Shown one piece after another: positions 1 to 64,000 of a DNA stretch of 64,000 nt. Under the pieces are notes generated by a model. It was not told the origin of the DNA. It did no database searches and worked only from the letters and a program-made list of their open reading frames with translations. The position numbers and the translations under genes are program-made. The DNA is taken from positions 620,001 through 684,000 of the forward strand of contig JARGXX010000109.1 of assembly GCA_030374765.1 (NCBI GenBank), given 5' to 3'. Origin of the DNA: Agarophyton chilense (taxonomy: Eukaryota; Rhodophyta; Florideophyceae; Gracilariales; Gracilariaceae). Every line of letters begins with the position of its first letter. The first letter of the stretch is position 1.

Positions 1-1780
1 GAGTGCATAAGAGTTGTTGTAATTCATCGATATGATCCTTTTTCATTCGTATTTTGCAATACCCATCCACTTTACGACAGAATACTAGACGTGACAATCT
101 GTTTGAGATTTGTTCTGGTAATATAGTGCTTTTAGTAGAAAATATGATAAAAATCTACACCGAAATAACAATGCACCAATTTTGATTATTACGTATTAGT
201 TTGCAAGATTTTCAAAGTGTTCCGAGCTACCTTTTCGGGTAAGACCCTCTGCTCAGAAAATGTTTATTACATTTTATCGTGGATGTTAGGGGTTTGCCAT
301 TGAACTGCCAAAAGACAGTATTTGCTAAAGCACTGTTTTATCTTTGAGCATAACAGTCTAGTACTCAACCGCTACTGCTTCAAAGGGATGTGAAAACAAT
401 TTAAGCACACAGTGGCTTGAACCCGACAGTAGTGAATCGGCCGGGGGGGCATCGGCAAAGTCAGAGTTTGAACTCGCAATCCTGGGCCATAGAAAAAGCA
501 CACGTTTTTCTACTTTTGTTCCTCATGCTATTGCCTAACATAAAGTCATTAAGTATAGACGAAGACCAAGAGTGGAAATAATGAAGAAGACCGTAGATGG
601 ATGCACGGTTCCTTACCAGGATTACAAGTGCCCTTTTACAGGAAGGTGTTCTAGAAGCATGTGGAAGCTAAAACCCACAGTAAACTATAATATTCTAGAG
701 GGGTTAAGAATCTTCTAACTTCTTTAAGAAATTGTTTTCACGCTCAGGGGCAGGAAAATCCTGGTGATCTCGAAAAGTATAGAAGTATATTCGGAGACTA
801 TATAAAGAGGGAAATGCACCACGCACCAGACAAAAATGCTAAGCTGAATGCCAAGTGTGTGAAGACATCTCAAGCGATTCAACCTACCATAAACCACAAC
901 AGAACGTAGTGTAATAGAAGAATTTTGACAGTTCTCAAAAGCAACTGCAAACTGCTTCTGTCTAGTGGGTCGTAGAACCTTGTGTAGAAGAACATTGAAC
1001 AACTGTGGAATGATTGAAACTATGCGCACCTCGAGAAAAATAGAATCTTGCGGGATTCATTGAAAATAGAAGTAGGACATACAGTGTTTGATGGAGGATG
1101 AAAGATAGTGAGTACATCTATAACAACCAAAAAGTTTCTCTCATACGACATCAGTGAGGTCGTATACAAAGCCAAAAAGTTCTGAAAACTTTGATGATTT
1201 TAATGAAACAAATCATCATTTGAATTCTGAGAAAGTTGGTTCATCGCTAACATAGGATTGTAATAGCTTTCCCGCCATCGTTTAGTTAAAAGCATTAGAG
1301 ACTGTTTGAAGCTGTACACCTTATCGAAACAGCAATATATTCGTTGTATAGCAAGCTTGAATGGAAAGAAAGAATATTAGGATTCATATTTGCTTGGCTT
1401 TTAGTTTTGCACAAAGACACTTAAAGCCTACTATCTTGTCTTTTCATCCAATCTATGCCTCAAAGAAAAAGGCCTTGAAAAAAAATCTGAATGACTCTGT
1501 CATTCAAAAATAAATCCAATATGTGAAAACTCATACTCCTTGAAAGCTTTTTCTTCATAATGGTGTTGATGCTCATGTGTATTTTTTGTCGATCTGAAAG
1601 TTACAGATAGTCTGCAGGCAAAACAATACGACACTCACAAGAATCTGTTTAGTTTTAGGACTGATTTTTTCAGCGTGTATGTTACCCAATACTAAAATCA
1701 AAACTATATCATTTAGGTGTCAAACAAAAAAGTTTTATGAGAGATATTTAGAGAATGCAAGCTGTTCTCGTTCTTCGCAC
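1..1780. other. No recognisable gene
   Basis: AT-rich sequence with only short open frames that show no family motif. The longest, about 100 codons on the minus strand at 724-1029, has a composition typical of chance frames. I see no LTR, transposase or RNA gene here. It may be the downstream flank of the peroxidase pseudogene. Confidence 0.5.
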
Positions 1781-1851
1781 ATTAAAGCACCATCATGGAA
1801 TTCAAAATAGGTTTCGGAACGACGGAAATCTTCAAAAGGCTTGATTGTGGC

Positions 1852-3808
1852 TCACGCCTTGAACTCGTTTTGTCCTCTCGGAAGGAAAATAGTGGATATT
1901 GAATTAGTCCTGAGAAGAATGCGGCTGAATAGGGCTGGACGGCGGAAGATATCGACTTCGATTTCAGGGATTTGGTCAAAAACAGCCTCCGGAATTTGGT
2001 TCCTCAACAGGAAAAGAACTGATCACCATCTCGAAGGAGTCCAAACTCGGCTACGAGCAGCGCGCCCAATGTGAGTTCAACTCCGGACCCACATGCCTTA
2101 TCTGCAGCCATCAATCCAATCCAAGCTTCTACATTATTAACATCACCGTATGCCTCTTCGAGCTTTCTAGCAGTAGTGGGGTCGCTAGAAATATCAGAAA
2201 ATGAAGTGGCCCTAGAGCCGCGGAAAAGCTCTCGAATACCATTGAACTTTGCCACGTTATGATCTCTACCGCGTTGCAGATTGAGAGCGATGAGATCGAA
2301 ACCTTCTTCCTCTACAACGTTCTCGAACAGGAAATTCCTGAGAATATCAGTGATCTTTGCATCAAATTCTTGGGCGAGCGTGTTGGAGCCACCACGAATA
2401 AAATCCTCGAGCTCGTTGTCGGAAAAGAACTCACTGGGAAGGAAAAACATTCTTTCAGCAGGAAGAGGAGTGAGAACCCGTCCACTGTCGTCGATTCTTG
2501 TCACATGTGTTCCTTAGGGTATGTTCTAGACGGAATCCAGCAGTCGTAAATTCGAGGCTGATTGTGGGATCCACACGCGGGTCATATCCCGCGAAGCGAG
2601 GAAGCCAAATGGATCCGAGAATGGCTCGAATCCACTCTGGCTCGAATCCACTCTTCATGTATGATCTTTTGGTATTGAGCAATGTTTACGGCATGAACTG
2701 TCTCGTATTGTTGCTCGGGTGTAAAATCGGGGAAAGCATCCTCAACAAGATCGCAAAGACGGTTGTGCTCGCGAACCCATATCGTGTGCATGATTGTGAG
2801 CAAAGGAGTCTCGCTCACGCGCGTGTCACCTCCAATAAAAAGCAGGGAATGTATTCGGTGAGTTCACAAAACCCACAGTATTGATCGGAAGAAGATTATC
2901 TCTGGAAATGTAGAGACGGCATGTATTCGGCATTCGAAGAAATTCATTGCGCTCCTCATCCACACCGTAGACGCTGGAAAGATCCAAAGCTGAAGAAAGC
3001 ATAGTGATGGGACGTTCAACAGAAGAAGAGTCGTTCACAAGTGCTCGGGTAGAACGGATAAACTGCAAAGAAGAGGTGGCAAGAAGCGGATCATTCTCAG
3101 GCACTTCAATATCCAGTTCCTCTCCCGCTCCTTCGAACGGAGACAGTGCAAAATCCTGATCGATGAACTGCCCAAAGAAGATAAACAGCTCACTTAGCCC
3201 AAAAGAATTGATGGTGACACCTTCCTGTTCACTGACAATGTTAGAAATGAGACGTGGGCTCGGGAGATCTTCTCCAATTGGCAGTACGGAGCTCATGTCT
3301 CTTCAAAAGTTGTGTGGTTCAGTTTATTGAGATAATCCAGACTTTTGGCAGGCGGGCGCTGCTGCGCTGCCCTTATATAGACCACCAGCTGGGCTCCAGC
3401 TTGGTCACAGACCTGCCAAGGCAAGTTCTGTTCGCAGTTTTCTGCGCTATCCTACAAACTGCCTAGAATAATGTTTTTCTAGTGATCACTGCCCGATCCG
3501 GGCAGACTACATCCCAATTTGATGTTTGCTACGGTTGGGACGTTCTGAAACTACCTTTCAACAACGTCGAAGTAGGTGAACTGTGCACGACGAGCTTCTC
3601 CCAAAGCAGGGTTTACAGCGGATGTGCACTTTCCAGAGAGAGTTCTAATTGCAGTTGTAGCAGCGCATTCTGCAGCCACCTCTAGGGTTGATGGGTCTTT
3701 TGCGGGAGGCAAAGGTTTGATAAATTCGGTACCCCGGGGCTTGTCCATCTACATGTGAGACAAGAAAATAGGCCAAAAGCCAGACAACCAACGTGGCGCG
3801 GCAAACAT
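1852..3808 (-). pseudogene. Animal-type haem peroxidase, broken
   Basis: Relic of a secreted haem peroxidase of the animal peroxidase family (myeloperoxidase/peroxinectin type), enzymes that oxidise halides or small organics with H2O2. Motifs run in family order on the minus strand: RTLSGKC, LPSPRLISN, GQFIDQDF, DLSSVYG, GDTRVSE, REHNRL, GYDPRVDPTIS, FRLEHTL and GRDHN. The haem-site Arg/Glu (GDTRVSE) and proximal His (FRLEHTL) remain, but the distal His expected after QFxD is Gln. The frame is broken near 3790 and 3740 (a hydrophobic leader, LVVWLLAYFLVSHVDGQ, lies in another frame), near 2830 (T-run), at 2618-2652 by a 16-bp tandem duplication, near 2510, and near 2010. The last recognisable codons end at 1852. 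The start chosen is the first ATG after the TATA box at 3905. The family call is firm; loss of function is very likely. Confidence 0.85.
3301..3554 (-). other. Probable intron of the peroxidase gene
   Basis: This 254-bp segment starts GTAGTT and ends TTTTGAAG on the minus strand. It contains several stops, and removing it joins VVE to RDMSS in frame at the length expected for the family. It also holds a TATATAAGG sequence near 3372-3380, so an internal promoter is an alternative reading. Confidence 0.55.
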
Positions 3809-3904
3809 TTCGATATGGATAGATGCCGGAGTTGGGCTACGCAGAAGGTTTGGAGAAGTTGGGATGGCGAAGGCGAGTCGGACAAGTGAGGCTTGGCATT
3901 TGTC

Positions 3905-3912
3905 TTTTTATA
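3905..3912 (-). promoter_or_regulatory. TATA box of the peroxidase gene
   Basis: TATAAAAA on the minus strand, about 97 nt upstream of the ATG at 3808. The placement resembles that of the carbonic anhydrase TATA box. Inferred from sequence and position only. Confidence 0.5.
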
Positions 3913-5399
3913 CGTAGAGCTTTGCGTTCCCCCAAAGGACTGAAGAAAGTAAATAAGAGCTTTGCGTCAGATTTGAGCCAGCTGATGGGAGCCAGGCTTC
4001 TGAATAATACACAGATCAACAATGATATTACTCTTTCTAAAAGCAGTGGTTTGACTGACACACCTGTACAAAGCTATCGAATAGAGCAACATGGGTACGT
4101 TTCTAGCAGAATACTGAATGTAAAGGATCAGGTTAAAAGTATGGTGGATTGTGTATGAAAAGATTCCTCACCACGGGAGACATCTGCTCGATAGCATTTT
4201 GTACGCCATATACTCGCTTACTCCAAGTTGCCTAAGGTTTTGTTGTAAGAAACTATTCTCTTCCTCATGTTGACACCGCTTTTAGCAGTCACATAATTCA
4301 TTCCTACAGCGAAACTGTTGCACTGGCCATGAGTATTATAGCCGCAAAATAATTTTGTTGACGTACGTTCATAGTATAACACTTTGGTCTCGAACAACAA
4401 TGCCTGGCAAGTTTAAGTTACGAAGTTAGTTTTATCATTGATGTTAAGGTGAAGGCAGCAAGAAAAATCAGTGAAAAAGAAAAGTACCTTTTTTCATTGT
4501 TGGATGCTTTCTATTAGGAAAGTAGACTACAAAACTGAGAAGAGACCGGTCTGACATCCTGTTGCCGCAAAATATCTACCACTCATACACGTCCACGTCA
4601 TTTCTCGGTGGAATGCATGCGGAATTGTACTGTAGGGTACTGCAGCATGGCATGGAAATGATAGAGCAGAACAATTTGCTACGTAACATAGTCACTTGCA
4701 CTCCAATACGTGGGTGACCACAGATGTGCGGAAACTGTCACCTTTCATCTCATGAAAATATGGACGTCTTTTGCCGCACTTCACGTAGGACATTGATCTC
4801 CACCGTGATTCCTTGGCACGATGGTAGACGTCAGCTTCATTCGAATCACTTTCTATGCTGGTGATTCGATTTGATTTAAGACCTGCGTTAAGTCAGAAAT
4901 CCTTGGAGGTTCCCTTAACTCTTTTGTCAGCAGAGGAATAGCGGGAATTTCGTCTATGTAGTCTCATATAGGACACCTTTGTTTTTAATACAAAATAGTT
5001 TGCTGTGTATGAATTTTAGAAAAAAGTATAGAAAAACATATATTTCTTTGCCTTTCATAGATAAAAATTCGTACAGATATTCAAGTATTTGAGTCAGCAA
5101 AAAAAAGCCTGAATGATTAAAACAAATGCTTGTCCATTTTCTATAAAAAATTGGAATAGTTCGCAGCTGAATAAAAAGAAAGATCATGCTTGAATCGAGT
5201 ACCAATTACAGAACTACGAAGGTAGTCCGTAGTCAGTGCCTCGAGTGTGATACACGCGGGGCAAAGGTTCCTCCGCTGGATTGCTGTCCTCATTGCCATA
5301 CATCATCATCGCCCCTCCCGCCGCTCTCTGCGCGTCATGTTGCTCTTCACACTGCTGCAGGTGCTGTGCACCTACGCGCCAGTCTCGCCTCATCTTCGG
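3913..5399. other. Intergenic region, no gene seen
   Basis: The two host genes are divergent, so this region carries both upstream regions. It is AT-rich (especially 4960-5180), with only short frames lacking family motifs. No tRNA, LTR or transposase fragment was recognised. Confidence 0.5.
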
Positions 5400-5405
5400 T
5401 ATAAA
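5400..5405 (+). promoter_or_regulatory. TATA box of the carbonic anhydrase gene
   Basis: GGTATAAATTC, with TATAAA at 5400-5405, 131 nt upstream of the ATG at 5536. The sequence between is C- and T-rich, as expected for a short 5' leader. Confidence 0.6.
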
Positions 5406-5535
5406 TTCGCTGCCGCGACTCGCGGCCCATTCTGCCCTTCATTGTTCACCACTCCGCTGCACTCCTCCCTCGAGAAGCTCGTTCTCACAGCCCACTCTTG
5501 TTTCCAACCGATCTTAACTCGTTCACCTCATCGCA

Positions 5536-6387
5536 ATGAATTTGTTTACAGTTTTCGTAGCTCTGCTCTTCACCATTTCCGTGCTGGGCGACGAAGAACT
5601 CGAGGTTGATTCGTCAGGGTGTGCGGTGAAATCGGCCGTTGGCAACTTTGCTTACGATATCACATTACCGAACAACCCGTCCAACTGGGGAAACATCAAG
5701 GAAGAATTCGCTACTTGCAAAGATGGTGACAGTCAGTCGCCGATCAACTTCCCGGTCGCGTTCCAATACGCTCCGAGGGCCGCCGGTCCTAAACCGATGA
5801 TGAACATTGCAAATATGACATTCGGAGCAAGTTCGTACAATTGGGCCATGTCTTGCAGCGATGAATCGGGTTCCTGCGGTACCACTACCTTCAACGGCAA
5901 AACTTTCGAGCTTATCAACGTACATTTCCACTCGCCCAGTGAGCACAAGCTGTACGGCAAGCAATATCCGTTGGAATGCCACATGGTGCACGCCGCTGAG
6001 GACGGCTCGCTGGCCGTCATTGGCATTATGTTCGACTACGCCGGTGAGACCTCGTACCCCGCTCGCATCTATCATAGGGTCACCCCCGAGTACGGAGACA
6101 ACCGCGTTCTCGCCACTGTGCTGGACGGTGTGAAGACAGATCGCGTGGAATGGTCCATTCCCGTGGGTCAACTTGTGGACCATAACAAGGGTTACTGCTC
6201 GTATTCTGGATCGCTGACCACCCCTCCGTGTACTGAAGGCGTCACATGGTTCATGTCCATGAACATATTGTCCATCTCGAAGCGACAGGTGCATGAGTAC
6301 TCGCTCACGGCTGGAACTAGTATTGATGGCAACAACCGACCAGTGAAGCCTCTGAACGAGCGTCCCGTCACATGTTATGTGGCGTAA
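5536..6387 (+). CDS. Secreted alpha-carbonic anhydrase
   Basis: Zinc enzyme interconverting CO2 and bicarbonate; in an alga it would supply inorganic carbon at or outside the cell surface. The 283-residue frame is uninterrupted. Residues 1-18 (MNLFTVFVALLFTISVLG) look like a signal peptide. QSPIN is at 67-71. The zinc histidines are His130 and His132 (VHFHSPSEH) and His149 (ECHMVH). SLTTPPCTEGVTW at 226-238 carries the active-site threonine. Cys61 and Cys231 are placed as in the conserved disulfide of secreted family members. Length is normal for a secreted alpha-CA with a leader. The ATG at 5536 is the first after the TATA box, and the stop is TAA at 6385. No intron is needed. The open frames on the opposite strand are shadows. 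Secretion is predicted from the leader only. Confidence 0.95.
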   Translation: MNLFTVFVALLFTISVLGDEELEVDSSGCAVKSAVGNFAYDITLPNNPSNWGNIKEEFATCKDGDSQSPINFPVAFQYAPRAAGPKPMMNIANMTFGASSYNWAMSCSDESGSCGTTTFNGKTFELINVHFHSPSEHKLYGKQYPLECHMVHAAEDGSLAVIGIMFDYAGETSYPARIYHRVTPEYGDNRVLATVLDGVKTDRVEWSIPVGQLVDHNKGYCSYSGSLTTPPCTEGVTWFMSMNILSISKRQVHEYSLTAGTSIDGNNRPVKPLNERPVTCYVA

Positions 6388-7189
6388 TGACGACGATATG
6401 GCAAGCGCGTAAGGTAGAACGCATCATGCTTGCTCCTTCACAACGACGAAGGGTTTTTTTTGTTTGGCACTAACTAATGTGTATGTGGGGATGGAGTTCG
6501 GGGTTGAATTGATTCGTGCCCCTGACAGGGTTGGGGTCCTCTCTTCGGTTTTCGGGGAGGCTTTGGGGGGGGAGACGTGTTTCCGCTTGTCGGAGATACA
6601 TGTTGAAGAGAGCTTACTATTCGTGCCTCGTGTTAACTGCTGCTGTTTTGATTGACCATCGTGGTGTTTCCGTTTGACGTGGTCGCGCCTTGCGCTCCGC
6701 CAAATATGTAAAGCGTCAACGTCTTTTTCCTGTCTCTTGACCTGCTGCGCGCTGTTCACGCGTCACGCGTGCGGTTGTGCACGCGCTTCTTGGGAGCTGA
6801 CTACTAGTACATCTGTCCACGTTTCTCTGGTGTCTGGCCGGGCACTTTTATAGCCCAGCGTCTATACGACCACTGGCCTCATATGAGGGCAAAATTACAA
6901 CATCGATAATTTTTGTAAACTTTGTCAATTTCCTTAAATTTTTGTGCCTAGACGTTGTCAACACTCTTCTCTGGCGTCAACCTCAACGATCACGAACGAT
7001 TGTCCACAACCTGTAAACACATCATCTTTACTTCTTCTTTCATACAGGTTTCAAAAACATATCCCTTTACAAAAACTGCGCCAAAAAGGAATTTCCCGTA
7101 CTGTAGAGCACATTTCACAACAAATAAAAACCGCTAAGTCAATAACACTGTTTCAAAAGTATATCCTTTATACAATCATTTGCTCAATT
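6388..7189. other. 3' flank of carbonic anhydrase and 5' flank of a Tc1-like element
   Basis: The first part presumably holds the 3' UTR; no clear polyadenylation signal was picked out. Near 6890 the sequence becomes markedly AT-rich, which probably marks entry into the Tc1/mariner element. I could not find convincing terminal inverted repeats by eye. Confidence 0.4.
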
Positions 7190-8183
7190 ATGGCTCGTGG
7201 CGCACCTCTGAAACGCTCTGAACAGCTGAGAATCATGAAATTAGTAGTTCTAGGTATGATTCCAGCAGATATAGCCCGAAAACTCAAGCGCAGCCCAAAA
7301 AAATCAGAAACTTCATCAAAAACCCCGCTACATACGGAGAAAAGCGTTCAACCGGCCGTCCTACGTCACTTTACACGGCCAATAAGCGTGGAATTAAGCG
7401 AAAACTATGCCGAAACACTTAATCTTGCGGAAAATTTGTCAAAAATCTAAATTTGCCTCTATCAAGATTTACAATATGACTTGAAGTCAACCGTCAACAT
7501 TCGTTCAATTACACAAATATGAGGAAAACTTTTCTTTTAAAAGATATTCACAAGAAGAATCGAGTTGGATGGTGTGCTCAAAAGGCTTATTGAAAAACGG
7601 AATAGAACAATGTTATCTTTTCCGACCAAAAACTGTTTAACCTTGATGGTCCAGATTGCTATATTTTTATTGGCATGATCTACGAAAAGAAAAGAAAGAA
7701 TTTGTGACCAGGCATTCAGGAGGCGCATCAGTAATGGTTTGGGCTTGACTATCTACGAAAGGAGCAACTGATATGGCTTTTGTTGAAACTACAATGAACT
7801 CTGAGAAGTAGGCTGAGGTTCTAGTAAACTATCTTTTACCTTTTGCATACTGTATGCACGAAGAAGAATTGATTTTTCAGCAAGATAATGCACCTGTGCA
7901 TAAGTCTAATTCTATGAAACAGTGGTTCAATAGTCTAAATATGCCGATTATGGAAAGGCCTGCGCGCTCTCCTGACCTCAACCCTATCGAAAATTTTTGG
8001 GGAATGTTGGCCCGAATGGTTCATGGGCAAGAAAGGCAATTTGATACAGTTTTTGATCTAAAAAATTGTATCAAAGATTGCTGGGAAAAGATTGACTGTA
8101 ATTCTATCAATCCTTTTATAGAATTAATTCCAAAACGTTTTATAAGTGTTATACAGGCTAAAGGAGCAAAAAAAAACTATTGA
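7190..8183 (+). pseudogene. Tc1/mariner transposase (DD34E), decayed
   Basis: Cut-and-paste transposase of the Tc1/mariner superfamily, which inserts at TA. The N-terminal helix-turn-helix starts at the ATG at 7190 (MARGAPLKRSEQLRIMKL). The catalytic domain is read in pieces from different frames: SDQKLFNLDGPD near 7620, WHDLRKE, GGASVMVW, then FQQDNAPVH and SPDLNPIENFWG in the last open frame (7854-8183). Thirty-four residues separate the second Asp (QQDN) from the Glu (PIEN), the DD34E spacing of Tc1-like elements. Frameshifts and stops between 7280 and 7850 make it non-functional. Element ends were not identified. Confidence 0.85.
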
Positions 8184-8298
8184 ACTCGCGTTAGAATAAA
8201 AAGGATGCAATAAAGGTTATGTTTTTGAAACAGTTTTTTTACTTGAAAATTTTTTCACACTGATTTTGTTAGTTTTACTGTAGCCAAAACGTCAATTT

Positions 8299-8730
8299 TT
8301 GGAAAATTTGCGCGAGGGTTATGATTTTGAAACAGACCTTAATTTATCAAATATGTCATCATCTATGGATCCCCGTCGTGTAGTGGGAAACAGAGTACAT
8401 ACCCGCGCGCTTCTCGCCACATCAGAGAGCGACTGTAAAAGCTTCTTTGGAACGCAATGGAAAACAACACTGGTCAGCTGAAGTGTTATAAAAGTGGGCG
8501 TTAATGTCAAAAATAATCGGAGACACATTTTTGTTACGATTAACTTCGAGCTACCTGGTCGTGAGAAGGTATTCACTCTTAAACTTTGCATTTTAAAAGC
8601 AGTAGATCATGTCATGGTTCAGGAAACTGCTCAAGAAGCCATCAATTCCAACGTGGAGATAAATGGTGCTGCTATTACTAATGAAGTTTCGAGCAATGAA
8701 AATCAGCTTACTTTCACTGATTCTGATTAA
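8299..8730 (+). pseudogene. Possible N-terminal domain of piggyBac-like gene PB1
   Basis: One frame is open except for a single TGA at 8479-8481. It reads SFFGTQWKTTLVS, stop, SVIKVGVNVKNN, then RRHIFVTINFELPGREKVF. Short domains with an FFGxxW...GxV pattern precede the transposase core in some protist and algal piggyBac proteins, and a piggyBac core on the same strand resumes at 16232. I infer that both belonged to one gene, now split by the unassigned segment 8731-9378 and by gypsy element G1. The family link of this N-terminal piece is tentative. Confidence 0.45.
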
Positions 8731-9378
8731 TTTCTCACAATGAATCCGTTAAGACCTCATACTGTGACAAACAGTGACACGCAAGACAGCTTAGTCCTAC
8801 AATCACATCTGGGTCTGCTACTGTCTTGTCTCGGGAGCGTGGTGACGCTCAACCTTAGAAAGCGTGGTAACTCTCAACCTTAGAAGGTAGACGTAATAAA
8901 CCTCGATGCGAAACGGGCCCCGTGAAACCCCGCAGGGGCAAACGGAGGAGGAACTAGCCTATACCATGTACGTGAACGATGGTAGGCGTCGACGCGCGGT
9001 AAAACCTATGTGGTAGTTCAGAAACAATGAACCAAAAGGTATAGTTGTGACCCAAGTGGTGCCTGTCTTTATCAGACTAGGGTGGAGGAGGTGTAGGTCC
9101 CTATATGCAGTGGACTGCACTCCCCAGATCACCCGGGCGGTGCCAGCAAGGCACGGTCTCTGACCTAGTGTCAGAGACCTGGCCAGCACTGGCTACAGTG
9201 CCATGTGACCACTCCACTACTGTACTAAAATATATATAATTACAATTACAATTACTAACAATCACTCAACCAGAAGGTACATGTCAACACTACACGTGGC
9301 TGACAACACCTAGATGGTAGCTCGCCCGGAGCTGCGTGGCCCATGATCCCTCGCATCCATCACCTACAAGTTCAGTGT
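8731..9378. repeat. Unassigned insertion-like segment
   Basis: It is more GC-rich than both flanks and has no coding signal. It contains a perfect 10-bp inverted repeat (GGTCTCTGAC at 9155-9164, complement at 9170-9179). At 9226-9262 it has an AT-rich run with repeated AATTAC units, like the tail of a non-LTR element. It could be a solo LTR, a SINE, or a LINE 3' end. No ends were established. Confidence 0.35.
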
Positions 9379-9383
9379 AGTAT

Positions 9384-10296
9384 TGTAGAGCAACGCCCAG
9401 TCAGGGGATACTTGAAGATGCAACTCATAGAATGAGGATTGAACCCTCCGAGGGTTATGATTATGATCCCCTCTAAGGTGTGCTGAGGTGGCACTGTTTT
9501 CTGGTTATATTTCGCCTATAAGGGAAAATTCGGATGGCCCATGGTTGGATTGGCCCCGTGATACACGTGGCTTAGTTTTGGCACCGATTTTCGGATATTT
9601 GTAGAACGTTGGACTTTTGGGCCCTGGCAGTGGGATCTCCACGTGTATGGCCCTGAGCAGGTCTGCACTACTGTAGAGTTTAGTTAGTGGGCCCTACTTA
9701 GGGAGGCGAGATCTGACAGTCCGAGCTCAAAGTAAAGGGTAACCAAGGTTGGTCTTCGATACCTTTAGAGGTTCTTCGTCGCCATCGTTTCGGCCTTACA
9801 ACCAGGAACGGGCTCTGGTTAGCAACGCCTGCGTAGGGACACGACTCCACTTGGAGAGTGCCCACGTTTGGGTTCCGTGCAACCACCCCCTTGGGACCGC
9901 TCAGACGACCTGCGTGCACGATACCCCGTGGGGGTTCTGCTTACTTGTTGCGTGCTTTTTGTGTTTCCTTTCGAGGACAGGTTTTCGCCCCTGTATTGGG
10001 TTTCTTTTGTTGTTTCGCCCCTTTTCTGGTTCTCGGGTCCGGTGCCTGTTAGTGCCCGACCCTCGCCCCGTTTTTCCTCTTCGCCGGATTTTCCCCCATT
10101 CTTTGGGATACCCATACCCATTCCCGATCCAACGGTTTCTACCCCTCACCTCCGTCGGTACTGCCGGAATCCCCCGTGGGAGTTACACCCCACACTACGG
10201 GTGGAACGGAGGGCTCTGTCTCTGAGTCTGCCTCCCCCAGGGAGCAAGGCTTCGAACACCTTGAGAGCACTTCCCGTCGCCGGGTTTTGCTCCACA
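9384..10296 (+). repeat. 5' LTR of G1
   Basis: 913 bp, TG...CA termini, matching 15246-16158 without gaps. Open frames inside it recur identically in the other LTR and are not genes. A CCTATAAGGG near 9513 is a candidate core promoter for the sense transcript. Confidence 0.95.
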
Positions 10297-10298
10297 AG

Positions 10299-10310
10299 TG
10301 GTCTCCCGAC
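10299..10310 (+). promoter_or_regulatory. Primer-binding site of G1
   Basis: TGGTCTCCCGAC begins two bases after the LTR end, the usual place and starting triplet for a tRNA primer site. The same 12 bases, with the same 2-nt gap, follow the 5' LTR of G2 (minus strand, 42597-42608). The tRNA was not identified. Confidence 0.7.
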
Positions 10311-10523
10311 TTAGAAGCCGTTCTCGGACTTTTGGGTTGGTCATCCACGTGTTGGAATATCTCTTGGAAGAGGAAGCACCGTCGTGAAGATTTGTTGTAG
10401 TGGTCCCCTTTGGAAAGGGTGGAATTGGTTTTTATTTTTGTTTTGTGTTACGTCATCCGTTCTCCGGGAATCTCGTGATCGAATTTCATCGTTACCCCGA
10501 ATCGTCGGTGTCGTGTCTGCAGC

Positions 10524-13064
10524 ATGACGCCGCCTACCCGTGGTTCCAGGACTGGATCGAACCGTCAAGCGGATTCAGTGCCCCCGGCCCCGCCTAGGTC
10601 GAGGAGCTCAATTCCCGAAGATCGGAACGATTCCGGTATCGATCCGGACACTCGGAGAGCACCCTCAGTGGTTTCAGGTCCTCGAGAGGTCGTGGCTGTG
10701 GGCCCAGCTCCAGTGGTGGAGACCCCCTCAGCAGCACCCCGAAGTCGGGCCGACCCTGAACTACAGCGCCTGGAGACTCGAATTGATATCGCCAACGCGG
10801 CTCATATCGAGCTCCTTCAGGAGGTTGCTACCCTCCGCCTCAGGGTGGAGGACGCCCAGGTGCGGGGAGTCGCCGATGACCTTCGTACCCTGAGGAGGGA
10901 TGTGAACTCCCTTTTGGAAAGCTTTGGTACCCCTGGGGTCTTTATCCAGGAGTACCGGAGCCTCGTGGAGGAACACCACGTGCAAGCGGAACGCTTCCGA
11001 GCTCGGCTGGACACCCTCGAGGCCATTATCCGTATGGACGGAGACGCGGAAGCCTCGAAGGATAAACCCGACGTTTCGGAAGACGAAGAACACCGCTCCG
11101 CTAAACGGGACCGCTGCAAGTCCAAGAAGAGGGTTTACCTCCAAGAGGATTTATCGGATTCCGATCCCAGTCGCTAGCCATCGAGTTCGTCCTCCGAATC
11201 TTCGGATAGTGAAGATGAACGCCGGACATCCCGGGCGACTCGGTCGAAGGCTACTTACACCTCTCAAGGGGCAATCCGTACCCGGAAGAGGGGTAGGAAA
11301 CACCTTGGATTAAGGGAGCTGAAGCCGACGAATCCTCTCTATCGGAAGCTGCTATCGTACCGCTATTACCGGTTGGATAACCCTTCGGGAGATCCAACAT
11401 CCCGCGGAACGGGTAAGGTCAAGGACTACATCAAAAGGCTGAGCATCACCCTACAGAAGAGGGAGTTCACAGGAACAGACCCAATTCTGGTGCTCGATTT
11501 CCTTGCGAGGTTCGTCCAGGAGGCTGACATCCTCGGTATGAGTGAAGCGCAAGCGTATCTTGCATTACCCTATTTCTTAAAGGGAATGGCTGAAGACCAG
11601 TTCAACTCCGTCCGTGGATCATCCCGAGCCTCGGAAGGGGGAGTCACGTGTTGGCCCGAAGCGGTGCAGTACCTCTTGAGGTCATACGCTACTGGAAATG
11701 CGATTCAGGAAGCAATCCTTGCATTAAGGGATACGCGGCAGAAGCCGATGGAAACCGAAACGGTGTATTCAACTCGCTTGAATAAAGCGTTTCACCGATG
11801 CGGGAATGTATTCCCCGCCTACGAGAGATGCTCCATGTTTGTGGATGGTTTGGACCCCTCGATAAGGGCATTGGTTGCCCGACATCGGGAAGAGAAGCGC
11901 AAGCTGACCTACTTGGAATTGGTTCAATACGCCCAGGCTGAGGGGGATACTCTCCGTGCCCGGCAGAACCGAAAGAGTCGGCCGACAAGTGCACTCCTCG
12001 CCGATGGAGGTAACTCGTCTTTGTCACTCGCAGGAGGCCCTACCCCTGTGGGGGTCAATGATAACATTCACTTCATGGGAAGTAACCCCGAATCTATGGG
12101 TACGTCTGAGTTGCCGTCGACATCCGCTCCGACTACGGATGAAGACCCTGCGCTCTATACCCACGGAAGGAGGGTGCCAGCCGCATCGCTACCTGTTGCG
12201 AATACCGCTGCTCGGTTCTCTCGCCCCGGATGGAGGGATACAGCACCACGTCGCGTGGATTCACGCCCACAACCGAACCCGGCAGAGCTGATTTGCTATT
12301 TGTGTTACCTCCGTGGTCACAAAGCACCAGACTGCACATTTCCCCTGCGGGAGGGTTCACGAATTATCGCTCAGTACGAGGCTCTGACCCCTGAGGAGAA
12401 AGCTCGAGTCCCGAGTAGGTCCTATGAGGAACAAAGGATACTCCGAGCTCACCTTGCTGACAGGGATACAGAACTTGTACCCGCGAACGGGGAACAACCG
12501 GTCCCCTTCGAGGCAGCTGCACCGAATTCGGTGGGGTCCGCTTCGAAAAACTAAACTTCGGATACTCCCGAACCTGGGCCCGCTCCCTCAAAGGCCCAGT
12601 CAACGAACTCTTACAGAGTTACTCCCCCACCGGAGGTAATCAAGCCTCCTGGCTCTCCGCCTAAGGAGGGGGAGGAGGACTTAGTTCCTTCGCAGGACGA
12701 TGTTTCGGCGTCAGCCAGTCGCCCTAACAGGGAATCTAGTTCTCACAGTGAGACGACGAGCCCGACCGAGCCGGCGACAGAGAAGTCACAACCCCAACGT
12801 ATGGGTAGCGACATCACCGCCGACCCAGCCGAGCACGACGTCAGAAAAGATGACGAAAACCCGCCTAGGGAGAGTCGTGTGGATAACTCCGCACCCGGAA
12901 CGCCTACAGAGCCGACGATCACCCGCCGCCGCGGAAGAGACACTGAAGTGTCGCACACTCAAACCCCGCTTTCTCCGGAACGATCTGTGTCAGCGGACCC
13001 GCACGGGGAAGATCTCGACGACGAGGTTGACCAAATTTGGCTCTCCGTTATGGAATGGGAATAG
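10524..13064 (+). pseudogene. gag polyprotein of G1
   Basis: Structural polyprotein forming the particle that packages element RNA. One frame runs 847 codons with only two interruptions, TAG at 11175 and TAA at 12552. In order: a disordered Pro/Ser/Arg-rich start; a likely coiled coil (about 10760-11040); an acidic/serine patch; basic RKRGRK; the LYRKLLSYRYYRLDN block shared with G2 and G3; the capsid-like region with FTGTDPILVLDFLARF and VDGLDPSIRA; a CCHC zinc knuckle (CYLCYLRGHKAPDC near 12295); then an acidic Pro-rich tail ending VDQIWLSVMEWE. The two stops are either recent mutations or read-through sites. The start at 10524 is the first ATG in this frame. Confidence 0.8.
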
Positions 13065-13613
13065 GAACTCCTATGGAGACACTGGAACCCTCAGGAATGG
13101 GAAAGAAATGAGTGAGACCCGTCGGGGACAGCTCAGGAGAGTGCTAGCGCGTGTCTAAAGCGCCACCTCATATCCGCTTGCGGAGTGGCAACCGGCGCCC
13201 GCGCATTTATGTGGCCCACGTCGAATGGCACCGAGCCAATCAAAAGGCTCTGACGACCAACCGTCGAGCAAACCGCCTCCTCGAGCCAATCAAAAGGCTC
13301 TGACGACCAACCGTCGCGCAAACCGCCTCCGTCGCACGGCGCATTGCACAAGAGCAACCTTCGTCCCCGTAGCTCGGGTTGACGTTGAAGTCTTACCCCC
13401 CTGAGATTGGAGACGCTAACGCGTCGCGGTTTCTCAACCGTCACAGAATCTAAGAACACCTTTGTTATCGGGAAGATCTCAGCTTTAAGAAGAATCCAAA
13501 AATGGGCCGTTTTGACTCCGTAGACGGAAGTTACAACGTAGCCCATAGGCCACTCGGCGCCGTTTGGACGAAGTGCTGAGACCCGCTCGCAACACGGAAA
13601 AGAACCCACCGGG
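13065..13613 (+). other. Scar of deleted pol in G1
   Basis: About 550 bp stand where protease, reverse transcriptase, RNase H and integrase should be. It holds a 50-bp unit twice in tandem (13233-13332, starting GAGCCAATCAAAAGGC). It also holds 35 bp (13171-13205) that match 14410-14444, inside the antisense gene, with one difference. Short patches may derive from integrase (HVEWHRANQKAL) but cannot be placed with confidence. Confidence 0.6.
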
Positions 13614-13904
13614 GTGTGCCTAGACCCTACGTTGACACCCTCAAGGGAACTAGAACGTTCCAAGATGGAAGAGAAGCCCGAACAGGGAAAAGTGTACCCG
13701 CAGGAATTCGTTATCGATCGCATCGTGCGTCACATCTACACCCCCGAGGGAGAAGTTCACTACCAAGTCCGATGGTACGGATTCTCGCCTGATGAGGATA
13801 CAGTGGAACCCATTGAGCACCTTCCGAGATCTAAGGTTTTATCCTATTACCGACGCGCTCGGGTAACCTTGCCTCCAAGTCTGGATCGTGCCCAAGTCGG
13901 GTAA
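13614..13904 (+). CDS. Chromodomain of G1 (C-terminal end of the former pol)
   Basis: Chromodomain of the type carried at the integrase C-terminus of chromoviral gypsy elements, thought to steer integration to marked chromatin. The core at about residues 27-80 reads YPQEFVIDRIVRH, then VHYQVRWYGF and DTVEPIEHLPRSKVL. The WYGF motif is kept; the usual W of the TWEP box is V. It is an open 96-codon remnant without the upstream integrase, so an independent start is doubtful. Homologous domains sit at the same place in G2, G3 and G4. Confidence 0.8.
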   Translation: MCLDPTLTPSRELERSKMEEKPEQGKVYPQEFVIDRIVRHIYTPEGEVHYQVRWYGFSPDEDTVEPIEHLPRSKVLSYYRRARVTLPPSLDRAQVG

Positions 13905-14059
13905 GCCACCACGGGAACTGGTGTGGATGGGACCTCGAAGTGAGGAAGATGTTGGACCTCTGAAGAGGAATTGAGGAGAGTATCCCGAAGAACACGTATT
14001 GAGAGGGAAGTTCTACTGGCCCTCGGCCTAGCGCCGTTAACCGGGGAACACAACACCGG

Positions 14060-14225
14060 TTATCGGGACAGTTTATGATGAAAAAAGGAAAAGAAGACCC
14101 GCGAAGTGTAGAAGAAGATTAAGAAGAAGATTGGATCCTAAGAAGGAATTAAGAAGATGAAGTAGAAGTTAAGATCCTAGGAAGGAAGAAGAAAAGAAGT
14201 TATGCAAATATCACAAGTTTACTAT
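14060..14225. repeat. Purine-rich spacer between convergent genes of G1
   Basis: AAGAAG-rich plus strand between the chromodomain frame and the antisense gene. Spacers with the same strand skew relative to element direction lie in G2 (36070-36340), G3 (29880-30060) and G4 (25600-26045). It probably serves 3'-end formation of the two converging transcripts, which is inference. Confidence 0.45.
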
Positions 14226-14266
14226 TGTCGCCAAGCTATGGACTCCACAATTGCCCGAAGGCGGAA

Positions 14267-15203
14267 CTACGGAAAGCCCGAGGAGGGAGCCGCCCCACCG
14301 TTGAGATTCTGACCCTGATGGTACGCCGAGGCGAAAGCCAACATCTGGCTCACATCCGTCATACCCGGGGTAATCGGAATGCCTGCGTTCACGAGGCCTT
14401 GTCGCACACTATCCGCTTGCGGAGTGGCAACCGGCGCCTGCGCAAGGGTGTTCACACCCCACCCGGGGGGAGCAGATAGACCGCCACCGGATACATTCGC
14501 CGCCGCAGCTGAGGTCGTTCCCACTGGTTGGAAGGATGCAGATGGCTCCAGAGGGAGTACTCCACTAGGAGCTGGCACGTCGTTATCCAACGCTGGATCG
14601 TCCAGGTCTACTGGAGGCTCGTACTCGTAATCGTCGGTATAAATGAACCCCGTCGGGTGTCCCACCGGCATCGGTCAAGGCGAGTCAATCAGCGCCCGTG
14701 CTTGCGCCGCGCTGATACGAACCCCTTCGAAGGGATTGTAATAGACCCAGTTACCGGAGCCCGGATCGTACCGGCCAGGAGACTTGTCTCGCGCGGATCC
14801 TACCCCTGCGGGTTGATTTGCCACTGGAACTCGATCCCATTGGGTGTTGTCGATCACGTCCAAGATTGGATACAGGTCCTGCACGTTGCTGGCCGAACCC
14901 AACGCTGGGACAAGGTCGATCTGACGCATGATGGTCCGTAGCATCGGAGAAATCTCCACCCTGCTGGGGAGCTTCGTTGTCCGCCGGCGCGGAGGCCGAT
15001 GGCCCCGAGAGTGGGTTGATGACGTATGGGTTCATTCCCTTGAGAGGGCTGGTTGAGACCGCTGTTGCGAGAAGTTGCTTATCGCCGAAAGTCGGAGGAG
15101 TATAAGAAAGTTGTACCGATGTGCCGGTTTTGTGGCGATCCTCAGAAGTGGTGAAGGACCCCATTGGGAGATTAGTATGTATAGTGATCGGAAAGTTAGA
15201 CAC
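14267..15203 (-). pseudogene. Antisense gene of G1
   Basis: Member of the antisense family found in G1-G4, function unknown. Minus-strand pieces: 15203-14960 (PYVINPLSGP), then after a frame change RVEISPMLRTIMRQIDL, VPALGSASN, LDVIDNTQWDRVP, SPGRYDPGSGNWVYYNPFEG, ISAAQARAL, then GHPTGFIYTDDYEYE and a C-terminal SVRQGLVNAGIP block. These align in order with G2 (RVWGISPTVRKYAGELDL, LVLGSHAN, LVDVIGSVEW, SPGR, IISEQARFL, RQFL-DPGFP). Breaks lie near 14965 and near 14670. The first Met (15203) is only 43 bp from the 3' LTR. No known domain was recognised. Confidence 0.75.
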
Positions 15204-15232
15204 CCGCGGCTCGGAATGTTCTTCCTCGTCTT

Positions 15233-15245
15233 AAGGAGGGGGAGA
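15233..15245 (+). promoter_or_regulatory. Polypurine tract of G1
   Basis: AAGGAGGGGGAGA directly upstream of the 3' LTR, where plus-strand DNA synthesis is primed in LTR elements. It also confirms the LTR boundary. Confidence 0.75.
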
Positions 15246-16158
15246 TGTAGAGCAACGCCCAGTCAGGGGATACTTGAAGATGCAACTCATAGAATGAGGA
15301 TTGAACCCTCCGAGGGTTATGATTATGATCCCCTCTAAGGTGTGCTGAGGTGGCACTGTTTTCTGGTTATATTTCGCCTATAAGGGAAAATTCGGATGGC
15401 CCATGGTTGGATTGGCCCCGTGATACACGTGGCTTAGTTTTGGCACCGATTTTCGGATATTTGTAGAACGTTGGACTTTTGGGCCCTGGCAGTGGGATCT
15501 CCACGTGTATGGCCCTGAGCAGGTCTGCACTACTGTAGAGTTTAGTTAGTGGGCCCTACTTAGGGAGGCGAGATCTGACAGTCCGAGCTCAAAGTAAAGG
15601 GTAACCAAGGTTGGTCTTCGATACCTTTAGAGGTTCTTCGTCGCCATCGTTTCGGCCTTACAACCAGGAACGGGCTCTGGTTAGCAACGCCTGCGTAGGG
15701 ACACGACTCCACTTGGAGAGTGCCCACGTTTGGGTTCCGTGCAACCACCCCCTTGGGACCGCTCAGACGACCTGCGTGCACGATACCCCGTGGGGGTTCT
15801 GCTTACTTGTTGCGTGCTTTTTGTGTTTCCTTTCGAGGACAGGTTTTCGCCCCTGTATTGGGTTTCTTTTGTTGTTTCGCCCCTTTTCTGGTTCTCGGGT
15901 CCGGTGCCTGTTAGTGCCCGACCCTCGCCCCGTTTTTCCTCTTCGCCGGATTTTCCCCCATTCTTTGGGATACCCATACCCATTCCCGATCCAACGGTTT
16001 CTACCCCTCACCTCCGTCGGTACTGCCGGAATCCCCCGTGGGAGTTACACCCCACACTACGGGTGGAACGGAGGGCTCTGTCTCTGAGTCTGCCTCCCCC
16101 AGGGAGCAAGGCTTCGAACACCTTGAGAGCACTTCCCGTCGCCGGGTTTTCCTCCACA
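15246..16158 (+). repeat. 3' LTR of G1
   Basis: 913 bp, gap-free match to 9384-10296. Followed by AGTAT, the target duplication. Read on the minus strand it would also be the upstream region of the antisense gene. Confidence 0.95.
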
Positions 16159-16231
16159 AGTATATCGACAACCTCAAATTTCAAACCTACTGCCACTATA
16201 CGACAAGCTTTGTGGAAGTTCATTCGACGAA

Positions 16232-17958
16232 ATGACAACGGAAAATGTATCCTTGAATCTGAATGGTCCAGTGCAGATGCATCAATGGAAAGTCACGGGA
16301 TCTGTTGGAAATTTTATCTCCGCCATTCATGCACCTTCGGAACTCTCCCCATACGATTTCTTCATGTGGATGTTTCCTGTAGCTCACTTGGAAAAAATAG
16401 TTCGATCTATCAACTCTCGGCTGCAAGAAAAAGGCTTCAAGCAGACTACAGGAGGTGAAATTTTGAAGATTTTCGGTTTGATGGTGTTAATGACATGCTT
16501 TGAGTTTCCAAATAGAAGATCGCTTTGGTCTAAAGGCACGTTTTCTAAATATATCGAATCTCCGCAGCCTGGAAAGATCATGTCACGAAATCGGTTTGAA
16601 CATATACGGCAGTTCATCGTTTTCAGTGGCTCTGAAAACGATCAAAAATCAGAAGAATGCAGGTGTTTATGCGTTTCTGAGTTTGTGAAAGTTATAAATG
16701 ACCATCGGAAAGCGTTTGTAACTTCGTCACACATTTTGTGCGTGGACGAAAGTATGTCACGTTGGTATGGACTTGGATTGAACTGGATTGAAATTGGACT
16801 TCCACACTACACTGCTCTTGATAGGAAACCTGAAAATGGTTGTGACTTAAAGACAGTGTGCTGTGGAAGGAGTGAAATTATTCTCAAAATGTAAATCACG
16901 ATGGGAGCTACGCAACTAGTTGTACAGCCTTTTGAATCAAAACATGCGCATGGAACAGCTGTTTTAATGAGACTTGTTGATAACTGGTTCGCAACTGATC
17001 GAATCGTTTGTGCCGATTCATATTTTGCATCTGTTGAAACAGCTGAAGAACTTTTAAAAAGAGAAATGCGATTTATTGGGGTTTTGAAAACAGCCACAAT
17101 AAGGTTTCCTATGAAACATCTTTCCGAACTTACGATGACGGCACGAGGCCAGAACGTGTCAATGGTCTCGAAACTGCCTGACTTGGATCAACAGATGATT
17201 TCTGTGCTCTGGGTGGACCGCGAGAGGAGATATTTCATCAACACATGTAGCAGTACCCAACTAAGAACTCCCATTTCTCGTGAAAGTTGAAGGACAACTG
17301 ATGGAATAACAAAAAAAATTCCGCTTTCTATTGCTATTCCAGAGGTTTGCGAGGAGTACTATTCTTGTTTTTCAAAAATGATAGACATATTAGGTCACGT
17401 CAATATGATCTGAATATGGAAAAGAATCTTGAAGTGAAAGAATGGTCTTTTCGAGTGAATACTTCTTTGATGGCAATGTGCGTGGTTGATGCTCGGAATC
17501 TTTACAAGGTTGCATACGGAAACACATTGAATCTTACACCGCATAGTTTCTATTGTTATCTCGCAGACTGATTAATAGATAATAACTGGGATGCTATTCG
17601 AACTATGAAAAGAAAATGTAAGGAGGAAGATGAAATAGAAAACCCATATATGGCTGGTACCGCCATTTATTTAATGGAAAACAATCGAAAAAGGAGGAAA
17701 TTGGATGGTTCTTTGACGTCTCAAACATATCAAGGACGATGCCAAGTCTGCAAGACCACTTACAAATCTAAATTTGTTTGTTCAGAATGCAAAAAGTACA
17801 ATGATAAGGATGTTTGTATATGTCACAGTGGAACAGGTCGGGAGTGTTTTATGGATCATCTGCGTGAAATTCATCACATTTCGAGCAATATTAAGTCAAC
17901 AACATTGATGGTCGTGTGTCAACATGCGTTTTTAAGGCTTTTTAGGGGCATTTTTTAA
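16232..17958 (+). pseudogene. piggyBac-type transposase PB1, core and C-terminus
   Basis: Transposase of the piggyBac superfamily (DDE_Tnp_1_7), which excises precisely from TTAA sites. Order: LNGPVQMHQW, SPYDFFMWMFP, IMSRNRFEHIRQFIVFS, ILCVDESMSRWYG (first Asp), IVCADSYFASVE (second Asp), then a decayed stretch at 17290-17600, and a cysteine-rich C-terminal finger (CQVCKTTYKSKFVCSECKK...CICHSG...CFMDHLREIHH). A TAA at 16891 and frameshifts near 17290 and 17570 break it. Its putative N-terminal domain lies 7.5 kb upstream at 8299. The family call is firm; the ends of the element were not found. Confidence 0.85.
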
Positions 17959-18489
17959 AAGTATAAAGCAAAAGCTCAAATTACCTTAAGCCCCCTACTA
18001 ATTCAATCCGCGTTATTCAACTTGCTGGATATATTATGGTCTCTGACGAAACAATCCCTTTAGCAGATATCATCTCATTTTGTCTGCTGTTCAAGTGGAC
18101 GCAAATACGTTCTTAGACCATAATAATTTTTAGAATTGGTCGAGCTCCCGTAAGAGTTTTCTAGTTACACTAAAGTCAGCGAGGTTTGAACTCAGTGTTT
18201 ATCAGGCTCCGAGCAGTCGTTAAACCACTGAGCTGCTGTTACTGAAGATAACTGTCGAAAAACTGTACTTTAAAGAAGGAGGAACATGGTCAGAAAATTA
18301 GTTTTTTACTTAGAAAATAGAATACGCCACTGCAGTATGGAAACCAGCGATTTTTACTACTTTTTTGGGAAAATAGAACTGGCCTCATGTGAACCCAATC
18401 CGACGGGCGTGTAGACACTAGTGGTTGTCACACGCTCGGCCCAAGAATACTGTACAATTTTAACGTTTCGGTCAACGTTATCAGTCATA
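17959..18489. other. Spacer between PB1 and PB2
   Basis: No coding signal. It probably includes the 3' end of PB1. A weak tRNA-like stretch is listed separately at 18172-18243. Confidence 0.4.
18172..18243 (-). other. Degenerate tRNA-like sequence
   Basis: On the minus strand AGCTCAGTGG resembles an internal A box, and about 42 nt later GTTCAAACC resembles a B box, close to tRNA spacing. The acceptor and anticodon stems do not close convincingly. It could be a tRNA-derived SINE head or chance. Confidence 0.25.
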
Positions 18490-18501
18490 TTAACCCTTTG
18501 G
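18490..18501 (+). other. Candidate left end of PB2 (TTAA-CCC)
   Basis: TTAACCCTTTGG starts at 18490. piggyBac elements insert at TTAA and their terminal repeats start with CCC or similar. The matching right end was not found downstream of 20844. Confidence 0.35.
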
Positions 18502-18509
18502 AACCTAAA

Positions 18510-18636
18510 CGCTTATCTCTACCATTGTAGAGATAAGCGGTGCATATGTTGGCCAAAAGGCTTTCGGCATCCAAACCAGTTCGTTGAAAGCCTGCCAAGT
18601 GGAATGTTTGCTTATCTCTACAATAGTAGAGATAAG
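18510..18636. repeat. Pair of near-identical hairpins
   Basis: Two perfect inverted repeats about 100 bp apart: 13-bp arms at 18510-18522/18527-18539, and 11-bp arms at 18611-18621/18626-18636. Both are built on CTTATCTCTAC and have 4-nt loops. They lie just inside the candidate TTAA end of PB2 and may be subterminal transposase-binding repeats. Confidence 0.65.
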
Positions 18637-18887
18637 TGAGGAAACTCTATTGGCTGTTGCTCAGATTTGCGTTCATCTGAACCAATAAATGCATCCGTCG
18701 TGGCCTCATATCATGAGAACAGAATGTGGTTACTACTGCGCTTTGCCCGTGCCCACATGAATCGAAGCGGGTGGCGGCGCCTCCAAGCACTACTGCCAAT
18801 TTGTAAATTGCAAAACACCCGCCAAAGCATGCGGCCAGCCGTTTTGAAACTGTTGAAACCTGATTATCACTGCCGCTCACGTTCCAT

Positions 18888-20844
18888 ATGTCAACGACAA
18901 CGAAACGTCTCCCACCTGCTCAGAATAGAAATGCCGACCAAGATGTCGCAGTCAACTATGCAAAATGCAATTACGAAAGCGCAGTCAACATGAGCGATGA
19001 CAACATATATGACTGTAAAAAATTCGAAGTGTCTGTCTTGGGCGCAGTAAAGGAACAAAATATTTACCAAACAGTTCCATATTGTGCAAAATGGAAACGG
19101 GAAAGCGATTTCTTTCTGGCGAGGTCCCAGTTTATAAAGCGTGCTTATGCCAACAAGGATGAGTTACGTTTGTTCAACCTATTTTTGAACAACTCTCATC
19201 TCGATTGTATCAGAGCATGGAAAAGCAAGAGATTGAAAGATCGTGGCAGAAGAACAAAACCGCTTCGAATGGACGAGCTGTTGGCATATATTGGTCTTGA
19301 GCTTTCTACCTCTTTGCATCGCCTCAACCTTTTTCGCGACTATTGATGCACGTCCGATATATTAGGAATCTCTTTTCTCAGGAAGACAATGAGCAGGGAT
19401 ATGTTCTTGAACATACGCACTGCTCTGCGTATTTATGCTATCTATGATTCCGATTCTGCGGTTGTTGGTTTTCTGTGCTACAGCTACCAGATTCTGGACC
19501 ATTTTTGAAGAAATGCGGCTACAGTAGCTCTCTCTGTAGGTGTGAGCTCTCTTGACGAGAATGCGGTGAGATGCAAGGGACGAACTACGGCTACGACATA
19601 TATGAAATCCAAACTTGTGAAATTTGGGATTCGATTCTTTGCTGTAGTGGGATGGTCTCATACCTATCTACACAGTATTCAAGACATTGGGTCAGGCAAA
19701 AAGTCTGAGGAAATGTCTGTTCAGCGGTACACAAATGTTTTCCGCAGCCTTCGTGGCGCACTGGAAAGAAAAGTGGACAAGAAAATAATTTCAAAGTCTA
19801 CAGCCTGTGCCCTTTGGTGTGCCCGAATGGCACTAAACTCAACTGCATCCCACCCCCAGCCATGGGCGCTTGGTGGTGATGGACTTCAATAATTTGGATC
19901 GAAGTAACCGCCCCACGCTGAAGGAGGCAATTAAAAGCCTAAGATATGTGGAAAAAGAACAATGGCGTTTGGTGCAAGTTTACCATAAGCCGGATGAAGC
20001 GAACTCATCCCGAACTGTTGCAGAGAAAACAGGATTCGTTCTCTTCAAAGGACGTTTGATTGTTTCATTTCATATAAATAATCTTGCGGATACTTTGCAC
20101 CTTCGAATCCACCGGCCGGACGAGCACGCTTTTATTTACGTCCATGTACTTGCACCCTTGGAAAGATGGATCAGCGCGGAATCTGTAAGACGAAAAACGT
20201 TAACCGTTCCTTCAATAATAGTGGCCTGCAGTCTTTTCATGAATACAGTTGATCGATATGATCTGTTTCGAACAACGTCAGCCACGGTGAGAGAAGGGCG
20301 TAGACTACGTATGATTATTCTTACTTTTATTCTGGACTCCAGAATTTTGAATTCTCAGGCTATACAAAAGTCCATCAAGAAGACTGGAGAGAGAATGATT
20401 AATTTTTGCACCATGAAGCATCGAATTATTCTGCAGCTCGTGGAGAAACACGTCAAATACAAACAGAGGAGAGCCTCATTAACGCCAGTTACTGCCACCA
20501 ACGGAGTGTTTGACATTCATGTAACTAGTAGTCCATCAACGACTCCGTCGCACATCCTGCTCCAAACGGAGGGCAAGAAAAGGGTTCATTGTCTTCTGTG
20601 CAAGGTTTTTTCGACAAAGAGTGGGGGTTGATATACGCAGTATTCCTGCAACCAATGAAAGAAAGGCTTTCATGTGAACTGTTTTTCTTTCTACCACCAC
20701 AAAGATATCTTTCGTGAAACCCGTCCTGAAGTGTACGACGCCGTTTTGTAGGCCGAGTGGGCATTTGCATCCAAGACACGCCGCAAGCGTCGCAATATGG
20801 TGACATCGACTATCGCAACCGCTAAAGTGTTATTCAAGAAGTAA
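18888..20844 (+). pseudogene. piggyBac-type transposase PB2
   Basis: Second piggyBac-superfamily transposase, distinct from PB1. Pieces: MDELLAYIGLELSTSLHRL, MSRDMFLNIRTALRIY, SLDENAVRCKGRTTATTYM (first Asp), KFGIRFFAVVGWSHTYLHSI, VVMDFN (second Asp), NTVDRYDLFR (third Asp), and a cysteine finger starting HCLLCK and ending FHVNCF near 20680. Frame changes occur near 19345, 19510, 19870 and 20630, with further stops after 20630. Clearly dead. The exact start is uncertain; 18888 opens the first coherent frame. Confidence 0.85.
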
Positions 20845-21290
20845 AGATACTTCTGTTTGAATCCCATATGCGCCCCTGCTTGGTCTGGGCGATTCTAACT
20901 AATCTCTTCAAGGACGCAACGGGGTATTTGAATTCTATTTACATTCCCCAGAAATCCATAGCGCTCATATATGTACCATTTATAGGCCTTCTTCCAATTT
21001 CCTTCACTACGTATAGCCCAAATTGCATCAAGTAACAAGGTGTGCCGCCGCATTTGATGCATAACACATGCTTATTTTGGGATATTGTCTGCGGAATGTC
21101 ACTTTGGTTGACGCTGCAAGCTTGGGTTGCAGCCGTTGTGTTTTCATTCTTGAGGACTGATGCAAAGCCATGGAGCGCTTCCAATCCGCCTAGCAGACAG
21201 TTGGCGACATCATTTGTAGCGTCGTGTACACGATTTTCTCCCTTCCCCTCATTGACACTCTCATTCAGTTCAGATCTGTCGATAGCTATA
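20845..21290. other. Unassigned segment, one short minus-strand frame
   Basis: Contains a minus-strand frame of 81 codons (20939-21184) with LCIKCGGTPCYLMQFG and MSAMDFWGM. I do not recognise it and cannot call it a gene. No LTR or transposase motif was seen. Confidence 0.35.
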
Positions 21291-21941
21291 GTCGTAGGAT
21301 TATACTACTGTCGGAATGCCGATGGACTATTTTTCGTCTAAGCATGATGATACATATAGTTGAATGCAACAGATGGGATGAAGCTATGAAGCGGCATCCT
21401 GCAGATAGCCAGCGAGGTGGTATGTTACACGTGGGATCTCGATCTGCCTCGGCGTATCCGATACAACCCTTTGTAGGAAAATACGGGATTGGCAACGACG
21501 CATATATTAAATAGCCACATGAAACCCAATTCTGCCCTTCGTAGACGGAAGCCCATTTGGAGCTAGTTATCCCGTACTATAGAGGGGTTACTTGGCTAAC
21601 CAAGTATATATCTAGATATTATTATGTGCGGCGCTCACCCCTGTGCACAGTACATAAGACACATAGAGAAGCGCCGACTCCAAAGTAAAGGAGACAACAA
21701 CGGGTTTACAAACTGTCTTGTTCCTTGTTCAGGATTCCTTAACCGGAGATCCGGAAGAGCTACAACAAGTAGTTGTCCGTACCATAGTACCAACCACCCT
21801 CATTGACGAGTGCGGCCTTACAACCCCCATTCTAGCTCGCTAGTGTTGTGCTCTACCAACTCTTCCCCTTAGCCGCAAGCACCCAATCGGCAGTACCGAA
21901 AACTGTCGGAGGTGTCTGCTCTCTCCGTAGCGGATACTACA
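21291..21941 (+). repeat. LTR of G4
   Basis: Matches the minus-strand reading of the G2 LTR with many differences: GCGCCGACTCCAAAGTAAAG, GATTCCTTAACCGGAGATCC, TGTCTGCTCTCTCCGT and the end CGGATACTACA. The right edge is sharp; the left edge (near TCGTAGGATTATACTACTG) is approximate. Confidence 0.7.
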
Positions 21942-23300
21942 AAGAGGAACAGTTCCAAGTGTACAAAATGCTTCGAGCAAGAGCGATGAAACCTGCTCAG
22001 TCGCCATGTGCATCTTTAGTTGTACTGGCTCCGAAACCTAATGGGTCCTGTTTTTCCTATATCGACTACCGACGCTTAAACAGCGTACAGGTAAAAAAAA
22101 GTGTACCAAATTTTACGCATGGATGAACATACCGTCTTCATCGGCACTGCTACCGTTTTTCGTTGTTGGACGACACTTAGTGATACTGTGACGTTTTGGT
22201 CAAAAAAAGGACCAGGACAAGAATGCGTTTGTCTGTCATTCGTGACTCAACCATTTCGAAAGGATGCCTTTCGGTCTGACCAATGCTCCCGTTACGAGTC
22301 AACATGCTATAGATATCTTACCAGCCCACTTTAAGTGGCGTACATGTCTCGCCTATCCGGACGATATCATTATTTTATCAAATAGTCTGGATGACTGCCT
22401 TACCCATGTCAAGGATACTATGACCACACTACGTGAAGCTGGGTTATCACTAAAGTTAGGAAAATAGAACTTCTTCACAGATACCGTCAAGTATCTGGAT
22501 CACACTATTCGTCCTGGGCAGTTTACGGTCGAAGAAGCTAGTGTGAAATCGCTTCACTTAGGGATAGAAACTATGACTCATAAGGAGCTACGCTTCTTTA
22601 TAGGATTGATCAATGTCTACCGACGACTTGTACTCAACTGCGCGGACATCGCCGCGCCCCTTAATGTGCTTCTGCGGAAAGGTTAGCCACCTAATTTTGA
22701 ACCCTTCACGTCCATCAAGACGGATCAATTCAATTCCTTTATTGAGGGCGTCACATCACTACTGATCTTATCGCTACCGAAAGCCGAAGTACCGGTTGCC
22801 ATTCACACATACGCTAGTGACTACCTTGTATGTTGTGCTCTTTTTCAGACAAATTCCGAAAAAGAACGGAAACTCATTGGGAATTGTTCACTTTCCCTTA
22901 ATATTCAAGAGCGCAACTACTCCGTGTCGGAAAAAGATCTTCTCGCCCATTTATGGGCCCTCTCTACTCTCCATTCCTATTTCATGGGTGTGCACTTCTA
23001 TATCTAAACAAATAACTTCTGCTTACGATGTCTTTTAAACGTCTTGGAACCTTCAGGCCGCTTAATGCCTGGAAGATTCCGCCTGAAAAAATTATGACTT
23101 CGAAGTAATCTACAAGATGGGCGCGCACTATGTCCAAGCGGACGCGCAATCACGTTTGCCAACGAATTCTGAAGCTCTGGGCCCCGATGACGAGAATATA
23201 ACTTGCTTCACTGTGAAGCCACCGTAGGTGATCGAGCACCAGACAACTCGGATTATGTACACGATACTTTGCCTGAAGACCCTGATTCAGATGCTTAATG
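21942..23300 (+). pseudogene. Reverse transcriptase and RNase H of G4
   Basis: Would copy element RNA into DNA. Pieces in several frames: MKPAQSPCASLVVLAPKPNG, YIDYRRLNSVQ, RMPFGLTNAP-like text near 22262, the active site YPDD at 22354-22365 (usually YLDD/YVDD) in CLAYPDDIIILS, and FIGLINVYRRLV near 22595. RNase H remnants follow (FKSATTP-like text and DVFYKMG-like linker near 23100). Many frameshifts and stops. Confidence 0.75.
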
Positions 23301-23479
23301 GGACACCTTTTTCTTTACTGACGAACCTGAAAAGCCACCACCGGGTAGTAGCGTACCGACTCCCCCCCCCCCCGCGCACACGGTGGTAAGAGAATAGCAA
23401 GTCGACCCTTTCTCTTCGAAGATACAAGCCCATCTCAACGGGGGCGCCCCACTTCTTTGAAGATCAATGACATTGGATA

Positions 23480-24300
23480 CCTCGTCAAAGCGGTACACTA
23501 ATTCTCAAATTAGTTGTCTCGCATCTTCGACAGTTTGTAATATTACATCTATCACTCTATGCGAAACTCTGTGTACACGTCAGTTAACGGAAGCTATACC
23601 TAACTCTGCGAAGGATCTTTCATTGGCCACCCATGGCTGTGAATTGCTACAAAACCGCGGTTTCGCACTAATTGTGCTAGGAATGGCCTGAAACCACGTA
23701 AACACTGAACTAAATTGAAGATATTCCATGCACGGACCCCTCTCTTGTTTGTCTCATTTGACATCCCCGGCCCACAACTTATCACACGACATGAAAACCT
23801 GTCTGTCCTCCTTAGTACGGATCGTTTCTAGAAACTGGTTCGGACGATGCCTTTAAAAAAAGTATCCGCTTTCATGGTTGCACAGGCGTTTTTAACCAAC
23901 TGGAGATTTGTCTACGGCCCGGTGGTTCATCTTCTATCCGATAACGGAAAACAATTTGCATCGCGATTCTTCGAGAACTTATGTCCGATTCTGTATGTAA
24001 AGAATTTCTTTACAACGAGCTACCATTCATAGTGTAATGGACAGGCCAAGCGGTTTAACTGGACGGTACTCAAATCAATCTGTTCTTACGTGGCCAATCA
24101 CCCCAAGTATTTGGATCTTTTTACTAACGCTTTAACGTTCGCCAACAATACGCAGGTACATCTTCCGACAGTTTTGATTCCAATCGAATCGGTTTTGTCC
24201 AGATCTTCGCCCGCTATCACGTTGGAACCCCAAGTTACGCTGAAGGACTTCCCATTAGTAAAAAATTATCACCCCAAATAGAAATAATGGCTGAACAAGT
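23480..24300 (+). pseudogene. Integrase of G4
   Basis: Would insert element DNA. FDIPGPQLITRHE near 23757 holds the first catalytic Asp. HLLSDNGKQFASRFF holds the second. In CNGQAKRFN the catalytic Glu is replaced by Lys. AKHP-type text follows (VANHPKYLDLFTNALTFANN). Stops and frame changes make it inactive. Confidence 0.75.
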
Positions 24301-25367
24301 TGATTTCAACTGATAGCCGGTCAATAGCACGTGCTCAAGCCGCCTGAAAGCGTGATTTTGACTCTCGCCCATGCCGGACGTTACGTTGTCCCCGATCAAA
24401 TCGCATGACTAAGTCTTCATCAGTAAGTATTTCTGTAAGTTAAATAAGAAGAAAAGCCACAAACTCTTTCCTATCACAAACGGACTTTATCAGGTAATAT
24501 CTGACATTACCGACTACATCGAAGTGAAAATGGTCGATGCTCAAAAGCACACCTCCTGGGATCGCGTTATCATTTCCCAGCCATTGCCCTTAGAGTTAAC
24601 CGCTGTTGATGTACAACCTAAATCCTTCAATAGTTATCCAAGAAAAACCACCGTGGCACAGACCAATATTGTGGTTCCAAGACGTTCTGTCTTGGCTACT
24701 TCTACTCGAGGACTCTCTGATTTACCACTCTTGTAGTAAACTACCCAGATGGGTCTCTCTCTCACGCTGCAGAGTGTTGTCTACCCTTGCCGGTTTGGAG
24801 TCTTTCCCGCTCCACTCGCCGCCCATCTGAGAGTGGAGACGCGGATATAAAGTTAAACCCCGAAAACTTCTTAAAGAACAAGCCACTCGCGGACAACTCG
24901 CACGCTCTAAAGCGAAATTAATTCGTTTCCAAGTGACGTGAAATGCTCAAGAAGAGTGCGCCGCAGCAACAACGCTCTCCACGGAGACAAAACCACCCAC
25001 GTTCGTAACAATTGGGCATAAAAAGGTCCGACACTTCGAAAGAAAACGTCGGAAGCGGTGCTACAACGCGGAAGCGTTCAAACTCACCGACAACGCTGGC
25101 ACACAAGTCCTAACGTGAAGAAGCGGACCACACCACGGCACGGAACGCTTTCAGCCATTATATGTATCTCTCGCGTTCCAGGATGGCCTCCACCACGGGA
25201 GCTAGGCCAATCATCGTTCAAGGTCATCTCTCCAGTGCACGGCACATAATGGAACAACCGCCTACTTTGTCACCTTTCTCCCCGTCAGGACGAATCTTAG
25301 CACGTAAGCTCGTTGAACGCGACCCAGAACCCTATCTTGAATAGAATTCTGCGTCACAAGCACGACC

Positions 25368-25560
25368 CGGCCGGAAGGTCTACGATCAGGAATTCGCTCT
25401 CGACAGAATTGTGAAACATTCATTCGATCCAGATGGTTAGTTCAGTATCTCGCGCGTTGGTACGACTGTGATCTCAAGGCCGAGTCGTATGAATCAGTTG
25501 ATCATCGTCCACGTCCAAAAAGTGATTTCATATTACAGCCGATCGCGGACAGAGATCTCT
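25368..25560 (+). pseudogene. Chromodomain of G4
   Basis: RKVYDQEFALDRIVKHSFDP is followed, after a frame slip, by a degraded LARWYD core. It aligns with the chromodomains of G1 (YPQEFVIDRIVRH) and G2. It marks the end of pol. The 1 kb before it is the variable integrase-chromodomain linker. Confidence 0.65.
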
Positions 25561-25599
25561 GCAACGATCGTCAACGCCCAAATGAGATAATTGAACCAC

Positions 25600-26045
25600 C
25601 ATAATGGATAAAAAAGAAGACATAAGACTAAAGAATGCTTTCCAGATGGAGCAAGAAGCAAGAAGTTGCACGAGTAACTTCGTATTTATTCGAGTACATC
25701 GGTATCGTTGCAAAAGATTGGGAGAGAAAGCCACGCTGTTCAGAAGGAATTTAAGTTTATTAAGTACAGAAACGATCATTCGACACTGTACATACAGGAA
25801 ACACTGAAGCGAAAGTACCACTATGGAGAGAACAGTACAGATGATTTTATTGTAGGAATGAAAGCAACATTACTGAAACGGAGAGGAGAAGACTAGGCCA
25901 ACTTAGTACAATGGGAGACCAGTAGCAACTGGTTGAGAAAAAAGAGGAAAAGAGTGGACCTCTACTGTATTTAAACCAGAGAACCCGGACCAAGGAGAGG
26001 AATAGAAAAAGAAGGAGACCAGGAAAGAGAAAACGACTCTCCGGC
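25600..26045. repeat. Purine-rich spacer of G4
   Basis: Runs such as AAAAAAGAAGACATAAG and GGAGAGGAATAGAAAAAGAAG on the plus strand, between the chromodomain and the antisense gene. It occupies the position of the skewed spacers in G1-G3. Confidence 0.4.
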
Positions 26046-26569
26046 TGCGCAGACCGATTACCGTTCCATCCTTAACACCCTTACCTGCACAGAGTTCTTC
26101 TATACTTCCGATCCCTTACCCTATCCCCAACAGCTTGGCTTTCTTATAGAGTTGACAGGATGTCACACGTGTGGTATAAACCCTAAACTGTACTGAAAAG
26201 TTGGAAGCTACCCACTATCAGGACGCTACACGATCTTTTCGAGATCATCACCCCGTTTCGGACTAGGATGGCTACCACCTAAGTGGTTGCCTTGAAATCG
26301 GGAAATCAGACCGACGTACATTTCAGAAACGTTACCACTGGCATAGGCACTCCCCAGACCCATCTCCCAGGGGAACTAGGAGATCACGTTCGCCAAACAC
26401 TCCGAGACGGCATTTAACCAACATGGAACGGAGGAAAGTCAACTCGAAACGTCCATTACCGGGGCTAGAGGTTTCCCACCACCTGAAACGGCAGAGGCAG
26501 CCCCCTAAATGGTATCCATGTCCATATATAGCATGGCACGTTTCCCTGCGTTATGTGGCTCATCCTTCA

Positions 26570-27060
26570 CTTGGTGTGCATTCGTCTCATTGGACTCCAT
26601 TTCATCGTTGTGATAATTATCGAACATCCGGTCCTCAGCGTCGTAGAAGTCGTAATACTCTTTCGCATACATGAAACTGTTCGAGTGCCCCTTGATGATA
26701 TACAGCGGAGCAACCCAAAGTTCTTTAGCCTCCTTCGAAGAGATCTCATGTCCCTCCCAGGAGTTTAAATAGATTATTTCAACCGCGAGCGGGGTTCGAA
26801 ATCCGGGTTACTAGTCCCGTCCCAGGCACCGGTTGCTCATCCACTCTATGAAAGAAAGACTGAGGCCTATCCAACCTGGTCGATATACTCGAGAGATGTC
26901 GCCATCTCATGGGCATTGTTTTCCCCACCTAGTGGGATGGGAAAGTCCAAGGCATGAATGCCGGTGCGAACTCGTATTGGGACGAATATTAGTCGGTACT
27001 AATCGAAAATCTCTAGGAGAACTAAAACCGTGGTTCGGGTGGCCCACTAGGTGCTGATAA
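26570..27060 (-). pseudogene. Antisense gene of G4, decayed
   Basis: Minus-strand remnants line up in order with the antisense gene of G1 and G2: LDFPIPLGGENN (26955-26905; LGSxxN block), LEYIDQVG then a TAG where the family has Trp, PDFEPRSRL, YLNSWEGHEISSKEAKEL (26775-26720; IS-x-QAR block) and GHSNSFMYAKEYYDFYD (compare GHPTGFIYTDDYEYE in G1). The N-terminal half is missing or unrecognisable beyond 27060. Its minus strand relative to plus-strand G4 repeats the family layout. Confidence 0.65.
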
Positions 27061-27199
27061 CGGACCAAAGTCAGGGATGAGGATCCTCGAGAAGGTAGGC
27101 TCCTAAATAAGTGATAACCGGAGGTAACTAGATGTAAAAACCTCGACAAAATTCGAGGTACGGTCAGCAAGATGAGATGAGAACATACTGACCGCGGTA

Positions 27200-27966
27200 G
27201 TTGTGTGGTATTTCACGAGAGACGGTAAGCTTTTCGATAGATTTTGGATTTGCACGGAAAACACTGCAGGAAGCAGGCGTCGCCTTGTGAGTGAATGTTC
27301 ATAAAAGACGGAAGAAGGTGTGAGAAAGAAAATGGTCAGGGGAGCCTGAGGAATGGTACGATGCGTGAAGACACGAGACAATCATCCAAGTACGGCGATT
27401 CGTAAATCAAAAGGAATCGGGTTGACAACCCTTATGCACTCACATAAATAACAGCGAGACAACACAAAAACAAAACACAAAACAAACTATAAAGAAAGCG
27501 GTGAACAGCGTGAAAGGGAAGGATATCCTCGGAACAAGAGCTATAGCTCAAAGGAGATTAGCATAGGGGCTATAGATGCTCCTTAGTCGATGGCGACTTT
27601 AGGATTTCTAGCGACCACCAAGATGGTGGTAAGTTGGTTTTTTGGTGACCTCCGCCTTCCTAATCCGGGACCAAGCGGTCTTTATCGTGCCCTAAGGCAA
27701 AGGAGCTACTGTACTGTAATGTCTACGCTCTGTTGTGCCGTTAAGTAATTATTCTAATAAAAAAAATTAATTATTTGGTGATCACACTTTGCAAGCGTAC
27801 AGTAGTACATTGACATTAGATTAATCCTTATTTCTAATTTTTCTTTAAAGTAATCTTCTCACATTATCTTGTTACCGAGTACAGTACCAAGAATAGCGTA
27901 TAAGTGCCCTATATCGACTTTAATGATATTGGATGATTCGATTCGAGGTGCTTCCCGAATGCTACA
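27200..27966 (-). repeat. 3' LTR of G3 (left)
   Basis: Homologous to 47577-48335 with many differences. Shared stretches include AGGCGTCGC, AAAAGACGG, GGATATCCTCGGAAC, GATGGTGGTAAGTTGG and the end CCGAATGCTACA at 27966. The left edge is approximate. Confidence 0.75.
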
Positions 27967-28141
27967 TATCCCTCTCGCTAAGCGTGAAGCACTCGCAACG
28001 GAAGAACATAAAAGCGTATCGACAGTGCGCTTCACTACGGTTTTTTGGTCTCAACAAACTTCAAACGTTGCACATCAACACGACCGATCTTCAAGTCTTC
28101 TTGTGTAACCTGCGACATTCGCGATTAGCAATCTCCGCTAT

Positions 28142-29813
28142 ATGTTGAATTCACAAACGTCGTACGACGACCTGGATATTCCAAAACATCAACAGAAAAC
28201 TACCTCTTCGGGAAATCCAGCTCCGAGATCACGAGCAATGCCGCTTCCGGCTTCCTACTCGGGTCCTTGCACAGCATACCTTTCTTCTACAGCATCCGTT
28301 CTGCAACCATCATCGTCTGCGATTTAGAGTTTCCCGCATTATTCAGACCTTGTCAGGCGGAATCCGATGCAGCACACAGCGCTTTTTGCTCGTGCTCCCT
28401 GTTTTTACACCTCAACTATCAACGACGAAGATCTCCTTGGTCAATACGTAGCCGCTGGTCGACTTTCTGACAACATTCTTTGGTATGCGCTATGTACGAG
28501 CGACTGGTTCGGCCACCGCGCGATTCCAAACAACGCGATAAGTCGCTTTGGATCCAAAAGCGTGGCGTAGACCCGCGAAAAGTTCACTCGATAATTGTAC
28601 CAGCTGATATGCCGCGTGATTGGGACCGTTCCCTTCAACAAAGCTTGAAATTTCGACACATGGATCTCCAGATCGAAGGAAGAAGCCTACTAGTATGCCG
28701 AGAACCTCGCAGATATGGATTCCCAACCATGGTGTGGCGTACTTGGAGTATCCAACATGGCTCTCTGTTTCGACAGTCCTGAAAATCGAGCGGAGTGTTG
28801 CTACATTCGCAAGCGCGATATTTTCTTTTAGAAATGTCCTCGATGGGAAAGACGTACTCGATCACGACTAGGATACTTGGTGCAGTACCAAATGCTAGAG
28901 AACCGATCCAATTCGGTGTAGTTTGCGCATCGGGCGCTACGTTCCCAGCCCCCGTCATTGGCATGAAAGCGAGAGTCCTCTTCGTTGTTCTATGGAGCTC
29001 TCTATACTGATTACCTACGTGGGTTCTCACGTTGCAAATGATCCATTTTCCGGTTATTGGGTAGCCGTCTACTGCGAATTAATCGCAAAAAGAGCCCAGT
29101 TCGTTCTTTGGGATTTGTAGGAAAACTATCGTCTGTGGTACATGAGCCTAATGGTTCGACACCTAGCAAGACTGCTCGATCTTTTCCTAGTATTGGGATC
29201 ACGTGCAAATCACGAAGGGTCTCAGCACCTGATGAGTGTCATGGACCAGACTGATTGGACACTGGTTCCCAGCGAACAGAATGCAAGAGATAGACCTCGT
29301 CGTGACTCTTCCCCTTAAAACATGGCGCCTGACAGCGATTTTATAGGGTATGAGCCATGGCCAAAACAAAACGTCGACGGCGATCACACCGAGACCAAGC
29401 GAGAAAACCCACGAGTAATGCCTCCTACAAAGCCAACTAGCTATAAATGGGAGTCTGTGCCTTTCAATGTTGACGCACTCGAGGAAGAGCTCCAATAAGT
29501 CGATGACGATTAGGAGCCTGAAGAGATGTGCCTTGAAATCACCTTTCCAAAGGAAAAGGACGGCATTCAGCCGATAAATCTGCCTTAAACACAAGCGGAT
29601 GGCCACGAGTCAACACCGACAGCTAAGATTCAGACTCCTGCAAACGAACCCGAACTGCCCGTGGTGTCTTCACACAATGTGAAACTCGGCAATCTGACGC
29701 GGTTCCTCGATGAATCTGCGATTCCTACCGATGCCATTCAAAGCGACCGAGAGCAGATGATGAGTCTCTTGCTCTTCTCGATGGGCAACCATCCTGGCGC
29801 TTGGAGCGCGTGA
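28142..29813 (+). pseudogene. Antisense gene of G3
   Basis: Plus-strand copy of the antisense family, opposite to G3's gag-pol. In order: a Pro/Ser-rich start (AMPLPASYSGPC, AYLSSTASVLQP); GQYVAAGRLSDN; HRAIPNNAISRFGSK; PRWERRTRSRLGYLVQYQM (nearly identical to G2's PRWERRTRSRLGYLVPYQM); GRYVPSPRHW; YVGSHVANDPFSGYWVAVY; RLLDLFLVLGSRANHEGSQ; MDQTDWTLVPSEQN; RRDSSP; GYEPWP; and a C-terminal LTRFLDESAIPTD block ending at the TGA at 29811. Several frameshifts and stops. Function unknown. Confidence 0.75.
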
Positions 29814-29879
29814 GTTCGCCTCTCAGTCGTACTGTAGTAGACCATCTAGCGGTATAACCTTGAGATAAACTTGTTTACT

Positions 29880-30060
29880 TCTGCTTCCAGATACTTTGTT
29901 TTCTTCTTTTTACTCTACTCCGTGGTTCTCCACTTCGTTTTTTATCTTCATGATAATTCATGTTACTTCTTGTCCCTTTAAAATTTAAATTAGATCAGGC
30001 CTTCTTAAGACCATTGTTGCTTCTTTTCGTTTTCGGATTACATCAGATCAGGCCTTCCTG
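29880..30060. repeat. Pyrimidine-rich spacer of G3
   Basis: TTCTTCTTTTT-type runs on the plus strand (purine-rich in element sense). A 20-bp unit, AGATCAGGCCTTC followed by TTAAGACC or CTGAGACC, occurs at 29993 and 30045. It lies between the end of the antisense gene and the chromodomain. Confidence 0.4.
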
Positions 30061-30079
30061 AGACCATCAAATCGACAAG

Positions 30080-32210
30080 AGGGTCATCAATATTACCGGG
30101 TACATCCACTTTAGCTCTTTTACAGTTCGACGACAATTGAAATCGTGGTAAGTGATGTGGGAGCTCCCATTTCCCATTTACGGCTGGACACTCGTACCAT
30201 CGTAGTCTATACAGTAATTTATTATCTTTAGCATTCCATCCATGGATTACAATTCGTTCAAAACCCTAGTCCTCCACTCTATTGAGCGTCTTTGAGGCCT
30301 AGATAGGGCTCCTGTGATCCAGGTCTGCTGTAAGTACTTCTTGTACAGTTGAATAATCGTGCTCAATGTTCGATTGCTGCCTTGAAGAATCTGGTGTTGC
30401 GTTATCACGTTCATCAGGTTTGCCTACTTATAGGTGTCTTGGAGCCAGTCTTCTGTGTTCCTGTGATCTTTTCCGGTTTGACCGGGGCCTCCAGCTCAAC
30501 TTTCGGTTTATCCGGATCCTTCGGGGATGACGCGATATCTCTTCTCACTGTACACTTTTCTTTTTCCTTTCCAGGCATTTCCGAGTCTACGCTAATAGTA
30601 GCGGTGGGCGTGGGGCAAATCCCCTGCTGCGCGGCGTTCCCCGACGGGGAATCCACGGCTACAAACTCGTAATTAAACTGTGACCTTTTTACTTCAATTC
30701 CGTTTCCCTCGGGATCGAGATCTCTCTTCTCCTTGGGAGAATCCTTCTGCTCTCCAGTGACATCTATATCTTTCCATTCGAGGAGCGGAAGGTTTCTGCT
30801 GATTTCAGCTTTGTTTCTGTGGTGCAATATTGTAAAAAAGGCGCGTCAGAGACGACTTTGGGTTTGCCTGTTGATGGTTTCACGGCGGAACGTGAGTGGC
30901 CATCCTGAAATGATTCTTTCTTCTCACTCTTCTGTACGACCCCATCGGTAATCTTCACGTGTATGTAGCCTGATGTGGGAGCTGCAGCTTACGGCGTGCT
31001 CACGGCGCGTGTCACCAAGTCTGCTCTCATTTGACCTACAAGGTCTAAGATATCACTCATTGGTGCGCCGTGGGGCGGCGGCCCACCTACTGACTTCGTG
31101 CGCCGGTTTTATGGATCGTGCCAGATACGTGGCAATATCTTTGAGTTAGTTTTGTTCTTGGGCGGCCAGTCCGCCAGCGCCTATACTGAAGCTCTCGGCA
31201 GTAATGTTTGCAATTCAGTAAGCACAAGAATCAGATCTTTCTTCTGCGCATCAACTTCAGAGCTCGCCAAGACGCCGGCTACACCTAAACTTGGTGTACT
31301 CACCACTCTATCACGGGAATGCGCTCAGCCTTCGTATTTCTTCAGATAAAAACCGTGTGATAGACGAGTTCGACAACTTCATGCGGTCCGGTCTCGAATG
31401 GCTTTAACTTTTGACGGCTCTTACGTTCCTTTTCCTCTCCAGTTTTCCAGAAATCCTTCTTTTCCACTCTCGCATAGACGTGTCCTCAAACTCGGATATC
31501 CGGGATTGCGCGCTATACTGACGAATCGTAGTTGCGCTTGTAGAGAGCACGGTTCTTTCCAATTAGGGTTGCTGCTTGTGTAGTGCATTTGCGCAGCTCG
31601 TCCCTCCAGCATATGTGAAAGTGAGCCGATATCGACATGCAATCATTTTCTGTTCTGTCCGGGCGAATCTTGATTGGCAAAGGTGTGTGGCGTGATAGTG
31701 CCATCTTGAATGGTGCTAACTTCGTATTTGAATTAACCTGCGTATTGTACGCGTAGCAAAGGCTGTCCGCATAAACATCTGAGTCCTTGGGGTGTTTAGC
31801 GATGCTATGCCGTAGTGCGGCGAGTAGCGCACGGTTGTGTAATTCCACCTGCCCGTTACATCGCGGATGATACGTCGTGGTGTACACGTTCCTAATTTCT
31901 GGTATCTTGCGTACATCTTGAAAGAAGGGTGCAATGAATTGCATACCAATATCTGAGAGTAGAATATCCGGCCGTCCGTAGTAATACTCCCAGTGGTTGA
32001 TAAAAGCTCGTGGTATCAGGGCAGCAGTGATCCGTTCCGGCCAAACAGTCTTGAACAACTTAGAGAACCGATGCGTAATTACCAGAAGTTATCCGTTTTC
32101 TTGCTTCGAGCGAACCAATTCTTCGAATATATCGATACTAAAATACTGTAGAGGAGCTTTTTGACGGGAAAAACAGCCGTGGTTTCTTTTCTTTCCCAGC
32201 TTAGCTCAAT
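30080..32210 (-). pseudogene. Integrase, linker and chromodomain of G3
   Basis: Integrase fragment with SIDIFEELVRSKQEN (first Asp), ILLSDIGMQFIAPFF (second Asp) and CNGQVELHNRALLAALRHS (Glu), so the catalytic triad remains, though a TAA interrupts the frame near 32090. A charged, Pro-rich linker follows (30827-30414). The chromodomain lies near 30290-30080 (FERIVIHGWNAK, LYRLRWYECP, GKWELPHHLPRFQL), with G of WYG changed. Neighbouring RNase H lies upstream. Confidence 0.75.
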
Positions 32211-32584
32211 ATCTAGCGCATGTTGCGCACAAATTTGATGTTGCATAACCATCCATTGCCGAATTAGGCCAATAAAGAATCGTTTTGAGAGCCAGATACA
32301 GATTTGTTTCTCCTGGACAACGAGACAACTGTGACTAAGGAACCCAATGCAGTACTCTGCTCTTTAGAACTTGTAATATCACGATTTGATCATGAGTTTC
32401 GACTGTTCGAACGATATATCCTCGATCATCGGAACGAAAAGGGAGCTCCTTCCATCTGTTAAGAAGAGAACGGATAGCCGCACATAAGGCGTCCTTGACC
32501 TGTTCACACAGAAGCGTTTCGAGCGTTAAACATTCGAGTTGATCCTCGGGATATCTTCTGTTTCTAGTCTGGGGTACCAGTAAA

Positions 32585-33439
32585 TCAAAAGCATAATCGT
32601 CTTACTCCAGAGTGTTCTCTTTTTCTGCATTTTTCGTTATCGAATTCTCCACTACCAAAAAATTGTATCTCATCATCGATTTTCGTTTGGGTTTTGCCCA
32701 AAGCTTCAAGTCGCGACAACGCGTCAGCATAAACATTTGAAGTCTTGTTGACCGTGAAGTCAAACTCAGAAAGACGTAAACGCCATGCCGTTGTCAGTTC
32801 CAAAGAGTCTTTATTCCACATGGCCCATCTCAAACATGATTGATAGGTATTGAACGTGAACTGTACTCCTTGGAAACAGAACGGTAGGGTGCTTAGAGCC
32901 CATACCAAAGCAAGAAATTACTTTTAAGATAACGGATCATTCTTCTCTGCCTGATGCATTGATAGTGACAAATATCCAATGGATGTCATTTGCCGTCTTC
33001 GTGCGTTTGAAAAAGAGCACACACTACCTGATACTCACTTGAATTCGTGTCGACCGAATAGGGAATATCCGATTTAGGAAGTGCTAAAACAGGAGCTGAT
33101 GTCGGCGTTCGCTTCAAATTCTCGGAGATATCTGTTTTGGATGTTCCGAATTCTTTCGAACAGAAGGAGTTGCCCTTTTTTCAATAATGCGTTCATAGGG
33201 GCTATAGAATACAAAAAATGCGGTGCAAATCGTTTTTGAACGTTACAAAGCCCCAAAAAGGCTAGCAATTGCCTCTAAGTTCTAGGAGGTTTCAGCTTCC
33301 GAATCGCAACGGTTTGCACTTGTTCCATTTCCAGCGCTCCTGTTCTGATCCTATGTCTCGAGTACTTCAATTCGTCTGTAAACCATTCAAATTCCTTGAT
33401 CTTCAAGGTAATTCGAGCTTTTTTTAGTTTCTCGAGGAT
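32585..33439 (-). pseudogene. Reverse transcriptase C-terminus and RNase H of G3
   Basis: The sequence resumes after G2 with ILEKLKKARITLK and KEFEWF (reverse transcriptase thumb), then LAFLGLCNVQKRFAPHF. RNase H has SEFDFTVNKTSNVYADALS, matching G2's SEFDFEVKYKKVL...QADALS. Multiple frameshifts. The other half of reverse transcriptase lies at 43332-43850. Confidence 0.75.
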
Positions 33440-33444
33440 CTCTT

Positions 33445-34160
33445 TGTAGTATCCGCTCTAACGGAGAGAGCAGACACATGAGACAGCGTTCGGAATGCCG
33501 ATGGGTCGCTTGCGGCGAAGGAAAAGGGGTGGTAGAGCTACAATACCAGCGAGCTGGAAGTGGGGTGTAAGGCCACTACTCACCCGCGAGGGTGAACAGT
33601 GCAACAGTAAAACGTTGATGGACCGTAGGTACGAGACGGTTCGTGAAGTGGTTGGGGGCTGACTATCTATTATAGCTCGTCCGGATCTCCGGTTAAGGAA
33701 TCCTAAGCGAGGAACAGAATAGTCATGATGCTCATGTTGTCTCCTTTACTTGGAGTCGGCGCTCACCTCTGGTACACTATATACTGTGTACCCGGGTGAG
33801 TGCCCAAATAAATATATAAATAATACCCAGTGGTCAGCCACTTAGCCAAACCACTGTATGGATATGGTCCCTAATGGACGTCTAGCTACAAAGGGTAGTA
33901 AAGCCCTCCACGTGGATCGCCACTACATGCGCCGTTGCCAATATGGCACTCCCTTAGGAAGAGTCGCAAATATGCGCGCGCCGTGGTAAGCCACTCGACC
34001 CATGACGCCACGTGTTCCACTAAGACATTCTGCCTCTAGGCATCCTATGCGGGATGCCGCTTCATATCAAAATGCTGATGATAACACTCACTCATGAGTT
34101 CCAACCGCGACTTCGCAAAAAACCAACCTATCGGATTCCCCGACATAGTAGAATACTACA
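33445..34160 (-). repeat. 3' LTR of G2 (left)
   Basis: 716 bp. I counted 21 differences from the other LTR in the first 286 bp and 10 in the remaining 430 bp. It directly borders the antisense gene, whose frame opens at 34185. Confidence 0.9.
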
Positions 34161-34328
34161 CACCCTTCTCGTTAAGCACGAACCATGGGGGACGCAAGAA
34201 GCGTTTATACGCAGTCAGACCGTTGTTTCGGGTACTCATCGTCATCACGAATTCCTCGCCGCCCGACAAACTCTTACAGTTTTCAACAGCATTCTGTTCC
34301 TCACCGCTCTTCAGCTCGATCTCTTGCG

Positions 34329-36019
34329 ATGGATCCGAACGCCGGGTCCAACCCGTTTCAGCCCTCCTCTGAGGATGTGCCTTCTGGGGCTCCGTCAAAC
34401 ACGACTGGTTCTGCGTCGCAGCCTACTGCTCAACTCGGTCCATACCGTTCGTTCTCCACCCCGTACACCGGATTCCGGTCGGTACCGTTACCTCAGCCAA
34501 ACGTGGCTCCGATGCCGAACGTGGCTTACGTCTCCTCTGCGGGTGTGATTCGAGCTCCTTCCCGTCGTGCTCAGTGGAGCTACCCGCACCCGGCAAATTT
34601 CTATGGACAAGATCCTCTCGACAACGTTGAAATTTTCGCGCAAGTTCCCTGGTGTGATCCAGTGACTATCCGCGATGACGCGTTGATACAACAGTATGTA
34701 CACGGTGGGTACTTCCATGACGGTATCCGGAACACGCAATTTATAGCGACGACTAGGTGAGCCATATTGCTTTGGCAGACAACGCGATTGCGCGATATTC
34801 GACGGAAACCTTGTCCGAAGCCCGTACGCGGTTCACCAGGCTGATTTACCAGCGTCTTCTCCGATTCATCAGTACGGTTCTCATCCCTCAGTACTGGGAA
34901 CTAGATACCTGGAAAGCTCGTACCGACGGTGAAGGTTACTCGTATATCGAGACACTCGTTGAAGTCGATGTTAGAGGTTGGCGCGGTGTGCGCGGTGTGC
35001 GCAGTGTGCGTGATGTAGCTCTCTGCTTTCAGCAACCTCTTCTCCGTGCGGAGTTCCACTTCCTTTGAAAGCGTGACATTCCCTATTCGGATTATCCCCG
35101 TTGGGAACGTCGTACTCGCTCACGTTTGGGCTATTTGGTTCCGTATCAAATGATCGAGATTGACCGCATACGGCGGAACGCGCGCTTCGGCCGCTACATC
35201 GGTATTCCGCAGCATTGGGCGGCGATCGAGAGTCCTCGTGGTTGCCCTGTGGCGCTCCCACCGGCGATCTCGTACATCGGGTCCGCGTTGGTTAACGACC
35301 CGTTCTCGGGATATTGGACTTTGATTTATACCGAGTTTATCGCCAAGATGGCCGTCTTCCTCCTGTGGGATGCTTATGATACCTTTAGAGTTTGGGGAAT
35401 ATCGCCCACAGTGCGAAAGTATGCGGGAGAACTCGATCTTTCCCTTGTCCTGGGATCCCATGCGAACCATGCCGACTTCCTCCATCTTGTGGATGTAATC
35501 GGCAGTGTCGAATGGTCTGGAGTGCCACCTGATCAATCCGATCGCGGAACCCGTGCAAGACACTACGACCATTCTCCTGGACGAACAGCAAGTGCTGGAG
35601 ATTTCGTTTGGTACGACCCCTGGACGCACCAGTTGATCATCTCCGAGCAGGCTCGCTTTCTTCGGGAGAACCCGCGTGACATGCCACCGAACCAGCTTAC
35701 TGGATACGTGTACGATGCTACTCCACCCGAGAACGGAGAGGAACCGTATGAGGAAGCGCCGGGAGCTGAGGCTGAACTCGGTTTCGAGGACGAGCCAGAG
35801 CTGGCAGGCGTAGCGACTTCCGTCGATAAATCCGTAGCGGCGGCAGTTGCTCAAGATTACTTTCATGGGTTTACCAAACGACCGAGTGCACTTCCGGTCG
35901 AAGATCCAGGCAGGGATCCGCTGAGGCAGTTCCTTTAAGATCCGGGCTTTCCCGTGGACCAAGTTGAGGGTGATCGCGCACAGCTTCTTGCCAACCTGCG
36001 TGCTCGCACGTCTCTTTGA
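34329..36019 (+). pseudogene. Antisense gene of G2 (best-preserved copy)
   Basis: About 563 codons on the strand opposite to gag-pol; I do not recognise the protein. Start ATG at 34329 (MDPNAGSNPFQP); the same frame is already open from 34185, right beside the LTR. In order: Pro/Ser/Gln-rich N-terminus; QYVHGGYFHDGI; a basic helix-like part (TRFTRLIYQRLLRF); PRWERRTRSRLGYLVPYQM; GRYIGIPQHW; YIGSALVNDPFSGYW; RVWGISPTVRKYAGELDL; LVLGSHANH; SPGR; IISEQARFL; an acidic tract; RQFL, stop, DPGFPVDQVEG. Damage is light: frameshifts near 34755 and 35070, and one TAA at 35936 before the conserved C-terminal block. No signal peptide, zinc motif or obvious enzyme motif was seen. A structural or RNA-binding role is possible but unproven. 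Confidence 0.8.
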
Positions 36020-36140
36020 TGATCCTAGAAAAGACTCCTAGTCAACAACCTTGCGATGGTATCTTGATACCAATAAAACTACGGTGACTTCGTGTCTTCA
36101 CGTTCCCTTCTTATCTTCTAGTCTTCATCTCTTCTCGCTT

Positions 36141-36256
36141 CTCGAGTTCTTAACTTCTTCTTCTTGCTTCTCGAGTTCTTCAATCCTTCTTCTCGCTTCT
36201 CGAGTTCTTCAATCCTTCTTCTAGCATCTCGAGTTTGTCATAGGTTATAATCAGTA
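36141..36256. repeat. 29-bp tandem repeat in the G2 spacer
   Basis: CTCGAG recurs at 36141, 36170, 36199 and 36228, exactly 29 bp apart, in pyrimidine-rich units of the type GAGTTCTTCAATCCTTCTTC. It lies between the ends of the convergent pol and antisense genes. Confidence 0.8.
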
Positions 36257-36349
36257 AACGTCCTTTGCTTGCGTGTCTATACGTTTCTTCTTCATGATTT
36301 ATTGTTTCTTTCTCGCCTTTCGAGTTTTTACTAAATTTGTAGGCCATAA

Positions 36350-37441
36350 TTAGAAATGGGATGTGCCCATGAGCCCGACTATCGAGGAGTCGATCTCCCT
36401 GGGGAGTGCTAATCGCATGCGTCGATTATATCGCACGAGCTGCGAACGGGGGATGTGAGCTACAGGTTCCCACGTATCCGCTTCCGGAGGAAAACCGTAC
36501 CAACGGACTCGATACAGTAATTCTCTAGTATCATCATGCTCCCCATGTTCACATATGCGATCCATAACATATTCCTGGGCGTTTCCCAATGCTTTCGCTG
36601 TTGCCGCGAGACTCCTGTTAACAGGTTTGAAATGCCTTAGGGCTGACCCAAGCGTCTCTGTGTTAGCAGTCTCAGCTTCGCTAAGCGTTCGCTCGTTGAC
36701 TGACTGTCGTTCTGCCCGCAGGGGCAGTGTACTCATTCCTTGAGAACCTTTCTCAGATAAAGAGCTATCCTGTTTTCCAGGTTCCATAGAAGCGTACTTC
36801 TTGCTACTTCTCAATTCCATTCGTGGATGAACTTCCTTCGGTTTATCCGATTCTGAACGCTGTTCGGTGGACGATGGTGCTTGCGCCACTACAGGGGGCG
36901 ATACCTCTTCTTCTTCCTGCCCACAAGGGATGGGAGCCGATATCGGCGGAACGTCGAGTGACGCTTCACCTGACGGTTCAGCCTGAAGCGGAAACGGCGC
37001 GTTTTCGCGTGCACTCGTTTCCAAGTCCTTGGGGCCAAAGTCAACAACATCTTTCCTGCTTTCAGGTTCTATTTCTGTACTTACGGGTGTGCGCCAGCCA
37101 CGGGGCATATCCCGATACTTCGAGAAGCGGTCGGTGATTACTAATACGTAGCGATAACCTCGCCTTGAGCGAATCAATTCCCCTAGGATGTCAATACTGA
37201 CGTATTGTAAAGGGGCTTTCGCCTGGAATAACGTCATCGGTTTCCGCTTTCTGTAAAGCTTCACGCGATTCTTCGCACATGTCGTACAAAACCTCACTGT
37301 AGCATGGAAGTCCATTGCCAAAGTAGACCAGTAAAAATCTCTTCTTAGAGTCATGAACAACTTCGTTCCTTCTGGATGACCAGACAGCTTGCTGTAGTGT
37401 GCCAGATGGAGTACTCGACTCTTCAAGACGTGTGGAATCAC
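36350..37441 (-). pseudogene. Integrase with deleted core, linker and chromodomain of G2
   Basis: Open for 363 codons. The zinc-binding HHCC region is present (HLAHYSKLSGHPEG, FCTTCAKNR), as is the first catalytic Asp (YVSIDILGELIRSR). After LVITDRFSKY the frame passes straight to the charged linker: the second Asp and the Glu region (LLSDxG, NGQVE in G3) are absent. The chromodomain is complete (YVMDRICEH, YRVRWYGF, DTWEPVAHIPRSQLV). The deletion keeps the frame, so a protein with DNA and chromatin modules but no integration activity could be made. Confidence 0.85.
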
Positions 37442-39960
37442 GATTTGATCATGCTTTCGACATGTCTTAACAGTATTCCTCGTGAATCGAGTGAAAAGAG
37501 GAGCTCCTCCCCCCCGTTAAGACGAGAGTTTATTGACGCACAAAACGTATCGGCGTGTTGCTCATTGAGGAGCTCAGTGCACGACATTCGCTCGAGTTGA
37601 ACTGAAGGGCCAATGTCTGCTAATGCAAGTATCGGATCTGCATCCGAATAATCATCATGGGTATCTTGTTCCTCTTCTCCAAAAGAGGTTGAATGGGTCT
37701 CCATGTAGAAGCAAGGTATCTCTTCATCGAATTCGTCTTGGGTTTCGCCCAGTGTTTTGAGTCGCGATAGCGCGTCAGCTTGGACATTGGCCAATACCTT
37801 CTTATACTTCACTTCGAAATCGAATTCAGAAAGGCGTAAGCGCCATCGTGTGAGACGACCAGACGGATCTGTAATGCCCAGTAACCATCGTAGAGAAGAA
37901 TGATCCGTGTTGACCGTAAAACGTTCTCCTTGGAAATACGGTCACAATGTGGTTAGAGCCCAAACGACTGCAAGGCATTCCTTTTTCTGAAACTGAATAC
38001 TTATTCTCAGCTGTGTTCAGCGATCTTGACCAGTAACCAATGGGTTTGCGTTCACCATCAGGTTGTGTTTGAAAAAAATCACACCCTACTTGGTACTCGC
38101 TAGAGTGGGTATCCACTGAGTATGGAAGGTTGGGGATGGGCAGCGCCAGGACTGGGGCTGTAATAATCTTTGTCTTCAGCGTGTCGAACGCTTCTGCTTC
38201 AGCTTGTCTGAATTGTTCCAGCTGTACTGGTTGTCCTTTACGCAGATTTGCGTCGAGCGGTGCCGCTATATGCGAGTATCGCGGCACGAATCGTTGGTAG
38301 ACGTTGCACAAGCCGAGGAAAGAACCCAATTGCTTCTGTGTCAAAGGAAGTTGTACTTCGTGGAGAGCCGCTGTTTGTGCCTCTTGAATGGCGAGCTGTT
38401 CCGGCTTGATCACATGTCCTAAGTACCGGACGGTGCCAGCGAACCATTCGCATTTCTTGAACTTCAAGGTGGTACCTGCGCTCTGTAGTGCTTTGAGGAT
38501 CTCTTCGACATGCCGTAAATGGTTTTCCACATCCTTTGAAAAGATGATCACATCGTCCAAATAGACTAAACAAGTCTTCCACTTGTATCTTGAGAGCAAG
38601 ATGTCCAGAGTACGCTGGAAAGTAGCCGGTGCATTCGTTAAACCAAAGGGCATCCTTTTGAAAAGATAGAGACCGGCGTGACACGCAAATGCGGTTTTAT
38701 CTTGGTCTTCTTCCGCTACAGACACCTGCCGAAAGCCAGAGTTGGCGTCCAACGTGGTAAACACGTTCGCTTCTCCTAAGCTGTCAATACATTCGTCCAT
38801 TCGAGGAAACGGGTATGTATCTCGAACTGTAACTGCGTTCAGTTTTCGATAATCGATACATAATCGTAAAGAACCATCAGGTTTTGGAACCAGCACCACT
38901 GGTGAGGCCCAAGCAGATTGAGCTGCTTCGATTACTCCTTCTTCCAGCATTTTTCTGACATTCTCTTCTTCGATTTGGCGAGTTCGCGGTCCCGCTCTGT
39001 AGGGTGGTTGGGAGATGGGTCGTGACCCTGGGACCAAATCAATGTGGTGTTCCGTAGCGTAGATCTCTCCTAGTTTTCCACTGCAAATGGATGTATACTT
39101 CTTCAGCATAGACCTGATCTTCGTTCTGTAGTGTTCCGACAAATGTGCTAAGTCTAGCTCATCGACCAGGCTCTCTGGATCCTTTGCCGTTTGCAATTGA
39201 TCTCCAGACGGAGTTTGCAGTTCTTCGTCTGTGTCACTGACGTGGGTTAATCCCAATACTTCTGGAGTAGAAATATGAGTAGGGACCACCACTGTGGGAT
39301 GAGGCAAAGCTGTTGCAACAACCTGATTCATCGGTATCTGATAATCGTTATCGGTGAAGTTACTCACTAGTATCCAAAAGGGGCTACCAGGATCAACCTG
39401 AACAATGCCGTTAGCGACTAGCAATCCACGGGATTCGTACATCCGAGTATTCGGTTGAATTACCACGAGTCCGTGTCGTTCTGTTCTTACTTGAACCCAA
39501 GTTTGGGTTTGCGCCTTCAGCATGGCACTCTTCGCTACTCGAATCCTCGGCGAGACACGTCCTCGGGATTTCCCGTATTCCATAGATGGTGGAAGTGGAG
39601 GTGCTTCAGAGCAACGACGCATTGGCTTGCTAACAATTGGTACCATTGATCCATCATCTAGTTCGACTAGTTTTCTTTGCGGGCGAATGGCTTCGACAAA
39701 CTTGTCGCAATAATCACATCCCAGTAACTGGTACAGCTAACATCTTACAGACGATGAATTCGACTAGGACTACAAAGCGTCCCAAACGCACCACGAGTCG
39801 AACTGTTCCCAGTGTCTTCACAACATTTTTGTTGGCTTCCCGGATGTACTGTAAAGGACCGTATCGAAGAAGTTCTAAGTCAGCAGGAGCGAGCTCCGAT
39901 TCCTGGGGTAAAGTTCGGACCAGCACCTGTGTCCAGGATAGTCAATCGACGAGATCACAG
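37442..39960 (-). pseudogene. Protease, reverse transcriptase and RNase H of G2
   Basis: Protease motif ILDTGAGPNFTP near 39920. Reverse transcriptase is open for 606 codons (39646-37826): EEGVIEAAQSAWASPVVLVP, LRLCIDYRKLNAV, MPFGLTNAPATFQ, VYLDDVIIFS (catalytic YLDD at 38563-38552) and FLGLCNVYQRFVPRY. RNase H starts SVDTHSSEYQVGCDFF; a frameshift falls at EKG/ECLAV near 37990 and stops lie near 37960 and 37813. The tether QADALSRLKTL is at about 37775. Enzymatic residues of reverse transcriptase look intact. gag lies upstream. Confidence 0.85.
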
Positions 39961-40367
39961 ATTCCTGTCAGAGCCGATGTCGGCATAGACCTTATAGTTT
40001 CTTTTAGACACTACCATGAGGTAACTTTCCCGTTTTGACGGACAATTATAACGTCTCCAAGGATGATGTAACTCACAGTCACACTGTACTCGCTTTCCGT
40101 CCGGCGGATTGATTCCGTACGGCGGAAATTTGGGAGGCCTCAAGAGAATCTTGGGCTTCCAAGCGCGGGAGCAGGGAGGAGAGCTCTCCCTGGTCAGCAC
40201 TACGGGAGCGACTAGAGCCGACCCCATAGGGGCTCCGTCACTTAGTTTTCCGGTTGCACCGGCTTATTCGCCTTAAAGGCGCCTCTTCCTACCGAGTTTC
40301 CGGGTTGTAACACTTCAGCATTCTGAGCAACCGGCTTGTCCGTCCGGCGCATTGGTGTCTGAGAAAA

Positions 40368-42609
40368 TCAACTTTTGGCTTTCCAATACATGCCCGCCGG
40401 TACGCGGCTTTTTTCTTCTGAGAGTGCTTCATAATTCGTCATGATACGACTCAGATCCTTTGCAGGAAGCGTGCATTCTGCACTCAAATGGTGTTTTCCG
40501 TAACATGAATAACATATCAAACCGTCACGGCGGTTGGTCAAAATAGGTTGTGAACGGTATGCCGTGCGAGTATCCACCCATCCGGGTTTCCCGTTCTTAA
40601 AACCCCCTTATGGGGGGGGCACCGTGTAGGGACGGTACATAGGGCGACGGCCCTCCATAGCCATAAGTGCTTCCTAGTCTTGAGACTCCGAGTGTGGGAG
40701 TTCCACTGTAGGTACAGGAGAGTCCGTATATTCCATTAAATGGACCGCCTCCTCATGAGAGTCACTCCCATTGGGTGCCAACGACGAATCTCGTGAGTGC
40801 ACTGGAGATTCCAGATGTAGCAGTTTGCTGCGCTGATTAACTCTGGCGGAGATCTGCTCCTTACCCATTGAGGTTCCAAAAGCCACTGAACGACGGGGGC
40901 TACCACGCGCTCTGGCTGCGTCTCCTTCACCTTTCGCAAACTGAACTAACTCCGAAAAGGAGACTCTTCCATGCTTTTCTCGACATCGAGCTACGAACGA
41001 CTTGATGCTCGGGTCCAGCCCGTCGATGTACAAGGTAATCTTGTCCTCCGTCGAGTGGACGTTTCCACAGCGGACTGAGGCTTTGTCAAGCTTTGAGCTG
41101 TAATCAGCTTCGCCCTCCTCAGGCTTTTGGGTCACATCCCTTAGGTCCAGGATCGCCTGACGTATCGCGTTTGAAGTCGCGTAACTGCGCAGCAAATACT
41201 GCACCGCCTCTGGCCATGAGGTAACGCCGCCTTCATCGGCTGTCAATGATCCGCATACGGAACGATATTGCTCTAAAGCAAAACCCTTCAAGAATTGCGG
41301 TAAAGACAAAAATGCCTGTGGTTCACTCATGTCTAGAGTGTCTGCTTCGGAAACGAATCGAGTGAGAAACTCGAGAACAAGAATGGGGGTTTTCCCATCA
41401 AATGTTAAGTCATTAAGGCCGATCGTCAATCGTTTGATGTGATCCTTCACCTTTGCGGTTTCGCGTCCTTAGCGCTTCTTGCTCTTCACCTTCAGACGGT
41501 AGTACCTGTACTTCAGGACCTTCCGATAAAGCGGATTCGTGCACAGGAGCACCTTCAATCCTGCGTAAGGTGAGCCTTTTTTTCTCATTAACCACCAAGA
41601 CGTGTTCTTCTTTCGAGATCGGGACCTTCGATAACCATCATCACCGTCGTCGTCATTTGACGTATCTGAATCATCAGAATCATCAGTACTGGAACTGAAA
41701 CCCTCCGTGCTTGACGATTCATCACTCGAATCACGTGCGGACTTCCGCTTCTTACGTCGTGACTTCGACTTCTTCGAACGAGCATCCTTCAAAGGAGCTC
41801 CTTCCTCTTCCATCACAACTGGTTTATCAGCAGTCTGCGCATGAACTGACGCCTCCAGGCGTTCTAAACTAGGGTTAACTCGAGTGAGGACTTCCTCTAC
41901 ATCCACGGTTAAGCCGGGTAGCGCATCGGGCGTATTCCCGTACCTCTCCAGTTGATGGTTCAAATCCTCACGTAGTGTTTTCACTGATGCAGAGACCTGC
42001 TTTCCATTGTCTTGACGAACAAGTGCTTGATGCGCACTGCGTAATTGTTCGACATCAGCGATAAGAGCAGCGATCTGCGATTCCAACGCAACCATGCGCA
42101 CACGCGAAGCGCGTGACTCAGACTTGAGACGACGCACTTCCCTGCGCAAATCATCCTCTTCTTGAGGTCGGATGGCCTCAGGGTCAACTACGGCTTCTGT
42201 GGTGGGCGTGACTGCCGCTGCCACAGGGGCCGGTACATCCGAGGGATCTCGTTCATCATTCACCGAGCGTGAGCGCGACATCGCTTGACGATACAGCCGC
42301 TCTCCGACTTCAACAGATGAGGCGAGCCTCGGTTTCGGGGGTGGTCCCGCAGGACCGGGGTGACCAGTACTCGACTGGCTTCGGGTCTTCAGCCTCCTAG
42401 ACCAAACCTGAGTCCAGGTGCGAACCAAATGATGTCTTGGACTTCTCGACCACGTGTTCAACAACGATGAATTCTGCAATTGCCGGAGGTGGTTCGATAA
42501 ACAATAACTGTAGTGATTCCACTTCTTCCAAGTATCGATATCGATTCCACGTTCCAGGAACGAATTGTTCAGTGCAGCTGACCACAGTGGTTCTATGTCG
42601 GGAGACCAC
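40368..42609 (-). pseudogene. gag of G2
   Basis: Particle protein. One frame spans 42609-40674 with a single TAA at 41469. In order: Ser/Arg-rich start, likely coiled coil (about 42170-41900), a basic and acidic/serine tract (KKSKSRRKKRKSARDSSDES), TNPLYRKVLKYRYYRLKVK, the stop, KDHIKRLTIGL, LTFDGKTPILVLEFLTRF, YIDGLDPSIKSF, and after a frame change near 40640 a CCHC zinc knuckle (CYSCYGKHHLSAEC near 40500). Homologous over its length to G1 and G3 gag. The start codon is unclear, because the frame is open into the LTR. Confidence 0.8.
42597..42608 (-). promoter_or_regulatory. Primer-binding site of G2
   Basis: TGGTCTCCCGAC on the minus strand, two bases inside the 5' LTR end, identical to the site in G1. 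Confidence 0.7.
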
Positions 42610-42610
42610 T

Positions 42611-43326
42611 TGTAGTATCCGCTGTAACGGAGAGAGCAGACACCTGTGACAACGTTCGAACTGCCAATGGGTCGCTTGCGGCGAAGGAAAAGGGGTGGTA
42701 GAGCTACAACACCAGCGAGCTGGAAGTGGGGTGTAAGGCCATTACTCGCCAGCGAGGATGACCAGTGCAACTGTGAAACGTTGATGGAATGTAGGTACGA
42801 GACGGCTCGTGAAGTGGTTTGGGGCTGATTATCAATTATAGCTCGTCCGGATCTCCGGTTAAGGAATCCTAAGCGAGGAACAGAATAGTCATGATGCCCA
42901 TGTTGTCTCCTTTACATGGAGTCAGCGCTCACCTCTGGGACACTATATACTGTGTACCCGGGTGAGTGCCCAAATAAATATATAAATAATACCCAGTGGT
43001 CAGCCACTTAGCCAAACCACTGTATGGATATGGTCCCTAATGGACGTCTAGCTACAAAGGGTAGTAAAGCCCTCCACGTGGATCGCCACTACATGCGCCG
43101 TTGCCAATATGGCACTCCCTTAGGAAGGGTCGCAAATATGCGCGCGCCGTGGTAAGCCACTCGACCCATGACGCCACGTGTTCCACTAAGACATTCTGCC
43201 TCTAGGCATCCTATGCGGGATGCCGCTACATATCAAAATGCTGATGATAACACTCACTCATGAGTTTCAACCGCGACTTCGCGAAAAACCAACCTATCGG
43301 AATCCCCGGCATAGTAGAATACTACA
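42611..43326 (-). repeat. 5' LTR of G2 (right)
   Basis: 716 bp, gap-free partner of 33445-34160, with TGTAGTAT...ATACTACA ends. Confidence 0.9.
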
Positions 43327-43331
43327 CCCCT

Positions 43332-43850
43332 CCACATCTTTGAAATGCTTTCCAATCATGTTGCTGAAGACAATGATGTCTTCTAAAGAGACCAAGCATG
43401 TCTTCTACTTGTATTGCGACAAGATAATACCAATAGTCCGCAAAAGCGCCCCATTAGCATTGGTTACACCAAATGACATTCGCATGAAGCGATACAATTC
43501 GGAATGACAGACAAATGATGCCTTATCTTGGTCCTTTGGGGCAATGGATACTTGCCACTATCTCCAATTTGCGTCCAGCGTAGTTAAAGCATTGGCTTCT
43601 CCAAGACCGTCGATGCATTCATCCATGCGTGGCAACGGGTACGTATCCCATATAGTTTCTGCGTCAAGCTTGCGGCAGTCAACTGAAAAGCGTAAAGTAC
43701 CATCTCTCTTGAGAGAAATGACCACTGGGGACGCACAATCTGATTGAGCTGGCTCAATAATTCTGTTCTTCAGCATGGAGTCAACGTTTGACTGCTAGAT
43801 CTGACTTGGAAGCGGGCCTGCCGGGTAAGGTGGTTGAGAAATGGGTCGGC
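43332..43850 (-). pseudogene. Reverse transcriptase N-terminal half of G3
   Basis: Reads RIIEPAQSDCASPVVISLKR, FSVDCRKLDAETIWDTYPLP, RMDECIDGLGEANALTTLDA, then in another frame DKASFVCHSELYRFMRMSFG and SLEDIIVFSNMIGKHFKDV. The catalytic YLDD is degraded to SLED. G2 interrupts it here; the continuation is at 33439. Confidence 0.8.
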
Positions 43851-44626
43851 TACCCTTTATTACGTCAATATGATATTTCGTAGCGGCCACCTGGCCGATA
43901 TGGCCATTCCACATATGCGAATAATTCAATAGTATCTTTCACAATCTTTCCTTCTATTCTCTAGGAACTTGCTCCATCTTCACACCCTCGAAGGATTTTT
44001 GTATCTCTTCTTCAGAGACATTCTCCTCCATCTTGATCTTCGTGTTCTGTTCTGCATCTATCGTTGTTGACTGTGGTTCGCCTTTAGGCTTGATTCCTAA
44101 AATATCTACTGTCATTTGGTGTGTCGGGATCAAAAACCGAAGGGCGGCAAAGCAGTCCCGAGAACCTGATTCTTTTGCCCGCGGCGCTCTTCTTAGCCAA
44201 AGCTGCTTACTAAAATCCTAAAGTCTCTTTTTGGTTCCACCTGTGGGATACCGTTAGCGACAAGTAATTTACAATTGTGATATAACACAGCATTCGGCTG
44301 AATAATAATATGTACATGCTTCTCAGTTACAGCTTATATCAAAGCCCAACATTCCGGCGGTAATACCGTCAGTTGGAAAACCCGAATCTTGAGTGTACAT
44401 CTGCCCAGTGGGGCTTCATATTCCGGTTAAAGTGGTAACGGTATTGCTGAAGCAGGGTGTCGCAGCAGTTTGGGCACAATAGGTATAGTTGTTCCGTAAT
44501 CCAGTTCCACTTCGCGATTCTGCGGATGTATTGATTAGACAAATCTGGCGCAGTAGTCACATCCCAGAACAAATGATGCTGCTAACGTGAAACAAATAAT
44601 AAACGATAACATGACAACATGATTTC

Positions 44627-44950
44627 CTAACCGAAAGACAATTCGTACAAATCCAAGGTGTTTCTTCGGTCTCTTGTTTTCATCCCGGATACAAGGTAGC
44701 TGTGTTTTTTTCTCCGATATCGCTCGTCGGTTCGCAGTTCACACAATCTGTTAAAGTTTGGACAGGCGCCGGTATCCAATACAGCGCATCTGCGTGACAA
44801 AAGTGATTGAGACAAGCCGATATCGGCAAAGAACTCATGATTTCTATGGGCCATGACCATGACGTATTCAGTTCTTCTTGTTGGACACACATATATTCTC
44901 AAAGGGCTTCCTAAAGTACAGTCTAGCTGTACTCGTTTGGTGGCATCCAA
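44627..44950 (-). pseudogene. Protease region of G3
   Basis: Aspartic protease fragment with CAVLDTGACPNFNRL (usual DTGAGPN; G changed to C). Preceded by RTEYVMVMAHRNHEFFADIG, which matches the G2 stretch ESYLMVVSKRNYKVYADIG. Stops and frame changes follow toward reverse transcriptase. Confidence 0.7.
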
Positions 44951-45309
44951 AGGATCTATCTGATATCGGAAAGACCTTCGGTTTAACTTCCTGAAAGCGG
45001 GAACATTTTAGTTCCCCGGTCAGCGTTATAGGCTCCATCCCAACCGAACTTGTGAGGGCTACCTCATATAGTTTCCCCAACAAGTATGGTTCTCTTTTGA
45101 AATCTCGGCGTTACTTCCATTTCAAACAGCAACGGTCGGTGATGATTCTGTATTCTGAATCCCAGTGGAACCTCTTCGGGAACGATTCGAGATACCCTAA
45201 GCTTTGGCCTTCTAACATGAATGACCTGGTGCACAGGTTCGCTCTGCCTCTGAGAGGGCTTTATAATTCAAGACAACTCAATATAACTTCCTGACGTTTA
45301 CGTTACATT

Positions 45310-47190
45310 CTAATGACAGATGGTATATTCCGTAGCAACTGTAGCATATCAGGCCATCACTGTTCATTCTTAGCTGAGCCTGATTTTATTCCCTGGTATC
45401 GACCCATCTTGGCTTCTTTGAAGTGAATCCTCCCGCGGGTGAGACTATCGCTCTACGTCGGCAAGAGTATCGGCGCCGCTCCGTACCAAGCCTATCATCC
45501 TCCTTGATGAATTCAGTTGACAGAAATTCCGTAGTAGGTACCGAACCTTTGGGTCGAAGAGGTGAAATGCGTCCTCCAGGGACAGGATCGCCTGATGTGG
45601 AGTATGCGTCGAAACGCGCAAGTCCTTTGGCCATTCCAGATACAATATTTTCCTTCGCCTAAGAGGGTGCTAGGGGTCTCTCTTTTCGAGGGGGTAAGAT
45701 CCTTGTTGACGTGTACCACCGCGACGAGCACAAACGGCTTCACCTTCAGCCTGTGCATACTGCAGTAATTTCAAAAAGCTATCAAGAGTATGCTTCTTCT
45801 GATGAAGGGCTACGAATGACTTGATAGTTGGGTCCAAGCCATCCACGAATAGCGTCATCTTATCATCCGTAGAACGAACATTTCCACTACGGGTGGCTGC
45901 ATTATTAAGTCTTGAACTGTATCCAACTTCTTCCTCACCAGACATATAGACAACATCCCTGAATTTCAAGGAATCTTCTCGGATTGAGTTCGACGTGCCA
46001 TAGCTACAAAGGAGATGCTGCACGGGTTCTGCCCAACTGGTGACTCCACCTTCATCATCCGTAAGTGAACCAATCACAGCGCGGTTTTTCTGTAAAGCAA
46101 ATATAGCTGGAAATTTTGGCACAGCCACGAATGCTGGAGCTTTACTCATTGCTAAAGTGTCGGCTCCGGCAAGAAATCATCTCAAGAACTCGAAAACGAG
46201 TATGAAATCCTTTCTAAAAGTCGTAAGACCATCGAATTCAATCTTTAAAAGCTTGATGTGATCCCTCACTTTCGCCTTTTCGCGACCAGACCCTTTGCTC
46301 TTTCGTAATTTCAACCGATACATGCGGTAGTTCATAATCTTCAGATATAGCGGATTGGTATATGGAAGAGGCTTCAAGATTTTGTAAACCGGTCTCTTCT
46401 TGCGAAGGGACAGTGGTTGGCCTCTCTTCTTTCTCATCGATCTACTAGTGTCATCTTCGCTCCAACTATCATTCTCTGCTGAGCTGTTCTCTTCGGATTC
46501 ATCCGAGCTACAATAACGCTCCTCCGAACTATCGGGTTCTTTTCCAATGTCATTGTTCCTTGTGAATTTGTTTGATTTCGAACGCTTCGAAGAAAGCTTA
46601 TACTCCTTCGGCTTATGCTTGCGCGAATGCGCTTTGGCAAAAATCAATTATGCATCCTGAACATCTGGGTGCTAAATTGACAACGGTGCGTTCACCAGAG
46701 TTTCCAATCGCCCCAAGCGAGGGTTAAACGTGAGAGGACCTCCTCAACAGTGACTGAAAATGCTGGTTAAGGCCCAATGGCATTTACCTGCTCTTCTTGC
46801 AAATTATCGAGATATTCCTGGATTGTCTGATCTGTATCGACCATCCGATCTGTATACAGTGTTCGGGTTTTCAGGGCACCTTGCTCCGTTTCTAACATCC
46901 GGAGACAATCTGAATACGTTAAAATGACATCCTATTTGCTTCAGATGGAACTTCTTTGTCGCAGACTCCACACGGAGCTGCTGCAGTGCAGCTCGTAAGA
47001 CTTTCCCTACCATGAAATCACGTAAAAATGAGGTAACATCCTCTTGAGCGACAATCTTCGGTACTTCTGAAGATGCGCCAGTGCCTCCTGTCCATCTCGA
47101 GTTGCTTCTCGCCTGGCAGTATAGGCGGTTTCCTGTCTCTGTAGAGTGGGCCAAGCGTGGTGTTGCTGACTCGGGCTTATCCATACTCGA
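45310..47190 (-). pseudogene. gag of G3
   Basis: Fragments homologous to G1 and G2 gag: a serine/acidic and basic tract (KHKPKEYKLSSKRSKS, SSDESEENSSAENDS), TNPLYLKIMNYRMYRLKLR, KVRDHIKLLKIEFDGL, LFVDGLDPTIKSFVALHQK, LLQYAQAEGEAVCARRGG, and a zinc knuckle CYSCYGIYHLSLEC near 45335. At least three frame changes. The 5' leader and primer site were not recognised between 47190 and 47577. Confidence 0.75.
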
Positions 47191-47576
47191 GCGTCTTCTC
47201 GTTGAAATCGTGTTACAATATTAACTGGTAACCCAGATCTCCAAATGAAAATAGGAAACACAACTTCAAACAATGAAAAAAATAGATATAGCAATTGACA
47301 ACACCAAAATAGATAAAGATAAGAAACGATGATTCTTCAATCTTCACAAATAAACTTCTGGTTGACAAATAAACTGAGCGAACGCTTTGATCCCGTCGCA
47401 AATAATTTCTTAAAAACAGATTCCGTGATGACGATTCAAGCGTCTACTCACTTATCTAGGTATCTCTTGCAGAAATCAAACGAGAATCAAATGACGTCCT
47501 AGACAAGAACAGTCCAGTGCAGCTGCCCAATTCTTACACTTAACTGTGTTCATCTCTTCTAAGTCAGAAAAACAGT

Positions 47577-48335
47577 TTATGTGATATTTGACGAGTGACT
47601 GTAAGGTTCTCGAAAAAGAGTAGATTTCCAGGGGAAACACCGCAAAAATCAGGCGTCGCTTTACAAGCGACTGTTCGTAAAAGACGGAAAAAAGTGTGTG
47701 AAAGAGAGTCTTCAGAACAGCCTGAAAAAATAAACGATGTATGTTGACACGAAGCGATATTTAAAGAACAGGGATACGTAAGACACAAGACATCGGCCCG
47801 ACGACCTTTGCACACTCACAAGAAAAACAAAAAGACAACAAAAACAACACACAAAAAAAATAAAGCGATAAAAAGCGCGAAAGCGGAGGATATCCTCGGA
47901 ACGAGAGCGTTAGCTCAAGTTCGATAAGCACAGACGCTATAAGAGCTCCTCAATCGATTGAGACTTTAGGATTTATAGTGAAAACCGAGATGGTGGTAAG
48001 TTGGTTTGTTGGTAGGCCTCTGACTTTTTGGCCCGGGCCCATGCGTCCGTTATTGTGCCAGGATGTGAAGTAGTCACTGTGATGTACTTTAAAAAATGTG
48101 GTGTGCCAAATAGTAATGACTCTAAAATAAACAAATTATTCAATTTGTGATCACACCCTGCAAGCGTACAGTAGAACATCGATATTAAGTTCATCCTTAT
48201 TTCTAATCTTTTCTTAAAGTAATCTTTTCAAAATATCTTGTTTCCGAGTATAGTACCAAGAATAGCGTATGAGTGCTGTATATTTACTTTGATACGTTTT
48301 GATCATTCGACTAGACGTGTATTCCGAATGCTACA
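47577..48335 (-). repeat. 5' LTR of G3 (right)
   Basis: Homologous to 27200-27966 and ending ATTCCGAATGCTACA. Strongly diverged from its partner, so the insertion is old. The left edge is approximate. Confidence 0.75.
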
Positions 48336-49799
48336 CGTTGGCTGTATGAATTAGAGGCATATCCTGCGACTCGGATTTACTTGTATGATTGATCTTGGCT
48401 TCTTTGCCGGCCATTCAAAATGTCTTATTCGCAGATGAGAAGAAGTGGATTAAGTGCAACCTTCTAGAAAGTGGTTTACTACAACTTTGAAAAATTTACC
48501 GCTTTCGTGTTGTTACGCATCTTACCTCTGTTAGATAGCATCATTGCTCGACAGACTGGACTTGAATGATATGTTTCCACGTGTGTACAAAGCACTGCTG
48601 CTTATTTTATATATTTTATCTGCGGTTTTTTCTAATAAGGATGGAAATCTGCAGTAGAAATACTTATTATATAGTAGGTCGTCGATCTCACCTTACCGCT
48701 CAGTAAATCTTCCCAAACTGGGTTCTTGTGGCTTCAAATCTGTTTCCTTTTGGCTTGCTAAGATTCGGTTTGGCGGTTGTGCCGTGTTATACACTGTATA
48801 ATTACCAACCTCGAGTGTTAAAGAGAAATACCACTGCCGTTGGCTTCTAGAATTTATCACGTAACGTATTCTAGAACCTTTATAGTGTTCTCCTATTTCT
48901 TTTTTGTTGGCTGCCGTGCCCTACGCTTCGCTCGTCCCACTGCTTCATCATATTTTTTCCCGCTATTGTGACCAATTCCTTCTTTTAACACCAATAAATT
49001 AGACTAACCTTGTTTCTCAACTCTATCTGATTGTTGTGATGGTTTGGTTCAGGCTTACACTCCAAATTCTTCGTTTATTTTCAAAGAGCGCTCTTTTTTT
49101 TTTGCTATCTCACTTAGGAAAAGGTACCAAACGTGTTCTTGTTGCGTGATCTTCGTACATTGCACCAAAAAGTGGTCTTTTGACTACCTGGTCTATGTGG
49201 TCGCGCCAGATTTGAGCTTGCTCGTAAAAGTAATCATCACAAACGACATACATGGGATACAGTATCTATCCATGTTTACCTGTAAACTGGTCTTGTCATT
49301 CCGCAGGACATAAAGCCCATCCTCATAAAGTGCAGTCCAGATATCCTAAACAATCTGAGAACCAACACGATCGATATTATTCTAAAGTTTTAGACATCTT
49401 CTGTTTATATAAATCTCGAACCCATTTTTCTCAAATCCTTTTTTAACACCGCACCAAAACCGTTTCAGGCATTCTAAAATAGTACCTTCTTGCAATCAAA
49501 CGTCCTCCGCAACGGCGTCAGCAGATATTTCCAGTGTTGGGGCAGTCTGTATCCTAGATAAGGTGAGAGGTCAGTCGAGGCAGTCAAGGTAGCCCAGAAA
49601 GAAAGATTGAAGGCCCAGTGATTCCATGCTAGAGTTTTCTTGTAGAAGTGGCGGTATATATACTAAATAGATAGATTGTACAGTAAGAGATCAATAAAGG
49701 CCCGAAGGACCCTAGGAATTCGCCATTGGTCCGTTCTCAAAATAGAAACCCTCTGTTCGGGTTTTTGAGGTCCCTAACATTAAAGTCCTTCTTGGAACC
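48336..49799. other. Unassigned; LTR-like tail at 49560-49790
   Basis: No coding signal that I can support. The last part has TATATATA near 49652, AATAAA near 49692 and GTCCCTAACA near 49780, ahead of the gag of copia element C2. It may be C2's 5' LTR. No second copy was found in the window, so this is unproven. Confidence 0.35.
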
Positions 49800-50029
49800 A
49801 TGCTGGCATTTATTTCGGGCGGCGACCTACGAATGCGCAACATCCAGGGTGAAATTTATCAATTCTGGTGTAAACATCTGGTTCTTTGTTGCGCTGAGAT
49901 GACCCTGTTCTTGTCGAACGCTCTCGAGGCTGATAGATTTCTGTCCAGATATAACGGCAGGTTTAAGTACGGGGAACTCACGGCGTCGTATTCGCACTGA
50001 TCTCACCGTTGTGTTCAATAAAATCCCCG

Positions 50030-50057
50030 GAGCGGTCCAAGGAAGACGGGACCGCTC
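50030..50057. repeat. 9-bp inverted repeat in the C2 leader
   Basis: GAGCGGTCC at 50030-50038 and GGACCGCTC at 50049-50057, separated by 10 nt. It could fold in the RNA leader ahead of gag. Confidence 0.4.
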
Positions 50058-50225
50058 AATTCAAGAGGAGACAATGGGAAACTTCGTTGCGACTCATTGC
50101 TACGCCTGCCGGCTCCCCTGCTGCGCTCCACAGTAGTCTTGATGCTTAATTCACCAAGACTACGATAGTTATTGGCCCAGGGGTGCCACAGCAAGCAATG
50201 ATTTAATCACTTAATTCGCCGATAT

Positions 50226-51410
50226 TTTCCGTTGATAATGATGCCAATCTGTGGCGTCGCTATGTTTCCAATTGGGTCGACCTCATGAAAACTGCTTCTG
50301 AAAAAGGTACCGATAAGGCCCACAAAACTCTTTATGCAACGCTTGGTCGCCAGATTTATGATCAAGAGTCTGTAGTCGAAGGAGCTCAGCTATACGGCGA
50401 AATCGAATACAAACAAGAAGACCAAGTGAAGGCGGTACAACAGATAGTGTACTTAGTTTCAGTGATTCCTCCCATCGCCATGGTCACCTGGTTGATAAAC
50501 TCGTTTCAGAAGAACACCAGTTGCCGTCGTAAGAAGCAAGAAGATCTTCAAACGTTAGTTGCACGTTTTTGTGGTTTGGCTTCGGAACACCTTATGCACA
50601 CCGGTGGAACCTCTTCTTCTCAAGTTGAGGAAGTGTTGGCCGTAATATTATTGAACAACGCCGACCTACCCGAAAGTACTCTTAACGACGCTGTACTTCA
50701 GCTGGTCGGTGAGGCAGACCATTTCGATAAGGTTGCTCGGGAAGCCAATGAAGATGTCCGAGTTCCTTCTAAACTCATCGAACAGATTCGTGGATGTGCA
50801 GCGGCACCGGAGCTCAAAAAATCATAGGGTCCAATGCAAATTAAATAAAGACAGTGTTCAAGGTCTCATGAAACTCATATAGTAATTTCGTGAAACCGTC
50901 AAGGAAATAATGAACACTCTTCTTGCAACCGTGTCGGAGCTTCCAGATGAAAACAATATGAAATCAGATGATCCCATCAAATCCATCAGGACTCCATTGA
51001 GGTATCGTTCTGTTCTGCATTTGAATGATGCGGTTAAAGTCCTTCGTTCCTTCACCATGTGCACAAAAGCATCGAATCAGCACCTCACTCGCAATGATGT
51101 TGATGTTGATTCAATATTCAAACAGCGTCTCCAGAAGGCTTTGTTCAGTCTTGGTGAACCTCTCGTGTCTGCCTCTGGTTCTGGTGGTGCATTCGGTTCT
51201 TCCAATTTCAATTCTTCGTCTAAGAATAAGATGAAAAAGAAGAATATCGCGAACAAACAGTCAAGGCAATCCTGAGACGGCGGCAGAAAGATCCCTTTTT
51301 CGAAAAACAGCGCCCCGCCGACTCGAACTGTTTCGATTGTGGCTCAAAGACACACCTTCGTGGTGACAATGCATTTCAGAATCCTATTTGGCTGACAAAG
51401 AAGCGTAGAC
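50226..51410 (+). pseudogene. gag of C2, 5' part
   Basis: A frame of 180 codons (ATG at 50285, already open from about 50226: NLWRRYVSNWVDL) and a second of 122 codons (50910-51275) with a Gly/Ser-rich, lysine-rich end. A zinc-knuckle-like CFDCGSKTHLRGDN follows near 51335 in another frame. The assignment to gag rests on position before protease and integrase and on the knuckle; the protein itself is not a close match to anything I know. Confidence 0.5.
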
Positions 51411-51721
51411 TGTTATCGAAAGCCTAATATCGATGACTTGTACCACTACACTATCGATACGCCCTTTCGTCTACGAACTACACTATCGATACGCCCATTC
51501 GTCTACGCAGCATCTTTCCTACTTAGGACTGATAGAGAAAGTTATAGTTCCTTCTCCTGATCGGTAGGATTTGTTTTTACGCGACATTAAACTGTTTACG
51601 CTACTGACCAGTGTCAGTACGCTAGCGCTCAGCCCTCTTCGCCTGTCCCCGCGGACACCCGGAGAACCTGCGTTCTTCGGTAGGCACATAACCGACCCCC
51701 CCCCCCCCGAGTTTGTCGACA
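51411..51721 (+). repeat. 5' LTR of C1
   Basis: 311 bp. Contains a 32-bp tandem duplication at 51445-51508 (unit starts ACTACACTATCGATACGCCC) and a 13-C run at 51697-51709. Confidence 0.9.
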
Positions 51722-51753
51722 TTCGCGAATTAAAACAAACTGCATCAATCACC

Positions 51754-53464
51754 ATGTCCGCCGACCCCGCAAAACCATGGGGAACAATTGCCCTACACAA
51801 CAACTTGCAGAGAGGTCTTGAGAACTCGTTCTTAAGCTACATGCAGACTGTTCCTCCGCTGAGCGGTGAAAATCTTCTTGAAGCAATTCGTGAAGACATG
51901 GGAGCCATGCAACTTGTCAACCCGGATATAGTTAGCAACTACGAAATCTACAAACGAATTCGTGTGTTCTTGGAGCAACGAGAAAAAGATGTTCCTCAGA
52001 CAGCAGATACTGGAAGGTTGATTGCCAAAAGAGTTATAACAGCCATTTGGAATGGTGAGGAGTTTGCTGTGCAACGTTAGCGTGCTATGGAATACTTCGA
52101 CGCCGTTCGAAACGGAGATGTTATTCTGTACTCACCTGGAGGAAGTGGTTCACCCTCAGCTGCACAAATACCGTTCCAGCTTCAAGTTCCACAACCTATC
52201 AATGCCGATAGAGGTCCTGTAGCTCCGAATGTGGGAGTAGCAGATGAGGAATATGAGAACAAGCGCGTAACGTTTTTCACCAGCCGTTACCGAGGTAAAC
52301 GCGACAAATTCAAAGGCGATCTTGAAGAAGATTGGAATGATCATGTTTCTTCTTTCATGGACTACTGTAATCTGCAGAATATTAACGGTGATCTTAGAAT
52401 TCAGTACCTTCATTTTTCTCTCGCAGAAGACGCGCTGCACTTCTTCAAAGGAGAATTGAAGGGCTTGATTCAAAACTGGGGCGCTGTTGTGGTATTATTC
52501 AATGCTCGCTACGCTTCGGAGACGACCAGGGAAGACATGTCTGCAAAGTTAGAGGACCTCCATCTAACGGACTTCGTGACAGAAAATGTTTCTGAACGTG
52601 AAGCTTTGGACCTCCTCGTGAAAGAAATTGATCGCCTTGCACCAATGGCCCACCAGGAAGACAGAACGGACAGACGCAAGCGCAATTTCCTTCGCAGCGC
52701 AGTCCCAAGGCATTTCATGGTCCCAAAACATCTTATCACAAGTCAATGCCAAGCATCTATCATACAGAGACTTGATGTCGGAGTTATTCAGTGCTGAAAG
52801 AAACCAACGTCAGTTCACGGCAGGACAAAACCGTGCGCAACCAGCGCAGAAGACGCAAAGGGCGTCTTCGGATGATATTGCCTTCCGTCTATCTCTTTCT
52901 ACTGCAAACTTAGTTGAAGGACCACCGGATTATGATCATTCAATTCACTTTGCCGGACAAGGACGTTACGCCAGACCGCCGACCAGCCGTTCAACATTCA
53001 AACCCCCGAGATTTGAGACTAGTCCTTACGACCCAATACGAGCCCAGCCGCAACACAAGAATGCTCCCATGATACTCAGGGTCTGTTGGAACTGTCAGCA
53101 GAAAGGTTGCAGGCTCTTCACCTGTCCCAAACCCCGCAATGAAGCCCGTATTCACCGAAACAAACAGCTAGCGAAACAGTGGTACAAAAAATCTCGGTCC
53201 AAGAGAATCAACTTCACCGGACTCGACGATGACGCCTCTGCGGTAGTCGAACAGTTGACAGAATCGCTCCTTGTTGAGGATCACTCACCCGACCCAGAAC
53301 AAACCCCAATCGCTGAGGCTGGAATTAATCAAGATACAGCAAACGCCGACTCAAGTGCGGCTTATATATCCAACGCGCTAACCAGTCGTGAACTCCCAAC
53401 CTCAACCACTTGGCCACTCCTGTACGTAAACGACATGCCATACAGCTCGGATGAAGGATTTTAG
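51754..53464 (+). pseudogene. gag of C1
   Basis: ATG at 51754 (MSADPAKPWGTIALHN), the first in frame after the LTR. The frame is interrupted by one TAG (52078-52080), then continues to about 52705, where a frameshift moves to the frame ending at 53464. A helix-rich domain (KGDLEEDWNDHVSSFMDYCN, LHFSLAEDALHFF) is followed by a zinc-knuckle position reading CWNCQQKGCRLFTC, with Cys instead of His. Its zinc-binding pattern is therefore C4, or it is degraded. Confidence 0.75.
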
Positions 53465-54111
53465 ATGGAGATCGACTCGGCCGCACGGTCTTCAATGAAA
53501 GGCCCAAGAATCCCCCATATATCCGTGACTCCACACCAGCGTACACATCGTTGCTCTCGCAATGCTCCCCTGCACGTTTTGTCGCCCGCTCCCGCCACTC
53601 CTATCCAAATCACACCCCTATCTTTGCCCACAGAATCGTCAAGGAAGTACTGAACCTTCGTACAACCCCGAAGCGCAGAGTAACATATTCCCGCGGCAAA
53701 TTCGAAAATGGCTGTATTGACCCAGGGGCACACAAATCGTTTTGCGGCCTGGCTCAAGCCAAGGCCTAGTGCCAGACTTTCGGGACGAACTTTAAACTGC
53801 GTCCGTCACCGTATGCCTTCAAATTCGGCGACGGGAATCGAAACAGCTTAGGGCAGCTGCACGTCAGAGTACCCTTACCCGCAAGCGCATTCGACTCTTT
53901 TTGGATCGATGTCGTTGACGCCGACATACCGTTCCTGATTGGACTCGACCTCCTTGATCGCTGCGGTGTCTACCTAAACAACGTGAATAATGAGCTTGTG
54001 CATCACGTTACAAACAGTTTCGTTTCTCTCTTACGGAAGAACGGTCACATGTTTTTGTTTTGGAAGAACTCTGAAGTCTTGTTTGCGAGAGCCGAACTAT
54101 CCAAGTAACAT
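53465..54111 (+). pseudogene. Protease region of C1
   Basis: Aspartic protease fragment: GCIDPGAHKSFCGLAQ at about 53710-53757, where the usual DSG/DTG is DPG (one T-to-C change would do it). Then FKFGDGNRNSLGQLHVRVPL, WIDVVDADIPFLIGLDLLDR and a stop at 54106. A TAG after QAKA breaks the frame. Proline in the catalytic triplet should abolish activity. Confidence 0.65.
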
Positions 54112-55060
54112 GCGCATTTTTTCCATCCAAGTGCCCAAAAGCTCTATAACCTCTTAAAACGCGCTAAAACAGAAGACACTACGATGGATACCCAACGGAT
54201 ACTCCACGACATTGCTCAAAAATGCAAATCGTGCAAGTACTTCTTTGCTTCTCCCTTTCGCTTTCGTGTTTCAATTCCGGAGGCTGACATCCGTTTCAAC
54301 CAAGAAATAGCCCTGGACCTCATATACATTTCGTACAAACGGCGCAAACGTATACCCGTCCTTCACATAGTTGACACGCACGCACACTACCAAAACGCAG
54401 TCATACTGAAAGGTGAATCATCCGCGCACGTGTGGGACGCTTTTCTGGAAGCATGGGCTACCACTTATACTGGAATGCCAAACAAAATGCGAACAGACCA
54501 AGGCTCCATATTTACCTCCAAGTACTGGGAGAAATGCACGGGAGACTTCGGAATTGAACTTCAAATATCAGGAGTACAGGCACATAACAGCATCGGAGTT
54601 GGAGAGCGCTATCATGCACCACTGAGACGAATCTTCAACACTGTGATGCACTCCAGTCCTAATCTTGACCCCGAGCTTGCGCTACGATTTGCCATCAAAG
54701 GCATTAATGACACCATGGGGCCAGAAGGCTTGGTTACATCCCTGCTTGTGTACGGCACACTACCGCGACTTCCAATCACTTTTTCTTCTGTTGCCAGACA
54801 GACTGACCGATTACGCGCGTTGGAAGCAGCTCGGAAAGAAATGGCCCAGATTACTGCCAAACTCCGTATCCAGCAGGCTCTCGGATCTCGTATTCCCCCC
54901 GCATCGAAGTAACTCATTGAACCAGGGCACCATGTACACTATTACGATGAAAAGAGCAAACAGTGGCACGGATCACACAAAGTACTGAAGACCATTGACA
55001 AGGAAGTTACTTTGGATATAGATGGACGCCTCGCTCGCTACAACATTGCACTCATCCTTC
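54112..55060 (+). pseudogene. Integrase of C1
   Basis: The zinc region starts with FHPSAQKLYNLLKRA and ends CKSCKYF. Catalytic core: IALDLIYISYK (first Asp), MRTDQGSIFTSKYWEK (second Asp), IGVGERYHAPLRR (Glu), so the DDE triad is complete. The frame is open from 54184 to the TAA at 54910, with the C-terminal part (HHVYYYDEKSKQWHGSHKVL) continuing beyond it. Confidence 0.8.
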
Positions 55061-55196
55061 CAGACCCCGCTTTCCACAATGATCGTGAACTCCACCGCCT
55101 TTTTTTGAGGGTTTACACCATTTACGGTCCAAACAAAACCTGTCAGTACACTTTACGGAGATTCTACACCCTTCAGACGCGCGCTGTAGAACCCAA

Positions 55197-56677
55197 TTAT
55201 TTGACGATGAGAAGGCCAAAGAACTTGCAGGTTCAGCACGACGTGGCGTATACGAAATCATCGTCCGCGAAGAATTGGATCCAAAATCGTCGCACAACAT
55301 CCTTGGTGGTCGTTTCGCACTTTTGATTAAGAACAAGGATACGGATAATGAAGTTTACAAAGCGCGTTTCATTGCCCAAGGACACACTGATGTCGAAAAA
55401 CATCTTCTGGTCCACACGGGTACCACGCGGAAGCAGTCTTCCATCCGAGTCCTCGTCGCCATTGCCGCACTATTTGGTTTCCCCCTCTGGTCACAGGACG
55501 TTTCGCAGGCCTATTTGCAGTCAGCCGACCAGCTGATGCGCGACATCTACGTGAAACCAACAGCGGAATTTCGACTTTCGGAGAATCAGCTTCTGAAACA
55601 ATTGAAGCCACTCTACGGCCTAAGCAACTCAGGTGATTACTGGAACTCCACATTCACAAGGCACTTGCGCCACGATCTATCAATGACCCCCACAGCCGGA
55701 GACTTGTCCTTGTTTTTCAGAACAGTGAATAGCAAGCTTATTGGCGTAACTGGGGCGTATGTCGATGACACAATCAGTACTGGAGATCTTGAATTTGATA
55801 ACCAGTCCAGATTAACCGAAGTTCGCTTCGAGTCCAAAGACAGAGAGTACCAGAACTTCAAGTTCGCTGGAATCAATGTCCAGCAGATATAAAATGCCTA
55901 CAAACTCCACCAGACACAGTTTGCCAACTGTATCAAGCTCCTACGCCATGACGCTACGTATCCAGAGTTTCGATCGAAGTGGCAAGAATTGGCTTGGTTA
56001 ACACACACTAGACCAGACATTTCGGCCCCCGTCAACTTGCTGGCTCAGATTACAGAACCACAGTTCAACTTGGCCGCCATCAAATCAATCAACGAACTGA
56101 TCCGCCGCACGCGAGCTACCTCAACGAGAGGTCTACTTCAACACCGTCTTAACAAGAACAAACTACACATACGAGCGTACAGTGACAGTTCTTTCTGCAA
56201 CACCCCATCGCTGCACTGACAACTTGGCTATTTGATCTGTTTGATGGATGACACTGGTTTACACAACATTACACACTACAGCAGCTACAAAAGTCAAAGA
56301 CGTGTTCGATCGACAATGGCGCAGAGCTATATGCTTTTTGCGACGCTTTTGACTACGCGTATCTGCTGAAGCGTGAACTGCAGTCGATGTTGAATGAAAA
56401 TGTTCCGCTCATTATGTTGACAGACAGTGACTCTGTATTCAAATCTATCATCAAGGGGACAACAACAACCGAAAAACGTCTCATGCTGGACATTATGGCC
56501 GCGCGTGAAGCGTATCACAACAAGGAAATAAGCAACATCGGCTGGGTTCTCGCTACGGACAATCCTGCAGATGGTTTGACGAAAAATAAGCCGTGCTCTA
56601 GACTTGAACAACTTCTTGACACCGGATATTGTCCCATCCCGGTTCGACAGTGGATACTTCGCAGCGTAGACGTTTAG
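55197..56677 (+). pseudogene. Reverse transcriptase and RNase H of C1
   Basis: Copia-type reverse transcriptase (RVT_2): EVYKARFIAQGH, LWSQDVSQAYLQS, LKPLYGLSNSGDYW and the active site AYVDDTISTGD. The frame has TAA at 55890, then TRPDISAPVNLLAQI and AYSDSSFCNTPSLH, with TGA at 56217 where Trp is expected. RNase H resumes in another frame (ELYAFCDAFDYAYLLKREL, LTDSDSV) and ends NPADGLTKNKP, the copia C-terminal signature. Stop at 56675. Three lesions in about 490 codons. Confidence 0.85.
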
Positions 56678-56689
56678 AAAAGAATCGAG

Positions 56690-56995
56690 TGTTATCGAAA
56701 GCCTTATATCGATGACTTGTACCACTACACTATCAATACGCCCTTTTGTCTACGAACTACACTATCGATACGCCCATTCGTCTACGCAGCATCTTTCCTA
56801 CTTAGGACTGATAGAGAAAGTCATAGTTCCTTCTCCTAATCGGTAGGATTTGTTTTTACGCGACATTAAACTGTTTACGCTACTGACCAGTGTCAGTACG
56901 CTAGCGCTCAGTCCTCTTCGCCTGTCCCCGCGGACACCCGGAGAACCTGCGTTCTTCGGTAGGCACAAAACGGACCCCCCCCGAGTTTGTCGACA
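56690..56995 (+). repeat. 3' LTR of C1
   Basis: 306 bp, partner of 51411-51721. Followed by TAGAC. Confidence 0.9.
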
Positions 56996-57000
56996 TAGAC

Positions 57001-58440
57001 AGGAGTCATCTACTAAGGAAAGCAGAAAGAATACCGATTGGTGGATTTTTTCAGGACGGGCCAGATCCTTTGGAAGACAACTAAGCCTTGTCGTCTGAGG
57101 TGTGATCGAAAACGATCCTGAAACCAAGCGGAATCAGAACCCCGGCATCGACATCGGCTGTCCCCGAAACGTTTGGGGTGTTGAGGCAGCTTCTAAGCGT
57201 TTCTTTTCTCTCTCAACCCCATTTGAATTGCGGGAACTGGATCCATGGTAATGGCATAAAATGCGACGACGTTCGGTTGGTATTCGCTATCTGGGACCTC
57301 CCAGTTATCAACATGACCGGAAACAGTACGGGAACTCCGTTCTACGTAGTCGATGGAAGAGGTCTTCTTCTCTTGGGAAACCACATCGTCCACAAGTCGA
57401 ATTTCGTAGGTGAGAAAAACTTGCTAGTTGGACCGAACTGATTTGTTGAACTGTCGAGAGAAGCTCTTCACCTTCTCACCTACTCCTCGCGTCCCCCTGA
57501 AAAGCTGGAGGGCGTCGTTCGTACTAGGCTCTTGATTATGCCCTTCAAGGAATCGTCAATCAGGTCTTTCTTTGCTTCGCACCGAACATTCTTCAATGGA
57601 GGATCGCCAGCTTCGCCGAAAGAAGTTCCCCAATAGAATGTTAGCCAGAAAGTTACTTCTAAGCTTCATGACTACACGCACTTTACTTTGGACGAAATGT
57701 GTGAGCTCTGTCGTCGCGCTGGAGTACTTACATCTGTACTGAAAAAAGAACACCCGATCGCAATTGAAAAGGGCACCGGGTGTCGGACCACTGAACGTCC
57801 ATTAGTATCCCGAAAGTTTTCGTTCCAAAGGCTCTTAATCTCCTTCAACAACCATGTTCAGGTCGACTTCATGTTCATCAACGAAGTGGACAATCTGCCG
57901 ATACTGCAAATGGTTGATCTTTCATCTGAAATTTCTGTCATCACGCTCATGAACAATAGGACAATAGAAGCTGTAAATCAAGCTTTCGAAGGAGACTGGG
58001 TTAATGTGAATGGTCCACCAGATGTCGTCTCCAGGGACCCCGAGCTCGACAACAATGTCTCCAGAGGACTCTTGGAGACCCACTCCATCAGGTTTGAACC
58101 TCTTACAGCCCGCGGTAATAACAAGATAAGGGTTGTGGACGCTAAGAATGGAGTCGTCAGGCTGTTTACGCTCCGGCTTCTGCAGGACGCAAACTATTTT
58201 ACAGTCATTCAAAATACCCAATACGAATTCAAAGAAGTATTATCCCGTGCAACGTATCTCAGTAATATCATCTACGAAGAAAAGCTCAGCAGCTTTGAAA
58301 TCGCTGGCGGATACAATCCTTCAGTCATTGGGCCCCCACAGCAACAAATTCCACTCTATCTCGTGGAGGTACACCAAACAAGTTGCTCGTCGTGCCATAC
58401 AAACTCCTCAGATAACAAGGAGTCCACATGTCATCCATAA
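57001..58440 (+). pseudogene. gag end, protease and integrase of C2
   Basis: The sequence continues C2 after the C1 insertion (KESRKNTDWWIF). A protease-like frame (57178-57441) has TPFYVVDGRGLLLLGNHIV. The integrase has a zinc-binding pair MCELCRRAG, HVQVDFMFINEVDNLPI (first Asp), DVVSRDPELDNN (second Asp) and NNKIRVVDAKNGVVRLF, where the catalytic Glu of the usual VVExKNG is Asp. The 250-codon frame is otherwise open (57688-58440). Confidence 0.65.
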
Positions 58441-59020
58441 GTCCCATATACGGAGGAGAACTCCAGTATACTATTTCAAGAAAGGACCACAGTCCGGTAC
58501 ATTGATCCTGGCCTACGGTCGAGAAGTCAAGGATCATTCGCTTGTCCTCTCTTCTCATGGAAATCACCGTGGTGTCCCGATCTATGCCACTTACAAAGAT
58601 ATCAGATTGGTCCCGAAATCGTCACTATTGTTCGAACTTGATCAGACGGGACACCGATATCCCCTACCCTACTCCATTCTTGAAGAGAACGAAGAAAACA
58701 ATTTAAGCGACGAAAGCGTTCAAGAGATTGCTTCACCTCCACCACCTCTTGTCGACTCATCGCCTCCTCCGGTCTCTCCACAAGATTTATGTGGAAGTTT
58801 GGATTACATCCTCAACAAGAAGACGTCTCTCTGGTCATCTTACCCAGCAGTCATCACTCTCTTTTCAGGTAGCAAGCTACGAGTGATTGACGATCCGAAT
58901 AAGGACATTAGGCTATCTTTAAATCCACCTCGATCTGAGAAAGATATAGGATTCACTCTGATAGGAGTTCCGAACAACCCAATATCCTTGAGATCGGTCA
59001 AACATATAATCCTACGTTGA
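58441..59020 (+). pseudogene. C2 integrase-reverse transcriptase linker
   Basis: Continuation of the polyprotein in a second frame (58133-59020 open). GTLILAYGREVKDHSLVLSS and VPIYATYKDIRLVP resemble the integrase C-terminal fold, then an acidic and Pro-rich tract (SPPPPLVDSSPPPVSPQD). It ends just before reverse transcriptase. Confidence 0.5.
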
Positions 59021-59942
59021 GCAGAGGATGCTGTTATGAGGAGATAAATAGGTCCTCTCTTGCTCGCGGTGCGAAGTTAGTTTCGTCTCATCACTTCTTT
59101 CAAGTTAAGAGAGATGGAGAAGGGGAAACTCTTCGACTCCGGTGCAGACTATTTTCCAACGGAAGCAGAGACCGTGATAAGGACTCAATTCGGAAGGACT
59201 CTTCATCTGCTCAATTTCCCATCATCCGGCTCATCCTCTCCACTGCAGCAATTCTTCAGCTATCACCTGCCACAATCAATATCAAAAGAACCTGCCTCCA
59301 AAGCGTAAATCTCTGCAGGGATATTTATATAATCCCACCAAAGAGTTGGGCTGATAACGGAGCCGCATGGAAATATTAATTCCCACTTGTGGGCTAGTGG
59401 AATCTGCAAGGCTCTGGCAACAGGCAATCGAGAAGTGGCTTTTCGAAAACCATTTTGTCTCCGTACCGGGCCTACGGCAAATCTTCGTACTTCGCGATGA
59501 GAACAACCGAATCAAGATTGCAATTGCAAAAGTTGTGGATGATATTCTTCTTGCTGGTAAAATAAATGATGTCTATTCGTTCCACAAGCTGCTTTTCTCT
59601 CGTTTCGAAGTTCGTAAGTTTGAATGTGAGCCGAACCTTATCTTAAATAGAATTCGTATCACTTGTCATCTAGGTGGCTCTGTCTCAGCGAACATAGCCG
59701 AATACATGGGCAAAGTTCAGCCACTGAAAATTACTCCGGCTAGACGGAAACATTTTAATGAACTGTGTACCGCTAAAGAACAGACCTCATTCCTCGGCTT
59801 AGCCGACAAACTCAACTACCTCGGAAATGGCGTACTTTCTCGAACAGCCTTTGCTGCAAGCAATCTTCAGCAGCACGTCGGCGTTCTCCGCGTATCCGAT
59901 CTCATGCTTGGAAAATCAGTATTGAAAGAACTGAAGCATTAG
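59021..59942 (+). pseudogene. Reverse transcriptase of C2
   Basis: Copia-type reverse transcriptase in two overlapping frames. Motifs: FFQVKRDGEGETLRLRCRLF, INIKRTCLQSVNLCRDIYII, CGLVESARLWQQAIEKW and KVVDDILLAGKINDVYSF (catalytic VVDD). After the TAG at 59940 the RNase H beginning, FLAFSDASRE, is seen near 60000 before similarity ends. Confidence 0.75.
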
Positions 59943-60130
59943 AAACGACCATCCACTATCCTCATCCACTGTACCTCAACGTATTGCCAAAGTTTCTTGC
60001 CTTCTCGGATGCTAGTCGAGAAGCTCCGCGTCTAGAATAGAGACCGCTTGCCCCACCCGTCGGATTATATGAGGTACATCGACCTCATGGCTCCATCGGA
60101 TCTGATTGAGAGATCGATCTTCTAGGTTCC

Positions 60131-62265
60131 TATTACGCTGGAAAGAAAAGAAGTAACCGCAGGAGAAAGAAGAACAGAAGGATTAAAAGAAGAGACCATT
60201 CGGACACGAGCGATTACGAATCGGCCTCGACCGAAACGACCGACTCGGAAGTAGATGAGGCTGCCGTTCGAAGCCTCGGACAACTGGAAACCACGGACGA
60301 ACTTTTCGTTAAGGTTCTAGACTATCGAAATTACTGGCTAGCCGACAGGTCTGCGACATATTCCGGTGCGTTGGCTCACAGAGTCGCCAAATAGGCCAAA
60401 CGGATGCAACTAACCATTACGGACAAGTATTCTGGTTCCGATTCCATTGCTGTCCTCAGCTTTCTCAGTTTGTTCCGTACGGCCATCGATTAAAACGGTG
60501 TCCACAAGGGCACCGCTCTGTACCATTTCCAATTCTTCGTTACACTACAGGCGCGTGACCGAGTGGTTTCGAAGATATCTGGAACAACTGACCTCGTGGA
60601 TGCTCAAGACCGTGAGCTCCTCAGGTCATATCCTCAAGTTGTTTATTACCTCTAGGAATCTTGCGCCACGGATGAATTTATAATGAATGCCCACCATGAA
60701 GTAATTTCCTTTAGGCAGATCTCCAACATGACGGAATCGGCTTTCGCAGACGACCTATGGAAGAATGCTTACCGATGTGGAAATGCATTCTCCGAAGTAC
60801 GGCTCAAATGTCACTTCATCACGGGATTACTGCCTGGCATTCCAACACATGTCCGCAATTCCCACACGGAAAACCACAATACTGCTTCCGAAGGCTCATC
60901 ACCTACGCCGAAAGTTATGGAAAAACGTACAAAACTTCCAGGCGTAATGCTGACATATCCAGAGGACACGGGACTCCATTGCGTAAACCCAATTAAGCCC
61001 ATTTGGTTAGCTCCATAGAATCGGACATGGAATCATCTCTCCATTATGCCGACTCGGGAGATGTCGTCGCGGTCAATTTCAGTGCTTCTCCGTGCGGGCC
61101 CCCATCATATACCTCCCAGGGAACTACGGCGACCGCTGGATCACCCACACCCAAGTATTCCCCCTTTCCGCTCCACAGGGACGTTTTTATATCGCTCCCC
61201 AAGGGCTTGCTTTCTCTGCCTTTCGGTGACCCAACCTTGTGACTGCACGAGGTATCTGCCTGAGGACGCACGAAAAAAACTCCTATCCTTAAGGGAAGAG
61301 AACTACAGGGTGCGGAGATCCGAAGGAATGTATAGCAGGGCACGAAAACGAGCAACAGGGATCCTTGGAAGCTCACCTTATACCACGTCTCCGGATACTC
61401 CGATCAAAGCCCCACAGGTCCACGACATTGTAAACCCAACGGACGACCCCGTGGAAGAATCCAATCCTCAGGAAGAAATGGAAACCCCATCCGAAATCTC
61501 CTAGAGGGACGACTCGAGGCAAATCCTCTATCTTTAAGCGCCTGTCTCAACCAATTGGACAGTCATGAGCCGAAGAGCTCCTCACCTCCTAATACGAACC
61601 ACCCACAATGGACCACTCAACATGAACCGCAATTGGAACACAGGAACGACCCTGTATGTATCCTCAGGAAAGATATCTATAAAGTTTGAGTAACCCTAGG
61701 ACTTCGTTCCAACAACCCTCGAGTGACCACAGCTGTATTGGACACAGGCGGTGGTCCCAACTTGGTCCATCCTAAGCTACTCCCACTGGGGTGGCAAGAT
61801 TTCGTTCAGGCAAGGAAGACCCCAAGGATTACTGACGCATCACGTAGACCAATGGACATTAAAGGGATAGTACCACTTTACCTCCAGGTAGGACAATTCA
61901 AAGTCCGCACGTGGTTTCGTGTATGTCGTAATTTGGGCGCTAAGGCAATTCTAGGGACCTCCTCTATCGATCGATATATGAAGCCCATTCATCCAGGCCT
62001 TAGGAACGTCGCGTTCTACCGTGCACCTTCCATTTCCATAACTGGTTCCGCCCCAGGGCCAGAAGCTAACCGCAAACGAGCGGTTGTCTCCGAAAACACG
62101 AAGTCCAATAAGGTTCGCCTGTCAAAGGCCATAACGATACCCCTGCTGACCCAAATCGATGTATCGGTCCATTCCCAGTTCTCAGGTCTCGTAATGATTC
62201 AGAACCACCCGAAAACGGTTCTGAAGCACCTTACCTTGGTGGCCAATGCCCAGAGAGGTATGTAG
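60131..62265 (+). pseudogene. gag and protease of gypsy family G5
   Basis: Fragment of a gypsy family different from G1-G4. gag: KKRSNRRRKKNRRIKRR, an acidic stretch, VKVLDYRNYWLAD, AKRMQLTITDKYSG, IAVLSFLSLFRTAID (then TAA), NGVHKGTALYHFQFFVT, VISFRQISNMTESAFADDLW, FITGLLPGIPTHVRN. A knuckle-like CFLCLSVTQP lies near 61215. Protease 61723-62265 reads TTAVLDTGGGPNLVHPKLLP and ILGTSSIDRYMKPIHP, with the catalytic Asp kept. It stops at 62265, where reverse transcriptase should follow; no LTR was seen. Confidence 0.7.
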
Positions 62266-62602
62266 ATGTCCGGTGGATGTCGAGTAGACGTGCAAATGAT
62301 GTACAATAGGTTACAGGGGTGGACAGATGATGTACGGTGGATGTCAAAAAATTGACATTTTCGAACCCTGGGCTGTGTACCAGATGAGAGCGTGTTGGGC
62401 CGGAGATTTTTTCATGGACAAAGGACATCTCCTGTCTGGACCGCGGTCCAAGGAACAGAAAGAGATTTACTATTGACACATGGTTGATGTAATCTGTTCG
62501 ACAACTGGCATTTTGAAAAACGACACGACACAGAGCCACCCATCCTATTCTTTTATCAACAATAACGTTATTTATATGGCCGCTACAGCTATAATATAAC
62601 CT
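62266..62602. other. Unassigned junction sequence
   Basis: No coding signal. ATGTACGGTGGATGTC-type units recur loosely (TGTCCGGTGGATGTCGAG at 62267 and GTACGGTGGATGTCAA at 62331). It separates G5 from the GC-rich block. Confidence 0.35.
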
Positions 62603-64000
62603 TTGTGTAGGGTTATAGCTGGAACTTATGTACTCTTATTTCTAGCGCCTGTGTGTGTGGACATGAGGAAGACGCCGCCGCAAGCGTTTGGTAGAGAGCT
62701 CTTCGATGCGCACTCGTCAGCGCTTGAACAAGGCATAAAAGCAGTAACATTTAGAAAGAATGGAATCAAGCCAGTCTCGCAAGACATACTGCCTGCTTTT
62801 CACCCCGAACTGGGTATGTGACATCACAGTACTTTGGAGAGAATGCCGTAGCTACGCAAAAGCTTTCTTGGCTCGATGTTTATGAAGACCAGACTGACGC
62901 ACAACGAGACGAAGATGTTGCTGGGGGCGTTGCGCTGATCGCTCGGGCGTAGCCGGTCACAAACGAAGCGTCGAACAGCTGCGCATCAGTGAAAAGGAGG
63001 AATTGGCGGCGGTGTGCACGGGCGCCATCGAGATGCACACGTTTACGATGAGTGTTCTGTGCCGAGGGCGGCTGCATCTGAGCGAGACGGCGGCGCTTGC
63101 GGCATTGCTGTAAACCGTCTACGGTGACTATGGGCTTAAGACTTTGATCGCGGAAGTGATGCGTGTGCGACAGGAAGACCACAACAAATTAGATGGGATG
63201 TGCGTAGCGACATGGCGTCCGGTGAGCGCATCGGTTTCTTGTACGCCTCGCTCCAAGCAGGTGTAAGAGCACATTGCCGAGCTGCAGGACGACATGCAAT
63301 CGTGCAATCTGCTGACGGCGCTGCTGTCTATGCCGCTGCTTGAGCGCTATAGAATACACGTGGAACTCAGTGTGTGCCAGTCAAGCCGACCCAGGTATTG
63401 CCCCAATTGCGTGGCGTGGGGCGAAAAATGGGCATGTGCTTTGCCAGAGACGGCCCGGAACTGCAGAAGATGTTCGACGACGGCGAACCGATGATGGTCA
63501 TGCATGCGCGCCATACCAGCGCCAGGTTGCACGCATGGGTGGGCATGTGGCGTGGGATCGCGAAGTGACCTGCCCTTTCTAGCTCCGAGAAGTTTTCCAA
63601 CGTGGTGGGAGGTGACGGAGCGCAGATGTTCATTGTCAGCACCCTCCAAGACTGCTTTATGGACAAGATGGCCGCCACGGCCGAAGCGCAGCGCTATGAT
63701 GCAGAGGTAGTCGTGACGCACGGACAAAAGGACATCAAGGGCTTGGGTTTAAGCGCATTGCCCCATACCGTGCTTCCGTGTGGCAGTCGGAAACGCAGTG
63801 GCGCATATACGCGGCGCGAGGTACGCTTTCGAGCACGCTCTGCACAGCGAAAAGAATGCGCCCCGAGGCGCGTGCAGCGCCCGGCGGGCGACAACAGACG
63901 TTTCGACTGCAATAGTACGGGCGGCGCGGCAAAGATGTCAACGGCTTGTTTGACAGGCGCGCTGCAGGCGCGCTGCAGGCTTTTAACGCCAAGCTGGAGG
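62603..64000 (+). pseudogene. Unrecognised GC-rich broken coding region
   Basis: The plus strand reads like protein in pieces from all three frames: KTPPQAFGRELFDAHSSALE and KNGIKPVSQDILPAFHPELG (62660-62815); YVTSQYFGENAVATQKLSWL (62816-62875); SEKEELAAVCTGAIEMHTFT (near 62993); TVYGDYGLKTLIAEVMRVRQ (near 63113); EHIAELQDDMQSCNLLTALL (near 63270); GMCFARDGPELQKMFDDGEP (near 63430); FSNVVGGDGAQMFIVSTLQD (near 63596). It is clearly richer in G and C than its neighbours and has no retroelement motif that I know. It continues off the window. Minus-strand frames look like shadows. Confidence 0.45.

Follow-up and report, generated by a model that had tools for sequence, protein, structure and literature searches.

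In gracilariacean red algae, one group of chromodomain Ty3/gypsy elements has a third gene, which is read in the direction opposite to gag-pol and lies between pol and the 3' LTR. The starting point was a stretch of 64,000 nucleotides of Agarophyton chilense (hereafter the window), in which a sequence-only reading had noticed an antisense gene shared by four gypsy elements, named G1 to G4. All copies in the window are damaged, and intact antisense frames of 558-608 amino acids are present in many copies elsewhere in the same genome. Comparison of these intact frames supports purifying selection on the encoded protein, for which a regulatory role in trans is the reading that we favour.

The antisense gene of G2 and its host element

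The gene and the element that carries it are best introduced with G2, the features of which are listed here with their window coordinates.

34329..36019, plus strand: antisense gene of G2 (subfamily A), decayed, with its ATG and TGA ends kept and intact homologues elsewhere
34185..34328, plus strand: in-frame upstream extension with an ATG at 34185, uninterrupted in those intact subfamily-A copies that were read
36072..36077, plus strand: possible poly(A) signal AATAAA of the antisense transcript, a motif after the stop
33444..34165, minus strand: 3' LTR of G2, upstream of the antisense gene
42610..43331, minus strand: 5' LTR of G2, from comparison of the LTR pair
36353..37441, minus strand: G2 pol, integrase zinc-binding part and C-terminal chromodomain (Integrase_H2C2, 3.7e-11; Chromo, 2.8e-7), convergent with the antisense gene
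37829..39646, minus strand: G2 reverse transcriptase/RNase H (RVT_1, 2.5e-35)
41472..42770, minus strand: G2 gag-region ORF, named by position, its open frame running into the 5' LTR

In the G2 copy, the frame changes at least once and is interrupted by two in-frame stops, and the limits first proposed for it hold: the ATG at 34329 sits at the same place as the frame starts of other subfamilies (MDPNAG.., MNP.. or MSN..), and the TGA is the stop at 36019. In intact subfamily-A copies, use of the upstream ATG would give a protein of 608 instead of 560 amino acids, an extension not seen in the other subfamilies. This N-terminal extension begins only about 20 nt from the LTR, and both 34185 and 34329 are candidate translation starts.

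With a Chromo match of 30.8 bits against a cut-off of 25.1, found together with Integrase_H2C2 and RVT_1, G2 is classified from its chromodomain and reverse transcriptase as a minus-strand chromodomain Ty3/gypsy element, a chromodomain alone being no proof of a chromovirus. PMC12477816 reports chromodomain gypsy lineages of Ectocarpus outside the chromoviruses. The integrase core reached only E 0.12 in the Pfam search of the 36353..37441 region, and no Pfam gag domain was detected in the 41472..42770 ORF, to which similar stretches are present in G1 and G3. The two LTRs of G2 are identical at 689 of 722 sites. Between pol and the 3' LTR, G2 has a long ORF opposite to gag-pol, the arrangement that characterises the aORF-3R of plant elements. 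Short tandem repeats (shift of 29 nt) occupy positions 36132-36239, in the gap that separates the end of the antisense gene from that of the convergent pol; they are pyrimidine-rich on the plus strand and purine-rich on the sense strand, and one B and one D copy likewise have TC-rich tracts after the stop.

Copies in the other elements of the window

Relatives of the G2 gene were recovered in the three other elements at the following places.

14270..15035, minus strand: antisense gene of G1 (subfamily D), an internal-deletion derivative with an in-frame stop
28328..29789, plus strand: antisense gene of G3, in pieces in different frames, nearest to subfamily B by its N-terminal text
26547..26998, minus strand: what remains of the antisense gene in G4, as two collinear pieces found by profile

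Six-frame BLASTP within the window connects G2 with G3 (E 1.9e-23, 5.8e-12 and 2.6e-9 among others), G1 with G2 (E 1.3e-11) and G1 with G3 (E 6.7e-7), and gave no pairwise match for G4 at E 1e-3. A profile of relatives, which included those of G1-G3 and none of G4's own type, detected G4 on the expected strand and in the right order (26873-26998 with E 0.003; 26547-26804 with E 1.1e-5). Because of these pairwise and profile scores, chance is very unlikely as the source of the similarity among the window copies. The proposal of an antisense gene between the chromodomain end of pol and the 3' LTR in all four elements is therefore upheld by these scores as far as relatives are concerned. However, none of the four copies is intact, as all are broken or shortened, and G4 retains only a weak remnant that is visible by profile alone. 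G3 (27203-48339) is an older element, split by the insertion of G2, and identity between its LTR-like ends, located near 27.2-28.0 kb and 47.6-48.3 kb, is 79-81% over the best-matching stretches.

Intact copies and subfamilies in the genome

The A. chilense genome that was searched comprises 79.8 Mb in 135 contigs and contains at least hundreds of copies of the antisense ORF. Such counts are lower bounds for which the best candidates were scored, and they concern elements with the ORF, from which the searches began, elements without it falling outside. The copies form four subfamilies (A, B, C and D) at 30-59% amino-acid identity. Intact proteins were obtained from subfamily A (L029, L020, L024 and L013, all of 608 amino acids), B (L034, 558 amino acids), C (L062, 560 amino acids) and D (L061, 575 amino acids). 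Six further D copies each have the same 575-aa frame; having been picked from stop-free rows, they are not a sample of intactness.

Intact copies are many in A and D, and B and C are mostly decayed. With a piece of G2 as query, 142 matches were scored out of 1512 first-look candidates, and 19 of these 142 rows, counted by eye, are subfamily-A matches free of stops inside the match with an open frame of at least 600 aa. For subfamily D, 54 of 77 rows are stop-free inside the match by the same kind of count, some with shorter open frames. Among the 23 B-type loci retrieved (L031-L053) only L034 is stop-free inside the match, and one stop-free row (C115:1748238) was found for subfamily C among the rows nearest P0010. 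Some places are perhaps duplicated contig ends, such as three equal-score rows on C114 and C115 in the subfamily-A list.

Downstream of the antisense gene, a convergent chromodomain on the opposite strand was found at 61 of 62 loci, the sequence of the remaining one (L062) being too short to tell. This corresponds to 58 of 59 distinct places (L055, L056 and L060 repeat L002, L011 and L010, and L001 is G2 itself). The gene stays with chromodomain elements; as it was the antisense ORF that served to find the loci, this does not mean that all such elements have the gene. Of 30 subfamily-A loci, 28 have an AATAAA motif no more than 150 nt after the stop (0.3 would be expected from shuffled sequence; the copies are related by descent). 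The motif also occurs after the stop in the single B copy inspected and is absent within 200 nt after the stop in the one D copy examined.

Purifying selection on the antisense protein

A dN/dS test had been suggested for the four window copies, and it was run on intact genome copies instead of on these broken ones. By the NG86 method, dN/dS of intact frames is 0.12-0.18 in three A-B pairs and 0.12-0.15 in three A-C pairs, values that are approximate because dS in these six pairs (2.1-3.4) is near saturation. In the same six pairs, 61-66% of fourfold sites are different, and the difference at position 3 of the antisense frame amounts to 0.56-0.63 versus 0.24-0.37 at positions 1 and 2. Synonymous sites are saturated in the pairs with D and in B-C, for which dN is 0.55-0.88. 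Since dN/dS is 0.12-0.18 and the third positions of the antisense frame vary most, the comparison supports purifying selection on the antisense protein and not on the overlapping sense ORF.

Inside one subfamily, the signal that can be read from the alignments is modest. In 28 ungapped subfamily-A copies over 270 codons, N/S in the antisense frame is 0.55 for singletons and 0.63 for shared changes, and the other five frames give 0.67-1.18 in the singleton and shared classes, the lowest of these sharing its third positions with the antisense frame. These ratios are without correction for transition bias, and the set includes G2 and copies with stops. It represents 28 of 34 distinct loci, from which L014, L016, L021, L023, L025 and L028 were left out for a length unlike the ungapped 270-codon match. 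Changes carried by at least four copies are too few to judge. Within D, the values are 0.34-0.83 (21 pairs of seven copies). As recent copies are mostly decaying, the weight rests on the values between subfamilies. The original claim of selection on a protein is borne out in this form, from open frames, low dN/dS, homologues elsewhere and the convergent chromodomains.

The similarity could alternatively stem from a coding frame on the sense strand, where G2 has a 280-aa open frame (35120-35962, minus strand) that two of the six intact copies compared also keep open for 271 codons. We regard this origin as having a negligible probability: in the four remaining copies (A_L020, B, C and D) it stays open for only 103-180 codons, its N/S within subfamily A is 1.0 for singletons and 0.86 for shared changes, and antisense position 3, not position 1, varies most. 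It is also conceivable that the antisense RNA is the functional product and the frame a by-product, since the authors of PMC7264820 leave a regulatory role of the antisense RNAs themselves possible. This explanation is strongly disfavoured by the low dN/dS, by the codon-position pattern, by the lowest N/S being that of the antisense frame, and by homologous proteins that share 30-57% identity, whereas synonymous sites are saturated or nearly so between the subfamilies that were compared by DNA.

Protein features and homologues

The antisense product is predicted to be a soluble protein of about 550-610 amino acids. Its family was not recognised in the sequence-only reading, and our searches agree, with no accepted Pfam, PHROG or PDB match. 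In 13 members, Pfam at E<=1 detected no zinc-knuckle, Transposase_28 (PF04195), SMC or bZIP domain, and the last three also gave nothing at E<=10 in four members. A search of the own genome for PF04195 found nothing and was uninformative, as it also found nothing in 14 of 14 control genomes. Among nine proteins, the pI is 5.2-6.4, basic patches are only modest, cysteines number 2-11 and there is no clear membrane span, the highest 19-residue hydropathy being 0.93-1.63. The hydropathy of P0016 is borderline, at what we take to be the usual limit for a membrane span. Two AlphaFold models are poor (mean pLDDT of 50.6 and 44.3), and the one that was searched gave no structural match. From conservation and these low-confidence models, we tentatively draw a layout that begins with a Ser/Pro-rich N-terminus, probably disordered, and continues with a core of about 350 conserved residues, a linker that varies and a short C-terminus of two helices; the models suggest that the core is mainly helical.

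A helical core and the position between pol and the 3' LTR, which is that of env-like ORFs elsewhere according to PMC7264820, might together point to a structural or particle-associated protein, i.e. a second Gag-like or Env-like product encoded on the other strand. Yet the env-like ORFs of plant gypsy elements, which are likewise extra ORFs after pol, are described in the same text as sense ORFs, some with membrane segments, whereas the red-algal ORF is antisense and has no clear one. Given also its cysteine numbers, the lack of a zinc-knuckle at the threshold above and the sense gag-region ORF that is already there, we consider a structural product rather improbable.

Beyond the window, where a search had been advised, homologues were found by protein search in Gracilariopsis chorda, as two hypothetical proteins (BWQ96_08668 and BWQ96_10156), in addition to seven A. 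chilense entries (P0005-P0010 and P0012) and four further entries (P0011, P0014, P0015 and P0019). The two Gracilariopsis proteins and the four further ones share about 30-57% identity with subfamily A or D proteins, and over 406 residues P0010 has 100% identity with one place of the own genome. The search relies on shared five-letter words and does not imply absence elsewhere. The homologues of Gracilariopsis and the four further entries are known from protein sequence alone, and no homologue outside such elements was found for comparison, which leaves some room for the capture of a host gene, or for the nesting of a foreign element, in place of inheritance as part of the gypsy element. Such a capture is nevertheless very unlikely, given that strand, place and order are unchanged across 61 of 62 loci and across the four elements of the window, and since no host-like single-copy homologue was met among the best candidates scored in the own-genome searches.

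Deletion derivatives of the G1 type

G1 (9384-16162) has LTRs that are identical at 915 of 917 sites. It keeps the chromodomain (8e-17) and the start of the protease-reverse transcriptase region (6e-71). For the reverse transcriptase/RNase H and the integrase zinc-binding and core part, comparison with G2 gave nothing beyond chance rows (best E of 0.19). The junction of the deletion in its antisense gene is matched across by 46 of 150 scored D-type rows of the own genome, counted by eye. Target duplication, primer-binding and purine tracts were likewise read by eye: AGTAT is the likely target duplication flanking G1, and the 5' LTR is followed by AGTGGTCTCCCGAC, a putative primer-binding stretch common to G2.

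A non-autonomous lineage of the G1 type has probably been amplified. Its spread appears recent because of the rows that match across the junction, the unmatched reverse transcriptase/RNase H and integrase part and the near-identical LTRs. This recent spread of elements without a full pol and without a full antisense gene fits a supply of both functions in trans, and also fits a dispensable antisense gene. Deletion derivatives that have spread without the antisense gene offer a natural test of trans action.

A possible role in trans

In the mechanism that we propose, an unspliced antisense mRNA would start in or just inside the 3' LTR and end before the convergent pol gene. LTR and ATG lie only about 164 nt (G2) or 211 nt (G1) apart, which would allow for a promoter inside the LTR or adjacent to it. 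The protein would then act in trans as an accessory regulator of the expression or integration of the element, a role that others have suggested for plant antisense ORFs and reported in the case of HTLV HBZ. By analogy and exclusion, an accessory trans-acting regulatory protein made from an antisense transcript that starts in or near the 3' LTR is the most likely explanation, to which we give about an even chance. The regulatory part rests on analogy, as there is no recognised domain, the AlphaFold models are poor and no structural match was found. Against a regulator may be set the pI of 5.2-6.4 with modest basic patches, the D copy without AATAAA, the modest signal of selection inside a subfamily, and the deletion derivatives, which would also fit a dispensable gene.

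The protein might instead be directed at host defence and suppress, for instance, silencing by small RNAs or chromatin. An accessory protein under selection in a high-copy family would suit this role, and convergent transcription could make double-stranded RNA, creating a need for a suppressor; the domain and structure searches gave it no support, and we see it as unlikely.

Relation to known antisense genes

HBZ of HTLV-1 is a small bZIP nuclear protein expressed from the 3' LTR. The red-algal protein, of about 560 amino acids and with no bZIP match, differs from it, and the likeness considered here is one of arrangement: in both cases a retroelement has an antisense gene towards its 3' end, with the 3' LTR as a possible promoter (PMC7264820, PMC11963269). 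In these two papers, antisense genes of LTR-retrotransposons are described mainly from flowering plants, plus a fungal case and some retroviruses. The sequence-only reading was right that some plant gypsy elements have them. The plant Ty3/gypsy aORF-3R named there are Grande gene23, RIRE2, Retand ORF4/TRP28 and PvRetro13, and their function is given as unknown; nuclear location and an own promoter are reported for Grande gene23, a TRP28 domain for Retand, and HTLV HBZ is the retroviral parallel. Position, opposite strand, many copies and conservation at the protein level are common to these plant ORFs and to the gene described here, whereas the host is here a red alga and no Transposase_28 or SMC domain was detected. 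Moreover, Retand belongs to a non-chromovirus lineage according to this material, whereas the red-algal element carries a chromodomain. Grande and RIRE2 were compared by their published description and not by protein sequence. Boty of Botrytis cinerea, also set beside our case by description (PMC7264820), has an antisense ORF between pol and the 3' LTR outside plants.

In the open-licence literature, we found no earlier report of a red-algal antisense gene of this kind. The red alga represents a separate lineage, in which the gene is compact, lies in a single frame, is intact in many copies and has diverged into four subfamilies, and if the protein is expressed, it provides an independent case for asking why retroelements keep a gene on the opposite strand. 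A bolder proposal, which we advance tentatively and would not bet on, is that red-algal chromodomain elements fixed, independently of plants and retroviruses, an antisense gene for a new fold that controls the element in trans, in a convergent HBZ-like arrangement at least as old as the split between Agarophyton and Gracilariopsis.

Other features of the window

The window also contains a copia-type element at 51401-56981 (RVT_2 and integrase core), the LTR stretches of which are 96% identical. At 59367-59939 lies another RVT_2 stretch, with a score under the family cut-off. An ORF at 5536-6387 with a eukaryotic-type carbonic anhydrase domain (E 6.9e-30) is a probable host gene.
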